Origin: Hydnum rufescens UP504 | Taxonomy: Eukaryota; Basidiomycota; Agaricomycetes; Cantharellales; Hydnaceae | Reading direction: 5' to 3' | Assembly: GCA_014904985.1 (NCBI GenBank) | Contig: MU128956.1 | Span: 124,001-188,000 of the forward strand | DNA: 64,000 bases | Shown here: in pieces, positions 1 through 64,000 of the stretch | Position numbering within the stretch: position 1 is the first letter of the stretch | Layout of the letters: each line of letters begins with the position of its first letter | Translations under genes and position numbers: made by a program | The notes under the pieces: model-generated | The model's database searches: none | Seen by the model: only the letters and a program-made list of their open reading frames with translations | Told to the model about the DNA's origin: nothing

Positions 1-2562
1 CGTTTTACTTCCATCTCATGCAATGGATTGCAGTGCTCCTTCATCACGGTGTTATAGAGCCCATACAGGCCTTCATCAGCACGTAGCACCGTGTCAATCT
101 GATCCCGTGGGTCGGCGCCAGCGTCACTATCATCGCAAATGAAGCGACAGACGGTAGCGGCCCACTGAAAGGATGTTCCAGCCCTTTGAATGAGCGCATC
201 CAGCTGTGCCTGGTACTTTGCCTCTCGCAACTCTTCCACATCACGGAGTTCATTGTGTATATACGTCTCGATATCGCGCGTGGTCTGGTAAGTCGGAATG
301 TCCTCCACAAGCATGACGTCAACTCCAGGGGGAAGCGGAGAGCGCAATGCATCTTGAATGTCGCGCTCATATCTTGAAGTGACTACAACCCGAAGACCCA
401 GAGGAAGCTCTGACGCTCGCTTCGTTAGGATAGCGAGCACGTCGGCACGAGCCTAACGTCCCCAGATTCGTCAAATGCATCAATGAAGACAATGGTCTCC
501 CCACGGCCTTATCATCCTCGAATGATCCAATGATAAAGTGTTTGAACTGCAACGTGCAGTCGAGACTTGTTCGTATCGCGGTGTCGTTCTTGACAGCATC
601 GACAAGGCGCTGCTTCCGGGAATTATCGAGGTCGGCGAGGTCTCGAGCGATCGTACTGAACAGGTTCGTCAGGTTTGCGAGGGGTTTATTTTTGTCGAAG
701 CCATAGTACGACCCTTGCGTTCAAGGTCGGAAACGCGTTTTGCGCACGAGCGAAGGATTGACGATTTCCCCGCTCCCGCCAGGCCACACAACCAAAGCAC
801 ACGAGATGATTCCTTAGAGCTCAAGGGAATTGAGCCGTTCGAATCAACCACGGGTATATCCGCTCCAAAAGCCCAATGCACAACGGCGTCGATGATCTCG
901 GTACGTGTGCCTGGTAAGCACGCTTTATCCAGACGGTGATGGGCCTCCGGCGCATATTTTATTTCGCTGAGTACTTGAAAATCCCCTGGGGACCATCTTA
1001 GAACACAGATTTCGACCGAAGACATACAAGAAGCACTTACGGACTTCGGTCACGACGTCTAAGACGCGATACGTAATGACGGAGCATTGTATGTTCGTAA
1101 GTTCAATCAGATTCTGTCGGAGTGTCATCAGGGTTGTCTTGTAGATACCGATCCGTGCGTCGACAAGAGAAACGGTGTACTTCACAGCGCGTTTGGCTGC
1201 AGCTCACGCTCATCAGTCTTGGAGCCAGTAGAACATGCGGGATTCCACATACCGAAGGACTTGTCCCTGCAATAGTGCCGAATGAAATTGGCGCACTCCA
1301 TTACTTGGTGCAGTATTTGGTTGATGATGTCTTGGTCTCTTTTCGAGCGTTTCTTCAACTCCTCGCCTTCTTCGGCAAAGGAACAGCTATGCGCCATAAT
1401 TTGCACTAAATCCATCACCCCGGCATCCCGGTCACTCTGGACGGCAGGGATCTAATGGAACACCAGTCAGAGAGTGTACACATACAAAACTTTAATCTTG
1501 TCGTACCTTATATGCTGCTGATACGACACCCATGCTAACTTGATCCAAGGATGAACCTGTTTTGTAAATACTTCTTAGTGGTCGCAGAGCCCAGTGAATT
1601 CAGGATGAAACGTACCTCAGCAACCGCATCTGCAACTTTCACAAGTGCGCCGAGGCGACTCAGCAAGGGCTGCCAGGCATTGGACTGGGCTGCGATTTCT
1701 GTTGTAAGCGGGGAAATAGCTTGAATGGCGTCGTTGACAGCCAGTAGTCCAGGATCTAGCTGCTCGGCAGCCTGGCTGGCATTCTGGACAGCCTCACGAG
1801 TGGATAAGAGAGCGTTCATAGTCGGCAGTCCGGGACCTAGCTGCTCGGCAGCCTGGCTGGTATTCTGGACAGCCTCACGAGTGGGAACGAGAGCGTTGAC
1901 AGCCGGTAGTCCGGGACCTAACTGCTCGGCAGCCTGGCCAACATTCTGGACAGCCTCACCAGAGGATACGAGAGAGGATGCCACACATATTGTCAACTCT
2001 CCGAATTTGTCATTCGCGTCATCTTTCAAAACGAGGCGTATATCTGCAGGGATAAAGACCGTGCGTGAGCGTGACCCTTTCTTCACGTAAACACGAGTTC
2101 GTTCACCTTTGTCTGTCGTGGAGAGATCCAAAGTACACGATGCGACGATCTGCCCCGAACGTCCAAAACGGTGCATGCACAACCCGATAGCCACTCTGCC
2201 TTCGATAGCTGTCGGATTCACCATGCTGCCGAGAGAATGTGAAGGAAGGGCAACGAAGCATGAGTGCGTGAAGGAGACTTACAACTCATCCCCGAAGGGA
2301 TCCTTCCACATCACGGCATGATGTGTTGCCTTGATGTACTCCGACTTTGGGGAACGAAGTCCAGTGACGGTAGCGGGAGGCTGAACGGTGAAGTGAAGGC
2401 GATATCGTTCCGATGTATGTAGAAGATGGCTGTCGCATTTGGCATCTGTCGTGAGGGCCAAAAAGGTTTGTTAGATGCTAATGGCTGCTCTGTAAGTAGA
2501 CGGCATGCCTGAAATATACACTTTGCGCATGTCGGCTGGGTTTGGGGGTCTTTGGATGCCAT
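1..2562 (-). pseudogene. C2-like/NACHT NLR-type STAND NTPase, partial and frameshifted
   Basis: A multi-exon minus-strand gene whose 3' part runs off the left edge. The first exon starts at 2562 (MASKDPQTQ) and the N-terminal part (2562-1616) resembles the C2-like region common in Agaricomycete NLR-like proteins. It ends in three 27-residue repeats. A helical linker (1418-1050) leads to the NACHT domain: RLDKACLPGTRTEI, Walker A GLAGAGKSS near 775-800 and a Walker B-like FIDAFDE near 470-490. Introns are clear, for example GTATGT donor near 1243 to CAG near 1208, and GTAAGT near 1046. The NACHT frame is broken at least three times, near 710-717 (before SYYGFDKN), 500-515 (before VFIDAFDE) and 450-455. 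Known family role: signal-sensing NTPases in fungal non-self recognition. The breaks suggest a pseudogene, although uncorrected indels in the assembly would look the same. Confidence 0.5.
1725..1967 (-). repeat. Three 81-bp tandem repeats inside the NLR N-terminal region
   Basis: Anchors repeat at 1771, 1852 and 1933, exactly 81 bp apart. Each unit encodes 27 residues of the form REAVQNxSQAAEQLGPGLP plus a variable tail. The reading frame is kept, so the protein gains one helical-looking module per repeat. Copy number probably varies between strains. Confidence 0.5.
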
Positions 2563-2793
2563 GATGTGCGAGAAAGCGCTCTAACTGATGGATTGCCTAG
2601 ACGGTAGTGTGATTGACTAGCACCCACGTGGGGAGGAGGCGTAAATCACCACGTGCTTCAGGGTAAATACCCAGCTATTATGTACAGTACTTTCAGAAAT
2701 TAGCGAGTAGCCCTAGTGTCGCTCAGACTAATCTGAAAACAAAGATCCGTTTTCGGAGCCGTCAATCCCATGCCGATGAGGTGATCTTCATTA

Positions 2794-3060
2794 TTAGGGT
2801 CCGTTCAAAAGCCCCGCCCTCCTCCCAACCACACATACTGCCGCACCACGTCTCGCGTATATCGACGCAATGAGTCTCCCCACACCGGATGAGGCGCCCA
2901 GCACGAGCACGCGCTCGCTCGACGGCGGGATCTTGGTCCAGCGAGGGGGTGCACGGTGTTTGTATAAACCCTGGAGCCTTCCGAGAAGAACATATGTGGC
3001 GAGTGGGATGGGGAGGAGACGCCACAGGCCCGCATGAGGAAACCATCCCATTCCTGTGAG
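2794..3060 (-). pseudogene. Short-chain dehydrogenase/reductase N-terminal fragment
   Basis: The minus frame from about 3051 begins MGWFPHAGLWRLLP, a hydrophobic N-terminal anchor-like segment. It continues to RVLVLGASSGVGR, the glycine-rich TGxxxGxG-type NAD(P)-binding motif, then the second strand and AVCVVGRR. Translation stops after about 85 residues, where a classical SDR would run to 250-330 and include the YxxxK catalytic pair. No continuation is visible downstream before the NLR gene, so this is a truncated relic. The SDR assignment is good; the substrate cannot be stated. Confidence 0.5.
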
Positions 3061-3392
3061 GGTAAGTTGTGGCGCGTCTGATCACGTGTCATGTCGGGTG
3101 TTTTCTCTTTTTATGGGTTAAGGATGTCCTATTGATGTCCATCCGACGACGGACGAGAAATCCTCAGATACATTGAATGACAAGGCTGCTTCGCGCTGAA
3201 TTGTACAATATCCCTCTCAAAACTGGCGGGTGTTTCTAGAGCAGGAATGCATTGGTGAGATAGGAGAGGTCCCCTAGCAAATTGGTCGTTCCAAGAACTC
3301 AGTACACTGCTTACTTGTAAAAAGGTACCCCCGTGCGCCTGCGACTTGCTTGCAAATCATTTGGTATGCGGGCATTATTCTGTCGAGGCGAC
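3061..3392. other. Host flank with no recognised gene
   Basis: Unique-looking sequence between the SDR fragment and the Harbinger element. I see no coding frame, RNA gene or repeat that I can support. It ends in the AAT target site at 3393-3395. Confidence 0.5.
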
Positions 3393-3395
3393 AAT

Positions 3396-3557
3396 AGGGG
3401 GTTCATGACCCTCAAATTGTTCTCAAATTGTACTCAAAAGGCTCTCAAATAGTGTATCCAAATATGATTTGAGAGTCCCACAAATTATCATTTGAGAGTG
3501 ATTTGAAAATGGATTTGGAGCTACCCAAGCCCCAAATCCCTTTTCAAAAATCTCCAA
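3396..3557 (+). repeat. Left terminal inverted repeat of the Harbinger element
   Basis: Begins AGGGGGTTCATGACCC and contains several CTCAAATTGT-like words. It is complementary to 6897-7063 with scattered single-base differences, and similarity fades after the CCCTTTTCAAAA block. Confidence 0.5.
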
Positions 3558-3643
3558 ATTTTCCTGCTCAAATCCTCATGTACTTCTCCGCAAGCCCGCT
3601 ATGTCCGTAAGTCGGCAACTGCCACCCTCACTTTGCCGCCGTG

Positions 3644-5215
3644 ATGGGACGAAAAAAACCTGATCCCATTCCTACTGGCCCTGCCGTTCTGCCTACTACT
3701 ACTAAGTCCAAGTCCAGGCGCTCTATCATCCCCTCTGCCAAGGGAACTGCCGCTAGTCCTGCTCCAAACAGTATTCCGTGGGCAAAGAATCCTGAGTGGA
3801 CCGACATCATCGTTAATGGTCTAAAAAATGATGACAAACTTCGGCATGACCTCTTCAGCTCTACACTTAAGAAGAAGAAGTCTGGTGGTTTTAGGATCTC
3901 AGGAGTCCCTAAGAGTGATCACCACCTAGCACTAGCCGAGCTGATCTTTAAAGATGACAAGGTATTTGGCCCGGAATGGCTTACAAACCCGAATCGCCTG
4001 GGCACATTGGTGAATGGTCGCATGGATGCGTAAGTCACACATAGAAATTTTGATTTTCTGTCTAACCTTCATATCCCTAGCCTCAAGCGTGACTACCGGA
4101 AGTATCAAACCGAGCTCAATGGGACAGGTGGCGGGATTACGGCAGAACAGCAGGAGGATGACCCTAGTGTGGTTAACCGAATTGGTAAGTGCTAAATACT
4201 GTATCCCATGTCGTATTGCCTCCCCTTGAATATAGTCCCACCTAGCTGTGATAAATAAGGAATTCCCATGGTACGATGATCTCCATGCAATGTGGAGGGA
4301 TCACCCGGCATATAATCCGGTGGCGGTCACAAATGTCGAAACCAAGAGCAGCACAGAGCGAGTTGATGAATTAGCGGCAATTCTACAGCGTACAGACAGT
4401 CGAAAATCCATCTCTCCCACATGTGACGATGATGAAGACAACTGCGATGACGACGATGGCCCACCCTTGAGACCCAGGCTGGTCTTGGGGGTTATCGCAA
4501 CGACGATGATACCAGTTGGGATCAGATGCCAGGTGGCACCGATATCAAGGTGAGTGACTACCACTATTACACCCCGGTGTAAATATCCATTATACCGGTT
4601 GTCCCTCAGGTTGCAAATGAAGACCCATTGACAGCATATATACCTCGACCTCTATCTCCGCCTCCTACTGTCCCCATTATTCCTCCACCTCCTATTTCTC
4701 CCAACCCCACTACTATTACGAAGAAACATAAAATATCCGGCATCAAAGCGGAAAGCCTCCCATCACCCAAGCGTGCCAAGTGCCGGAGTGATATCATTGA
4801 CTGCTGGGATGAGGTATCGCGCCGTGATGAGGTCACAGCAAAGGTTCGAATTGATGCAGTGACTGAAGTAAAATTAGCTGAGATCGCTGCAAAGGCTAAG
4901 GATCGTCAGGAGGTTAGGGAGCAGAAGGAGCGTCGTGACCTTCGTAAGCTAGAGGTGGAGCGTGAGAAGCTGAAGATGAAGATGCAGTTGGAGATGATGC
5001 GTATGCAGATGCAGATGTCTAAAGGGGGCCGGCAGATGTTCAGCCCTGGATCAGGCACTTCACCCTTTGGCCCCGACACCTTTGGTGGTTCTTCTTCCAG
5101 TTTTTCATTCCCAGGCTCACCATCCTCCGAGGGTCCTTCACTCGACTCACCATATTCTGTTCCAGACACCCTGGACACCATTCCCTCTTTTGAGAACGGA
5201 TTCAGCGACATGTAG
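3644..5215 (+). CDS. Harbinger Myb/SANT-like DNA-binding protein
   Basis: The accessory protein of PIF/Harbinger elements, expected to bind the element ends and help the transposase. The ATG at 3644 (MGRKKPDPIP) opens a basic N-terminus. The trihelix-like region follows (IPWAKNPEWTDIIVNGLKND to NGRMDA) and continues after an intron (GTAAGT at about 4032 to CAG/TAG near 4081) as LKRDYRKYQ. A second intron (about 4182-4239) joins to AVINKEFPWYDDLHAMWRDHP. An acidic stretch precedes a proline-rich segment and a basic coiled coil with KMKMQLEMMRMQMQM near 4970-5020, then a Ser/Gly/Pro tail. Near 4460 the frame appears to shift by one base inside the acidic region before a further intron at about 4550-4608, so the copy may be defective. 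Confidence 0.5.
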
Positions 5216-5247
5216 TAGAGGTTAAATAGAATGATGTGATTACGAGT

Positions 5248-6875
5248 TTAAGTACTGGAAGAGTGATCGGTGAAGCTGGTGGCACTTTTCCACCCCCCCA
5301 CATCCGGAAACCTCTCATTTGACACATATGAGTCAAATCCATCATCGTCATGTGACCCATGCCGTTCTCCCTCAAGTCCTTCTTCCAGTAACTCGTGGTT
5401 AAAAGGGTCAGTGCTATCGAGGTGACCTTCTATCCCAAGGACAAGGTTGTGGAGGATTAGGCATGAAATCACCCAGTATACTGCCAATTCATGGTCACGC
5501 TCATCTTTGATTTGCTGACGGAGGCCTCGGAGAGATGAAAAGTGCCCTTTTAGAAATCCTATAGTGTGTTCAGCCTTAATACGAACCTTGGGTATTTCTT
5601 TCAGTAAACACAAATAGAATTTTCAATAACCACATAACGCACACATGCCATGTGATAGTTGAATTTTCGGTTTACTGGGATGTTATGTTCAGGCCTATGG
5701 TATGGCGTTATACACCAGTTTCGGAGGGAGTATGCTGAGTCGGCCCATACGAATTCATTAGGTGCGAGCCACACTTCTGGTTTTAAGGCAAGAGATGACT
5801 CCACAAAAACCGTTGAGTCGTGTGCGCTGCCACAGTGCCCAGCAACATAGTCCACAATACGGCAGTCTGGGGTATTAACAATCTAAGACACAGATTAGTG
5901 AGTCCTATTGCCGGAAACCCAAGGACTCACCGTCACACTAAGGGAGTAGTTGCACTTCTGGTCATAGTATCCCTCGCCACATAGACTTGGCTTATCTGAG
6001 AGCAGCACGAGTGTTCCATCCACCATGCAAAACCCATCCCGCCAGGCAGGACACGATACTGCCTCCACCCACTGCTTTGCATATTCCTTCTCAGATGCAT
6101 TGGGCGGATGTATAGCAAGGTCGTGACATGCTGTGATGGCCTGCATGACATGTCGGGTACATGTGACCACTGCGCCAGCACTGCAGCCAGCCCACTGGGC
6201 AACTGACTCAACAGATGCCACATTTCCGAAATGGCCAAAGCGAAAGAGCGCAATTGCAAGCTGGTGCTCAACAGGGAACTGACTGGGACTGCCACCTGAC
6301 ATGAACACAGGGTCTCCTTCAATGAACCGAAGGATAGAGTCGAAGGTAGAGGGTTTGACTCGGAGGTTACGTTGAAATCGTTTGTCACCAGTCTTGCGAT
6401 ACCATGTTAAGACCAAATCAAGTTGACTGACTTTGGGGATGGGGCCATTTGAAAATAAGACACGAGTCTCCAATAGAGCTGTGAGAAACTGATGCAGCCG
6501 CTGTAGGACAGAAAGGTGCCCATCTAGAGAACCATTTGTCGAGGATGCAATTGACATGCTGGAGTTATCGGTGGAAGATGAATTGGAAGTCGAAGATGAA
6601 GAGCCGGAAGCTGAAGCTGAAGCGCCGGAAGCTGAAGACAAAGAGCTGGAACCCAACGATGAAGCACTGGAACCCAAAGATGAAGCACTGGAAGTTGAAG
6701 ATGATGAGGACCATGATGTTGCAACATCCTCAGGGTCCCAGAAGTGCCGCTGAACAGTTTGCGCATGTTCAAGGACACACTGCAGGAGACGGAGTCAATA
6801 TGGGATGACCGGCATATGGTTGTAAAGGACTAATGGAAAAGTCGGGCCAACAGAGATAGAAAGTACCTCCGGCAT
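5248..6875 (-). CDS. PIF/Harbinger DDE transposase
   Basis: A tiny first exon MPE (6875-6867) can be joined through a GTAC...CTGCAG intron to the main exon starting near 6779. A long Ser-rich N-terminus leads to the HTH-like region (PVEHQLAIALFRFGHFG) and the DDE nuclease. Catalytic candidates are D in CMVDGTLV, D in WADSAYSL and E in RIKAEHTIGFLKGHF. Introns at about 5937-5884 (GTGAGT...CTTAG) and 5650-5595 (GTGCGT...CCCAAG) keep the frame, which ends with an acidic tail near 5248. No stop or frameshift is seen in the joined reading. The first-exon choice is inference from splice signals only. Confidence 0.5.
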
Positions 6876-6896
6876 GCACACATTTGGCCAAGAGAG

Positions 6897-7063
6897 GATT
6901 TGAGGACTTTTGAAAAGGGATTTGGGGCTTGGGTAGCTCCAAATCCATTTTCAAATCACTCTCAAATTGATAATTTGTGGGACTCTCAAATCACATTTGG
7001 ATACACTATTTGAGAGCCTTTTGAGTACAATTTGAGAACAATTTGAGGGTCATGAAACCCCCT
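6897..7063 (-). repeat. Right terminal inverted repeat of the Harbinger element
   Basis: Reverse complement of 3396-3557, ending CATGAAACCCCCT at 7063. It has one extra T in the outer GGGGGTTTCATG block relative to the left arm. The AAT duplication follows directly. Confidence 0.5.
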
Positions 7064-7066
7064 AAT

Positions 7067-7423
7067 ATTGTAGATCCAAAATTCCCTGGCGGGGAAGTCA
7101 CAGTACATAATCATAGGTGACACCTTGAGGGGTTTGACAAGGTTGGAAGAGTTCTTGGGCCTCAAGCGGCTGACACACAAGTAGCATGACATGGCATGTG
7201 TGTAAGAACCTGCTAGTGGGATCCCATCCATATCCCCATAAGCAAGAAGAAAAACTTGCCGAGACATAGAACCACTAACAAGCTAGAAGAGCACTTGCCA
7301 GCACAAAAAATAAGCACATGCAATGACACAGACCAATTAGCTAAGTGTAATTGAGGTACAAATGAACAGAATTTCATACACAGAGGAAATCAACACGACC
7401 TAGGGAACAAACTGACTTGGTCC
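7067..7423. other. Host flank, probable 3' region of the next gene
   Basis: Between the Harbinger element and the stop of the minus-strand gene at 7424. No coding signal is supported here; it may hold that gene's 3' UTR. Confidence 0.5.
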
Positions 7424-8855
7424 TTAGGGGCTCACCCCTACCCAACCTTGCAAAGCTTTCGACAGCTTCTTGCACCATTGGGCCAGTTCCCCACGCCAGG
7501 CATCGCATTCGCCGTCTTCTTCCACAGGGCCTCCTGAGCCTCCAGCATCCTCAGAGCCAGAAACAGAAGCACCAACAGAACCAGTATCATCATTACCCCG
7601 CTTTCGTTTTCGGTCACGATCAGAGGGTGCTCGGGGAGGTGCCTTCCAGGTTTGATACTCCGGGGAAAAGGGGGGAAGCAAGTTCTTGTCTTTGTGGGCT
7701 AACTCTTCTCGATAGTCAACGGCTCTCTTAGCGACACAACGTATGAAAAGGAAGAAAGAAGCAACATGATCCGGCCTATTCAGAGAGTACGTTTCCAGTT
7801 CATACACAATGACCTACAGGTGAAATAGAGCCCGTGTAAATACGCAAGTTTTTACTGGTTATCTTTTGTGAACTCATTACCTGATCTTGAGACCAAGTCG
7901 CTCTGTATGTCATGATCTGCCCAGCTCTACTCTGTGCAGCACCAAACACATAGTGTTTGGGGAAGCCAAGAGCCATCCGTTGACGGACTGCCGTAGCCAG
8001 ATAGAAAGAAAGCTGGTTCTGACCTGTAGCTTCTCGCCTATACTCCATCATCCAGTGCAACACGAGGAGACTGTCAAAGCACCAACTTGCCACACTAGAA
8101 TCCATTGCAGTGAGTTCATCTCGAACATGTTGGGGGCAGCTGGCGGTAAAGCCTCTCATGTTGATGCACACAGCGAGGTCTGCGGTTGTAGTAGATAATT
8201 CGATGAGTCTTGACACAGGTAGAGTGAGAGAACATTCACACCTTTAGAATACACTCAGTTCAAGTTTGTTTCTAGGGTGTCGCTAGAAGGTGAAAACGAC
8301 ATGCATTACATGCAGTACATTTCCTTCAGAAGGCTCCAACGTTCGGAATATATACGAAACTAGGGCGTCAATGGGGACTCGGAAATCCGCCTCCTTGGGC
8401 CAGGGGTGTCGCTCTAGCATGAGCTGGCTTTGATGCTGATGGAACATCAGGATCAGGAGCACAGACTCTCGGAATTTTGAGTTCATGGGGGTGTGCTCGA
8501 ACGAGTACAGGCCACGCAGAAGGGATTCTTTCAATGGGAGCAGTGCATGGTTTTCGTCTTGGATTTTCTACTAAACGCGTCAATATCTTGGCATGGGGTG
8601 TTGGAATAAACTTGCCTCGTCCTTGAGCCATGGGGGAAATTTCCGAGACTCATTGACCATCGCCTTGAGCTCCGGAGGAACATGGCTTCCTATCAGAACA
8701 TCAGCACCCTCGGACCATAACGAGAACATTGCAGCATTCCCAGTGATCGTTGAGGCAGAATAACGTTGACGAGAGGGAATTGGAATCATCCCTGAGGGGA
8801 GTACCATGGGTGGTGGCATGGAAGACGGCATTGGAGCTGCAGAACGATTAGCCAT
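7424..8855 (-). CDS. Conserved-looking protein of unknown function, four exons
   Basis: I do not recognise this family. The start at 8855 (MANRSAAPMP) gives a Pro/Met-rich N-terminus. Exon 1 runs to about 8613, exon 2 covers about 8570-8285 (LKESLLRGLYSFEHTP...), exon 3 about 8216-7885 (SRLIELSTTTADLAVCINMRG...) and exon 4 about 7815-7424. Exon 4 ends in a low-complexity Gly/Ser/acidic tail with a basic DRDRKRKRG signal that could direct nuclear import. Joined frames are free of stops and base composition is like the flanking host DNA, not the decayed repeats. The exact joints, especially the GC-type donor after exon 1, are inference. Confidence 0.5.
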
Positions 8856-8889
8856 TTTCTGAAGGTTGCGGGATCGTTAGTCTCGTGCC

Positions 8890-9010
8890 AGACGTTCGGG
8901 CGGCCACGGCCAGGTCTCCGGGCTGGTGTTTCCGCGGCTGGCTCAACTGAATTGAGTGTCAAGTCAAGCCAAGTCCTGAGTCCTTTTTTTAAGAAAGACT
9001 CGAGTCTTCA
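8890..9010. promoter_or_regulatory. Divergent intergenic region between the unknown gene and the phosphatase relic
   Basis: A short gap between oppositely oriented genes that must hold both promoters. It contains a GTCAAGTCAAG direct repeat near 8959 and a T-rich run near 8984. No TATA box is convincing. Confidence 0.5.
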
Positions 9011-9134
9011 GCAACACCAAATTTGGTTATGACCGTGCCAAAGTGAAACTACTGCTCACATTGGGGTTGTGGTAAACGTCACATGCCCTTGTCTCAAGAT
9101 CCCCCTTGCTTGTACCAGCGAACCGAGCTGCACA

Positions 9135-9576
9135 ATGACTGATGCTGATAAATCCCGACAATTGCACATACTGATAGTCTGTCTGGGAAACATTTGTCAC
9201 AGTCTGATGGTCAGACAGTGCTGAGGAAGTAGTTGCGTTGTGATGTCCCGCCGCCCCACACGCAACTGCTTTTTCATTCTCTGGCCATGTCAATCAGCGT
9301 CTTGACGATCACATCCCATAGGGTCATTCAGTGATGGCCCACGAGGCAAAGAGGGAAGGCCTGGACATCTACATCGATAGCGCCGTAAGATACGATGCAA
9401 TTATTCTGTTACCTATCCTGTATTAATGGATTGATGGGGATCGCAGGGTACTGCCAACTATCATGAGGGTGAAGAGCCAGATGAAAGGTCCATACAAAAT
9501 TGATCGTCAAATGCCATGCTCTGCTGATACTATGGTCACCTTTACGATTGAAAGAACGACTGCCACTTGCAAGAAG
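9135..9576 (+). pseudogene. Low-molecular-weight protein tyrosine phosphatase, decayed and truncated
   Basis: The ATG at 9135 opens MTDADKSRQLHILIV followed by CLGNICHSLM, clearly the LMW-PTP P-loop C(x)5R-S-P-M. The catalytic Arg has become His and the next Pro has become Leu, both consistent with C-to-T change at CpG. Exon 2 (about 9326-9389) reads VMAHEAKREGLDIYIDSA. Exon 3 (from 9449) reads GTANYHEGEEPDER, the conserved DSAGTxxYHxGxxPDxR segment. Exon 4 reads TTATCKK and ends at a GTATCA donor at 9577. The C-terminal catalytic Asp (DPY motif) is missing: about 90 bp later the sequence turns into the hairpin-array element. The family normally removes phosphate from phosphotyrosine in the cytosol; this copy cannot. 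Confidence 0.5.
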
Positions 9577-9660
9577 GTATCACTTTCGGAACTGTCACCG
9601 TCAATATGGCTAGTGAAATTAGTGGTTCATGTTCTGCTTGACAGCACGATGTTCCTATAG

Positions 9661-10617
9661 ATCATTTAGCCTCCCCCATGTTTTTATTCAGTGGGGTCAC
9701 GGGTTTTTGGTTGGCAGGTTTATGAATGGTGGTTGCAGGTGTTGGGACCAGGGGGAGGGGGACCCATTGGAGGTAGGTGTGGGCTGTGGGGTCAGAAGAA
9801 TACCTGGAATAAACACTACATTAGTGAAAAAAAAGAAAAGCCATGCAAAAGGAGCAGCCTGTGCTGCTCCTTTTGTGTGATTGTACTTGTAGCTTGAAAT
9901 ACATACCTTAAAAGTCACCACACCCACTGAAGCAGGTGTGGCTTGTACAGGTTCTTGGTGTTGTGTTGCTTTGTGTCTTCATTGTGTGGGTGGTTTATGT
10001 CATCTGCATGGGTCTCATTCAGTGCGGGGTCTTTGGCAGTTCATCATTCATGGGTTTTGTTTGGCAGGCTGTTGCTTTGGGGGGGGGGGGGGTTCATTTG
10101 GCCATTTGTTCTTGGTTGGTGGGTCTTTGTTTCATTTGTGGAAGTTCAGGCAATGATCTAGAAAAATCAATAGAATTAGTTAGAGATTGAAACCAGTGCA
10201 AAAAGAGCAGCACTGGCTGCTCTTTTTGCGCCGTTGGGGGTTACAAATGGTACTTACCTTAGATAGAACCACACACCCACTATGGCAGGTGTGTGGTTCA
10301 TTCGGTCACTCAGTGGGCACATTGTCATTTGTCATATTTGTCTGCTGCATTGCTGCTGGGGCCCTGGCTGGTTGTGCTCTTGTGGTTTTGCAGGTTTTCA
10401 CCTGGTGCCTCAGACCAGTTATGGCCTAGAATAATAGTAAAATACTCAAAGCAGTGCAAAAAGAGCAGCTTTTGCTGCTCTTTTTGCACCACTGTATGTA
10501 TAGAAATTAAAAATGAACTTACCATAAATTACCACACACCCACTGCAGTGGGTGTGTGGTTCATTTGGGGTGTTCCCAGTTTGTGGTTTATGCCTTGTTT
10601 CAGGTCCTTGTTTGGTG
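9661..10617 (-). mobile_element. Hairpin exon-intron array, left portion (three A/B units)
   Basis: Three B palindromes (about 9845-9877, 10198-10229, 10454-10489) alternate with three A palindromes (9916-9941, 10267-10298, 10531-10560). On the minus strand each A precedes a donor such as CTAAGGTAAGT, B follows within the putative intron, and the acceptor TTCTAG closes it. No terminal repeat is seen at the left edge, so the element is truncated, near the end of the phosphatase relic. The exon at the right edge is interrupted at 10617 by the Plavaka element and resumes at 16587. Exons carry stops in all frames, so I read this as non-coding. Confidence 0.5.
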
Positions 10618-10876
10618 CATCAGCAAACTTGCTGGCTTGGTCCGAGGGGTCATGAGAGTCTACACCTGTGGCACCTGCAAACCTCTAGCAAGAAGGCTCC
10701 CTGGTTCAAAGATTTTCTGACCAAGTAATTGCTTGGAAGGTTCAAATGGTTTTAAGGTTTTAGGGGTTATAGACATCCTGGATCACTACAATCTAGCTAC
10801 CATATCTGAATGTAAACAACGTACTTGTATGACTACTAAAAATTGATGAATCAAGAAAATCTGGGTGGCTTAGTCA

Positions 10877-13150
10877 GTGTCGAAAACCATGAACTGCACT
10901 GCGAGATCTGTGGGGCTAGACACATATCCACAAGTGATACTAATCATTGAAATTGTCAGTAAGTACACCAGTCACACAGTAATGATCAAACATGCATGCA
11001 GCCTCTTTGCCCAGATCCTTAGAGATTTTCTTCCATTCTTCAGAGTGAGTGGGCTTGTCCTTCCACTGCTGAATCCAGCCAACATGACCCTGATAGATCT
11101 GAGAATATACCATGGCAGAAAGCTTCTGTCCCTTTTGCTCAAGAACTCCAGTCTTCCATGATGATAGAGTCTCATGGATCTGTATACATAGCATTGGTTT
11201 GAACAGTACAGCATAGGACTGAAGTGAGCTCACAATAGTAAGGGCAAATGCCACTGTCTCAATTGGCATCTCAATGAAATTTGGCATGATGTTGGATGCA
11301 AAAACCTTTACATCATTGGTCTCAAAGAATGTCCTTATAATTGATGCAATTGCAGGGTGGTGTAATCCATTCCAATGAGGCTATACTTTCAAAATCAGCA
11401 ATCAAATATAAATTTTTGACCGAGGTAGACTTACTGTGTTGGGATGCCCCATAAAAAATTCATACCTGTAGCATTGAAATTCAAGGGCAGCTTCAACAAT
11501 TCCCTTAGCTGTATTTTGGTCCTTTCCAAAGAAGTTGTAGAGGAGAGGGACAATGATCTGTGCTCTTTGCTTGAACTGCGATTGGAAGCCAGAAGCCTCA
11601 TGAATGATCTAGAATAGAAAACCATTAGGCAGAGATAACAGCATACATTAAGGTGCAAACACTTTTGTAGAAGCACTCATCAACCTCAAATAGATCAACC
11701 CCTTCCTCATGACATGTGGAGTACACACTTTCGAGAATTTGACGATGTGCATCCACTTCATTTGGGAACATGTTCTGTTTCAGCAGATGAATGTGGAAAT
11801 CATGGAGGGCTGCAGAGACTGCAAGTGCAAAGCTGGGCTGGGTATTTGAGCACTTAAGATCTTTCAGAGGGAGCCACAACAGTTTGACTTTCTTCATGTT
11901 CAGCATGGACATGGCCTCGGCACTACTATCATCATCACTACGATAGTCACTACTACCCCTGGAAGATACCACTGACAGTGGGACATTTCAAGAGTGCACT
12001 AGAGTAGATACCCTTTTTGACCCCTTGAATGAATGGGACTCATAAGTTATGGGTGGCACTCATCTGGTGAAAGAATAATGAGAGACCCACCAGATTTCCC
12101 AGAATAGTGGGCATGGTATTTTCAGTCAGGCAGGGGGATGCTGACAACCTATTGGTATGGATTCCTGGATGCAAAAGTGAGACTACTTTGGCTGGTACTG
12201 GGGTTCCTTCAAGATGGCCCAGCTGGCTCAAAGTGTGAGAAGATTCCATATTAATCAATAGGATCCTATGCTTACAGTTTGAAGTCTCTTTTCAGCACTC
12301 CGGAGCACAAGTGACTGATCTTTTTCTCCTAGATCCACCACAGCAAAGGCTCTCTTTAAGGGCATACCATTAACTACAGGAGTACCTGGTGCTGATGATG
12401 TAGCTAGTTCCATATCGGATACCTCATCATCAAAGAAGTTTCTGATTTCCTGTGGAATAACAAATGGTGGGGTAAGCATAAGATCCTTTCCCATAAAGGC
12501 CATGTACACTGGAACCATGGGCTGAGTCACTTTTCAAGACTGTTGGTTGTGCAACTGCACACCATTGCTTATGTAATTCATCTTCCATCGCACATTGTGC
12601 AGCAATTTTGGCATCCTTGTCAGCATAGGACTTCTCTTGTTCTTGAAGTGAGTCATGGGCCACACTGCCACCAATTGACCTGCCAGATGAGACATCTGTG
12701 ATATTGATGGAATATTTTGGGAATGGTGTTGGCATCCATGCAGGGCTGGGGTGACATACCACTCTGGTCCTCATTCAATTGTTGGATTGTTTTGTAGGCT
12801 TCACTACCCTCCCTGTTGTGCTACTGAGTGGTAGAGTCAGCAAAAGTATGAGATCAAAAAAAAAGAAAAAAAAAAAGATAAAAGAAACTGCACCTGCCTG
12901 GAATTGTATTGATATGAGCATTTGAGAGACTGACCAGAGTACCATCACTTGTCAGGTCAGCTTGGGGGCTTCAGTGGCTTTGCGAGCTTGATTAGCACAT
13001 CTGGTTACTGCAGCCTTCTTACCTGCTTCAGTGTGCTTTACCCTCACAGTCACACTGATGGCTTTGGGATGATTGACTCAGCCCTATTGTCTGGATCAGC
13101 AGGCTTCCCAATTTTAGCTCCTGTCTTTGAGTGTGTTCCCATCATTGGAA
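10877..13150 (-). pseudogene. DUF6532-like protein, decayed
   Basis: The minus strand holds a string of fragments in the expected order. Near 13150-12960 there is a basic N-terminus (MGTHSKTGAKIGKPADPDNRA..., then KKAAVTRCANQARKATEAP). Around 12770-12240 are low-complexity linkers. From 11972 comes a conserved block with LESVYSTCHEEGVDLFEVDE and FYKSVCTLMYAVI, then QSQFKQRAQIIVPLLYNFFGKD and YRYEFFMGHP. At 11287 MPNFIEMPIETVAFALTIV leads to the helical C-terminus. I recall this order from the Agaricomycete DUF6532 family, function unknown; that naming is from memory. Frames change at introns and also at apparent breaks. It faces away from the transposase across a 100-bp gap, suggesting a shared promoter. 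Confidence 0.5.
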
Positions 13151-13255
13151 CTTGAGAAAAGTTGGGGAGATGAAAGTTGATCACAACTCAACAAAGTTTG
13201 AAATTTTCACATAATAACAAAGCCAAACTCAGCACACCAAAGTCCTTTTTTTTTA

Positions 13256-16200
13256 ATGCCAAAATCTAAGGCAAGCAGGGTACTGGCATGCAAACCATGC
13301 CCATTCTGTGGAACTCCAGTCAGTGCATTAGGGGGGGGTGTCTCAAACTGCATCACTCGCACTGCCTCATGTTGCCAACAACTCCATGTGAGTACAAAAA
13401 GTGTGAGCTGGAATACAGTCTCCTCTGCGCAACCAAGCAGTGAAGGTCATATTGAAAGCACCTGCCCTGCTGTGGACACTAGTTTTGGACACAGCAGCCC
13501 TGAAATACATGGCAGTGAGCTCGACACCAACCCCTCTGACTCCAATTGATATGGAACACCCACCTCTCAGCTTGGGGCCAGTGTCAGTGAGGGTGTGCCC
13601 TCCAGTGGGTTCATCATTCATGAAAACAATGATGCCAGAGATGTCTTCCAGCAACCCCAAGCCACCCATTTTGAGCAACTCCACACTGACACAAACTCTG
13701 GGACTCCGTTGGTACCATGGACAAGTGAAGAGGAATGGGAATTGGCTGAATGGTTGATGTCAGCACATATTTCGCAAGCAATGATCAATTGGTTCTTGAA
13801 GTTGGCCTGGGTATGTCCTAAAAGTGATGACATCAGTAAGATTTTCTCACTGATTACATAGGTTCGCAAACACAGTGATCCCTTGAGCTTCTCATCAGCA
13901 AAAGAACTGCATGCGAAGGTCTGGACTATGCCAGGCAGTCTGCCATGACTCTCCACTGAGATTACACTCAAGGATGCTCCAAATGAGCCCCAACTGCTCT
14001 GCTATCATAATGTACCTGAATGCATCTCATTCCTGTTCCAAAATCTGTTGTTCAAAGATTCCATGGACTTTTCTCCAAAATCAGTGTATGAATCTGATGG
14101 TAAAACTCAGGTGTATCATGAAATGGCATCAGCAGAAGGTTGGCATGCAGAGCAGGTATGTCACTTAACTGTGTGGCACTTGCAGATTGAATTTACTTTG
14201 GAATTATAATAGGCAAAGCAACCAAAAGGAGCCACATTGCAGGCGGTTGTGATTGTGTTGGACAAGACTCACCTTACAAATTATTCCAGTGATAAATCAA
14301 TGCATGCTGTCTATATCACACTCAGTAATATTCATGATAATGTTCAGCGGAAGCCAAGCTGTGGTGCATGGATGTTACTTGCCCAGCTCCCAACTTCAAA
14401 ATTTGCGAATACAGTGTTCAACACATCTGGAACAAAAGTTGAAGCCCAGCAGATGCCTGGAATTCTCAAGCAACAGCTTTTCCACAAGGCTCTAAAGGCC
14501 ATACTGGAGCCATTAGCTGTCTGACATCATGTACTTCACAAAACCATAGGACCAGATGGATACATATGCAATACAGTTCCTATACTTATGGGATAGATCA
14601 CCAATCTAAAAGAGCAACTTGTCATTGCTGGAGTGACACAGTTTGCATGCCCAGTGACAATGGCTACCCATGTGGATCTGGGAAAATGGGTGCACTGTGA
14701 ACCACACACAGGGAAATCAACCCTTGATGCACTTGCCTTGGTACGGTCGAAATATCCATTGGCAACAATGTGGGAATTCGCATGCAAGGTGAAGAAACTA
14801 GGCACAGGATTGTCAGGGTGTGTTGAGCACCCATTCTGGGAGGATCTTGGTGTCAATCCCTGCAATTTCATCTGTCAGGATTTGCTACATGGTTGCCACA
14901 AATCCTTCTGGGACCATCCAGCCAAATGGCTCGCACATGTGATTGGAACCAAGGAACTTGACAATTGCTATATTGCCCAGCCCAAAGCTGGCTTCCGCCA
15001 CTTCAGTCATGGCATATCTAAAATATCACAAGTATCTGGCCAAGAACACTGTGACTTCCAAAAATCAATCTTACTGGTTATCATTGGTGTTGAAGACATT
15101 GACCCTCGAGTTGTACGCATGACATGAGCCTTCCTTGATTTCATCTACATGGCTCAGTATCCAGTCCAATCAGAAGACATGTTACATGAAATGCATATGC
15201 AACTTGATATTATCCACAATAATATCCAAGTTTTCATTGAGATTGGTGCATGGGGTGATATGGACCATCTCAACATCCTGAAGCTCTACAGCCTTCTGCA
15301 CTCTATTGACAATGCATGCTACAATGGTGTATCACTCAATTTCACAACAGAAACAGCTGAGTATCTTCATATTCCAATGTGCAAGGATCTATACAATGCA
15401 AGTAATTGATGTGAGTATGAGGTTCAAATGCTCTGCCTTCTTGACCTGCATGAAAAGGTGCAATTTCGCACTACATCCATGGCATGGGTACAAGAGCAGT
15501 CAAGCAATGACTGTGAGGATCAGGATGACTTGGTCAGTGATGGAGATCATTCAGACTCAGATAGTGAACACACCGGTGCCAATCATGCAAGAACTGATGC
15601 CCCAGCACCAACTCTGGGAAGCCACGCAATGTGACATGCTGGCCATATCTGGATAGCACAGTGAGGACGTGAGCACTAAGCAGCAATTCAATCAATCACC
15701 ACCGACTACGATACACCCGACCTTATATTGGCAATCTGCCACTTTGTTGTGAGTGGTGAGAGTAGTGCATCCACCGGTCATATGTGGTGGGATCACACAA
15801 TTAATTCATTACCCTCAATATTCACCACTCTCAAAATTTGGACATCCTTTCGCATTACTATACCTGGTATCAATGAATTCTATCCTACTGAAATCAAGAC
15901 TATCCATTGCAAACCCAAGGGTGTGACTGCTGCCCAGTTTGATCCCGTTCTAGTAATGGTGTATCCCACCACAGTTGGTATTCACAGTGCATATGCATTC
16001 CATTGATTAGAATACTAATTATCTAAAGATAGCAATAGATTTTATAGGGTTTCAGGTTGCAGAGTTATGTCTTGTTTTCTGACCCCAAAAGGATCCTGAC
16101 AATCCACATGCTGAGTGCCCTCTCTATGCTTATGTATTTTGGTACACCAAAATCCCATCAACACCAGTCAAAGACATCAAATTGTATCGTGTTTCAAAGG

Positions 16201-16391
16201 ATGTCTCTCTCTCCAGAGAGCAACAGATGGGTCTTGTATTGCTGGAGCAGATAACCCAACCATGCCCTCTTGCACCAGTCATTTCAGGACCATGCCCAGC
16301 TGGTCTCACAAAAGAAACATGCTACAACACTTTCAGTTCTTACTATATCAACTGTTTTGCCAGTCATGCTGACTATTGTCATTTACGCTAG
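13256..16391 (+). pseudogene. Plavaka-family transposase, multiple stops
   Basis: The start (13256, MPKSKASRVLACKPCPFCG) shows the Cys-rich zinc-finger-like N-terminus. The nuclease region reads GATLQAVVIVLDKTHLTNYS with the acidic DKT motif, then VDLGKWVHCEP, PCNFICQDLLHGCHKSFWDH with the DxxH motif, GFRHFSHGISKISQVSGQEHCD and AFLDFIYMAQYPV. The C-terminus (15728-16391) includes WTSFRITIPGI, KDIKLYRVSKDV and ETCYNTFSSYYINCFASHADY. In-frame TGA codons before HHVLH (14522) and before AFLDFIY (15125) fit CGA changed to TGA. The acidic motifs persist, but the stops and frame changes make this copy non-functional. Confidence 0.5.
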
Positions 16392-16586
16392 TTCTATGTC
16401 TCACTATTAGATCTGAATATACCACAATAAGCTGAGTGAGCATGAAAACCTCTCCAAACCACCCACACCACACTAGGCATGACTTGAAATCTATTTTCCA
16501 AGGTCCAGATGGTCAGAATGGTTACAACCATACATAATTGGGTCTCTGGTCCTGACCAGTGGAACCAACCAGCGAGTTTGCTGATG

Positions 16587-17340
16587 TGGGTTGCTGTTCC
16601 GGGGTTGTGTTTGGCCTGTGTCCATGTGGTGGTTTGTTGCATTGGGGAAGGGGGCTTGTTTGGCAGGTCTTTACTTTGTGGGTTCTGGTTCAAGTGATCA
16701 CCTGGGATAGAACATAAGATATTAGTTAAAGATTAAAACAAAAACCAGTGCAAAAAGTGCAGCATTTGTTGCACTTTTTGCACCATTGGGTGTACTGAAT
16801 TACTTACCTTACATAGAACCATGCACCTGCCATGGCGGGTGTATGGTTCATACAGCCACTCGTTGGCTGTGTTCTTGCCTACAGTCTTGTTGGTTGTGGT
16901 TTTGTTCATTGTTTTTGCCTTGCATGTGTCTGTTTGGGGTTTGGCCATTTGCATGCCTGTCATTGGGTGGGGTCCCATTTCATGCCCGGGATCAGGCCAT
17001 GATCTAAGAGAATAAATATTAGTTAGTAAAGAGATTTAAAGCAGTGCAAAAAGAGCAGCTTTTGCTGCTCTTTTTGTGCCATTGTATCTATTACAATGGA
17101 AAAACTTACCTTGTATGACCACACACCCACTGCCATGGGTGTGTGGTTGTTGGCTTGCCTGTTCAGTGTGTGGCTGCGTAGTTTTGGAGACATGAACACA
17201 ATGCTGGCAATTGCCAGAACCCAAAAAGCGCCCAAGTGCCAGTGCCACAAGGACAGTATGAATAATAGAAAGTACTATTTTTGGAAAGAAAAACTAAAAG
17301 AAGATGGTAATAACTAGGAGCCAAATTATCCAATGAATAA
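16587..17340 (-). mobile_element. Hairpin exon-intron array, right portion (two A/B units) with 5' region
   Basis: Continues the array interrupted at 10617. B at about 16747-16782 and 17044-17079, A at 16816-16847 and 17118-17147. The 16747 B stem reads AAAGTGCA against TGCACTTT, where most copies have AAAGAGCA and TGCTCTTT: both arms changed together. The segment 17150-17340 resembles the inner flanks of the large element's centre (22340-22560, and 22930-23075 in reverse), including GCTGGCAATTGCC. It is therefore probably the start region of a minus-strand transcript. Confidence 0.5.
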
Positions 17341-17973
17341 CTCTGAATGTAACAATATTCTCCAATTTTGTTGTGCCTTTCATTCATTTCAGAAGGAACT
17401 TGAATTCCATGCTTTGAAAACCACATGAATGGAATGTTCCTTTACCCTGTACATGAGGCAAACTTGCTGGGTCTTCAAGAGGCCACAGGATTGTATTAAT
17501 TTTATGTCTACCTCAAGCTTGTTTTATGGTGGACATGGAAATTCAACTTGCCCATCTTATTTGGACTTGGATTCCTTCTCAAAGTGTCCTGCTTGCTGTT
17601 AAGGGGGACCTGGCATACTTGTATTATGTAATCCAGGCTAGCCCTTGATTCCAAGTCATGGATTGGTTACATAATCAGGGGCAAATGTGGTACTCTTAAG
17701 GAGTATCTTGCAAATTTCTCCATCGTTGTTGATCGGATCGACTCACAAGTACATTGTACAGAAAGCCATGATTAATACCTATCTATTCATACTTATTATG
17801 TGTTTATCTGATCAAAAATGAAGTGTCCACAACAAATTTACTTCAAATTACACTGATCTTAAGAAGTATTTCTCATCATTTGTAGCCATTTTTAATCCAA
17901 ACCACTCGAGAATACAATGCCCTGAAATCTGTGATTCACATCTATTGAATAACACCAAATACATGACGAACGG
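17341..17973. mobile_element. Left part of an older LTR-like copy, interrupted at 17973
   Basis: Matches, with strong divergence, the inner part of the solo LTR that interrupts it: CTTAAGGAGTAT, TCTCC..GTTGATCGGATCGACTC and AGAAAGC.ATGATTAATACCT occur in the same order. The alignment continues on the other side of the insertion at 19332. The outer left boundary is not clear. Confidence 0.5.
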
Positions 17974-19331
17974 TGTTGGAGGGATAAAATCCCATTACAT
18001 ACATACCTCATCCGGGCCCAATTACCTCCTCAAATGAATCCATATTCTTACATTTCTCTCGTATCCACACTCGTTATTCCTCTGGCCATCAAATAGCATG
18101 GATTCACATCCCAGGACCTGTGGTCCTTTTTACTTTTCCTCCACCCTATATATGAGACAATTATTTGTCTGTCCTTGGCACTTCAACAGGCCATCAAATT
18201 TGTACTTATCTCCAAACCAGTTCAACCAGGCTATAGCAATTCAACTTGCTTACTTTCATCCATCTATTGTATCACCATCAGCATATCCAATTGCCTCAAG
18301 GGCGGTATTTGACCTTGTATTACATAACATGACTCCCACTTTGACTTGCGGACTTGTCACATGTTGAATAGGGGCTATTCCAATACTCTCAAGGAGTATT
18401 TCGCGAATATCTCCACCAATTTCGATCGGATCGACTCGGCAAGACAGCGCCCAGAAAGCTACGATTAATACCTGTCTAACGGTACCACACACACGTTTGT
18501 CGGATGAGAACTGCATCCTGCAGGTTGACTTTACCTCATGTTCCACACTATTCTTCAGTATTTCGCGAATAAATCCATCAGTTTTGATCCGATTCGTTCG
18601 AAACAATCACCCCTGGAAAGACGCTGAAAATACGCATCGAACAGTACCAAGGGAAAAACGAGCGGATAAGAACTCGGCGTTCTGTAATCTAGTCTCCCCA
18701 TGGCTCATTTCACTTTTACCTCCGCTTTTCTGATTACTAAAGGCAATTATGGTTCCGGCACTCTATGTCCGATGGAGGGTACATCTAGGGCGACCAGTTC
18801 CACCTTTCCCCAAGGGATTTTGTTCAGTAGGAGAGGAGGAATACCTTGGTTAAGCCATATTCCCCTATTCTGACTTGTTAATTGAATATCTCCTTCAGTT
18901 TTGAAGCTTTTGACTTGATTTCTTTTTCATCATTTTCGCCTTAATCCCACCTTTCCGCCGGTTACCATAGCATTTTTCTGTGATGTATATTAAGTGCAGG
19001 AGATGCGAATTTCTATCGTCTTTCCCCCCATCCCCAGTTGAAAAGCTAGTTGAACTGCTGCTGGTGTCAGGGTAAATTCCAAAACTCAACCCCCACTAAT
19101 CACACTTTTGATAGGCTCTCAAGAGGAGGACCTAGAGTGTGATTCCCTGATTTAACAACCCCTTCATTTATTGTCTGGATAGGCTCTGTCTATACAGGAC
19201 AATTCTACCCATCCAAAGACCCTTCCTTCCCTTGGACCCTAACGTTCAGATTGGCCCCGTGATCCCCCTTCTTTGTCCTCATTTCCATTTCGCAGACTGT
19301 AGCTGGTTTCTTCCTCAGTTTCCCACTTACA
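17974..19331. mobile_element. Solo LTR, 1358 bp, ACGG duplication
   Basis: Begins TGTTGGAGGG and ends CTTACA, with the 4-bp direct repeat ACGG at 17970-17973 and 19332-19335. A second copy with its own duplication lies at 38761-40115. No gag or pol coding is present. A TATA-like TATATATGAG occurs near 18149. TG...CA ends and a 4-bp duplication fit an LTR retrotransposon; which superfamily is not certain. It is inserted into an older relative. Confidence 0.5.
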
Positions 19332-19959
19332 ACGGATAAGAATTGAGGCTCCTGGAACAATTTTACCACCAGATTCATACCTCTTAAGGAGTATTTCATG
19401 AATTTCTCCGTCAGTGTTTATTGGATCAACTTGAAACTACAACGCCCAGAACTGTATTGAAAATACCTATCTAAGAATACTAAGATAGTCCCGAAAGATG
19501 AAGATCTTGGTGTTCTAGACTTAGGTTTCCCCATGTCTCAGAGGGAATTTGCTTCCTCTCCCAAGTTTGAAATATCAGATATTACCCGGAAATCCCAAGT
19601 CTGGACACCAATGCTTAGGACAATTTATTCCACCATTCCTTAAGGGAATTGTTCCATTGGATACAGTGGGAAAGCTTGATTTCATCCAATCCCCCCTATC
19701 CAACTTAAAAATGGAATATCTCAGTCAGTTTTGAAGCTTTTGACTTGATTCCTTTTTCTGTCTATTTCCCCTAACCTTATTCTTCCATCAGATACTTCGT
19801 CCCATGACCATATTGTGTATTAAGCGAATAGTGCTCAGAATTGAATAGTCTTCCTCCTCCCCAGTTTGAAGCATTGAAGTATTGCTACTGGCTCTCAGGG
19901 TGAATTCTACTTGACTAGCTTGACTTTGCTGCACTTTGGTCAAGGCCTAAAGACTAGGA
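19332..19959. mobile_element. Right part of the older LTR-like copy
   Basis: Continues the diverged relative of the solo LTR: GGATAAGAATTG, then a CTCCGTCAGTGTTTATTGGATC module, AATATCTCAGTCAGTTTTGAAGC and a tail like the solo LTR near 19000-19080. It is cut by the 5.3 kb hairpin element at its 8-bp target CCTTACAG (19960-19967). Confidence 0.5.
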
Positions 19960-19967
19960 CCTTACAG

Positions 19968-20080
19968 CAACCTGGTCAGCCACAAATATACATCTAGTTA
20001 GATACAATGAGCCTTGTGTTTAAATAGTCTAACTAGATGTTTTTAGGCTGGGGCCCCTGGGGCTGGCTAACATTATTTGC
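19968..20080 (+). repeat. Left terminal inverted repeat of the hairpin element
   Basis: Order of blocks: CAACCTGGTCAGCCAC, ATCTAGTTAGATAC, GAGCCTTG, GTCTAACTAGATGTTTTT, GGGGCCCCTGGGG. The same order in reverse occurs at 25190-25292, and with changes at 28202 (reverse), 31468 and 33063. Confidence 0.5.
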
Positions 20081-20379
20081 GTGATTCAGGCAGGGGCCCC
20101 AGGGGCCCCTGCCTCTCACCTTAGACTGGGACTTAGAGATTCTCAGACAACAGTGGGCTACACAGGCTTATTGGGGATAATCACCATTATGTATTATGAT
20201 GCAGCAGGCCATATGGGCTTATCAGGGGTAGTTCCATTTATAATTATTTATTTATTATCACTATATTATACATGGGTGGGGTTTCATTCAGTGGCCCCAT
20301 TATTTTATTTATTGATTTATTTAAAAATTCAATTAATATACCACACAAATCAAAAAGAAAAAACAGTACTACTTGTAGC

Positions 20380-22335
20380 ACCACACCCCCACTTGGGCAG
20401 GTGTGTGGTACTGTCCATACAAATCAAAAAGAAGAAAAAAGTACTACTTAGTAGCACCACACACACACTTGGGTGGGTGTGTGGTACCATCCCTCAAAAT
20501 TTAAAAAAAAAAAAGGATTGAGTAGCACCACACACCCACTAGGGTGGGTGTGTGGTATGGGGGGCTGGGCTTGGCGATTCACTGTTGGGTGGGTCGTTGG
20601 GATGAGTTGCAGGTCACAGGTCGCAGCTTGTCGTTTCGGCGGCTTCAATTTGGATCCTAAAATAATAGCATACATTAGTAAAAAAAACATTGAAGTGATG
20701 CAAAGGAGCAGCTTGGGCTGCTCCTTTTGTGTTGCTGTACATATAGAAATCTGAAAAAAAACCTACACACCCACCAAAGTGGGTGTGTGGTCCTGATTTT
20801 GTGCCCTGGTTGCATGCTTTGTACTTGGTTTTGCATATGGGGGGGTGTCCATTGGGGTGGGTCATAGTTTTGGGAGCCTTGATTTGATTCCTAGAATGAT
20901 AGTGTATGTTAGTAAAAAATCTTCCAAGTGATGCAAAAGGAGCAGCTTGTGCTGCTCCTTTTGCATTGCTGTATGCATAGACATAAATAAAAAAACCTTG
21001 TAGTACCACACACCCACTGAAGTGGGTGTGTGGTACTCATTTGTACCATGGCAGTGCATTTGGTTTTGCATACGGGGGCTGGTTGTCATTTGGGCGAGTG
21101 GTTTGTTTGGCAGGTTTCCATTCTCGTGTGTTTTTTCAGCAGGCATCACGGGTCTTGATTGGAGGTTGGTTGGTTGGGTTGTAGGACCAGAGAAAACCTA
21201 GGAATAAATAATGGGTTAGTAAAAGAGAAGAAAAAAACAAAAGCCACACAAAAGGAGCAGCATACACTGCTCCTTTTGTGTGATTGTACTTACCCTGAAT
21301 TACCACACACCTGCTTCGGTGGGTGTGTGGTTCATCTGGGGTCCTGTGGCATTGTGTCATCTGTTCCCATTCCCAGGTTTTGTTTGGCAGGTTGTGTTGT
21401 CATTTCTGAGTGGGGGGGTTTGTTTGGCCAGCTCAGGCAAAAACCTAGAATAATATGATAAATGAAGTGTTAGTTAAAAATTAAAATGAAAAATGAATGC
21501 AAAAAGAGCAGCCCTTGCTGCTCTTTTTGCATCATTGGGGGGTGTACTACATCACTTACCTTTTGTAGAACCACACCTGCTATCGCGGGTGTGTGGTTTG
21601 TGTGGTTCGGTGTCCCTTATTTGATGCCTCGCCATTCACGGGCTTCGCTTTGTGAGCAGGTGATCACTCAAGGGAGGGGGAGGTTGCTTCATGGGCCTTC
21701 ATTTGTGGTGGCGATAGCCTAGAAGACTGCATTATTAGTCAAAAAATTAAAACCAGTGCAAAAAGAGCAGCAGGTGCTGCTCTTTTTGCGCTGTTGTGGG
21801 TACCCAATGTTACTCACCTTGTATAGAACCACACACCTGCCATAGTGGGTGTGTGGTTCTACAGGTTTGGGGTCAGCTTGTGTCTTCATTTGGCCTGTTG
21901 TCATTCATTGGTTTCATTTTGGGGGCCAGCCATCATTTTGGGGGTGATTCATTTCACTGATCTTCATTTGTGGCAGCCTAGAATAAAAGATGTATTAGTT
22001 AAATAATAATAACTGGTGCAAAAAGAGCAGCACTTGCTGCTCTTTTTGCACCATTGGGGGTGCACAAGGTAACTTACATTATATAGAACCACACACCTGC
22101 TTCAGTGGGTGTGTGGTTCCTGGGGCCTCCCATTGGGCAGTCTGTTGCTGGTTCTGGTTTGGCTCTTGCCATTCAGGTTCTCATCATGTGGCGACTAAAT
22201 AATAAAAGCTACATTAGTATAAGACTTCAAAACAGCACAAAAGAGTAGCTTTTGCTACTCTTTTTGTGCCCTTGTATCTACTGAAACAAAAACTCACCTT
22301 AGGACCACACACCTGCAGCAGCAGGTGTGTGGTCA
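20380..22335 (-). ncRNA. Minus-strand hairpin exon-intron array (left arm)
   Basis: Putative multi-exon non-coding transcript reading leftward. B palindromes lie near 20698, 20932, 21243, 21499, 21757, 22018 and 22236. A palindromes lie near 20760, 21003, 21302, 21570, 21828, 22088 and 22303, plus three closely packed A copies at about 20390, 20455 and 20526. On the minus strand each A is followed within about 15 nt by a donor (for example CTATACAAGGTGAGT at about 21815 and TAATGTAAGT at about 22075). Then come B, a TTAACTAATAC-type branch point and TTCTAG. Introns come out near 95-115 nt. Expression is inference; the signals are read directly. Confidence 0.5.
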
Positions 22336-23080
22336 TGTCTGTGCCTTTCTGGGCCGTTTGTTGGGTGTGGCTGTGTAGTTGCACAATTCAATGCTGGCAA
22401 TTGCCGGTCATTAAAAAGCACCCAAGTGTAGTGCTATGAGCAGAATACATATTAATAACAAGTATATAGACATAGAGTCAATACTATATAATACATATTT
22501 GTCCAAAAAACCAAAGATGATGATGATAATGAGTCAGAGCTCAAATAAGGCACAATATGCCTAATTGCAGAGTGGATTGAGCCACTTCTATGGGTCATAA
22601 TTGACCCAAATATAGATATAATGATGGTATATGTGAATCCCTACATGGGCGACCAGGTATATTGGACGATTCTGGTGTTTTTCAATTTTTCACACCTTCA
22701 ATTCCCTAAATAGGGAATTGAAGGCGTGAGAAATTGAAAAATGGAGGGAGCACCTGAAATAATTAATCGCCCATGTAGGGTACATATATCCCACCAATAT
22801 ATTTAAATTTGAGCCAATTCTGAACCATAGAAATCGCCCAATCCACTTTGCAATGTTCATGCCTTAGTGAACTCTGACTCATTGTCATGGTCTCTTTATT
22901 TCCTTTCAATAAATACTAATTATATGGTATCTATTTTACATTTAGTCACTTGCTACTAATTCATACTGTAGTCATGGCGCTGGACACTTGGGTGCATTTT
23001 GGATGGCAGCAATTGCTGGTGTTGAGTTGTGTTTCTTTCTTGCAACCACCACCTAACAGGGAAACCACCCAAAGAAGGAA
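22336..23080. promoter_or_regulatory. Central palindrome and probable divergent start region
   Basis: A near-perfect inverted repeat centred at about 22710 (TTCAATTCCCTA against TAGGGAATTGAA, with CAATTTTTCACACC outside) sits at the mirror axis of the array. Further out the arms still match: GGCGACCAGG..ATATTGG against CCAATATA..CGCCC, GAGTCAGAG against CTCTGACTC, and GGCAATTGCC-type blocks at about 22400 and 23008. Splice-signal polarity points away from this centre on both sides, so transcription starting here in both directions is the simplest reading. Confidence 0.5.
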
Positions 23081-25125
23081 AGATGACCACACACCTGCTG
23101 ATGTGGGTGTGTGGTCACAAGGTGAGTTTTTTTATTGTAGTAGATACAACAGTACAAAAAGAGCAGTGAAAGCTGCTCTTTTTGCGCTGCTTTGAACTTG
23201 TTTACTAACACAGCACCTTTCATATAGATCATGACCTGGTCTTAGGGATCAGCCAAATGATGAGGGCCCGACCTACCAGGGCCCCATTAGGACCATGCCA
23301 GGCAACAATGTGACAAGGAAGACCGCGACAATGTGACGAACACAATGAACATGATGAATGCAATGAATGCAATGAATGTGACGAATGCAATGGATGTGAC
23401 CAACGTGACCATGACAGACAACAATGTGCCCAGTGAATGGCTGCACGAACCCCACACCCACTATGGCAGGTGTGTGGTTTTCTATAAGATGAGTCCCCCC
23501 CTCCAATATACCCAGCTGTGCAAAAAGAGCAGTGAAAGCTGCTCTTTTTGCACTGGTTTTAATTTCTCACTAATGCAAATATTTTTTCTAGGTTATCCCC
23601 TACCCTACAACCAATGAAATGAAGAACCACCCAACAAGAATGAGCGGAATGGATCCCCACCAAACAATCACCTGCCAAATGAACCCTGAACCCCCCAAAA
23701 CGACAGCCCATGACATGAATGCATGCCAAAAGCCACACGCCAAACGAAAACCATGTGAGTGAAGAAGGATCACCCCACAGCAAAGACACAAAATGATGTG
23801 GAGCCAACAAGTGGCCCCAGGAACCACACACCCACTGTGGCGGGTGTGTGGTACTTCAAGATAAGTTTTTATTGTTTTTTATTTTATTTTTATTTTTGTG
23901 CCACCAGAAGAGCAGTGTAAGCTGCTCTTCTTGCAATGCTTTAATATTTAACTAACCTGTTCATTTTTCTAGATCTTGAACTTGAACCCTGCGACACCAA
24001 ACCCACAGAGTGAAACCTGAGATGCCAAACCTGCTGAACAAAGGCCTGCGATGCCAAACCTGCCAAATGGAGGTCTGTGATGCTGAACCCGCTGAACAAA
24101 GGCCTGCCCCCATGAATGAAACTGCGAAATGACCAATGACCAACATGAACCCGTGAACTGGGCTGCACAGGAAAATAGGGAGCCACACACCCACTGCGGC
24201 GGGTGTGTGGTACTCCAAGATGAGTTTTTATTGTTTATTTTTTATTATTTTTGTGGTGCAAGAAGAGCAGCATAAGCTGCTCTTCTTGCCATGCTTTAAT
24301 GTTTAACTAACACCCTTATTTTTCTAGATCTTGAACCCCCCACAAACCCCCGACACCAAACCCGCAACCTGAAACCCCGTGAACTGAAGCCCATGGCCTG
24401 AAGCCCCGCAACCCCAAACTTACCAAGTGAAACCAAACCCTGTGAATGAAACTGCGAACGTGCAAGTACCACACCTGCTGCGGCAGGTGTGTGGTATTAT
24501 ATAAGGTGAGCCCCCACCCCCAGTAGCTACACCCACGCAAAAAGAGCAGCAAAAGCTGCTCTTTTTGCATGGTTTTTAATCTCTAACTAACTTAAAAGTT
24601 TATTTTGTAGGTCTCAACATCCCTGGCAAACGAATACTGAGGCAAAACCCCTGCCCCCCCCCTTTTCGACACCTGAATGATGGCCACCCATACGAACCCC
24701 CATAAGTATGAGTGAGAGTACACAGCCCCAGTACCCCACACTGCTGCAGCAGGTGTGGGGTACTCCAAGGTATTTTTTATTTCTTATTTTGATTCCTTGT
24801 TCTTGTGGCGCAAAAAGAGCAGCATAAGCTGCTCTTTTTGCACTGCATTCATGTTTAACTAATTCATTAATTAGTTCTCTAGATATTGGACCAGAGCCCA
24901 CACAAACCCCCAACCACAGACCCACTGAACAACACACCATGAACAAAAACCAGGAATGAAACCACAAAGGCCCGCATGAATGAAAACCGTGAGCAACACC
25001 CCCTTGAGGGATCACCCAAATGGAACCCAGGACCCAACTGGTGTGAATTCCAGGTAACTATTTTTTCTTTAGCTACACTTGCACAAGAAGAGCAGCCTCT
25101 GGCTGCTCTTCTTGGGCACAGGGTG
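23080..25125 (+). ncRNA. Plus-strand hairpin exon-intron array (right arm)
   Basis: Mirror of the left arm. A near 23083, 23450, 23822, 24183, 24468 and 24732; B near 23153, 23517, 23897, 24256, 24535, 24810 and 25081. Each A precedes a donor-like site: AAGGTGAGTTTT at 23117, AAGATGAGT at about 23488 and 24217, AAGATAAGT at about 23857, AAGGTGAGC at about 24503, AAGGTATTT at about 24766. Acceptors follow B: TTTCTAGATCTTG near 23970 and 24325, TTTTTTCTAGG near 23590, TTTTGTAGG near 24608, each with CTAAC or CTAAT upstream. Exon 1 could begin MALDTWVHFGW at 22974, but the frame stops in exon 2, so a long protein is unlikely. Confidence 0.5.
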
Positions 25126-25184
25126 AGCCTATGGATGTATATACTAATATAATACTAATAATAATAATAAATATATAAATTAAT

Positions 25185-25292
25185 AATCTGGCAGGGGCCC
25201 CTGGGGGCCCCCGGTAAAAACATCTAGTTAGATATAATAAATGCAAGGCTCATTATATCTAATATGATGCAGAAAAGTGGCTGACCTGCCTG
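25185..25292 (-). repeat. Right terminal inverted repeat of the hairpin element
   Basis: Contains GGGGCCCCTGGGGGCCCC, AAAAACATCTAGTTAGATA, CAAGGCTCATTATATCTAA and GTGGCTGACCTGCCTG before the CCTTACAG duplication. It is complementary to the left end with about 75-80 percent agreement by eye. Confidence 0.5.
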
Positions 25293-25300
25293 CCTTACAG

Positions 25301-28011
25301 TGTGGTATTTGTGGGACAGCTCCCCCTAGTATTAATGGATCTAGACAGGCCAACCAGATAGACTAGTAGAAGAATAGACACAGAGGCAGAGGTTTCACAG
25401 TTTCTCACTAGGTGATGAAGATCTGGGCAAAAGAGTATTGTTGATTCTCTGGAATCTGCCATATATACATGACTTTTGAGTCTGAACTAAATTACATAAT
25501 ATACTATATTACAGTGCCCCCCAGTTTGGACTCCAAAAGTCTCAACTGAACACCTGGGCATAAGAAGGTGGATAAAGCAGAAGGAATGTGGAAATTTTAG
25601 AGAAAAGCAAAGAAAGGATTCAGTGAGGGTTTATAATCCAGTTCCAAGCTTTGGACTTTTAAAACAATGACTTGTCACCTTTGAATCTGGGAAGAAGAAA
25701 ACAACCAAAAGAAAGTGGCAGGGAAGAGGGAGGGAAACCACAGAAGAGGAAGAGGGAGAGTTGTGGCCTTATCCAAATGTCTTCAAGCCTCTAGGATCCT
25801 TCAATATCTTGGCCTGCCCCCCAGGCTTGATGGCATTGGATAGTGTTGGGTAAGACACCAAAGACTGGGTGGGTGGGTGGGCAAAGTCTTTGGTGGGACT
25901 AAGGATTGCCATTAGCCAGCAGGCTGTAATGTCCCACAGCCTATATGTAGAGGAAGGCTGAGCAGGGGGAGGCCAAACCCTGGAAGAGCATCAGGGCAAG
26001 ACAAGGCCACAAGGTGGACTGAGCCACAGGGAAGGATCAGGCCACAGGGAAGGGCAAGGCCACAGGGACATGTTTCTGGGGTTTGGTGGGTGGAATATGA
26101 TTGGAAGGGGGATAATGGAGAGTAGGGGTTTGGGGGTGTCCATTGGGCCATTTGGGAGTGATTTGGAATAGGGGTAGACCTGGGAAAAGAGATCTAGAGG
26201 AGGGATTTTGAAATTCATGGACTGAAGCACTAGCTTGACAGTCCAAGAATTGGGGATGGCCAATAGTGGAGAAAAAATAAGACAGGAAAAGACTATCTTT
26301 CACTTTTGGAATGAGAAAACCCATTAAAACTTGGTAGAGATGGAAAGGGAATGGGATTTGAGGCAAAGGGAGGAGAGGTGGTGGAGGGAATGTTCAACAT
26401 TGCTCCAATGGCTGCACCAAAGCCTTCGCCTGCATGGATATATGTGGAGATGAAGCAGATGTACCCATTAAAATTAAAATCAAGTAAATTGGCCAGAATT
26501 GAGGAAGATATGGCCAAACTGGTGGGGAGTCCAAAGGAGGATGATGTGAGGAAAGGATCCCACTATTCTGCAATGGGGCTCTAAATTCCAAGGTATGAAT
26601 GGATTATGGATGGTCTTGATCTACTGCTTCCATGAAAATTTAAACCATCCAAATCCATTTGGAATTGAGGGAGATACAAGCAAATTGGCAGGGGGCATCC
26701 AGTGTGCATAAATGGGGAGAAGAGTGTCCCTTTACTCCATAATGGCTGAGCCAAAATCTCCAAACTCAACAGATTGTGGAAAACTCAGATTATATGTATC
26801 CATTATATCTGGGATCATATAGCTTTGTCATGAATTGGAAGAGATATGGGGGAATGAGTGCCAGGAGGAGACCCATTTAAAGATGCTACTGCCAAGCTTG
26901 CAATACCAATCTCATCAAGCTGACATTATGCTTGATGCAGAGATGGAAAGCATAGATTTCTGTGGAGTATAATTAAATGCCTATAGGTGGAAAACTCAGG
27001 GAGAATTGAAGGAAGGAGTGTATGGGGACCCAAAGGTTTGCCAGGGGGGATGATTACAGTAGGAGGAATATGAACAAATTGGAAGCCTTAGAGGTGTGCT
27101 CCATAGCTTTAGGCCCATTAGGAGTGTGTTGTTACATCAGGTAATTTATCCCTCAAGGCAGAGGTCCCATTTCATTCCAGGATTAGGTGATTCAGGCTCT
27201 CCAGAGTGCACTATGCAACTTTTCCGCATTTGCTTCTGGAATTATGTAATCCAGACTTGGCAATTTGCGTGCCCACAATGCGGGAGCTCTGCCACATTCA
27301 GTCACATGACCAAGCTCTGGCAAGTTGCATGCCCACACTGTGGGAGCTCTGGCATCTTGAGGCCATGTGATCAAGCTTTGGCAGTTTGCATGCCCACACT
27401 GCAGGAGCTCTGGCCACATTCAGTCACATGACCAAGCCTTGGCAACTTGTGTGTGCCTGCACTGTGGGAGCTCTGGCATCTTGGGGCCATGTGATCAAGC
27501 TTCAGCAGTTTGTGTGCCTGCACTGCAGGAGCTCTGGCATCCTGAGGTCACATGAATCAAGTGGTCATGTGATATGAATTCAATCCCACTGCAGCGAGGC
27601 TTGCTCATGAAGTACAAGGCCTGTGGAGTGTGATCCTCATAAAACCAGGAGGGCTGGTTGGAAAGATATAGACAGTAGATTTCTGTTGAATGTACAATTA
27701 TGGTGGAGGGGGGAATTGTGCCCATGTACAAGGGGAAGAGGAGGGGGTGTAGGGAATTCCAGTCAAATGACAAGTCCTCCTACAATATCCAGCCAATTAT
27801 CTTGAAAGTGGGGGCTAGAGAAAGGCCTAGTATTGATGGCTACTAGACAGGCCAAGCAGATAGCAAGACAGAAGCAGAGTAGAGACAGAGGTTCATGGTT
27901 TCTCACTAGGTGATGAAGATCCAGGCAAAGGTTTTCTATTGATTCCCTGGAATCTGCCATATGTACATGACTTTTGAGTCCTAACTTAATTACATAATAC
28001 ACTATATTACA
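25301..28011. mobile_element. Degenerate LTR-retrotransposon-like element without coding capacity
   Basis: Direct repeats at about 25310-25513 and 27805-28011 share CTAGTATT.ATGG, CTAGACAGGCCAA, TTTCTCACTAGGTGATGAAGA, TGGAATCTGCCATAT and ACTATATTACA. A purine tract AAGGGGAAGAGGAGGGGG directly precedes TGTAGGG at 27747, as expected left of a 3' LTR. The interior has no gag or pol frame. The 5' boundary is uncertain because the hairpin element may have inserted in or beside the left LTR. A large non-autonomous retroelement is my best reading. Confidence 0.5.
27244..27560 (+). repeat. About five tandem repeats of roughly 62 bp
   Basis: Each unit contains TTGGCA.TTTGC, TGCCCACACTG, GGGAGCTCTGGC and then either CACATTCAGTCACATGACCAA or ATCTTGAGGCCATGTGATCAA. 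The last part alternates between units, giving a higher-order dimer of about 124 bp. It lies inside the retroelement-like interior. Confidence 0.5.
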
Positions 28012-28202
28012 AGAAGAGCAGCCACAGGCTGCTCTTCTTGGGTGTATGGGTGAGCCTATCAATGCATATAGAAATCATAATATAATAATAATAATAATAA
28101 ACAATCAAATTGCCAGGGGCCCCTGGGGGCCTCCACATGTAAAGACCTAGTTAAATACAATGCTCACTATACCTAATATGATGCGGAAAAGTGACCAGGC
28201 TG
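28012..28202. mobile_element. Right-end fragment of a second hairpin element
   Basis: Repeats 25083-25292 in order: AGAAGAGCAGC...GCTGCTCTTCTTGGG, a run of AATAATAATAAT, GGGGCCCCTGGGGGCC, CTAGTTAAATACAATG, CTAATATGATGC.GAAAAGTG and the terminus GACCAGGCTG at 28202. It begins abruptly inside the B palindrome where the retroelement-like repeat ends. AGAGTATA follows, but I found no partner copy of that 8-mer at a matching left end. Confidence 0.5.
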
Positions 28203-28258
28203 AGAGTATATAAATGCAAGGCTCATAATATCTAACTAGATAGACATTTTTGGGTGAC

Positions 28259-28913
28259 TAGTGCTCCTCACAGATCGGATCGGATGTGGATCAGATGGCA
28301 TCCATTCAGATTGAGGCCTCCCAAGGGGGGGATCTGAATCCACAGATCGAAATCCGTCAATCTGCGGATTTCAATATAAAGGCCATAGCCATGGACAACC
28401 AAGCAACAGGGGGACAAACCTTTTTTGGAGATATCACTGGAGCCTTTCAGCTGGGCTTCCCCACACTGAAGACATGTGTAACAACTCACAAGTACAATAA
28501 TGATGTTCAACTGGGACTAAAAATTGACAAAGGGCCTCATACTAGGACCCCCACAAGCTCTGGGTGAGGGGGGGTGAAACCCACCACATGTCTCTATTAC
28601 CATAAAGAGTAATTTCCCACATCCCAGAATTAGCCGCGTCAATGTTTGCATACTATATCTCAAGTCTAGGGACTCTAGGCTGCATCAGGGTGCAAAGCAC
28701 ACCTATTCTGTATCAGTTACAGGTAATTTAATTGCATTTTTATAATGTTTGAAGCTGATTTATGATCCAAATCCCTGCCTGTGGCCAAGATCTGCAGATT
28801 TTTGTCAGATTACCATCCTCGGATGGAGGCCTGCCCAATGGGGGATCTGGATCCAAGCCCATCCAAGGATCTGCGGATCCAATCCGCAGAGATCCGATCT
28901 GTGAGGAGCCCTA
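28259..28913. mobile_element. hAT-like non-autonomous element, 655 bp
   Basis: Inverted ends TAGTGCTCCTCACAGATC and TAGGGCTCCTCACAGATC are flanked by the exact 8-bp direct repeat TGGGTGAC (28251-28258 and 28914-28921). Subterminal GGATCTGCGGAT and GGATCTGGATCC words add further inverted symmetry. No coding. A TAGGG start and 8-bp duplication are typical of hAT elements. Confidence 0.5.
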
Positions 28914-29101
28914 TGGGTGACTGGGTTGAGACAAATGCAACATCAATGATTATTCTACAATTATTTTCTTGTTGCTCTTCTGTGTTTTGCACATGGGATT
29001 GGCAGCATTTATGGCCTTCAGGACTTTTGTGGGGTGTCCAGTAGAGATGGCATCAGTATACACTTGAGAAAACTCCTCAGCACCAAGCCTAAGCCAGAAA
29101 A

Positions 29102-31296
29102 TTAGTTAGTGAGGGTGCCACAACATACATTTTGCCACAGAAAATTCACAAACCTCTCATGCTCTTGGCCTACTACCTTGTGTGAATGGTACTTCATACC
29201 ATGCAATGCCTTATATTCCCCCTTGGCCCATGGGGGATCCCATTCCTTCAGTGCCATGGTAAGACGAGGTGGCTGGGCCACATTCCAGTCCTTCAACCAC
29301 TGGTCCAAGGTATCTGCATCAGGAACAGTACCACAGGGAGGGGGTAATGGTCTTTTGGGTGCCATTGGTGTTAGGTTTGGGTTGACATTGGACACTTCTT
29401 GTTCAGTTGGCTGGGGATCTAAGACCCAAACCTACATTGGGGACAGGGGACACAGCATAAACTGGAGAACATACCAGGGTTTGAATTCCCAGCCTCTTTC
29501 AGAGGGAGATACCATTAGTCTCCCCAGTGCACAATATATGAATCAAGAACACATACCCTGATGAACATTGATGAGAATTGTGTGAATTTCTGATTGAAGG
29601 GATTCAATAATTTCATCCTTATCACTCTGAGACAGTTCTGCAGAACATATTGAGTACCAAGGAAGGTTTGCATATTAGAATGTGGTCATACTTGGTGGGT
29701 TCTGGGTCAGGTGGTTGTTCAGTGAGAGAGTCAGTTGGGACAGTTGGGTCTGGACAGCATCCAAGCATGCAGATACAAGATCCAGCCGGGCACAACTTTC
29801 TTCTGCAGTGAGATAGCTGAGGGAGGCAGCCTCCCCCACAAGTGACTCACATTGGCCACAGTGGATGGGAGCAAGTATGTCACTGTGGTCCTCCTCATAG
29901 GTTTGCAATTCATCCAGTAGGTAATGCATCAGTGTGTTTTGCTAGTGGGATTGATATGGTGGATCAGGCACCACAAGGCAACAACTTTGTGTCCAGAAAA
30001 CTGACACTCTCACCAGGTCCCCATCCACCCCACCAGTGACACAGAGCCAAGGTCCAGCACTCACCAACTGGAGCATACATAAAGGCATGTTGTGCACCAC
30101 CCCACCTGAAACAATGTGTAGTGAATGTTGTAATATCTGAGTTGTTGCCATGGATAAGACCTGCATTTTTAGCAAATGTTTTGATCATCTCATTGACTGA
30201 ATTACTGGACATCTCTTGATCCATATTGATATTGTATGTTTCAGTGTTCACTGAGGGAAAGATAAATTGTGATGATGGGAGATCATTGCCAGAGAAATAG
30301 TAGAGTTGCAGAAAATGAAGCCAGGATTGAACATTGATGTAAGCATCAATGCAGGGCTCATCCAATTTCAGGTAAATGTTATATGTATGTCCTAAATGCA
30401 AATGATTAATTCACCAAGTTTAAGTATCTAGGAATTCCCAGTTAGCACAGTACCTCACAGCTCCTCCAGGTTTGGGTCCCCCTTCTGGGCTCTCTTCTGC
30501 CAGCCTTTGTGGTTACTGAGAGTGATTTGTACATGTGGAACACCATGGTCTTCTTGATGATAATAATTCAAATCAGAGAAGTGGAGGTTTGTGGTTTCAA
30601 AGTTCCTGTTTAGACAAGAGAATGTTACTCACTGTATTCAAGGTAATATCAAAGAGATCAATTAGAATACCATGTCCAAAGGGTCCATGCAAGGGATGAA
30701 AAAGCCCACCAAAGTAGATGCTTGAAGACCAGGGCTCTCTCCTCCAAATCAGCAAGACCTCCTCCAAGAGCACAATCCACAACATTTCCTGGGCAATGCT
30801 TCATGCTGATTTCCCATATAGTCCTAAGATCCTGCAGTTTCATTTCATGAGAATGCTGGCATTGGGCTCCCTCTACCTGATCCCGATTCCAGATTGACTT
30901 CATCACATTTCTAACTAGAAGATCATCACATGGGTTACCAGAGCATTCAGACCCTTCAGGTGCTGAAGATTGGGGGGATCTCCATGGGCCAGTGTATTTC
31001 CCTCCAGGACTGCAGTCCAATGAATCCATCAGCATCCAATGAATTTAGTGATCAGATTCTCACAAAAGGGCAGGTGTGCATGCTTCAGGGGTGTCAAGAG
31101 CAGTATGGGCTTTGGGGTGGAGAAATGGATTCTGGATCCATTCATCATCAAGGACCACAGGTGGTTCATGAGGAGAAGGAGCTGCCCTAGCAGAGGCATG
31201 AGCTTCAACTTGTTGAATTAGCCACTTTTGCCCCCTATTAAGTTGGGCATTGTATGTCTGCCTTGTTTTTGGAGCCTTGAGATGAGTGGAGACCAA
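29102..31296 (-). pseudogene. Crypton-like tyrosine recombinase relic
   Basis: The N-terminal core-binding part starts near 31296 (LKAPKTRQTYNAQLNRGQKWL). It is followed by a helical region with RNVMKSIWNRDQVEGAQCQ near 30900 and FETTNLHFSDLNYYHQED near 30590. The catalytic part (30401-29964) holds TTHCFRWGGAQHAFMYAP, the H-x-x-R box of tyrosine recombinases, and WWGGW. After an intron the segment LLDELQTYEEDHSDILAP (29925) follows, where the nucleophile Tyr is expected just before or within. The C-terminus (29395-29102) reads QWLKDWN..., then MALKEWDPPW. Stops between blocks (for example near 30960) show decay. Known family role: site-specific DNA strand exchange by a DNA transposon. Confidence 0.5.
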
Positions 31297-31467
31297 GCTA
31301 GATGGGGCACCAGTGGAGACAGGAACCTGGTCAGATGTGGTCCTTGCTTGTGCTTTGCCGACCTTTTTTGAGCGGCCTATACTGTGCAGCTACACTATTT
31401 GGTTCCGCCAGTCATACCCTTGTCCACCCATAAGGGATCACATGACCTTTTATCACTGTGAGCTCAC

Positions 31468-33062
31468 CAGCATAGTCAGCCAATTATCTGTATCTAATTA
31501 GATGCTTCAAGGGCAATATTTATTACATACTCTAACTAGATATCAGACCCTGGGGCCCCTGGGGCCCCAGCTATAATATTATTTACATCAGTTGACCTGG
31601 TGGGCTCACCCATGCACCTAAGAGTAGCCTGTGTGGCTGCTTTTCTTGCACAATTGGTGGTGCATTTGGGATCAGGTGATGTGTGTTGCACAATCTAGAA
31701 TAGGACAAATATATATTAGAAGTGATGCAAAAAGGGCAGCTTGTGCTGCCCTTTTTGCACCACTTACGCATAGAAAATTAGATAATAATAAAAACATACC
31801 TTTTAGTACCACACACCTGCTCCAGCGGGTGTGTGGTACCACATTTTGTCGTTCACAAGGACAGTGGGGTCTATATAGGCTCATGCCTGGTTTGTCATGT
31901 GGGGGGTCATATGGGGTTTGGTTTGATGTCAATACATGGGTGCAGGGGTTCTTGTTGCTGGAGGGTTCAGGTGATGGTGCATTTGGGCTTGGGTGATGTT
32001 GGTTGCACAATCTAGAATAGAAGATATATATGTTAGAAGTGACACAAAAAGGGCTGCTTGCACTGCCCTTTTTGCATCACTTGTGCATAAAAGATTAGAT
32101 AAAAAAAACATACCTTTTAGTACCACACCCACTGGAGTGGGTGTGTGGCACTGTGTTTTGTTGTTCATGTAGACAGTGAGGTCCATATGGGCAGGTGCCC
32201 AGTTTGGGTTTGGTTCAGTGTCAATACACAGGTGTGGGGGTTCTTGTCGCTGGGGGGTTCAGGTGGTGGTGTGTTCGGGCTTGGGTGATGTTGGTTGTGT
32301 GATCTAGAATAGAAGAAATATATGTTATGCAAAAAGGGCAGCTTGTGCTGCCCTTTTTGCATCACTTACACATGAAAAATTAGATTAAAAAGAAACATAC
32401 CTTTTAGTACCACACACCCACTCCAGCAGGCATGTGGTACTCATATTGGGTCCCTCATGTTGATGAGGGGGTTTGTATGGGCTCATGCCTGGTTTTTCAT
32501 ATGGGGGTCACACACAGTTTTGTTTGAATTGATACACAGGTGTGGGGGGTGATACCGCAGTCTCATGTGGGGGTTTAGGTACACCTAGAGTTTTTAAAAA
32601 AATATGTTAGTACTTGAGGATGAAAATCAGCACAAAAAGAGCAGCTTTCACTGCTCTCTTTGTGCCACTGTATCTACTTCAACAAAAAACTCACCTACAC
32701 ATCTGCAGTAGTGGGTGCATGGTACCTCACATTGCATCATTCATGTGGATGGCAGGGTCTGTATGGCCACATGGGTCCTCATCATTTGGGGATTGGTATT
32801 TCGTTCAGGGGCTCAGGTGTCTGTCACACAATCTAGAATAGAATGTTATAAATTCAAAAAGTGACACAAAAAGGGCAGCTTGCACTGCCCTTTTTGCATC
32901 ACTTATATGCATAGAAAATTAGATTTTAAAAAACATACCTTTTTGAACAGTGGGGTTCATAAGGGCTCATGCCTGGTTTTTTGTACAGGGGTTCACATGG
33001 CATTCAGTTCAGTGTCAGAACACCTGGAATTTGAGAAAAATATGTAAATAGCACAAAAAGAG
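31468..33062 (-). mobile_element. Hairpin exon-intron element with left terminus, truncated by KDZ insertion
   Basis: The left end CAGCATAGTCAGCCAATTAT is followed by ATCTAATTAGATGC, TCTAACTAGATAT and GGGGCCCCTGGGGCCCC. B palindromes lie near 31727, 32042, 32334, 32632 and 32864, with A near 31807, 32122, 32407 and 32697. Here most B stems read GGGCAGC against GCTGCCC, another paired change. Donors on the minus strand are GGTATGT (for example near 31796) and acceptors ATTCTAG (near 31693 and 32010). The last B palindrome is cut after GCACAAAAAGAGCAG at 33065, where the KDZ-associated terminus starts. Confidence 0.5.
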
Positions 33063-33679
33063 CAGGCTGGTCAGCCAATTATCAGTATCTAATTAGATAC
33101 TTTGATGGTTGCATTTATATGCTCTAATTAGATATACAGCCCATGGGGCCCCTGGTGGCCCCTGTGGGCTAACTTGGATGGGCTCAGGGGGGCTCAAGTA
33201 CTGATCCAGGGGCCCCTCAGCACTGCCTCCAAAGGCCTCATTTCAAACCCAAGTATTTTCTAAGTTCAGCTAGGGGCCCCCCACAATTAACTTAATGGTT
33301 TCAGTTTCTGTATTATTTTTGCTAAGTACATATGTAGATAACATGGACTTATTCTTCATCACTACTAGTCTCACTTCCCATATCATCTGAATGACCCTCA
33401 TGAAGGAGGTCTGTAGCTGCAAGTAGGACTGGGTCAGCAATAACTGGCCGAGGCTACAGCTCAAATTCTTCATCATCATCTGAGCTATCCACCTCCCCTT
33501 CTCCAGGGCCCACTGTCCATTTGTCTGACCCTGGCAACTTTGGGATTGCTGCTTGTTCAGCTAAGGACCCTGCCAACTTGGACAGGGTGGGATGGGCACC
33601 CTGAAATCAAGCAGAGCCCTGGTCTCACTAGTCAAGGTTCTGCCACCTTGTCGAGGGAAATCAGCCCAAGAGATGCCAG

Positions 33680-33905
33680 ATTGAGGCATGTCGGATTGAG
33701 CAACCTCAGATTGAGCAACCTCGGATTGAGCAACCTCAGATTGACCAACCTCGGATTGACCAACCTTGGATTGACCAACCTTGGATTGACCAACCCTGGA
33801 TTGACCAACCCCGGATTGACCAACCCCAGATTGACCAACCTCAGATTGACCAACCTCGGATTGAGTGACCTCAGATTGAGTGACCTCGGACTGAGCAACA
33901 TTGGG
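33680..33905 (-). repeat. About 15 copies of a 15-bp repeat in the KDZ C-terminal region
   Basis: Plus strand GGATTGACCAACCTC-type units; on the coding strand they read QSEVG or QSEVA, one pentapeptide per unit. The minus frame is open throughout, and so is the plus frame. This looks like slippage expansion of a linker near the transposase C-terminus. Confidence 0.5.
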
Positions 33906-36659
33906 GGCTAATGCATCAATGGAGCATCCCCACCTCTTGCCCAAATCTATAAGCCACTGAGCATGTTCCTGCACGAAGAACTGGAGGTCAGCATCCTCTG
34001 CAGGTAGACTAATTAGCACACCCTTCTGCCAGATATCACCCCCTTACCTTTGGAAGCCTGTAAAACAGTGATCAATGCAGCCAATTCATCATTGAACCAA
34101 TGCTGCAAAGAGGACCATTCACGTTCACAGAGATATAGTTCATCATGGCAATTCATGATTTCTTGAACAATTTGGATCCCATTTTGGACATCCTCATCCC
34201 CTAGCCAAGGAGGGACCTGTCCACCAAATTCATCATCAGCAAGTCCAATATCTTGCCAGATATCATTGTCCACATCAAGACTAAAAAGACCCTTCATCTC
34301 AATGGGAGGAGGGATGACTGCGTTACAGGGAATCCCATGCTGTCCATGAAGCTTGATCATACTGAGTCAGCACTTATTGTAGTCCATAACAAGGTTCTTG
34401 ATTGACCAATACCACCATTTCAATGCTTTATTCGTGCGTTCCACAGTACTGTGATCTATCATCAAGGATAATAATGTTAATATGATATAATACGAGTTAA
34501 ACTCCAACTATTAATAACTCACCTAAGGCTTTGCTCCTGAAAGCACCAGTGACATTATGTGCCTTGAAATTCCTCTGGCATGCCTTGGCAAGAATGTGTG
34601 CTTTAAGCGCACACATATTAAGTTGGTGTTCAAACCATGGGTGATCCTTCATTTTCTTGAGGTTGTCATATGATACCAGGTCTCCAAGCTTGAGGATGGC
34701 AGTTAAATCATCCTCTTGCTTCAACAAGCATGAGACAACATTCTCTTGTTCAGCAAGGGCAGATGTAATCTCCCCAACCTCATTCCGAGTTGCAATGGTG
34801 TCAGACACTGGTATGGCAATGAGTTGCTTCTGGAGGGCCTCAACAAGATCCCGAGCTGCATCAAGGTGTTGATGGACAGCCAGGATCTTCTCAACAGCAA
34901 GGAATCCCTTTTTCTTTGATTGTTGCTTGAGAGGTTGGCTCTGGTAGGCTTGCTGTTCTGCAAATTGAGACTGCAGGAACTCGTCGCTGAGTGGGATTCT
35001 GGCTCTCTTCTCCTGAGCAATTATGAGGCGAGCCTTTGTGGCTTTCACATGCTTCTCCAACCAGACACCTGCCTGTTGCATCTTCAAGTGGTCCAGATGT
35101 TCAATTTGGAGATCCAAAACAAACAAATGTCGATGGAATCCGGTTACATGGAGATTTGGAATGAGGCGCCAAAGATCATTCCAAAGGCATTCACAACCCT
35201 CTCCATCAGTGAGGCCCCAGACACCCCCCTTCTGAGGATTGTACCATAGCTGGCACACCCACTGATGGCAATATGCATGAAACACACTTATTCCAAACAC
35301 AATCTGGGGTATCCACCGAGGCAACAGATTCCACTTAAGTATGCTGCAATGAATCTGGCAGCCAATATTGTACAGGATACCAACTCACCAGTGTGTGGGA
35401 AGCTCAGCCATGATCATGTCAATGAGAGCCAATGCGTAGAATTGCTGTTCACTGAGAGTCCACATATTTTCCCACATGACCACATACACCTGCCATCACA
35501 CCAGTGTCTGAGAAGCACTCTCCAGGAGTCTTTACCCTGCCACCACCCGCAGCAACAAAGGATTCACCACAGATATTTAGCAACAAATTTGGGACATGTA
35601 GCCCAGCCTCAATAATGTCATCATCAGCATCTGGGCCATCCAGGGAATATTCTCCCTTCTTCAACATTCACCTAGCTGGATTGCCAGGACAGGCTTCTTC
35701 AACCCTTGCTTTCCAGATCTCCAGAAAACTTCAGGGCAATTTGTGGGTTCCAGGTGGAACAATGCAAGGGTCCTGAATGCCTGGTTGCTTTTTGTGGCCT
35801 GGCTGCTGATCATAGTCTTTGTTCCTCCTGATGGCGAAGCAGGCATCAAGGCATAAGAAAAAGTCGGGCCTGCAAAAGATGTCACTAAATTAGCAAGAGA
35901 CATGAGGATAAATCACAAAATACTCACAGTTTACCCCCTCCTGATACATCACCTCCAAAGCACAATGGACACCGAGAACGAAGGTAATCAGACAGTACAG
36001 AATGGGTGTTAGAACGAGTATGGAGGTCGGGGTTGGGCACAGGTGGAGCAATTGCATGAGACCAAGAAGAATTCTCTGTGGTGGAAGTAGAGGGCTGGCG
36101 AACAGACCAACCATCAGGACTCAGCACACTGATGTACAAACGATTCGTTATAGGGGTGGAGTCATCAATTATGGGTAACATTATTGTTTCTGGAGGAATA
36201 TCACCCCAATCGGCAGGGTCTTGCAAGAGGACTACATGCCGTGCCACACTGATCTGTTTATCCATCTCGGCAGTAACAACGCATACCAGGACCTGGTATT
36301 GGCCTAAGGCAGACACAAATCGTTGGTGGAGCAAGTCCTGTGCTTCGAATACATGGCCTCACCTTGCCAAAAATGAGGTCAGGGTGTCTGCCCATGCTGT
36401 CTCATTGGGAGCCAAGTGTACAAACAACGTCAACACAAACTCCAGCATGTCGAGGCTGACAGCAAGAGCTGGATACACTGGTGAGCAGGGGAACAAACCC
36501 TGCTTTACCAATTGGACAGGTGTGGGGGTGCATGGACATATGCATAGTTGCATGTAGTCAAGGCCTAGATGGACAATTATCAGTTTCTGGACCAAGATCA
36601 AACCAAGCATGTACTCACGATCTGTCAGGGTAACACTGCCGTCGAAGCCACAAACAGAA

Positions 36660-37400
36660 AAAAGAGATTAATTAACCACACACTATCACAGTGGGAATCC
36701 TGAGAGATCAAAACTGGTGATCCCCCAACTGTGAAGGGCTATAAATACTATTTCCTTCACACAGCCACTAGCCTTCCAGAGCCTTCCACCATCTTCCATA
36801 ACCTCCCAGATCCTCCTAGAATGCCAGCTCCACAGCCCATCAGTCAGCCTCCACAGCCACCATCACTAAGCCTCACTAAGCTGATGCAGCCATGTTACAA
36901 ATCCTGTGTGCACCTCCACATGGCTATGCCCCAACTTCCATACATATCCCCCTTAGCATATATACTTCCAAGGCAGTGTATGCCTGGGTATTCCAAAGGT
37001 GTCCAAAGTGTCAAAGGACCATAATGATGTGGATGGAGTATGGATTGGGACAGGTGGTGTGGATTCAGGGACTGGGGGCAGAGGAGGAGGAGGGGAGTCT
37101 GGATTGGCAACTCCATGGACTCATGCAGGGAGCAAGGGAACGACAGGTGCTGACAAGGGTGCCAATGCTGCCACTGGTTGACTACCCAGCCCATAGCCCA
37201 TTGGTCAAGGCCCGATAGAATGAGGGCAATAATAATAAGAGAAATGCCAATAATGGCAAGGATGACAATAACCCCCTTAGTGAATGGAGGGAGAGAGGAG
37301 ACAAGAGCATTTGAGGAAGTAGGCACCATATGATAGAGTCGATGAAGAATGATACTCCAATGGGTAAGTCCTTAAGCAGAAGCAAATGTCAATTTGATCC
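36660..37400. other. Poorly resolved interior of the KDZ gene
   Basis: Between the CxC-like block and the next N-terminal segment I cannot assign exons. Fragments in several frames are Pro- or Leu-rich and look like shadows. A TATA-like CTATAAATAC occurs at about 36741 on plus. Confidence 0.5.
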
Positions 37401-38439
37401 TGACACGATCCATGTATACTGCAGTCACCTGTTTCATTACCCCAATGCCATCACAAGAGCATGTGTGTGGCACAGGACTTGTATGCAGCTGGCCTCACTG
37501 TGATTCGCACATGTGCTCCATATACAGACGAATTAAGCCAGGTATGACATCACGATTCCAACATTGCACTGCAGCAGCCCATCAACACACATGTCGAGAC
37601 AGTTTCTGCTCCACAGATATCTGGTCAAGATCTCTGGCATACAGCAGGTATTGAATGACAAAGGGCTCCTCAACTGCCTTGGGTGAGGTTAAAGAAGAAA
37701 CATTGCCGCCACCTGCTGCCAATTCCTCTTTGATGTCACCAGAAAACATAGATGGACAACCAGGATCAGGAAGATGGGATGGCTCAGAAGATGGTGAATT
37801 TTGGTGATAGCGAGGCCTAGATATATTGGCTTGGGGAGTCGGTCATTGCACCTTAGTACCTCGATTCGTTGGTACAACTGCCACAAATGTATTGCTATTG
37901 GGATTGAGTTTCCAAGTCATACCTTGCATGGTGGATACATGCTTGGTACTGGATTGGGGGGGTGGTGTCACTCTAAACATTGATGCCAATGTGGGCCCTG
38001 GGTTTGCAGTGGGGGTCATACTCTTTGATGCCCCATGGGTGGGATTCCATTTAGTTATGGAATTGGTCACAGCTTGGAACATTTTCATACTATCTTCATA
38101 TGCGCTCGAGTATGTGGCAGATGTTGGTGGGGAGGGATGGGTTTGTAGCCTGCTGGAGGGACATTTACACTTACGAGAGGATTGTGGGTCACTCTCATCA
38201 ATCAGAATGTTGACATTGGAGGGTTTGGGAGGCATGGTGAATGGGCAGTGGTGCTTGTTGGTTTGGTGGGACAGTCATATGCAAATTCTATGGATGAATT
38301 AATCACAACCCTTATGGCCAACATATCAGCATTAGTGGGCAATGGCCTGAGTAACAGAATTGTACTCACCAATAGTAGGAGCCAGGAAGATAATCAAGTG
38401 TCACTCACACGAACCGCCTAAACATGGAACACGCAGACT

Positions 38440-38760
38440 GGGTAGAATGCTTGTTCACAGATTTTATGAGAATGATGAGAGTGACACCAGCCAGAACAGT
38501 GGACCCAATATGTGGGCAGTAATCAGTAATGTTGAACTGGGTTGAGACTGGGTAGAATGTTCATTCACAAGTGATGACTCTGACAGTAGCTGTTGAACTG
38601 GATTGTGTAAGCCTGGGACATGCAGACTGGGTAGAATGCCCATCCACAGATTTTATGATCACAATTCCAGGTGATAAGGCTACAAGCAGTGGTGTGATGG
38701 AACACACAGACTGGGTAGAATGCTTGTTCATGGATTTTACGAGAGCAACAAGTGTGATGC
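38440..38760 (+). repeat. Local tandem repeat, first copy, with AGACTGGGTAGAATG units
   Basis: AGACTGGGTAGAATG or close variants recur about four times (38433, 38544, 38623, 38708). The stretch from CCAGAACAGTGGACCCAAT to GATAAGGCTACAAGCAGT (about 38480-38695) is repeated at 40124-40320, on the other side of the solo LTR. Confidence 0.5.
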
Positions 38761-40115
38761 TGTTGGAGGGATAAAATCCCATTACATACATACCTCATCC
38801 GGGCCCAACTACCTCCTCAAACGAATCCATTTTTCTACATTTCTCTCATATCCACACTCATTATTCCTCTGGCCATCAAATAGCATGGATTCACATCCCA
38901 GGATCCATGGTCCTTTTTACTTTTCCTCCACCCTAAATATGAGACAATTATTTGTCCATCCTTGGCACTTCAACAGGCCATCCAAATTTTACTTATTTCC
39001 AAGCCAGTTCAACTAGGCTATAGCAATTCAACTTGCCTACTTTCGTCCACCTATTGTATCACTATCAGCATATCCAATTGCCCCAAGGGCGGTATTTGAC
39101 CTTGGATTATGTAACACAGCTCCCACTTTGACTTGCGGACTTGTCACATGTTGAATAGGGGCTATTCCAATACTCTCAAGGAGTATTTCGCGAATATCTC
39201 CCTCATTTTTGATTAGATCGACTCGGCAAGACAGCGCCCAGAAAGCTACAATCAATACCTGTCTAACGGTACCACACACGCGTTTATCGGATGCGAAATG
39301 CATTCTCCAGATCGATTTTACCTCATGTTCCACACTATTCTTCAGTATTTCACAAATAACTCCATCAGTTTTGATCCAATTCGTTGGAAACGACCACCCC
39401 TGGAAAGACGCTAAAAATCCTCATCGAACAGTATCAAGGGAAAAACGAGTGGATAAGAACTCGGTGTTCTGTAATTTAGTCTCCCCATGGCTCATTTCAC
39501 TTTTACCTCCGCTTTTCTGATTACTAAGGGCAATTTTGGTTCCGGCACCTATGTCTGATGGAGGTACATCTAGGACGACCAGTTCCACCTTTCCCCAAGG
39601 GATTTTGTTCAGTAGGAGAGGAGGAATACCTTGGTTAAGCCATATTCCCCTATTCTGAATTAATATTGGAATATCTCCTTCAGTTTTGAAGCTTTTGACT
39701 TGATTTCTTTTTCATCATTTTCGCCTTAATCCCACCTTTCCGCCGGTTACCATAGCATTTTTCTGTGATGTATATAAAGCACAGGAGATGCGAATTTCTA
39801 TCATCTTTCCCCCCATCCCCAGTTGAAAAGCTAGTTGAACTGCTGCTGGTGTTAGGGTAAAATTCCAAAACTCAACCCCACTTATCACACTTTTGATAGG
39901 CTCTCAAGAAGAGGACCTAGGGTGTGATTCCCTGATTTAACAACCCTTCATTTATTGTCTGGATAGGCTCTGACTATACAGGACAATTTCACCTGTCCAA
40001 AGACCCTTCTTTCCCTTGGACCCCAACGTTCGTATTGGCCCTGTGATCCCCATTCTTAGTCCTTGTTTCCATTTCGCAGACTGTAGCTGGATTCATCTTC
40101 CGTTTCCTGCTTACA
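38761..40115. mobile_element. Solo LTR, second copy, 1355 bp, ATGC duplication
   Basis: Same family as 17974-19331, with the same ends TGTTGGAGGG and CTTACA and very similar throughout. It is flanked by ATGC at 38757-38760 and 40116-40119. High similarity between the two copies suggests similar age. Confidence 0.5.
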
Positions 40116-40119
40116 ATGC

Positions 40120-40325
40120 CAATCAGAACAGTGGACCCAATACATGGGCAGTAATCAGTACTGTTGAACCAGGTTGCGTAAACCCAAACTGGGTAGATAG
40201 TGATGACTCTGACAGTAGCTGTTGAACTGGATCACATAAGCCTGGGACACGCAGACTGGGTAGAATGCCTGTCCACAGATTTTATGATCACAATTCCAAG
40301 CGATAAGGCTACAAGCAGTGTTGAA
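40120..40325 (+). repeat. Local tandem repeat, second copy
   Basis: Repeats about 38480-38695 with modest divergence and a deletion near GGTAGATAGTGATGACT. It is separated from the first copy by the solo LTR and the AGACTGGGTAGAATG-type units. Confidence 0.5.
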
Positions 40326-41215
40326 ACAAACTTTCCAGATGCAAACCAGAAAACCAGCGATTCAACACCCCAGCGAGAGACACATGCCTCAAAGTAAATT
40401 TGAATTTGTTCATGAATCAAAAATCGAATAATGTTCTAAGACTAGCTATATCAACTGCACCCTTGCCTGATCAATACTGGCCACTTTCACCTGCACAACA
40501 GGGTTTCCTGACCTCCAAGTCAAAAATTCTTCCACATACATGACAGTGAGGTTGAAGCTGATGAGTGATTTTCACTTTGCTCCCTCATGCCTTAAGAGTG
40601 TATTTCCTGGTAGGAAAGTGAATGTCCTGTTTGTGTTGCTTTTCCATCTTCCCTGATTGCTGGTGCCAGAAAAAAGAATTAGGCACATTGGGCATTGATA
40701 GGGGAATAGCAAGAAGGGGGTAACCCACCCTTGTCAATCAACAGCGGATGGCACAGGTTTTCTTTATGTGCAGGTCCATCCAGAGGAAGGTACTTCTTGT
40801 TCTTGTAATATTCTCACAGATTCTGGTGTGCTTTTTGGTTCATGACAGTCAGAACACAGGCAATAGATTTGTGAATGGTGGAGCTAAAGGTGTAGGAGAA
40901 ACAGGTGCATTCATTTGTTAGTGGAGAAAATCACTATGTGCGACACACATTTGGGAGAGCTTGGATGCCAATGGAGAGGCAATATTTTGCACATGCAGGC
41001 TCAGGCTAAGAAGCTCTGTCTTGAGCTCTTGCAGTTGTTTTGTCAAGTCAGACTTTGACCAATATATTGTCAAATATTCGCACCACAGTCAATACACCTG
41101 TCCACATAGATCCAAGAGGTGTACCCGATACAGACTTGGACTGCAACTCATATAGCCCCTAAGTCGAATCATGTGATGTGATGCTCGATTATTGTGACTA
41201 TTTCGACATGGTCAT
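40326..41215. other. Stretch with no recognised feature
   Basis: No coding frame, terminal repeat or RNA gene that I can support. Composition is low in CG like the neighbouring repeat DNA. Confidence 0.5.
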
Positions 41216-41227
41216 AATGCTGCAGCT

Positions 41228-42470
41228 GTTTCTGGTTAACAACAATGGCATTGTCTGGGGACGTGCCCAGTGTCTTCGAAATCAGAACACCTTTACAAGC
41301 ATCACTTCATAGAGAACTATGTCTCGGAAAATGGAACCGATCCAATGACTGGGGAAAGGCCCATGGAAGAGGATTTAATCCCAATCAAAACCAGTAAGCT
41401 GTCAGGGTTTGTCCCTTACTCCGGTCCACTCTGGTCCACTCCGGATCACTCCAGTCCTTGTCCACCCACCTCCAGTCCAGTTCTCTGCTTAGTTCCTTCG
41501 CCCAAGTCCACTTTGCTTCCGGCTTGATTCCAGTTTGACTCCAATCCAACCCTATCTTGGTTTCATTTCCCTTTCATTTCCCATTGCTTCCGGTTTGTCC
41601 CCTGGCCAAGTTCCTGTTCCTGTTCCTGTTCCTGTCCCCCTTGTAACCACCCACAGTTTAGCAATCACTCCCCCATAGTATAGTCATCATGTATAAGTAG
41701 TCTGAGAGCGAAGTCCAGAGACCCCAGCTTTGGTCTCTCAGGATTTCTGCTGTTACTCCGGACTACAGCTCCGAGTATTATCCAGTTGACTCCATGAGCT
41801 TAAGGACTGTGCTCATTTCCACCTAGTCCCTTCTGGGCTGCTGGACCACTCCTCCAACATCCCTAACCTCCTTATCTCATTCTTGCCCGGATTCTTGCAG
41901 ACTTAGCCGGACTTACACCAGACTTAGCTGGAATTATTTGTGTTTACATTTGTTTGGTGCCCTTGTCACAGCGTGGCCCTGACATAAGCCTTCAGTGGAC
42001 TGATCTCCTCAAACTGGCCAGGCTCATATTGCCACATGGATAGATTCTCAGACTGTGCCCCAACACCCAGCCACTCTCACCTCAATCCTGGTTATCCCCC
42101 CAAATCCCCATTGTATCTTCGAAATTAGGACACCTTTACGAGTGTCACTTGATAGAGAAATATATCTTGGAAAATGGAACCAATCCAATCACTGGGGAAG
42201 ACTCACAGAAGAGGATTTAATCCAAATAAAAACCAGTAAGCCTTCAGTGGACTCATCTCTTCAAACTGGTCAGGCTTATATTGCTGGATGGATAGATTCT
42301 CAGGCTGTGTCCCCATGTCCAGCAACTCTGACCTCAATCCCAGTCATCCTTCACACAGTCCAAAATGGATGGGATGCCTCGTCCTGGAGCAATATTCACC
42401 AAGAACTCAGGAACTCATTATATCAGTACAATGCCATGTCCCAAGTCACTGCTCACTTGTTATTTTAAGG
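41228..42470 (+). pseudogene. Two tandem fragments of a Prp19/Pso4-type U-box gene
   Basis: Copy 1 reads LSGDVP, then after a one-base frame change VSSKSEHLYKHHFIENYV, SENGTDPMTGERPMEEDL and IPIKTSK. This is the U-box start of the splicing-associated ubiquitin ligase Prp19. Copy 2, from about 42117, reads the same region in broken frames (EEDLIQIKTSKPSVD) and continues to SIPVILHTVQNGWDA, the conserved segment after the U-box, then HQELRNSLYQYNAMSQV. With the LTR and its duplication removed the copies are about 252 bp apart. They are relics of a host gene carried among repeats; the functional gene must lie elsewhere. Confidence 0.5.
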
Positions 42471-43581
42471 AATTTGGATACAGCATTCAAATTGTGTCAT
42501 GGAGTCATGTGAACATATATATATATGGAAATGGACTGTTGCATTTTAGATACAGAGTTCAAATCACATCATGGATTCATGTGGGACCAGCACATGTATA
42601 TGATTTAAATGGAATACTGAAAACATGTATTATCTAGTCTGCCATAAGTACACTATATCGCCTGAAGAGCCACATTAGTTTTCAGAAGTGGCTCAAGTGA
42701 GTTCAATCAAATCCCAGCTGTAGACTCATAGATAATGCCTTAGGAATAATATTACAATATATCCTTTTTAATGTGGCTAATAGTATCAAGTCCCATAATG
42801 TTTGGCACAAATATTCGGCATCCTCAAGAAGATGAATTGAACATGCAGATGCAAATCTTCTCAACTTCAACTCTCCTTCCGACCTCTCAGTTATCCCTCA
42901 AACTTATCTTTGCACTTTGGAGTGGTTAGTCCACTCTGGGGTTGTACGGGTCTGTTAGAGAGATGGTGAGAACTACATCAAAAGACTGACCTTGAGCAAG
43001 AAACCAAGTCAAACAACCGAACATTCTTCAATGCTGGCATCTCCTACCCCTGCAGCGTCATTGTCTGGCAGCTCACAGAAGGTGTTCCCCAAGTTCCAAA
43101 AGAAACTTGACACTTTGACACCCACCTCTACCACCAGCTCTACAGTCGAACCTGAGAAGTCTTTACCTGTGGACACCTTGGACAATCCCAGGCCATTGCA
43201 ATGGCAGTTGGGTGAACCTCTCACCCCCATGAAGCCCATTGCTGTTTCAATTCTCAAGTCATACAGAGAGAGGTCTGCAAGCAGTACTTCTGTCACTTCA
43301 AGCAGAAGCAACATGGTGCGTTTATATAAATTTCATGTCAGGAGTTCCCAAAGACTAACTTGGTCTTCAAAGATGCCATCGGTGGATGGCCTATCTCTGA
43401 TGACTGTTTTGTCAGTATCCAAGGCTGGGTGCTTGAATACACCAATACCCTTTGGGAGAAGGATATGTCTGAGGAACTATTGGGACTGTCAGCCCAGGCA
43501 GATAGATTAGACACCCTTTGGGTTGGCTTTTACTGCACAGGAGAGGACCCAAAGGGTCCCTTAACCTATCACAGACCCATG
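41374..43581 (+). repeat. Inverted duplication, left arm (2.2 kb)
   Basis: Nearly identical in reverse complement to 44861-47056, differing mainly by single-base indels and a few short deletions. It includes the solo LTR, Prp19 copy 2 and the coding-like segment at 42992-43581. The outer junction is at the end of the right arm's gap, the inner one at CAGACCCATG. Confidence 0.5.
41400..41984. mobile_element. Solo LTR, 585 bp, TAAGC duplication
   Basis: Begins TGTCAGGG and ends CCCTGACA, a Ty3/gypsy-like inverted terminus, with the exact 5-bp repeat TAAGC at 41395-41399 and 41985-41989. It lies inside Prp19 fragment copy 1. It contains CTGTTCCTGTTCCTGTTCCTGT near 41609 and a TATAAGTAG near 41693. 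Confidence 0.5.
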
Positions 43582-43690
43582 CAGGGCAGGATAGAATGCA
43601 ATTGCTTGGTGACCCAGCAAGCAATCAATCCAGCTCTTGTTGCTGTGTGGCTGTGGGCATCTATCTCACATTGCAGGGAGAACCCTTGAC
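42992..43690 (+). pseudogene. Unrecognised coding-like segment in the left arm
   Basis: I do not recognise this family. The frame from 42992 (MSKKPSQTTEHSSML) is Ser/Thr/Pro-rich to NM at 43315. A second frame then reads EFPKTNLVFKDAIGGW, PISDDCFVSIQGWVLEYTN and LWEKDMSEELLGL, ending near 43690. The frames join in phase if 43316-43341 (GTGCGT to GTCAG, 26 nt) is removed, shorter than normal fungal introns. Either a very short intron or a frame break explains it. A matching inverted copy lies at 44839-45460. Confidence 0.5.
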
Positions 43691-44104
43691 TTTTTTTTGT
43701 CAATATCTGGTTAAATGAAAGCCCTTGATTCCCTCTTTCCAATGGTCCTGGTTGTAATAAAATTGGACCAGCGGTTCATGTTTTTGGCCATTTTTCTCCC
43801 TGATGAGCTGGCATCCATATCTCCCCCATTTCTCCATCCAATTTCCTTCTTTCTTGGACCAATGGATGGATCCCATGGTGCTCTATCCTCATCTCTGAGG
43901 ATGATTATTTTGGTGGCTCCAGTGTGGAGCTGCCTCAGATTTCCTGTTTTCAATGTCCCTGCCCACCCCCTGCCATCAATCTTTGTAGATCATGATGTTT
44001 GTACCACCATTCAATCCATTTTGATCCCCCCTTTCCAATGAATGTTATTTCAACAAAATCCAACCACTCCTTCATGTGCTATGAACATTTTTGTCTCAAA
44101 CCAC

Positions 44105-44360
44105 TGCTGTATACCATATATGCAATATTATGTAATATAATACATAATATTTTATATATGGTAATGTTATCATCTAAAACTATTACCATATATGGACCAT
44201 TACATAAGCATTATGTAATACAATTACATGATTAATTACATAATATTCCCATATATGGAAGTATCCTAGTAAATAATATTACCATATATAGAGATATTAC
44301 ATAATCAATTACATAATGATCTTATGTAATCCTGCCATATATGGTCTTCCCAATATAGTA
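44105..44360. repeat. AT-rich cluster of CCATATATGG and ATTACATAAT words
   Basis: At least seven ATATATGG or CCATATA words alternate with ATTATGTAAT or ATTACATAAT. Both words are palindromic or occur in inverted pairs, so the region can form several cruciforms. No coding. A copy lies at 47445-47690. Confidence 0.5.
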
Positions 44361-44369
44361 GTAATATTC

Positions 44370-44864
44370 AGGGTTCATGGCCCAACTCATGGGTCTGGTC
44401 AGACCCATGGTCTAGAGTCAGACCCATGGGTCTAGAGGTCAAAACCCATGGTCTAGAGGTCAAACCCATGGGTCTAGGGGTCAAACCCATGGGTCTAGGG
44501 TCAGACCCATGGGTCTAGGTCAAACCCATGGGTTTGGGGGTCAAACCCATGGGTCTAGGGCCAAACTCATGAGTTTGATGGTCCACCTCATGGGTCTGAG
44601 GATCTAACTCATGGGTATGAGGTCTAACTCATGAGTCCAGGGCTCAAACCCATGGGTCTGGGTCAAACTCATGGGTCTGGAGGTCAAACTCATGGCTCTA
44701 GGGGTCAAACCCATGGGTCTAATGCTCTAACTCATGGTCAGCAGGTCCCACCCATGGGTGGAGTGGCCCAGCCCATGAGTTTTATTGCCAATACCCTGCC
44801 CTGACCAAGCCAAAACCATGGTTTAGTGCTGTCCCCTCATGGGTCAATATTTGTCCAACCCATG
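44370..44864 (+). repeat. Minisatellite with palindromic ACCCATGGGT core
   Basis: About 20 units of roughly 22-24 bp, each with GGTCAAACCCATGGGTCTAG or a variant. Variants such as ACTCATGAGT keep the palindrome by paired changes. Most units keep an NcoI-type CCATGG. The second array is at 47700-48196. Confidence 0.5.
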
Positions 44865-45460
44865 GGTCTGTGATAGGTTAAGGGACCCTTTGGGTCCTCT
44901 CCTGTGCAGTAAAAGCCAACCCAAAGGGTGTCTAATCTATCTGCCTGGGCTGACAGTCCCAATAGTTCCTCAGACATATCCTTCTCCCAAAGGGTATTGG
45001 TGTATTCAAGCACCCAGCCTTGGATACTGACAAAACAGTCATCAGAGATAGGCCATCCACCGATGGCATCTTTGAAGACCAAGTTAGTCTTTGGGAACTC
45101 CTGACATGAAATTTATATAAACGCACCATGTTGCTTCTGCTTGAAGTGACAGAAGTACTGCTTGCAGACCTCTCTCTGTATGACTTGAGAATTGAAACAG
45201 CAATGGCTTCATGGGGGTGAGAGGTTCACCCAACTGCCATTGCAATGGCCTGGGATTGTCCAAGGTGTCCACAGGTAAAGACTTCTCAGGTTCGACTGTA
45301 GAGCTGGTGGTAGAGGTGGGTGTCAAAGTGTCAAGTTTCTTTTGAACTTGGGGAACACCTTCTGTGAGCTGCCAGACAATGACGCTGCAGGGGTAGGAGA
45401 TGCCAGCATTGAAGAATGTTCGGTTGTTTGACTTGGTTTCTTGCTCAAGGTCAGTCTTTT
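44839..45460 (-). pseudogene. Inverted copy of the unrecognised coding-like segment
   Basis: Reverse of 42992-43581: LVFKDAIGGWPISDD... runs from 45082 into the minisatellite, where HRPM changes to GWTNIDP at the junction. The N-terminal frame is broken by deletions near 45340 and 45210. Not functional in this form. Confidence 0.5.
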
Positions 45461-47056
45461 TGATGTAGTTCTCACCATCTCTCTAACAGACCCGTACAAC
45501 CCCAGAGTGGACTAACCACTCCAAAGTGCAAAGATAAGTTTGAGGGATAACTGAGAGGTCGGAAGGAGAGTTGAAGTTGAGAAGATTTGCATCTGCATGT
45601 TCAATTCATCTTCTTGAGGATGCCGAATATTTGTGCCAAACATTATGGGACTTGATACTATTAGCCACATTAAAAAGGATATATTGTAATATTATTCCTA
45701 AGGCATTATCTATGAGTCTACAGCTGGATTTGATTGAACTCACTTGAGCCACTTTCTGAAAACTAATGTGGCTCTTCAGGCGATATAGTGTACTTATGGC
45801 AGACTAGATAATACATGTTTTCAGTATTCCATTTAAATCATATACATGTGCTGGTCCCACATGAATCCATGATGTGATTTGAACTCTGTATCTAAAATGC
45901 AACAGTCCATTTCATATATATATATGTTCACATGACTCCATGACACAATTTGAATGCTGTATCCAAAATTCCTTAAAATAACAAGTGAGCAGTGACTTGG
46001 GACTGGCTTGTACTGATATAATGAGTTCCTGAGTTCTTGGTGAATATTGCTCCAGGACGAGGGCATCCCATCCATTTTGGACTGTGTGAAGGATGACTGG
46101 ATTGAGGTCAGAGTTGCTGGACATGGGGACACACCTGAGAATCTATCCATCCAGCAATATAAGCCTGACCAGTTTGAAGAGATGAGTCCACTGAGGCTAC
46201 TGGTTTTTTTGGATTAATCCTCTCTGTGAGTCTTCCCCAGTGATTGGATTGGTTCCATTTTCCAGATGAATATTTCTCTATCAAGTGACCTCGTAAAGGT
46301 GTCTAATTTCGAAGATACAATGGGGATTTGGGGGGGGATAACCAGGATTGAGTGAGAGTGGCTGGGTTGTTGGGCCACAGTCTGAGAATCTATCCATGTG
46401 GCAATATGAGCCTGGCCAGTTTGAGGAGATCAGTCCACTGAAGGCTTTATGTCAGGGCACGCTGTGACAAGGGCCCAAACAAATGTAAACACAAATAATT
46501 CAAGCTAAGTCTGGTGTAAGTCCGGCTAAGTCTGCAAGAATCCGGGCAAGAATGAGATAAGGAGGTTAGGGATGTTGGAGGAGTGGTCCAGCAGCCCAGA
46601 AGGGACTAGGTGGAAATGAGCACGTCCTTAGCTCATGGAGTCAACTGGATAATACTCGGAGCTGTAGTCCGGAGTAACAGCAGAAATCCTGAGAGACAAA
46701 GCTGGGGTCTCTGGACTTCGCTCTCAGACTACTTATACATGATGACTATACTCTGGGGGAGTGATTGCTAAACTGGTGGGTGGTTACAAGGGGGACAGGA
46801 ACAGGAAAGGAACAGGAACTTGGCCAGGGGACAAACCGGAGCAATGGGAAATGAAAGGGAAATGAAACGCAAGATAGGGTTGGATTGGAGTCAAACTGGA
46901 ATCAAGCCGGAAGCAAAGTGGACTTGGGCGAAGGAACTAAGCAGAGAACTGGACCTGGAGGTGGGTGGACAAGGACTGGAGTGATCCGGAGTGGACCAGA
47001 GTGGACCGGAGTAAGGGACAAACCTGACAGCTTACTGGTTTTGGATTGGGATTAAA
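44861..47056 (-). repeat. Inverted duplication, right arm (2.2 kb)
   Basis: Reverse complement of 41374-43581. It includes the reversed solo LTR (46450-47029, then GCTTA at 47030-47034) and the reversed coding-like segment. The arm ends exactly at the run of N at 47057. Its one-base indels mostly break frames relative to the left arm. Confidence 0.5.
46450..47029 (-). mobile_element. Reversed copy of the 585-bp solo LTR
   Basis: Begins TGTCAGGGCACGC and ends AACCTGACA, the complement of 41400-41984 with several one-base differences. It is flanked by GCTTTA and GCTTA, the reversed TAAGC duplication. The LTR was therefore present before the segment was copied. Confidence 0.5.
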
Positions 47057-47081
47057 NNNNNNNNNNNNNNNNNNNNNNNNN
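47057..47081. other. Assembly gap of 25 N
   Basis: Sits between the inverted right arm and the second copy of block B. Its position at a repeat boundary makes the local order and copy number unreliable. Confidence 0.5.
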
Positions 47082-48196
47082 TGGTTGTAATAAAATTGGA
47101 CCAGCGGTTCATGTTTTATGGCCATTTTTCTCCCTGATGAGCTGGCATCCATATCTCCCCATTTCTCCATCAATTTCCTTCTTTCTTGGACCAATGGATG
47201 GATCCCATGGTGCTCTATCCTCATCTCTGAGGATGATTATTTGGTGGCTCCAGTGTGGAGCTGCCTCAGATTTCCTGTTTTCAATGTCCCTGCCCACCCC
47301 CTGCCATCAATTCTTTGTAGATCATGATGTTTGTACCACCATTCAATCCATTTTGATCCCCCTTTCCAATGAATTTATTTCAACAAAATCCAACCACTCC
47401 TTCATGTGCTATGAACATTTTTGTCTCAAACCACTGCTGTATACCATATATGGCAATATTATGTAATATAATTACATAATATTTTATATATGGTAATGTT
47501 ATCATCTAAACTATTACCATATATGGGACCATTACATAAGCATTATGTAATACAATTACATGATTAATTACATAATATTCCCATATAGGAAGTATCCTAG
47601 TAAATAATATTACCATATATAGAGATATTACATAATCAATTACATAATGATCTTATGTAATCCTGCCATATATGGTCTTCCCAATATAGTAGTAATATTC
47701 AGGGTTCATGGCCCAACTCATGGTCTGGTCAGACCCATGGGTCTAGAGGTCAGACCCATGGGTCTAGAGGTCAAACCCATGGGTCTAGAGGTCAAACCCA
47801 TGGGTCTAGGGTCAAACCCATGGGTCTAGGGGTCAGACACCATGGGTCTAGGTCAAACCCATGGGTTTGGGGGTCAAACCCATGGGTCTAGGGCCAAACT
47901 CATGAGTTTGATGGTCCACCTCATGGGTCTGAGGATCTAACTCATGGGTATGAGGGTCTAACTCATGAGTCCAGGGCTCAAACCCATGGGTCTGGGTCAA
48001 ACTCATGGGTCTGGAGGTCAAACTCATGGCTCTAGGGTCAAACCCATGGGTCTAATGCTCTAACTCATGGGTCAGCAGGTCCCACCCATGGGTGGAGTGG
48101 CCCAGCCCATGAGTTTTATTGCCAATACCCTGCCCTGACCAAGCAAAACCATGGTTTAGTGCTGTCCCCTCATGGGTCAATATTTGTCCAACCATG
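47082..48196 (+). repeat. Block B, second copy
   Basis: Direct repeat of 43749-44864 with homopolymer-type indels. After TTTGTCCAACCATG it continues into unique sequence (GCATGCTGGAGG), which is probably the original right flank. Confidence 0.5.
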
Positions 48197-48529
48197 CATG
48201 CTGGAGGTGGCTGGGGTGGATCCTCAGGTATGACAGAGGTGCCACATGGGCAGCTCTGTCTCCTTGGAGGTGGTGTTGAGTACATCACAACTCAACACCA
48301 GCAATTTCCAGGTTTTTTGCTCAATAAGGCAACTCCCAGTCAGTCACCTGATGCTGTAGCTGGGGACTTGAAAATTTGCACAGAGTATGATGCCATTATG
48401 AACTAATCATGTGCCAAAAATTAGCCCAATCCAGGCCATATTAGCAAAGTCCGATGACAAATTGATGTTCTCATTAGTGCTGGATGCATCAGTGCTCCTC
48501 TCAGTGTTCATAATGATGAACTCAGTGAA

Positions 48530-49212
48530 TTAATGGGGCAGGAATGTACAATTGCACACCAACTTGCTGCAAAAGAAGACAAACTGCTCAGCAAGTCATT
48601 GAACAAGAATCAATTGGAGATGATGCTGCAGTCCAAATTATACACCCAAATAATTCAGCTGCATGCGATGCAGACTCAGCTTCAGGATGCCCTTCATGTC
48701 TGGAAACACTCATACATGCAGAATATAGGTCATATTTACCTTCACCTACACACATCTAGTGCTCTTGAATAGGATATGATTGTTTATGCCTCTGGAAAGA
48801 TCACCAGGCACAATGTGCCACACAACCCAACAAGAAGCTTAAACCCCAGATATACTGACTTTGCCAGAAATTCAATGAATGTGTCAAACAGGTTCTCTGT
48901 AACTGGGATGAAGCTCCTGGGCATTGGAAGAAACCTGTCCCTGTCCCTACCAAAGGGATGTTTAATTTAGAATCTGACCACCCAATACACCAATATTTTG
49001 GACCTCTTGACAGTCTCAACAGTTGCATTGGCACTCCCCTGCATTGGCAAACAGATGAGGCATTCTTTGTGGCAGCCAGTGCCATGCACACCCTCAAAGG
49101 TGCACAGCAGGAACTTAAGGTGATCACATGAGAGAGGCAGGCTCTTCAAGTATGGGCCCATGAGGAAAATGAAGCAATTCACCATGCATTACAGGAAGCA
49201 GGTCCGTGAAGT
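48530..49212 (+). pseudogene. KDZ transposase C-terminal fragment
   Basis: The plus frame at about 48880-49205 reads EFNECVKQVLCNWDEAPGHW, KKPVPVPTKGMFNLESDHPI, HQYFGPLDSL, then AMHTLKGAQQELKVIT-stop-ERQALQVWAHEENEAIHHAL. This matches in order the C-terminal block of the KDZ relic at 34360-34013 (GLFSLDVDNDIWQDIGL...LQHWFNDELAALI). The TGA fits CGA decay. The upstream part (48533-48770) is helical in several frames and unassigned. No nuclease core is present. Confidence 0.5.
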
Positions 49213-49589
49213 CCCTCTGTGTTTTATTGTGCAATTCATAGTGAGGCTCTTATTTTTCCATTAGAAGACAACAATCCTCTCCTCTACTACCTTAAACAGA
49301 GGAAAGTTGAACACAATTGTCTCATAGAGTGATGGTGCTGAGTGACAAACAACATCCTGTGCCTTGGTAATCTGCCTGACTGGCTAGATTTGTGTGAACA
49401 TGTGATGATGACAATGGCCTGGGCAGGTATGGAGGCAACTGTCCCAGTGGAACTTGAAGCAGAACCAGATCTCAGTGCCAATGTGGAAGATAAAAACATC
49501 CAGTATCAGAAAATGCGAAATTACACTACTTCCAGCCATTGGACAATCACATGACCAATTATGAAATTAATTACGGCTACATGCAGAAA

Positions 49590-50030
49590 CTGAATTCATT
49601 CTATAACTCCGTCAGTTTTGATCGGAGAGGTATGCCCATATAACGCTTAGAAAGCTACGATTCACACCTTTCTAACAGTACCAAACACAAGTCAAACGGA
49701 CCAAAACTGCACTCTCCAGGCCAATTTTACTATCAAAATCCAGTATTTTCAGTAAAAAGCAAATATCTCCATCAGTTCTCATTCAATCCTCTCAGAACAA
49801 CCGCGCCTGGAAAGATATAAAAAATCCACATCCAACAGTACTGAGCGCGTGAAGAGCAGATCAAAACTGAACTCTATAGAACAATATTACTATTAGAATC
49901 AATACCCATCAGTAAAAAATGAATTTCTCTGTCAGTTCACATCCAATCTTCTCGGAACCACCATGCCCAGAAATCTGTTAAAAATCCACATCGAATGATA
50001 CCAAGAACGTCTATTACAGATGCAAACTGC
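49590..50030 (+). repeat. Three diverged copies of the module also found in the solo LTRs
   Basis: Near 49605, 49765 and 49928 the order CTC..TCAGTT.T.ATC, then GCC.AGAAAG or similar, then CACATC.AACAGTACC recurs about every 160 bp. The same module occurs twice in each long solo LTR (18400-18660 and 39190-39450) and in the older copy. Its function is unknown. Confidence 0.5.
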
Positions 50031-50204
50031 TGTTTCTGCATCAAATCCCATCCCATGCACTTGTCCCCATTCTCAACCAGCAACAAAACACCTTAACCAT
50101 TGGACTATGCTCAAATTAATCTCCAGAACCCAGAGATATCCCTTCATTTCACCTCCCAGAATGCTCCACATGGTCAGTGACATCATGCTCCAACTACTCC
50201 ACAA

Positions 50205-50420
50205 GCTCAGCAAACTAGTGACATCACTATGACATCACACTCTATGGATGACTCAGCTATGACCACATTATGACATCATTTCTTTATTGCTCTTTTGTTC
50301 TACTCCACTATGACTCCCCCATGACATCACTATGATCTCATAGCTTTATTACTCTTTTGTTCTTGCTCCATGCACAGCCACCTTCAGATAGGTATATAAG
50401 CTAGCAGATTTTCTTGTTCC
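50205..50420 (+). promoter_or_regulatory. Promoter-like segment with TGACATCA repeats and TATA box
   Basis: TGACATCA occurs about five times between 50168 and 50328, and the pair TTTATTGCTCTTTTGTTC / TTTATTACTCTTTTGTTC is duplicated. GGTATATAAGC follows at 50391 and a pyrimidine-rich stretch after it. TGACATCA is what a CRE-type TGACGTCA becomes after C-to-T loss at CpG. No convincing gene starts downstream, so this may be the promoter part of an old LTR. Confidence 0.5.
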
Positions 50421-50429
50421 CCCCATCTC

Positions 50430-51230
50430 CTCACTCTGGAAATCAACCACTGTCTACTACTGTCTACAATTCTGCTTATAATCTAAAGAACTGTCTATCT
50501 AAAGCCATCTGGAGCTAAGTCATCTTCAAGGTTGTTGAGACCAAGTTTCTGGAAGCCCTCTACATGAAATACTGAAGCCAAGGATAGTTGCAGAACCTAA
50601 GGTTAGAGTTGCTGGACATCCAAGGAAAAGGTAAGCATAACGAAATACAAGTCAGGAAAGAAGATTGAAGCATACTAACCAAACTAACCAAGCACTGACC
50701 ATTCTATAGCCCACAGATACCCGCATTTTGACCAGGAGGACGTAAACAAGGACACACAAATATCAGTAAACAAACAAACACAACACAAACACATATAAGC
50801 CTTTCCAGAAGCATCCTCCACATATAAGCCTTCCTATAAGCATCTACAATATACCATTGACTATTGCTAGTCCATATCACATTCCATTCTCCAATAAACA
50901 CATACATATCTTGCAGAGAGTGATCAACCATTGAAGCGAACCAACCCATTTGAATAAACAGAAACACAGTCTCCCATCTACACACTGGCTGAACCAGATT
51001 TTTATTTGACAGTCATCAGAGCTCCCAACCCTTCTTCTATACTGATGACCTTGACAACTCCAATCTGGAGGATCTTATCAAGCCAGAACCACCAGTGCTC
51101 CTCATTAGCGAGCTTTCAAGACTGATTGATGGGGAGGATGAGAGATTTGATAATGTAGACTCAGATATAGATGATGTTGACCTTGATCTACAATAAAAAA
51201 CTTGTGCTTGGAATTTTTTGAAGGCAAATA
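50430..51230. other. No gene recognised
   Basis: Contains short frames only. The minus frame near 50985-50704 is hydrophobic and looks like chance. A plus acidic stretch near 51100-51190 (DGEDERFDNVDSDIDDVDLD) could be a coding remnant but cannot be placed. Confidence 0.5.
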
Positions 51231-51236
51231 CTATTT

Positions 51237-51494
51237 AAGTGTAGCTACATTGATTCATTCAATAGTCACCCATAGTGTAACTCCACTAAATAAATCAGCT
51301 AGAAGGTATGTAGCTACACTATTTGAGGTGGAGCACACTCTATAGTATGTAGCTACAGGGCTACCCTGAGGGACAGAACTGTAGCTCCACTAATAGTCTC
51401 ATTCAAAAGTGTAGCAACACTACCCCTGAGCTCCCAGGGGCTCCACCCTGGGGACCCCCAGTGGTGCTACACTGTAGGCTATGTAGCTACACTT
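51237..51494. mobile_element. MITE, 258 bp, with GTAGCTACA palindromes
   Basis: Inverted ends AAGTGTAGCTACAT and flanks ATTT at 51233-51236 and 51495-51498, a possible 4-bp duplication. Inside, GTAGCTACA or GTAGCTCCA occurs several more times. No coding. The superfamily is unknown. Confidence 0.5.
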
Positions 51495-51499
51495 ATTTG

Positions 51500-53124
51500 T
51501 ACTGTATACAAAAACCAAAATGTAGCTCCACAAAGATACACATTTAGTTCTACCTTGTTAGGTTGACATCCACACAGGACATAGTCAACCTAAGGAAGTT
51601 GCTGAAATGGGGGGCCTGAGGGGGTCATATGTTGATCCTTCCACAACCAGATGTATCCAAACAGCATATGATGCCCTGTTTCCAAGCAGCAGTAGTTGCA
51701 ATGAGTCATTGTCATCATTATCATGCTCTGCATTGCCTCTCCTTTACAGCCACATACATTTGGTCCACATGAGCATCTGGCCAAATCAATTCTATGGCAT
51801 TTGTATTGTTATTAACTGTACATTACTCTTACTGCATGTTAGAATTCTATGTGCACTGCTGAAACTGCCTGTAATATAGATTGATAAACATGTTGCCAGA
51901 GCTGAGAAAGAGAAAGAAGTACAACTTCCATACATACAAGATAGAAGTCAAAACAAGCCAGCTCTGTAGACATTGTACAGTAATTTGTAAATCATCTGGA
52001 CAAAGGAGACTGTTCATAATAGTCATTGTCTTGATCCCACACCAGTCCCAAATTTTTAAACCAAGATCCTCACACCTTCATTTTTTTCTTCAAGCTCTGA
52101 GACAATAACAAAGCTGCACAGTCATCTCAAACCCAAAATTGTGGAGGCCTTAAAGGTTATGTTGAAAAAGAATTGCCTGAACTTCACAGATGACTGGACA
52201 ACAGGCCTTACAGAAATGCAGATGGAGCAGGCTTCTCATCAATCAAAACTGAACAGTATTTTGCAGTGGGGATGTCAATTGCATTGATTTGGTGGAAAAG
52301 GCCAGTCTATTTGATGATGAGCAATGAATATTATATGCACATCTGGAAAGTGCCAGCAGTCACAACTCATGACTCAACAGTGACTTGGAAGTTGTACAAA
52401 GTCACTTGAACATCGCTGGAAGTCACCAAAAGTCGAGTCACAGCATCACTAGGTCCTGGTAAAGTTGGGACTAACAATAAGTACACCACCATGATCTGCT
52501 TAAAAGGAACAGTCTAATGAAAATTTGACCAACTGTCTAGGACCAAATTTGCAATTTGATTTTTTCGAGGTTTTGGGCCACTAAGGGTCTTGGCATTGAG
52601 TCACATTGTAGCAACAGTATTTGCATCCGGTTGCAGAAGGATCGACAAACACCCTGGCCTGAGGTGTAACACAACAATGGGGGGTCGGATTGGGTGTGAC
52701 ACCTAGAAAAGTAACAATATGTGACCCCGTGGGTTGGAAAGGACAGGTCATTTCTATGCTGAATCTGGTGGAAATTCCCTCTCTCCCCCCCCGCTCCGCC
52801 CCACCCCCTGGTCATCATGTGGCACCCCCAATATTGTTCACAATAACCCCCCCAAATGTGATGTTATTGTTAGCTTTGGTAACACTTGGAGCCTGGGTGT
52901 GACATGACAGGTTTGTTAGCACCTTAGGCAAACACCTTTAAGTACCTAGTTAGCTATGTAATACCCTATAGGCACATCCTACCTACAGAGGTACAACTTA
53001 TAATGCTACACTTGGAATACTCACCTATCTATTTGCTTGAAAAATAGGGCTCCCCAGGGCTGATTTTTCAGCCCTGGGTCCCCTCCAGAAAACCTGGGGG
53101 TTTGGGGGCTACCGCCCCCGAGAA
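51500..53124. other. Repeat-derived DNA without a gene that I can name
   Basis: Short plus-strand frames near 51881-52330 (RKKYNFHTYKIEVKTSQLC) look like eroded coding sequence of unknown origin. Near 53047-53070 AGGGCTGATTTTTCAGCCCT forms a hairpin, and GGGGGCTACCGCCCCC another at 53104. A transition to CG-richer sequence occurs around 53.1 kb. Confidence 0.5.
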
Positions 53125-53260
53125 GCTCCGGGGTTCTTGGTCTGGGGACACCCAAAGTTGGCCTGGGGATGCCTGAGTTAGGCCTTAGGACACTTGGATT
53201 AGGTCATGGGACCCTGGAATCAGGCCATGGGATCCTCAGATAGGGGTGGGTCCACCTGGC
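53125..53260 (+). repeat. Left inverted repeat of the 6.5 kb element
   Basis: Outer end CTCCGGGGTTCTTGG, inner end GGGTGGGTCCACCTGG. Complementary to 59531-59646 with several substitutions and short indels. Confidence 0.5.
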
Positions 53261-54244
53261 TGTGGAATCAAATTTGGCTGGGTCCTCCACCCCCTTCCTC
53301 AAGGCCACTAACCCCTAATTTCTGCATCCCCCATGTACCAAGACCTTCTAGTAATCCTTGTGATAGTATTTCTCATAGTATTTCTGCCCCTTTACCACAT
53401 TATAACATCACTACAAGATTAAGACTCATGATTCCTCTAAATAGTATAATATGCATATGTTATGCAGGCTATACTATTTCATGCTGCTATAATTAACTTA
53501 GAGGGAAAGGTTCAGAGAGCAATGGAAGGAATACAGGAGACTAGAGAAGTGGATAGGACTATATTTACTCTAGGCATAATTGAATATTTTCAGCTTGGGG
53601 TGCACTGTTGTGGGATTTACCGAGGCTTGATCAGCTTTCACAACTAGTTCTAAATGTCAGATAATCCTGTACCCTCAGAGACATCACTAAATGAGAAGAA
53701 AAGGATAAGAGGAGAGGTATGAGTATATTCACCTATATATTCCTACACAATTCTGATGAACTTTCCTCAGAGTGCCTCATTATCTGATCCCGCCCATGAA
53801 CAAGACTTACCCAAGAGTGAAGACAGCTCCAGGTCTGCAGACGTATGCATTGAGGCCCCTTCCATTCATTGAACTAATATTTTTTTTATTTTAGCCTGGT
53901 CATACGTGTAAAATATGACGAACTCAGAAATACCAAGAAAGTCAAGAATATCTTCAGTCCAAGGCAGCCAGGGGCTGAGGGCTGGGCTCCAAAAGGGGAA
54001 AACCCACTGCCGCTCGGGTGCAGTCAATTCATATTCATAGTCGCAGACATGGACATGGACAAGTGTGGGGCCGTGGCCAAGGCAGACAACCCAGACTTGG
54101 CATGCCACCCAGAAATGCAGATAGCCTATCCTCGGGCAGTGAAATCCCAATTGACCCCATACTTCTCTCCAATAATGATACTATATCAGTCAGTATTCAG
54201 TTGTCACTAAGGAACTCCCTGCTTAATTATTATATGAACAGCTT

Positions 54245-54814
54245 CATGATGGCGGTGTCATGGATTTCAGTTCCCTACATGCCTCTATGGGTACCGATAC
54301 TCCCATTGAATATGAGATCTTCAATGGCGGGGATCCTTGTAGTACTGAATGGCATGCATTGCGCATTCAACATCTTCGTATTCTCATTCAGCACCTCCCA
54401 GATGTCAGCACTATTGCATCACAGGGCGACTACCTTGGGAGCTACATTCCTCAGTCTTATGAAGAGTGGTGACAAGTCTTTGGCATTGACAATTTTGGCG
54501 ATTTTCTCATAGACAACCTTAAATTTGGCCCGGCATTTAAAGACTTTGCCAAGCAAGCCTTTGGGGATCAATACAAAGCTGAAGCGGCACTTGCCATGTT
54601 CTCTATGGGCAATTTCGAGAGTGTTCAGCAAGTCACATGCTCGGTATCAATTGCGAACACTCAACAGATGGATGGATCAGTGTTCTGGGCTTCTGGCAGT
54701 GCGGTAGCCATGATTCCCGAGATGTTCCAATCCGCTTTTACTCACTGTCCCACAGACCATGAGTCTGGACTTATTGATAAGTGGCTAGTTGATGTCTTGA
54801 ACATGGCTAAGTGA
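54245..54814 (+). pseudogene. Unrecognised protein segment with one in-frame stop
   Basis: One frame runs from upstream of 54260 to 54814: MDFSSLHASMGTDTPIEYEI, WHALRIQHLRILIQHLPDVS, SYEEW, then TGA at about 54471, then QVFGIDNFGDFLIDNLKFGP, FKDFAKQAFGDQYKAEAALA and on to DVLNMAK. Removing the stop gives an uninterrupted frame of about 185 codons. Function unknown. It sits first among the plus-strand segments of the 6.5 kb element and may be its first exon(s). Confidence 0.5.
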
Positions 54815-54925
54815 ACGTATGAATGACATGACACTGCTGTAGGTGCACCCAATCCATTTCGAGTGAAAGAAAATTTGACACAGGATCCAACACCTTACTA
54901 GATTCCCCTTTTATCAGCACTGTCT

Positions 54926-55579
54926 TTGGCATCTACTGTTCATCCAACATCTCCCACATCTGCTGTTCACTCTACCTTTGCAGGCCATTCCACCCCCACC
55001 ATTCATTTGGTATCTACACTTCCTTCAAAGTCCGCAATGCATTCAACATCTGCAATTCGTTCAACGTCCGCAATTCATTCGACATCCGCAATTCGTTCAA
55101 CATCCGCAATTCGTTCAACATCCGCAATTCATTCAACATCCACAATTCATTCAATGCCCACAATTCCTTTGATGTCTGCATGTCCTTCGACACTCACAAT
55201 TCCTTTGACATCTACAATCCCTTCAATGTCTATGATTCCTTCAGCGTCTATGGTTCCTTCAGCATCTACGGTTCCTTCAGTGTCTACAGTTCCTTCAGCA
55301 TCTGCAATCTTGTCGGCATCCACGATCTCTTTGGCATCCATGGTCCCTTCGACATCTGGAGTCCCTTCGACATCCGCCAATGCCCCCTTCAAGTCTAGAA
55401 CTACAACGGGTGCCAACTTCATCACTAGGTTTGCACAGACAGCTCTAGATCAAGATGTCGATTGGAGTCAAGATGTTGATAGTGGATCAGAGTTCGTTAC
55501 CCCATCTGACTCAGAAGACTCTAACAATGAGCACTTTGATGATGTCTTCGGCAAAGAAGACAAGAACGGGAATGTTTGA
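54926..55579 (+). CDS. Ser/Thr-rich tandem-repeat protein segment
   Basis: An open frame of 217 codons, MASTVHPTSPTSAV onward. Residues about 35-150 are repeats of six residues (STSAIH, STSAIR, PSASTV), encoded by 18-bp units such as TCAACATCCGCAATTCAT. The C-terminus changes to NFITRFAQTALDQDVDWS and an acidic DSGSEFVTPSDSEDSN tail. The repeat looks like a flexible mucin-like linker. Probably one exon of a longer gene with the segments downstream; function unknown. Confidence 0.5.
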   Translation: MASTVHPTSPTSAVHSTFAGHSTPTIHLVSTLPSKSAMHSTSAIRSTSAIHSTSAIRSTSAIRSTSAIHSTSTIHSMPTIPLMSACPSTLTIPLTSTIPSMSMIPSASMVPSASTVPSVSTVPSASAILSASTISLASMVPSTSGVPSTSANAPFKSRTTTGANFITRFAQTALDQDVDWSQDVDSGSEFVTPSDSEDSNNEHFDDVFGKEDKNGNV

Positions 55580-55699
55580 TCAGCACACACCTGAACCACA
55601 GGGAAGCAATGCCAGAAGCCAAGGACCAAGTCAAACCATCCTCACATTCCCAACATTGAAGCAGAACTTGCCAATCTTCAGGCCCAGGAAGGCATCCGG

Positions 55700-57412
55700 G
55701 ACGATCAGCTATGCGACAATAACAATTCAACTGCCGATATCCTCCCTAATGTCTCGACTCTCAAAGATGGTCCATTGTCACTGGACCAACGGAAGATGTG
55801 TGAACTGATTTGGGGCCAATTCATGAAGGCTGTGGATTTTCTGGCACAAAAATGGCAAGTCAAGCCCAGTAGGATTCTTGCCGAGGCGGGCCATGTGGCG
55901 TCAGTCCCACCCTCTCAAACTGAAAATCTATGGAATGCATTCTTGAGTTCTGAAAAGGATAATCGGCCTACAGATGGTATGAATCTCCTATTCATGCTAA
56001 GTAGTGGCTAATATATGAGTTTGACAGAGCCATTGAAAGCTTGGAATGTGCGAATGAAAGTTAAATACACAACACTATTTGAAGGTCTAAACAAGAACAA
56101 GGCTGTGGCCAAAAAAGACAGTCTCCTAAAAGGTCTACAGGAGAAGAGAGGTATTCGAGACTTTGAACAAGCAGAAGAAGGCCAGCGGGGAGCGATAATG
56201 GCTCAAAATGCAAATTCGATAAAAAAAACAGGCATGTAGACCTGTCATAGATGCCTTAACTGTACGGGCTCCATCACTGATACAGTATGTAGGCCTTACA
56301 TTTGGATGCATTCTTGAACATTGCAATGATTACATTTCTTATCAATTGAGACTTTCAAGATGGATATGCCACTGCACAGAACTGCATGATTACTGGATCA
56401 CCTGAGATTACGCAAGCACTCAACCCATTCAAGGCTAATATTCTTAAGACACTCCACAATGCCATACGAACCGCAAAGTACGTCCTGTTCTCTTTAGTCG
56501 ACTGGTTATGGTGCAAATTGAGGTCAATCCAGTACTCTGAAAACAATGAACTCTGGGGAAATTGAACCTGAGCAACTAGTCGAAGAGAAGAAACACAAGG
56601 CATTGATGAACCGAGACACTGCTCATGCTGCTCTGTCAGCGTTTATGAAACCAATTCTAGGTATTTAATGATTCCTTTTTGTTGCGAGTTGCAATGATTA
56701 TAGCAATCTCTTCAGAACCCCATGGCATCGGCATCCTGAATTCCTGGGATGGTGCCAAATGGGCATTTCCTATGAAGCAGCTAGGTCTTAAACTTTGCGT
56801 GAAGGAGCTGACCTTGGTGGGCTGGCCTGATGACCTGCGAGTTCCAACTCCAAATCAATCTGAGTACTCGAAGGACGAGTTGGTGCCGTTCATCAATAAT
56901 TGCACATTCAGCTCAACATGCCACCTCCACATTCGCAAATGGAATTCCGGCGAGTGTTTCGTATCTACCTCTGATCCATTGATTTGTCTGAAATAAGATT
57001 GCTAGTGGCCAAGGATCCTGATGATGTTGACCAATACCCACTCATCGAGAACAATAAAGGAGAGACTCTTCTGCGTGTCTGCGATATTCAACCATGGCTC
57101 CCCAAGAAATCTGGCACACGTAAACGAGACAAGAAGGCGAAAACAAAGCTTCATTCTGATTCTGACGTGAATCCCTCTCACAGTAATTCACCCTCAATGT
57201 CGCATTCGCAGAGGCAACAGCAAGCACGACGATCCTGGTCCCACTCCTGTTCACACCAGCAGAACAATACTTTGTCCCATTGGCACTCTCATTCATGCTC
57301 TCACTCTTGCACCCGCTCTCGTTCCCACTCTCGCACCCGATATCGTTCTCGTTCTCAACCTACTCTTCAACCTCAGTCTCAACCTCAAAGTGATCCAGGG
57401 CAACAGCCATGA
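55700..57412 (+). CDS. Unrecognised multi-segment protein of the 6.5 kb element
   Basis: Successive plus-strand segments: LDQRKMCELIWGQFMKAVDF, LAQKWQVKPSRILAEAGHV (55775-56011); KAWNVRMKVKYTTLFEGLNK (56015-56239); ITQALNPFKANILKTLHNAI near 56410; AMIIAISSEPHGIGILNSWD, VGWPDDLRVPTPNQSEYSKD (56679-56996). The last is IRLLVAKDPDDVDQYPLIEN, ending in a Ser/His/Arg-rich tail (SHSCSHSCTRSRSHSR). I recall similar helical blocks with a GWP motif in transposon-associated Agaricomycete proteins, but cannot name a domain. Frames change between segments; some changes are probably introns, and stops at 56010 and 56237 suggest decay. Confidence 0.5.
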
Positions 57413-57499
57413 CCACGACCAAGAGGTGCCATGGCGGCACACAATGTCCGATCTGTAGCCTCTACCACCACATCTTCCACCTGATCTGTCAAGCCATTA

Positions 57500-59138
57500 T
57501 TGTCTCACACTCTGTATTCGAAATCAAGAAATCCGGTCGGAGCAGGGAATTCACATAGTGCAACCAAGCTGCTCCCTGCCTCAGTGCCAAATAGGACACG
57601 AGTTACCTCATCTTCAGGTGCAGGTAGTGGTACTGGGAACTCTGGTGCACTTGATTCAAAACTGTCAGTCTCAACAACAATGGCACGTTCGTCTCTAATT
57701 GAAAAATCCACTTCAAGCCACCCGTGCAATATACAAGATTCTACTTATGGTTTACCCTCAATCTCAGAGGGTAGCGAGCCCGATTTTAGAGACCCTGATG
57801 TTGGGGATAATCACCTGCCACCTGAGCCTCTTCGTCATGAAGATCTATGCTATGGCCAGCAAAACCCGCCTCAACCTAAGTATTGATCAAGTCACTGCCT
57901 CTCACGTATCATATTTGTACTTATAGAGATTTCCATCCCGCTCTAGCTCTACCACAATCGATGACTCTGATAACTTGTCAAATGAAGAATGGATTGATGA
58001 TCGAGGTTCACCATCTTTCGAAGACACTGCTCAAGGGGACTACTCTGAGGAAAATTATTATCTGATGGAGTTTGAAAACAAAACCCCATCATCTCCCAAT
58101 AATACTGATGATGGCGATTCGCAATACTATGAGGATGAAGCAAGTGTCTCTCGTGACTGGGCCTCTGGATGTACATCTCTCCGTGAGTCCCAAGAAGCAT
58201 CTCGCTACAAGTCCCACAAGCCTTTGCACTGCGGGACTCACAAACCTTCACGCGATGAGTCTCATGAACCCTCTCATCATGAGTCTCATGAACATCGCAA
58301 ACCTCTTCACAAACCACCTCTGAAACCTCCTCACCGTGAGTCTCACAAACCTCCTCCTCACAAGTCTCACGAACCTCCTCCTCGCGAGTCTCGCAAACTT
58401 CCTCCTCACAAGTCTCGCGAACCTCCTCCTCGCGAGTCTTGCAAACCTCCTCCTCACGAGTCTTGCGAACCTCCTCCTCACAAGTCTCGCGAACTTCCTC
58501 CTCACGAGTCTCACGAACTTCCTCCTCATGAGTCTCGCAAACTTCCTCCTCATGAGTCTCACGAACTTCCTCCTTGCGAGTCTCGCGAACTTCCTCCTCG
58601 CGAGTCTCATGAACTTCCTCCTCGCGAGTCTCACAAACTTCCTCCTCACAAGTCTCGCGAACTTCCTCCTCATGAGTCTCGTGAACCTCCTCCTCGCGAG
58701 TCTCGCGAACTTCCTCCTCACAAGTCTCACGAACCTCCTCCTTGCGAGTCTCACAAACCTCCTCCTTGCGAGTCTCACAAACCTCCTCCTCGCAAGTCTC
58801 ACAAACCTCCTCGCAAGTCTCGCGAATCTCCTAGCAAACTTTGTCATGGGTCCCATGAATCTTGTGGAGTTCGTCATGAGTCTCGCAAACCTCCTCGTGA
58901 AGTTCATTGCAACTCTCATGAACCTCTTTGGGAGCCTCGTGAACCTCCTCATCAGTCTCATGAACCTCCTCATGAAGCTCGTTGCGAGTCTCACCAGCCT
59001 CCTCGTGAATTTCATCATGAGTCTCCTTATGAACTTCATCACAACTCTCGCCAACCTCATGAACTTCCCCATGAGTCTCAATCTCATGAACCTCATCATG
59101 AGTCTTGCAAACCTCATGAACTTCATTGCAAGTTGTGA
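57500..59138 (+). CDS. Low-complexity protein with octapeptide repeats
   Basis: A Ser-rich segment (57500-57886) is followed, probably after an intron ending near 57926, by an open frame of 387 codons from 57975 (MSNEEWIDDRGSPSFEDTA). An acidic N-terminus leads to repeats of eight residues, PPHKSREL or PPRESHEP, from about 58320 to 58830, then a looser PPHE/SHEPP region to the stop at 59138. Every repeat alternates acidic and basic residues around Ser. Such sequences are usually disordered. Function unknown. Confidence 0.5.
58320..58830 (+). repeat. About 21 tandem copies of a 24-bp repeat
   Basis: Unit CCTCCTCACGAGTCTCGCGA plus four bases, with CAC/CGC and GAG/AAG alternatives. Two other frames (plus 58336-59253 and minus 59126-58248) are also open because 24 is a multiple of three and units lack stops in them; I treat those as by-products. 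Confidence 0.5.
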
Positions 59139-59383
59139 AGCTTGTGCACTTCATCGTGAGTCTCATGAAGTCTGTCACCCGCAGCACTACCTGCCTTCTG
59201 AATATTCCTTGCTTCAGCCCTTTCAAGAATTTTCTCCTTCCAAATGTGCCTAGTTTTAGTTTTCTTAATTAGTTGATGGAAACTTAATCTCAATGGATTG
59301 ATTGTATTTCCTTCGCCCTCCCACCTTTTCCATAAGCACTTAAACTGTACATACTTTATTTACTTACATGCTGATGCTCAACT

Positions 59384-59472
59384 GAGTCAAGTCAAGTCAA
59401 GTCAAGTCAAGTCAAGTCAAGTCAAGTCAAGCTGAGTCGAGTCAAGTCAAGTTGAGTCAAATCAAGTCAAGT
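59384..59472 (+). repeat. GTCAA pentanucleotide tandem repeat
   Basis: About 15 GTCAA units with a few GCTGA, GTCGA and GTTGA variants, just inside the right inverted repeat of the 6.5 kb element. A short GTCAAGTCAAG occurs also near 8959. Confidence 0.5.
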
Positions 59473-59530
59473 TGCAGAGTCGCCAACTACAACAGATGAG
59501 AGAGATTTTCATGACTTCGAGTCGCGGACA

Positions 59531-59646
59531 CTAGGCGGACCAACCCCTATCTGAGGATCCCATGGCCTAATTCAGGTGTCCCACAGCCTAACCCTGGGTG
59601 TCCCAAGGCCAACTTTGGGTGTCCCCAGACCAAGAATTCCAGAGTT
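59531..59646 (-). repeat. Right inverted repeat of the 6.5 kb element
   Basis: Begins CTAGGCGGACCAACCCC on plus and ends AAGAATTCCAGAG. It reads as the left repeat in reverse complement. Confidence 0.5.
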
Positions 59647-59794
59647 TGAGCTGAGTCGCAGAAACACTAGTTTGTCAGTGCCATATTCCATCCGACCTCG
59701 AACTTGGAGAGCTATCTAAACCTGACTTTGTTCCAATACAATGGAATGCAACATTGATTTTATTATCTGTCAAATCCAGACACAACACAAGACT

Positions 59795-62700
59795 CTATTC
59801 GGATTCATAGGTATTTACAGAGTCATTAGAGCAGATGTCACGTTGACTGCATTCTTTGTCATTGTCTATTTTCCTGAGCACCTCGGAGGTGACTGCTAGA
59901 ATTTCACATTGTTCGATGCAATCTTCACCATCTGAATCAAGCTCATGTGTCAAACCTTCAGGAAAGGGTGTAGACAGAGCATGGACACATGTGACGTCTG
60001 CATGTACGCTATTCGAGGCGAAAGGCATGATAGATCGTAAGTTGGAAGGGTAGGGTAGTTGAGAGAGAGAATGATCCCACAATTCTCCAAGGTTGTTGAG
60101 ATCTGTGAATTTGTGTAGAAGGTGAAAGCGAAGGGCAGAATCAGTTCCTGTAAGTGATTATAAGAATTCAAGTCAACATGTGTCATTGGAGTGCATACCG
60201 GCCTCATGGATCGCCATCTGAATAGCATCGTGTTCCTCCACATACCAGACATGCATGTTTGCCACCTCACACTTGATGATGTCAAGTTTGGCATGGCAAC
60301 CCTTCCAGTCTAGATATGCAATAATCGCCACCTGCATGTTTTCATCTGCCAACCATCATGGTGGTGCACGATTGTCACCTAGTCCAGCCTCAAGGATATG
60401 CAAACCCTTCCAGATAGCACCATCAATGTCGAGAGAGAACAATCCCTTTCGGTCAAGCTTTTCTGGACAGATCGCACCTCGAGGGGCATCATCCAAGCGT
60501 CTAGCATATGTTCGATTTCTTTATTGAGTTGGTCGAGGCAGCATACAACAGCAGGTTGTTGCTTCTTGTCCACTTTCGCCTCATGAATATGGGCTTTGTG
60601 ACCTATTGGCAGTTCTTGGTACCAGACCAAGTTGATGGGCCTGAACCACCATATGCACTGAGGATATGGCTGCAGTAATCTTCAATGTGTTGAGTAATCA
60701 TAAATTTACAACCGATTAAAGCAGCCACGAGGTGCTGGTAGTGAGCACGAGCACAAATGAGTGCATCATACCATTGTGAAGACTTGATCTTTTTGAGATC
60801 GCCTCGCATCATCTTACCATGAAGTAACAAATCATATTCTTTTTTCGCAAGCTGTGATTCAACCCATTCTAATGACAATCGCAGTTGATCTAAGCAATCA
60901 AGTAATTCGACGCAGTCAGGGGATGAGGGATCATGCAGAAGTATAGATGCTTGTTGACTCAAAGTAAGCGTAATCTGTTGTCGGAGAGTGGTACGAGTCC
61001 ATAGGAGGTTGAGTATAGATTCGATTGTCTTCATCCCTGCATCCTTTTTGGGGACTAAGTTGCCCAATGTCAGTAAATTTATCTGGAGAAACAGATTTAA
61101 CACACGAGGTGGCTCAGCCTGCTGTGTGGACAACTGCTCAGCCCATGCAGTTTGGATCTCGTCGATTGGAATCCCTAGTCTGTCCAGAGCACCCTCCACT
61201 TCATCTAATTTAGCAACCGCATTGTCAAAGCACCATTTCTGACGGCTTGCAAGCTTGCGCAGGTTTTGTCCATCAATATATGCTTGTTTGGTATTTATCA
61301 CAAACAATCAGTGATAGAACTGTATGGTCATAGAAGACTTAGTATTCAGTATTGTAAAGGAGTGGGAGACTTACACCTGAAATACAACATGTTGGAATGA
61401 CACCATTTAGTAAATTCCACTCTCTCTCGCATCCTTCACCATCAGTGCGACCGAACTCGGGATTTTTGTATGGGTGGTACGACAATTGGCATGGCCATTG
61501 ATGACCATATGAGTGAAAAACAGGCATGGCAAATTTGAGACATGGCAGACAATGGGGCAACAGTTGCCACTGAGGCTGATAGTCAATACGATGGTATAGG
61601 TTGATCGGAACAAATCCCACATACCCATTCCATTTCTCGATGCAAAGCGCATATTACATCGTAAAAAAAACCAATGGTAAATGACTCAGGTAGCTCCCTA
61701 AGAAGCCGTTGCATCATAGCAAGCATAAAATATCATTTTTCACCATTTGGACCCATGTTGATGAACCAAAGGATGCAGTCATGTCAGCAAACCAAGACAA
61801 TAAGGCCCTTGTCTGAGAATTCTTTCATTATTTTGATGCGATAATCTTTAGCCGCAAGGTATGAATCCTCGCAGCGATCAATGACATCATTAATGACTGC
61901 CATTCCCCTTTCTCGAATGTCAGTAGAGCGATTCAGATTTGTAGACTTTCCCACTGCCTTGGTCTCCATGTAATATTTGCTCATAGCTGATGTCTTGCTT
62001 GTTGAGAGAAATAGATCGTGTGGTGTCCCAAAGGCATAATCTTGCGTTCCATGCCTATCGTGTTGCCGTCGTTGAGTGGCACAACCATCGCCAGCAACAA
62101 ATACACTGGGTCTGAGGAAACAAAGGTCCAGATCTCATCATGGGAATTTATTGAGAATGAACAAGTACATACTGGCCATCCTTAGGATACTGTGTCCCCC
62201 CAAAACACACTGGGCAGCGATATTGAAGGTAAATGCTGGGTCAAGTGTTGTTGGTCATTGGTTTGTGGTTTTCTGGATCCGTGTGATACAATCACGTGAA
62301 AGGATTGGTGGCTAGATCTTCTAATGTAGGCATTGAATATGGGGTAAGGGTGATAGAGGGGGGGCTGATAGATGTGAGGATAGAGAGGGGCCAGATGACA
62401 AGGGCACAGATGGTGACAGACAAGACGAGGGACAAGACGATGAGGGAGCAGATGGGAAGGGCACAGATCCAGATCCCAAAGAACCAGATGCCAAGGGGCT
62501 CGACAAGGGGTCTGACAATGAGGGGCTAGACGACGAGAGGCCGGATGACGAGATGCTGGATGACGAGGGGCTGGACAATGAGGGGCCAGACGACAAGGGG
62601 GACTCACAAACCATGCTGTCCAGGGGCTGACTTGGGGGTGCACTCGCCTGTTTGCTCTTTTTCACTAAGACGATGGCATTGTTCACAACTTCCTCCATAG

Positions 62701-63964
62701 AACTAAGTAAGATGTCATAATATTGAAGTGCCTTTCCAAAGGGCCGTCATAGCATATCCTATGAAGGAGATATTAAGATAGAGTAAAGGTAGCCGGGTGA
62801 TCTGTACCTCTCCGTCTAGAACATGCCCTCGTTTGCGCAAAAAATATCTGCAGTGCACTTGTCCACTCATGGATGTTAGGCTGCTTGACTCTGAAGAGGG
62901 TTGATGTGAAGTCAAGGAGGTCAAGATCAATGGCTAACGTCGGATGAACTGGTGCTGATGGGAAAAGACCAAGTTCGAGGAGAAGCATCACAGCAGGATG
63001 GCAGCTGCAGATGTTTAGAGTAATTTCATTAATACCTGTATAGGAAGGAAGATGAGATAACATTCATGCCACTGGAATGATCAGCCACACGCACTTTGAG
63101 TTCAAATACACGTCACATGGAGTGTTCTTGGAGAACACCCTGCATTGCCGTTGCATGGTGGTAAACCAGCATCAAAAAACAATCCACTATCCCAGTTTGT
63201 TCCAGCAACCCATCTGGAAAAGGGGACAATAAGGCGGGGAATGAGCTCATTCCATCGCTGCGCCAACACTCCATGAGATGCTGAGCCATGCAACTTGGGC
63301 TGCTTTGCAGGTGTAGGGGCTTCACTAATGAATAGATCGTTCAACCCATCACTCTCCAATGTCACAATAGGGTTCCAGCTGCGATTATCATCCTGCAATG
63401 ATGTAGAATCAGGACAAGTGGAGACTCCATTATCACAATTTTCAGAAAGAACATCAGGGGCCAGGCCCACTGACAAGGTGACCTGGAGAGATGAATGCGA
63501 ACATGGGGGAGTGTGCTTAGAACCAATCATCCTATACAGCCATGTCTCGCCTGAGTTGGCATCCCGATGTAGTCCGTGTTTTTCATGTAACCTGGGTTTC
63601 TTGGGCAATATAGGAGGTACACAATGTCATGAGCCGGAATTGTATTGGGTGGGATTGCAGGGCTGGATGACGGTGCTGTCATACCAATGGATGAGAAAAA
63701 TGACGTTCCCATACCGACTTCTTCAAGGTCAGCTTGACAATCGATACCACTGGAACGATGTGGATGTTTGTGACTTGGGTGTGGGTTTGGATGGGGAGAG
63801 GAGTTTGGTAGAGAGGGTGGCAATAAATCAGATGTATTGCTGAAAAAGTTCGGGATAACGAGTGGTTCAGATACAGTGCCAGGGTTTTCAGCTTTCTTCT
63901 GCAATCGTCGTGGCTGCTGTGGTTTCCACAGTTTCATTGCTGTCAGGGGAGCTGAGGAATTCAT
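59795..63964 (-). CDS. KDZ transposase, catalytic residues intact
   Basis: The ATG at 63964 opens MNSSAPLTAMKLWKPQQPRR. The CxC-type part reads AQRWNELIPRLIVPFSRWVA (near 63230) and NICSCHPAVMLLLELGLFPS (near 63020). A Ser/Pro low-complexity linker (62698-62321) precedes CPVCFGGTQYPKDGQ near 62205. First Asp is in VFVAGDGCATQRRQ (near 62080), second in IGFFYDVICALH (near 61640), Glu in RTDGEGCEREW (near 61440). A helical domain (61307-60603) and an acidic tail ending YESE (59795) follow. Introns use GTATGT and GTAAGT donors. A frame change near 63620 lacks a good intron and may be a break. Expected role: excision and insertion of KDZ elements in the nucleus. Confidence 0.5.
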
Positions 63965-64000
63965 GAATGAAGGATTTTGAGACTACCTGGTGACATGCCT

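Follow-up and report, generated by a model that had tools for sequence, protein, structure and literature searches.

How a 5.3-kb segment of the Hydnum rufescens UP504 genome that is filled with hairpins and appears to encode no protein should be explained is the question raised by this locus, which lies within a window of 64,000 nucleotides (contig MU128956.1, positions 124,001 to 188,000, forward strand). An earlier note had described an element with inverted ends and an 8-bp duplication, in which about 14 units, each consisting of a palindrome A and a palindrome B, are arranged in mirror orientation around a central palindrome, and these claims were borne out. The boundaries are exact, with CCTTACAG on both sides, the inverted ends (19967-20063 and 25197-25293) are complementary at 74% of positions, and the units mirror at the centre (Table 1). 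The repeat families D1-D3 have 11, 13 and 13 registered copies in the element, and a scan allowing one mismatch per arm recovered 13 A and 13 B palindromes. The arms of the central palindrome have an identity of 0.71 and 0.65 in the window copy as compared to 0.98-0.99 in young copies. The intronless triplet of A hairpins lies within the putative last exon of the left unit.

Table 1. Features of the element and of the KDZ gene locus within the window.
Feature	Position	Strand	Details
Whole non-autonomous element with terminal inverted repeats (TIRs)	19968..25292		5325 bp; TIRs, exact 8-bp duplication, multi-copy
Target-site duplication, left	19960..19967		CCTTACAG
Target-site duplication, right	25293..25300		CCTTACAG
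Left TIR	19968..20063	+	CAACCTGGTCAGCCAC...; inverted repeat I1, 97 nt
Right TIR	25197..25292	-	minus strand CAGGCAGGTCAGCCAC...; inverted repeat I1
Central near-palindrome, proposed bidirectional promoter	22440..22990		core 22700-22719, AATTCCCTAAATAGGGAATT; arms 22564-22640, 22778-22854
Left array of exon-A and intron-B hairpins	20526..22336	-	read outward
Right array of exon-A and intron-B hairpins	23085..25105	+	read outward
Three tandem A hairpins without introns	20379..20557	-	tandem array, period 76
AATAAA cluster, outer end of left unit	20247..20321	-	five, 285-354 bp from end, outward strand
AATAAA signals, outer end of right unit	25166..25241	+	127 and 57 bp from end, outward strand
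Predicted intron with B hairpin	22195..22297	-	donor GTGAGT, acceptor TTTAG
Predicted intron	21978..22077	-	donor GTAAGT, branch CTAAT, acceptor TAG
Predicted intron	21719..21817	-	donor GTGAGT; alternative acceptors CAG at 21727 or TAG at 21719
Predicted intron	21445..21559	-	donor GTAAGT, acceptor TAG
Predicted intron	21198..21293	-	donor GTAAGT, branch CTAAC, acceptor TAG
Predicted intron	23122..23227	+	donor GTGAGT, branch CTAAC, acceptor TAG
Intron-like unit	23489..23591	+	donor AT instead of GT
Intron-like unit	23861..23972	+	donor AT instead of GT
Intron-like unit	24220..24327	+	donor AT instead of GT
Predicted intron	24506..24610	+	donor GTGAGC, branch CTAAC, acceptor TAG
TIR-type end adjoining KDZ transposase gene	33063..33164	+	87% identity over 103 bp to the L051 end
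KDZ transposase fragment (PF18758)	34497..35384	-	adjoins TIR-type end 33063..33164

Within each unit hairpin A ends the putative exon approximately 6-12 nt before the donor, and hairpin B is located between donor and branch point of a predicted intron of about 91-115 nt. In the window copy the donor reads GTRAG(T/C) in seven units and AT in three, the outermost left ones being degenerate. Across 169 units of the family, 93 carry GTGAGT or GTAAGT, 36 have AT for GT, 26 have other forms and 14 have no recognised donor, so not every unit represents an ordinary intron, and the statement that A always precedes a donor-like site was too strong. AT-for-GT donors were seen to recur across several copies of one subfamily.

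A donor combined with a branch point and an acceptor was present on the outward strand at 148 of 193 B hairpins as compared to 4 of 193 on the inward strand, the canonical splice signals lying on one strand as in a spliced noncoding RNA gene. In the last 400 bp AATAAA was found 66 times outward versus 3 times inward, a pattern established over 16 of 16 halves tested, while the bodies contained 3 outward versus 64 inward, the inward count being inflated by the pyrimidine-rich acceptors. From these motifs, each half reads like an outward-directed noncoding gene that starts at the palindromic centre. In 130 units the centre of A is positioned at -20 to -27 relative to the exon junction, as determined by a script that sought donors at most 22 nt from A, a limit that confines the possible values to about -14 to -36; the spacing may do no more than leave A clear of U1.

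The family is far larger than the one window shows. Genome-wide searches returned 3,829 A and 3,686 B palindromes, the reversed-pattern controls giving 0, an abundance that is far beyond chance. The nine arrays for which both ends were read are all TIR-bounded elements, spread over eight contigs, and six of these have exact 8-bp duplications (the window copy, L044, L046, L051, L061 and L063), while in L045 seven of eight bases match and in L047 and L062 no duplication was found. Confinement to a single locus without an 8-bp duplication, named in the earlier note as an outcome that would speak against its reading, is consequently not what the genome presents. Matches to the TIR pattern numbered 397 and 392 in the genome as compared to 0 and 5 for the control, and do not represent a copy number, as the noncoding elements are not alone in having this pattern, which also occurs in the KDZ loci L048-L050 and L052.

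As regards mobility, KDZ (Kyakuja-Dileera-Zisupton) elements are among the closest known systems. The element resembles these in being TIR-bounded and in its 8-bp duplications, which match those given for Zisupton in the available text of PMC12730594, whereas two Kyakuja families in the same text have 7-bp duplications and no TIRs, unlike the element described here; 8-bp duplications by themselves do not exclude hAT. KDZ genes, present at no fewer than 154 places in the genome, adjoin ends homologous to those of the family in L050, L052 and the window at 75-87% identity (about 78% for L051 against L050 or L052, and 75% for the window element against L050). At one end, the family thus has its terminus in common with transposase-bearing elements residing in this genome. 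For the second KDZ end, L050 and L052 have a common inner edge and no TIR, and in the window AAAAAGAG recurs exactly at 36659 with no TIR before it; as this second end was not found, a complete KDZ element is not claimed. The pattern scan detected no A or B hairpins in KDZ loci L048-L050. The window element differs from KDZ elements in that no transposase was found among its 5 kb of noncoding, intron-patterned sequence, and only non-autonomous KDZ membership is therefore possible. Judged on the sequence evidence, it was most likely moved by a KDZ-superfamily transposase, and the KDZ family represented by the transposase fragment in the window is probably the cognate mobilising family.

Neither the window element nor the young copies tested yielded a protein gene, in agreement with the earlier note. 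Three young copies whose duplications are exact, and which are 95.5-96.9% identical to one another, were compared, and 49 of 51 gap runs were not multiples of three. When both halves of L051 were spliced in silico, in two approximate models, no long open reading frame was present, the longest starting with methionine being 115 aa, lengths that are approximate as some donors were placed inside hairpin A. These results bear on the possibility that the element is the decayed intron-rich protein gene of an autonomous transposon, such as an accessory gene, with splice signals as relics and hairpins as secondary repeats. Basidiomycete genes are intron-rich, canonical donors, branch points and acceptors are still present, and the ends are common to KDZ elements, as such an origin would predict. 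However, the broken frame and the lack of a long reading frame in L051 argue against it, as do the occurrence of the same module in both halves in mirror order and the absence of the hairpins from the KDZ loci scanned. Furthermore, identity between units of one element is 0.52-0.56 for exons (0.49-0.52 when shuffled) as compared to 0.79-0.84 for A, 0.74-0.96 for the donor and 0.86-0.91 for B, the reverse of what a decaying coding gene would display, and we consider this explanation improbable.

The hairpins themselves carry features expected of RNA. GNRA tetraloops were found in B on the splicing (donor) strand 396 times as compared to 22, and UNCG in A loops 150 times as compared to 33 (n = 635); a smaller set of local copies (n = 49) showed a weak tendency, with 7 outward versus 2 inward for UNCG and 8 versus 2 for YNMG. 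This strand bias may be a legacy of an ancestral unit. In the B stem, pairing-preserving changes on both sides were observed at pairs 4, 8, 10 and 12, in a comparison whose shuffles ignore relatedness, and given the 22 flipped loops, hairpin repair at the DNA level could also preserve pairing. The comparison of G-U with A-C mismatches in A stems was uninformative, as the best-preserved stems contain CpG pairs, which decay on both strands.

Thousands of similar hairpins with maintained stems could also be taken to indicate a source of small RNAs or a decoy, in which the hairpins, or lariats holding B, feed or titrate Dicer and Argonaute and so protect the family from RNAi. With predicted lengths of 13 and 14 bp the stems are short for Dicer, and Rfam returned 13 weak matches up to an E value of 1, none at gathering score, making this function unlikely. 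Alternatively, A and B may be DNA sites in subterminal repeats bound by a transposase, the mirrored halves being long terminal repeats and the splice-like motifs coincidental. Palindromes are natural protein sites, and hAT and En/Spm elements have dense subterminal repeats with mirror symmetry, but the strand-specific sets of donor, branch point and acceptor, the AATAAA pattern and the GNRA loops on one strand would all be left unexplained, and the KDZ loci L048-L050 lack the hairpins, which renders the proposal very unlikely. That the module from A through donor and B to acceptor is an introner, inserting as new introns into exons of transposon RNA, is suggested by modules that are alike between unrelated flanking exons. 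Introners also resemble the element in being repeated sequences with splice sites that are linked to DNA transposons (PMC9860276). Nevertheless, the module takes in the exonic hairpin A, introners in the available text of PMC9860276 insert in host genes, and all eight sampled sites with few listed neighbours, out of roughly 3,800 sites, proved to be arrays with at least two A and at least two B hairpins within 1.3-2.0 kb, no module in a host gene being encountered in this sample, which leaves the earlier suggestion of a new kind of introner without support and very improbable. A self-folding satellite, likewise proposed earlier, fits poorly with nine TIR-bounded arrays on eight contigs in place of a single tandem locus.

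Among other known systems, MITEs and long palindromic elements of the foldback type share with this element the lack of a protein, TIRs, a high copy number and inverted halves. It is much longer than a typical MITE and differs from both in its ordered intron modules, its central palindromic promoter candidate and its terminal AATAAA clusters. Families of similar fungal introns are also represented by the sequence-similar stwintrons of Hypoxylaceae and Xylariaceae; however, in the available text of PMC12403724 these occur at new intron positions as twin introns with one nested in the other, whereas the element holds predicted single introns in noncoding arrays.

The explanation that we regard as probable is a non-autonomous transposon of KDZ type from which two structured noncoding RNAs, each with many introns, run in divergent directions; we infer their transcription, splicing and function. 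Of the possibilities raised in the earlier note, the multi-intron noncoding RNA carried by a transposon is the one that the sequence supports well: the element is mobile and multi-copy, and it has intron signals on one strand, AATAAA at both outer ends and RNA-type tetraloops on the splicing strand. The palindromic central promoter would launch RNA outward on both strands, each RNA would be composed of short, mutually unrelated exons ending in A and introns holding B, and B would compact the intron and thereby favour efficient splicing. The AATAAA clusters just inside each end would terminate the RNA, which presumably benefits the persistence of the element itself. The exon junction complex occupies positions -20 to -24, and the mature RNA would be a string of A hairpins whose centres precede the exon junctions by 20-27 nt. 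Speculatively, and rather doubtfully, A may block the exon junction complex, an idea for which the evidence is the spacing of A, such that an RNA with many junctions and no translation avoids nonsense-mediated decay, and clean splicing may allow splicing-coupled RNAi to be avoided. In the available text of the respective sources the exon junction complex is placed upstream of exon-exon junctions (PMC7355637), and poorly spliced transposon RNAs enter RNAi in a basidiomycete yeast (PMC5851062). It is tentatively proposed, with considerable reservation, that a new class of selfish element is represented here, namely a DNA transposon whose sole product is a structured, heavily spliced noncoding RNA, in which introns and junction hairpins would mimic clean host RNA and so evade nonsense-mediated decay and splicing-coupled RNAi, and whose RNA would aid its own spread or that of its family. 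The accessible portions of the literature searched contained no account of such an element.

Non-autonomous transposons are usually thought to hold little beyond their ends. Many copies of this family lack a protein but retain a centre that resembles a promoter, together with introns, RNA hairpins and poly(A) signals. If the elements are transcribed and spliced, selection has kept the RNA itself, and the roughly 3,800 natural variants of a single hairpin-intron module would offer a direct way to test, in a mushroom, how RNA structure acts in splicing, in the marking of junctions and in silencing.

Intron signals in this transposon family are strand-specific, lying on the strand that reads outward from the palindromic centre towards the element's own end. 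In 21 non-redundant copies, retained out of 36 sequences having exactly one centre match, 193 hairpins B (the palindrome inside each predicted intron) were scored, those too close to a locus end having been dropped, and a donor together with a branch point and acceptor was found for 148 of them outward as compared to 4 inward; the corresponding counts were 182 and 20 for the donor alone, and 153 and 8 for the branch point with acceptor alone. The predicted introns measure 91-115 nt in four copies, and the donor follows the end of hairpin A, the palindrome closing the preceding exon, at 6-12 nt, mostly 6, 8 or 10. AATAAA was counted in eight of nine full copies, L062 being excluded as its centre core was not found, and occurs in the last 400 bp 66 times outward versus 3 times inward, with all 16 halves represented; element bodies (29,993 bp) hold 3 outward versus 64 inward, an inward excess due in part to the pyrimidine-rich acceptors. 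In the central palindrome, a candidate promoter, the two arms agree at 98-99% of positions along 300 bp in copies L051, L061 and L063, and arm identity is 0.65-0.84 in the other five. We infer from these sequence signals that the halves are transcribed, spliced and polyadenylated.

Donors in 169 units with hairpin A upstream comprised GTGAGT (48), GTAAGT (45), ATGAGT (20), ATAAGT (10), ATAAGC (6) and other forms (26), with none recognised in 14. Several members of one subfamily (the window copy, L039, L041, L042, L045 and L046) share AT donors at corresponding units, with acceptors retained, and these units are either dead or spliced unusually; together with the units lacking a recognised donor they count against working introns everywhere.

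Both hairpins are conserved. Within-element comparison of units (L051, 6 units; window copy, 10; L046, 12) gave identities of 0.79-0.84 for A, 0.74-0.96 for the donor and 0.86-0.91 for B, while the A-to-donor link reached 0.60-0.65 (shuffled 0.44) and the branch-to-acceptor stretch 0.63-0.69 (shuffled 0.50-0.54). Exon stretches showed 0.52-0.56 against 0.49-0.52 when shuffled, and the spacer past the donor 0.40-0.52 against 0.38-0.43. The module has therefore been retained and the exon has not, by selection or at least by shared descent. Among 173 distinct B stems, two-sided pairing-preserving changes occur at pairs 4, 8, 10 and 12, and the covariation exceeds each of 200 shuffles, which carry no correction for relatedness.

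The loops are also biased by strand. The C-closed GNRA loop of B with the upstream donor AGGTGAGT is found at 396 sites on the donor strand versus 22 on the opposite strand, and UNCG (chance level 4 of 256 tetramers, 1.6%) in intact-stem A before GTRAGT (n=635) 150 times versus 33; YNCG gave 33 versus 6 in the first 100 of these hairpins, and UNCG only 7 versus 2 in 49 local intact ones. Part of this bias may be descent from an ancestral loop. In the 22 flipped B loops, among them G000:C6:6456-6510 and C34:22360-22419, the donor strand shows TTTC in place of GAAA, and since at least some of their contexts occur unflipped elsewhere in the genome, DNA hairpins may be able to invert their loops, which could help to maintain paired stems without selection.

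The family is mobile and symmetric. Nine copies were read end to end: exact 8-bp duplications flank six (the window copy, L044, L046, L051, L061 and L063), seven of eight bases match in L045, and no duplication was found at the ends of L047 and L062. The latter (G000:C16:257550-262550), which carries one type of terminus left and right and lacks both a matching duplication and a recognised centre core, is possibly a rearranged mirror copy. L051, L061 and L063 share 95.5-96.9% identity, and their 266 substitutions (197 CpG transitions, 27 other transitions, 42 transversions) follow the pattern expected of methylated, recently inserted DNA. No coding frame was found in the family copies tested.

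In the 63.2 Mb assembly of 539 contigs, where the window occupies bases 124001-188000 of contig C48, there are 3,829 sites for hairpin A (CCACACACC...GGTGTGTGG) and 3,686 for hairpin B (AAAGAGCAGC...GCTGCTCTTT), and the controls matched nowhere; with each element holding about 13 of either hairpin, this corresponds to something on the order of 300 element-equivalents when fragments are counted. The sequence of the best-preserved A hairpins is ACCACACACCCGC-N4-GCGGGTGTGTGGT, and we take the window copy's TG and CA variants as CpG decay. A 15-base terminal pattern matched 397 times forward and 392 reverse (0 and 5 in the control), and is shared with the KDZ transposase loci L048-L050 and L052, so is not exclusive to noncoding copies. 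KDZ transposase (PF18758) matched at least 154 places. L050 and L052, 99.8% identical across 4.5 kb, carry a KDZ gene inside an end that matches that of L051 at about 78% identity across some 100 bp; the window element's end is 75% identical to this KDZ end, and a further window end at 33063, followed by a KDZ gene fragment, is 87% identical to the L051 end across 103 bp. Only one end of the KDZ elements (L050, L052, window) was matched, the second giving no match. We class the transposon among the non-autonomous, KDZ-like elements.

Features located in the window
Feature	Position	Strand	Remarks
Window element	19968-25292		flanked on either side by CCTTACAG; inverted ends 97 nt, 74%
AT-donor units of the window copy	23489, 23861, 24220		recurring in other copies
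A/B array pieces outside the element	9766-10567, 16708-17277		68-80% identical to parts of the window element
Further family pieces	28009-28261, 31468-32696		several units and an end at 31468-31574; a little ahead of the end at 33063 that is linked to KDZ
KDZ gene fragment	34497-35384	minus	after the end at 33063
Plavaka transposase fragment (PF18759)	14597-15127	plus
Arrays of a 21-bp unit GGTCAAACCCATGGGTCTAGA (two) near two 10-bp arrays, ACTCCGGTCC and GGACCGGAGT	41418-41457, 44397-44759, 46973-47012, 47727-48093		10-bp arrays mutually reverse complementary
403-aa open frame	57927-59138	plus	runs across 20 copies of a 24-bp tandem repeat; nothing matched in Pfam

No counterpart to this payload was described in the open-access literature searched, a scope outside which most subscription journals fall. 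The centre of hairpin A falls 20-27 nt before the junction in 130 units (47 at -25, 37 at -21, 24 at -23), within the range of about -14 to -36 to which the obtainable values were confined. The exon junction complex sits at this position, so A may exclude it from the RNA; speculatively, A would keep the complex off RNA otherwise prone to decay. One study in Cryptococcus describes transposon RNAs with poor splicing being routed to RNAi (PMC5851062). In the proposed role, compaction of the intron by hairpin B would favour clean splicing.
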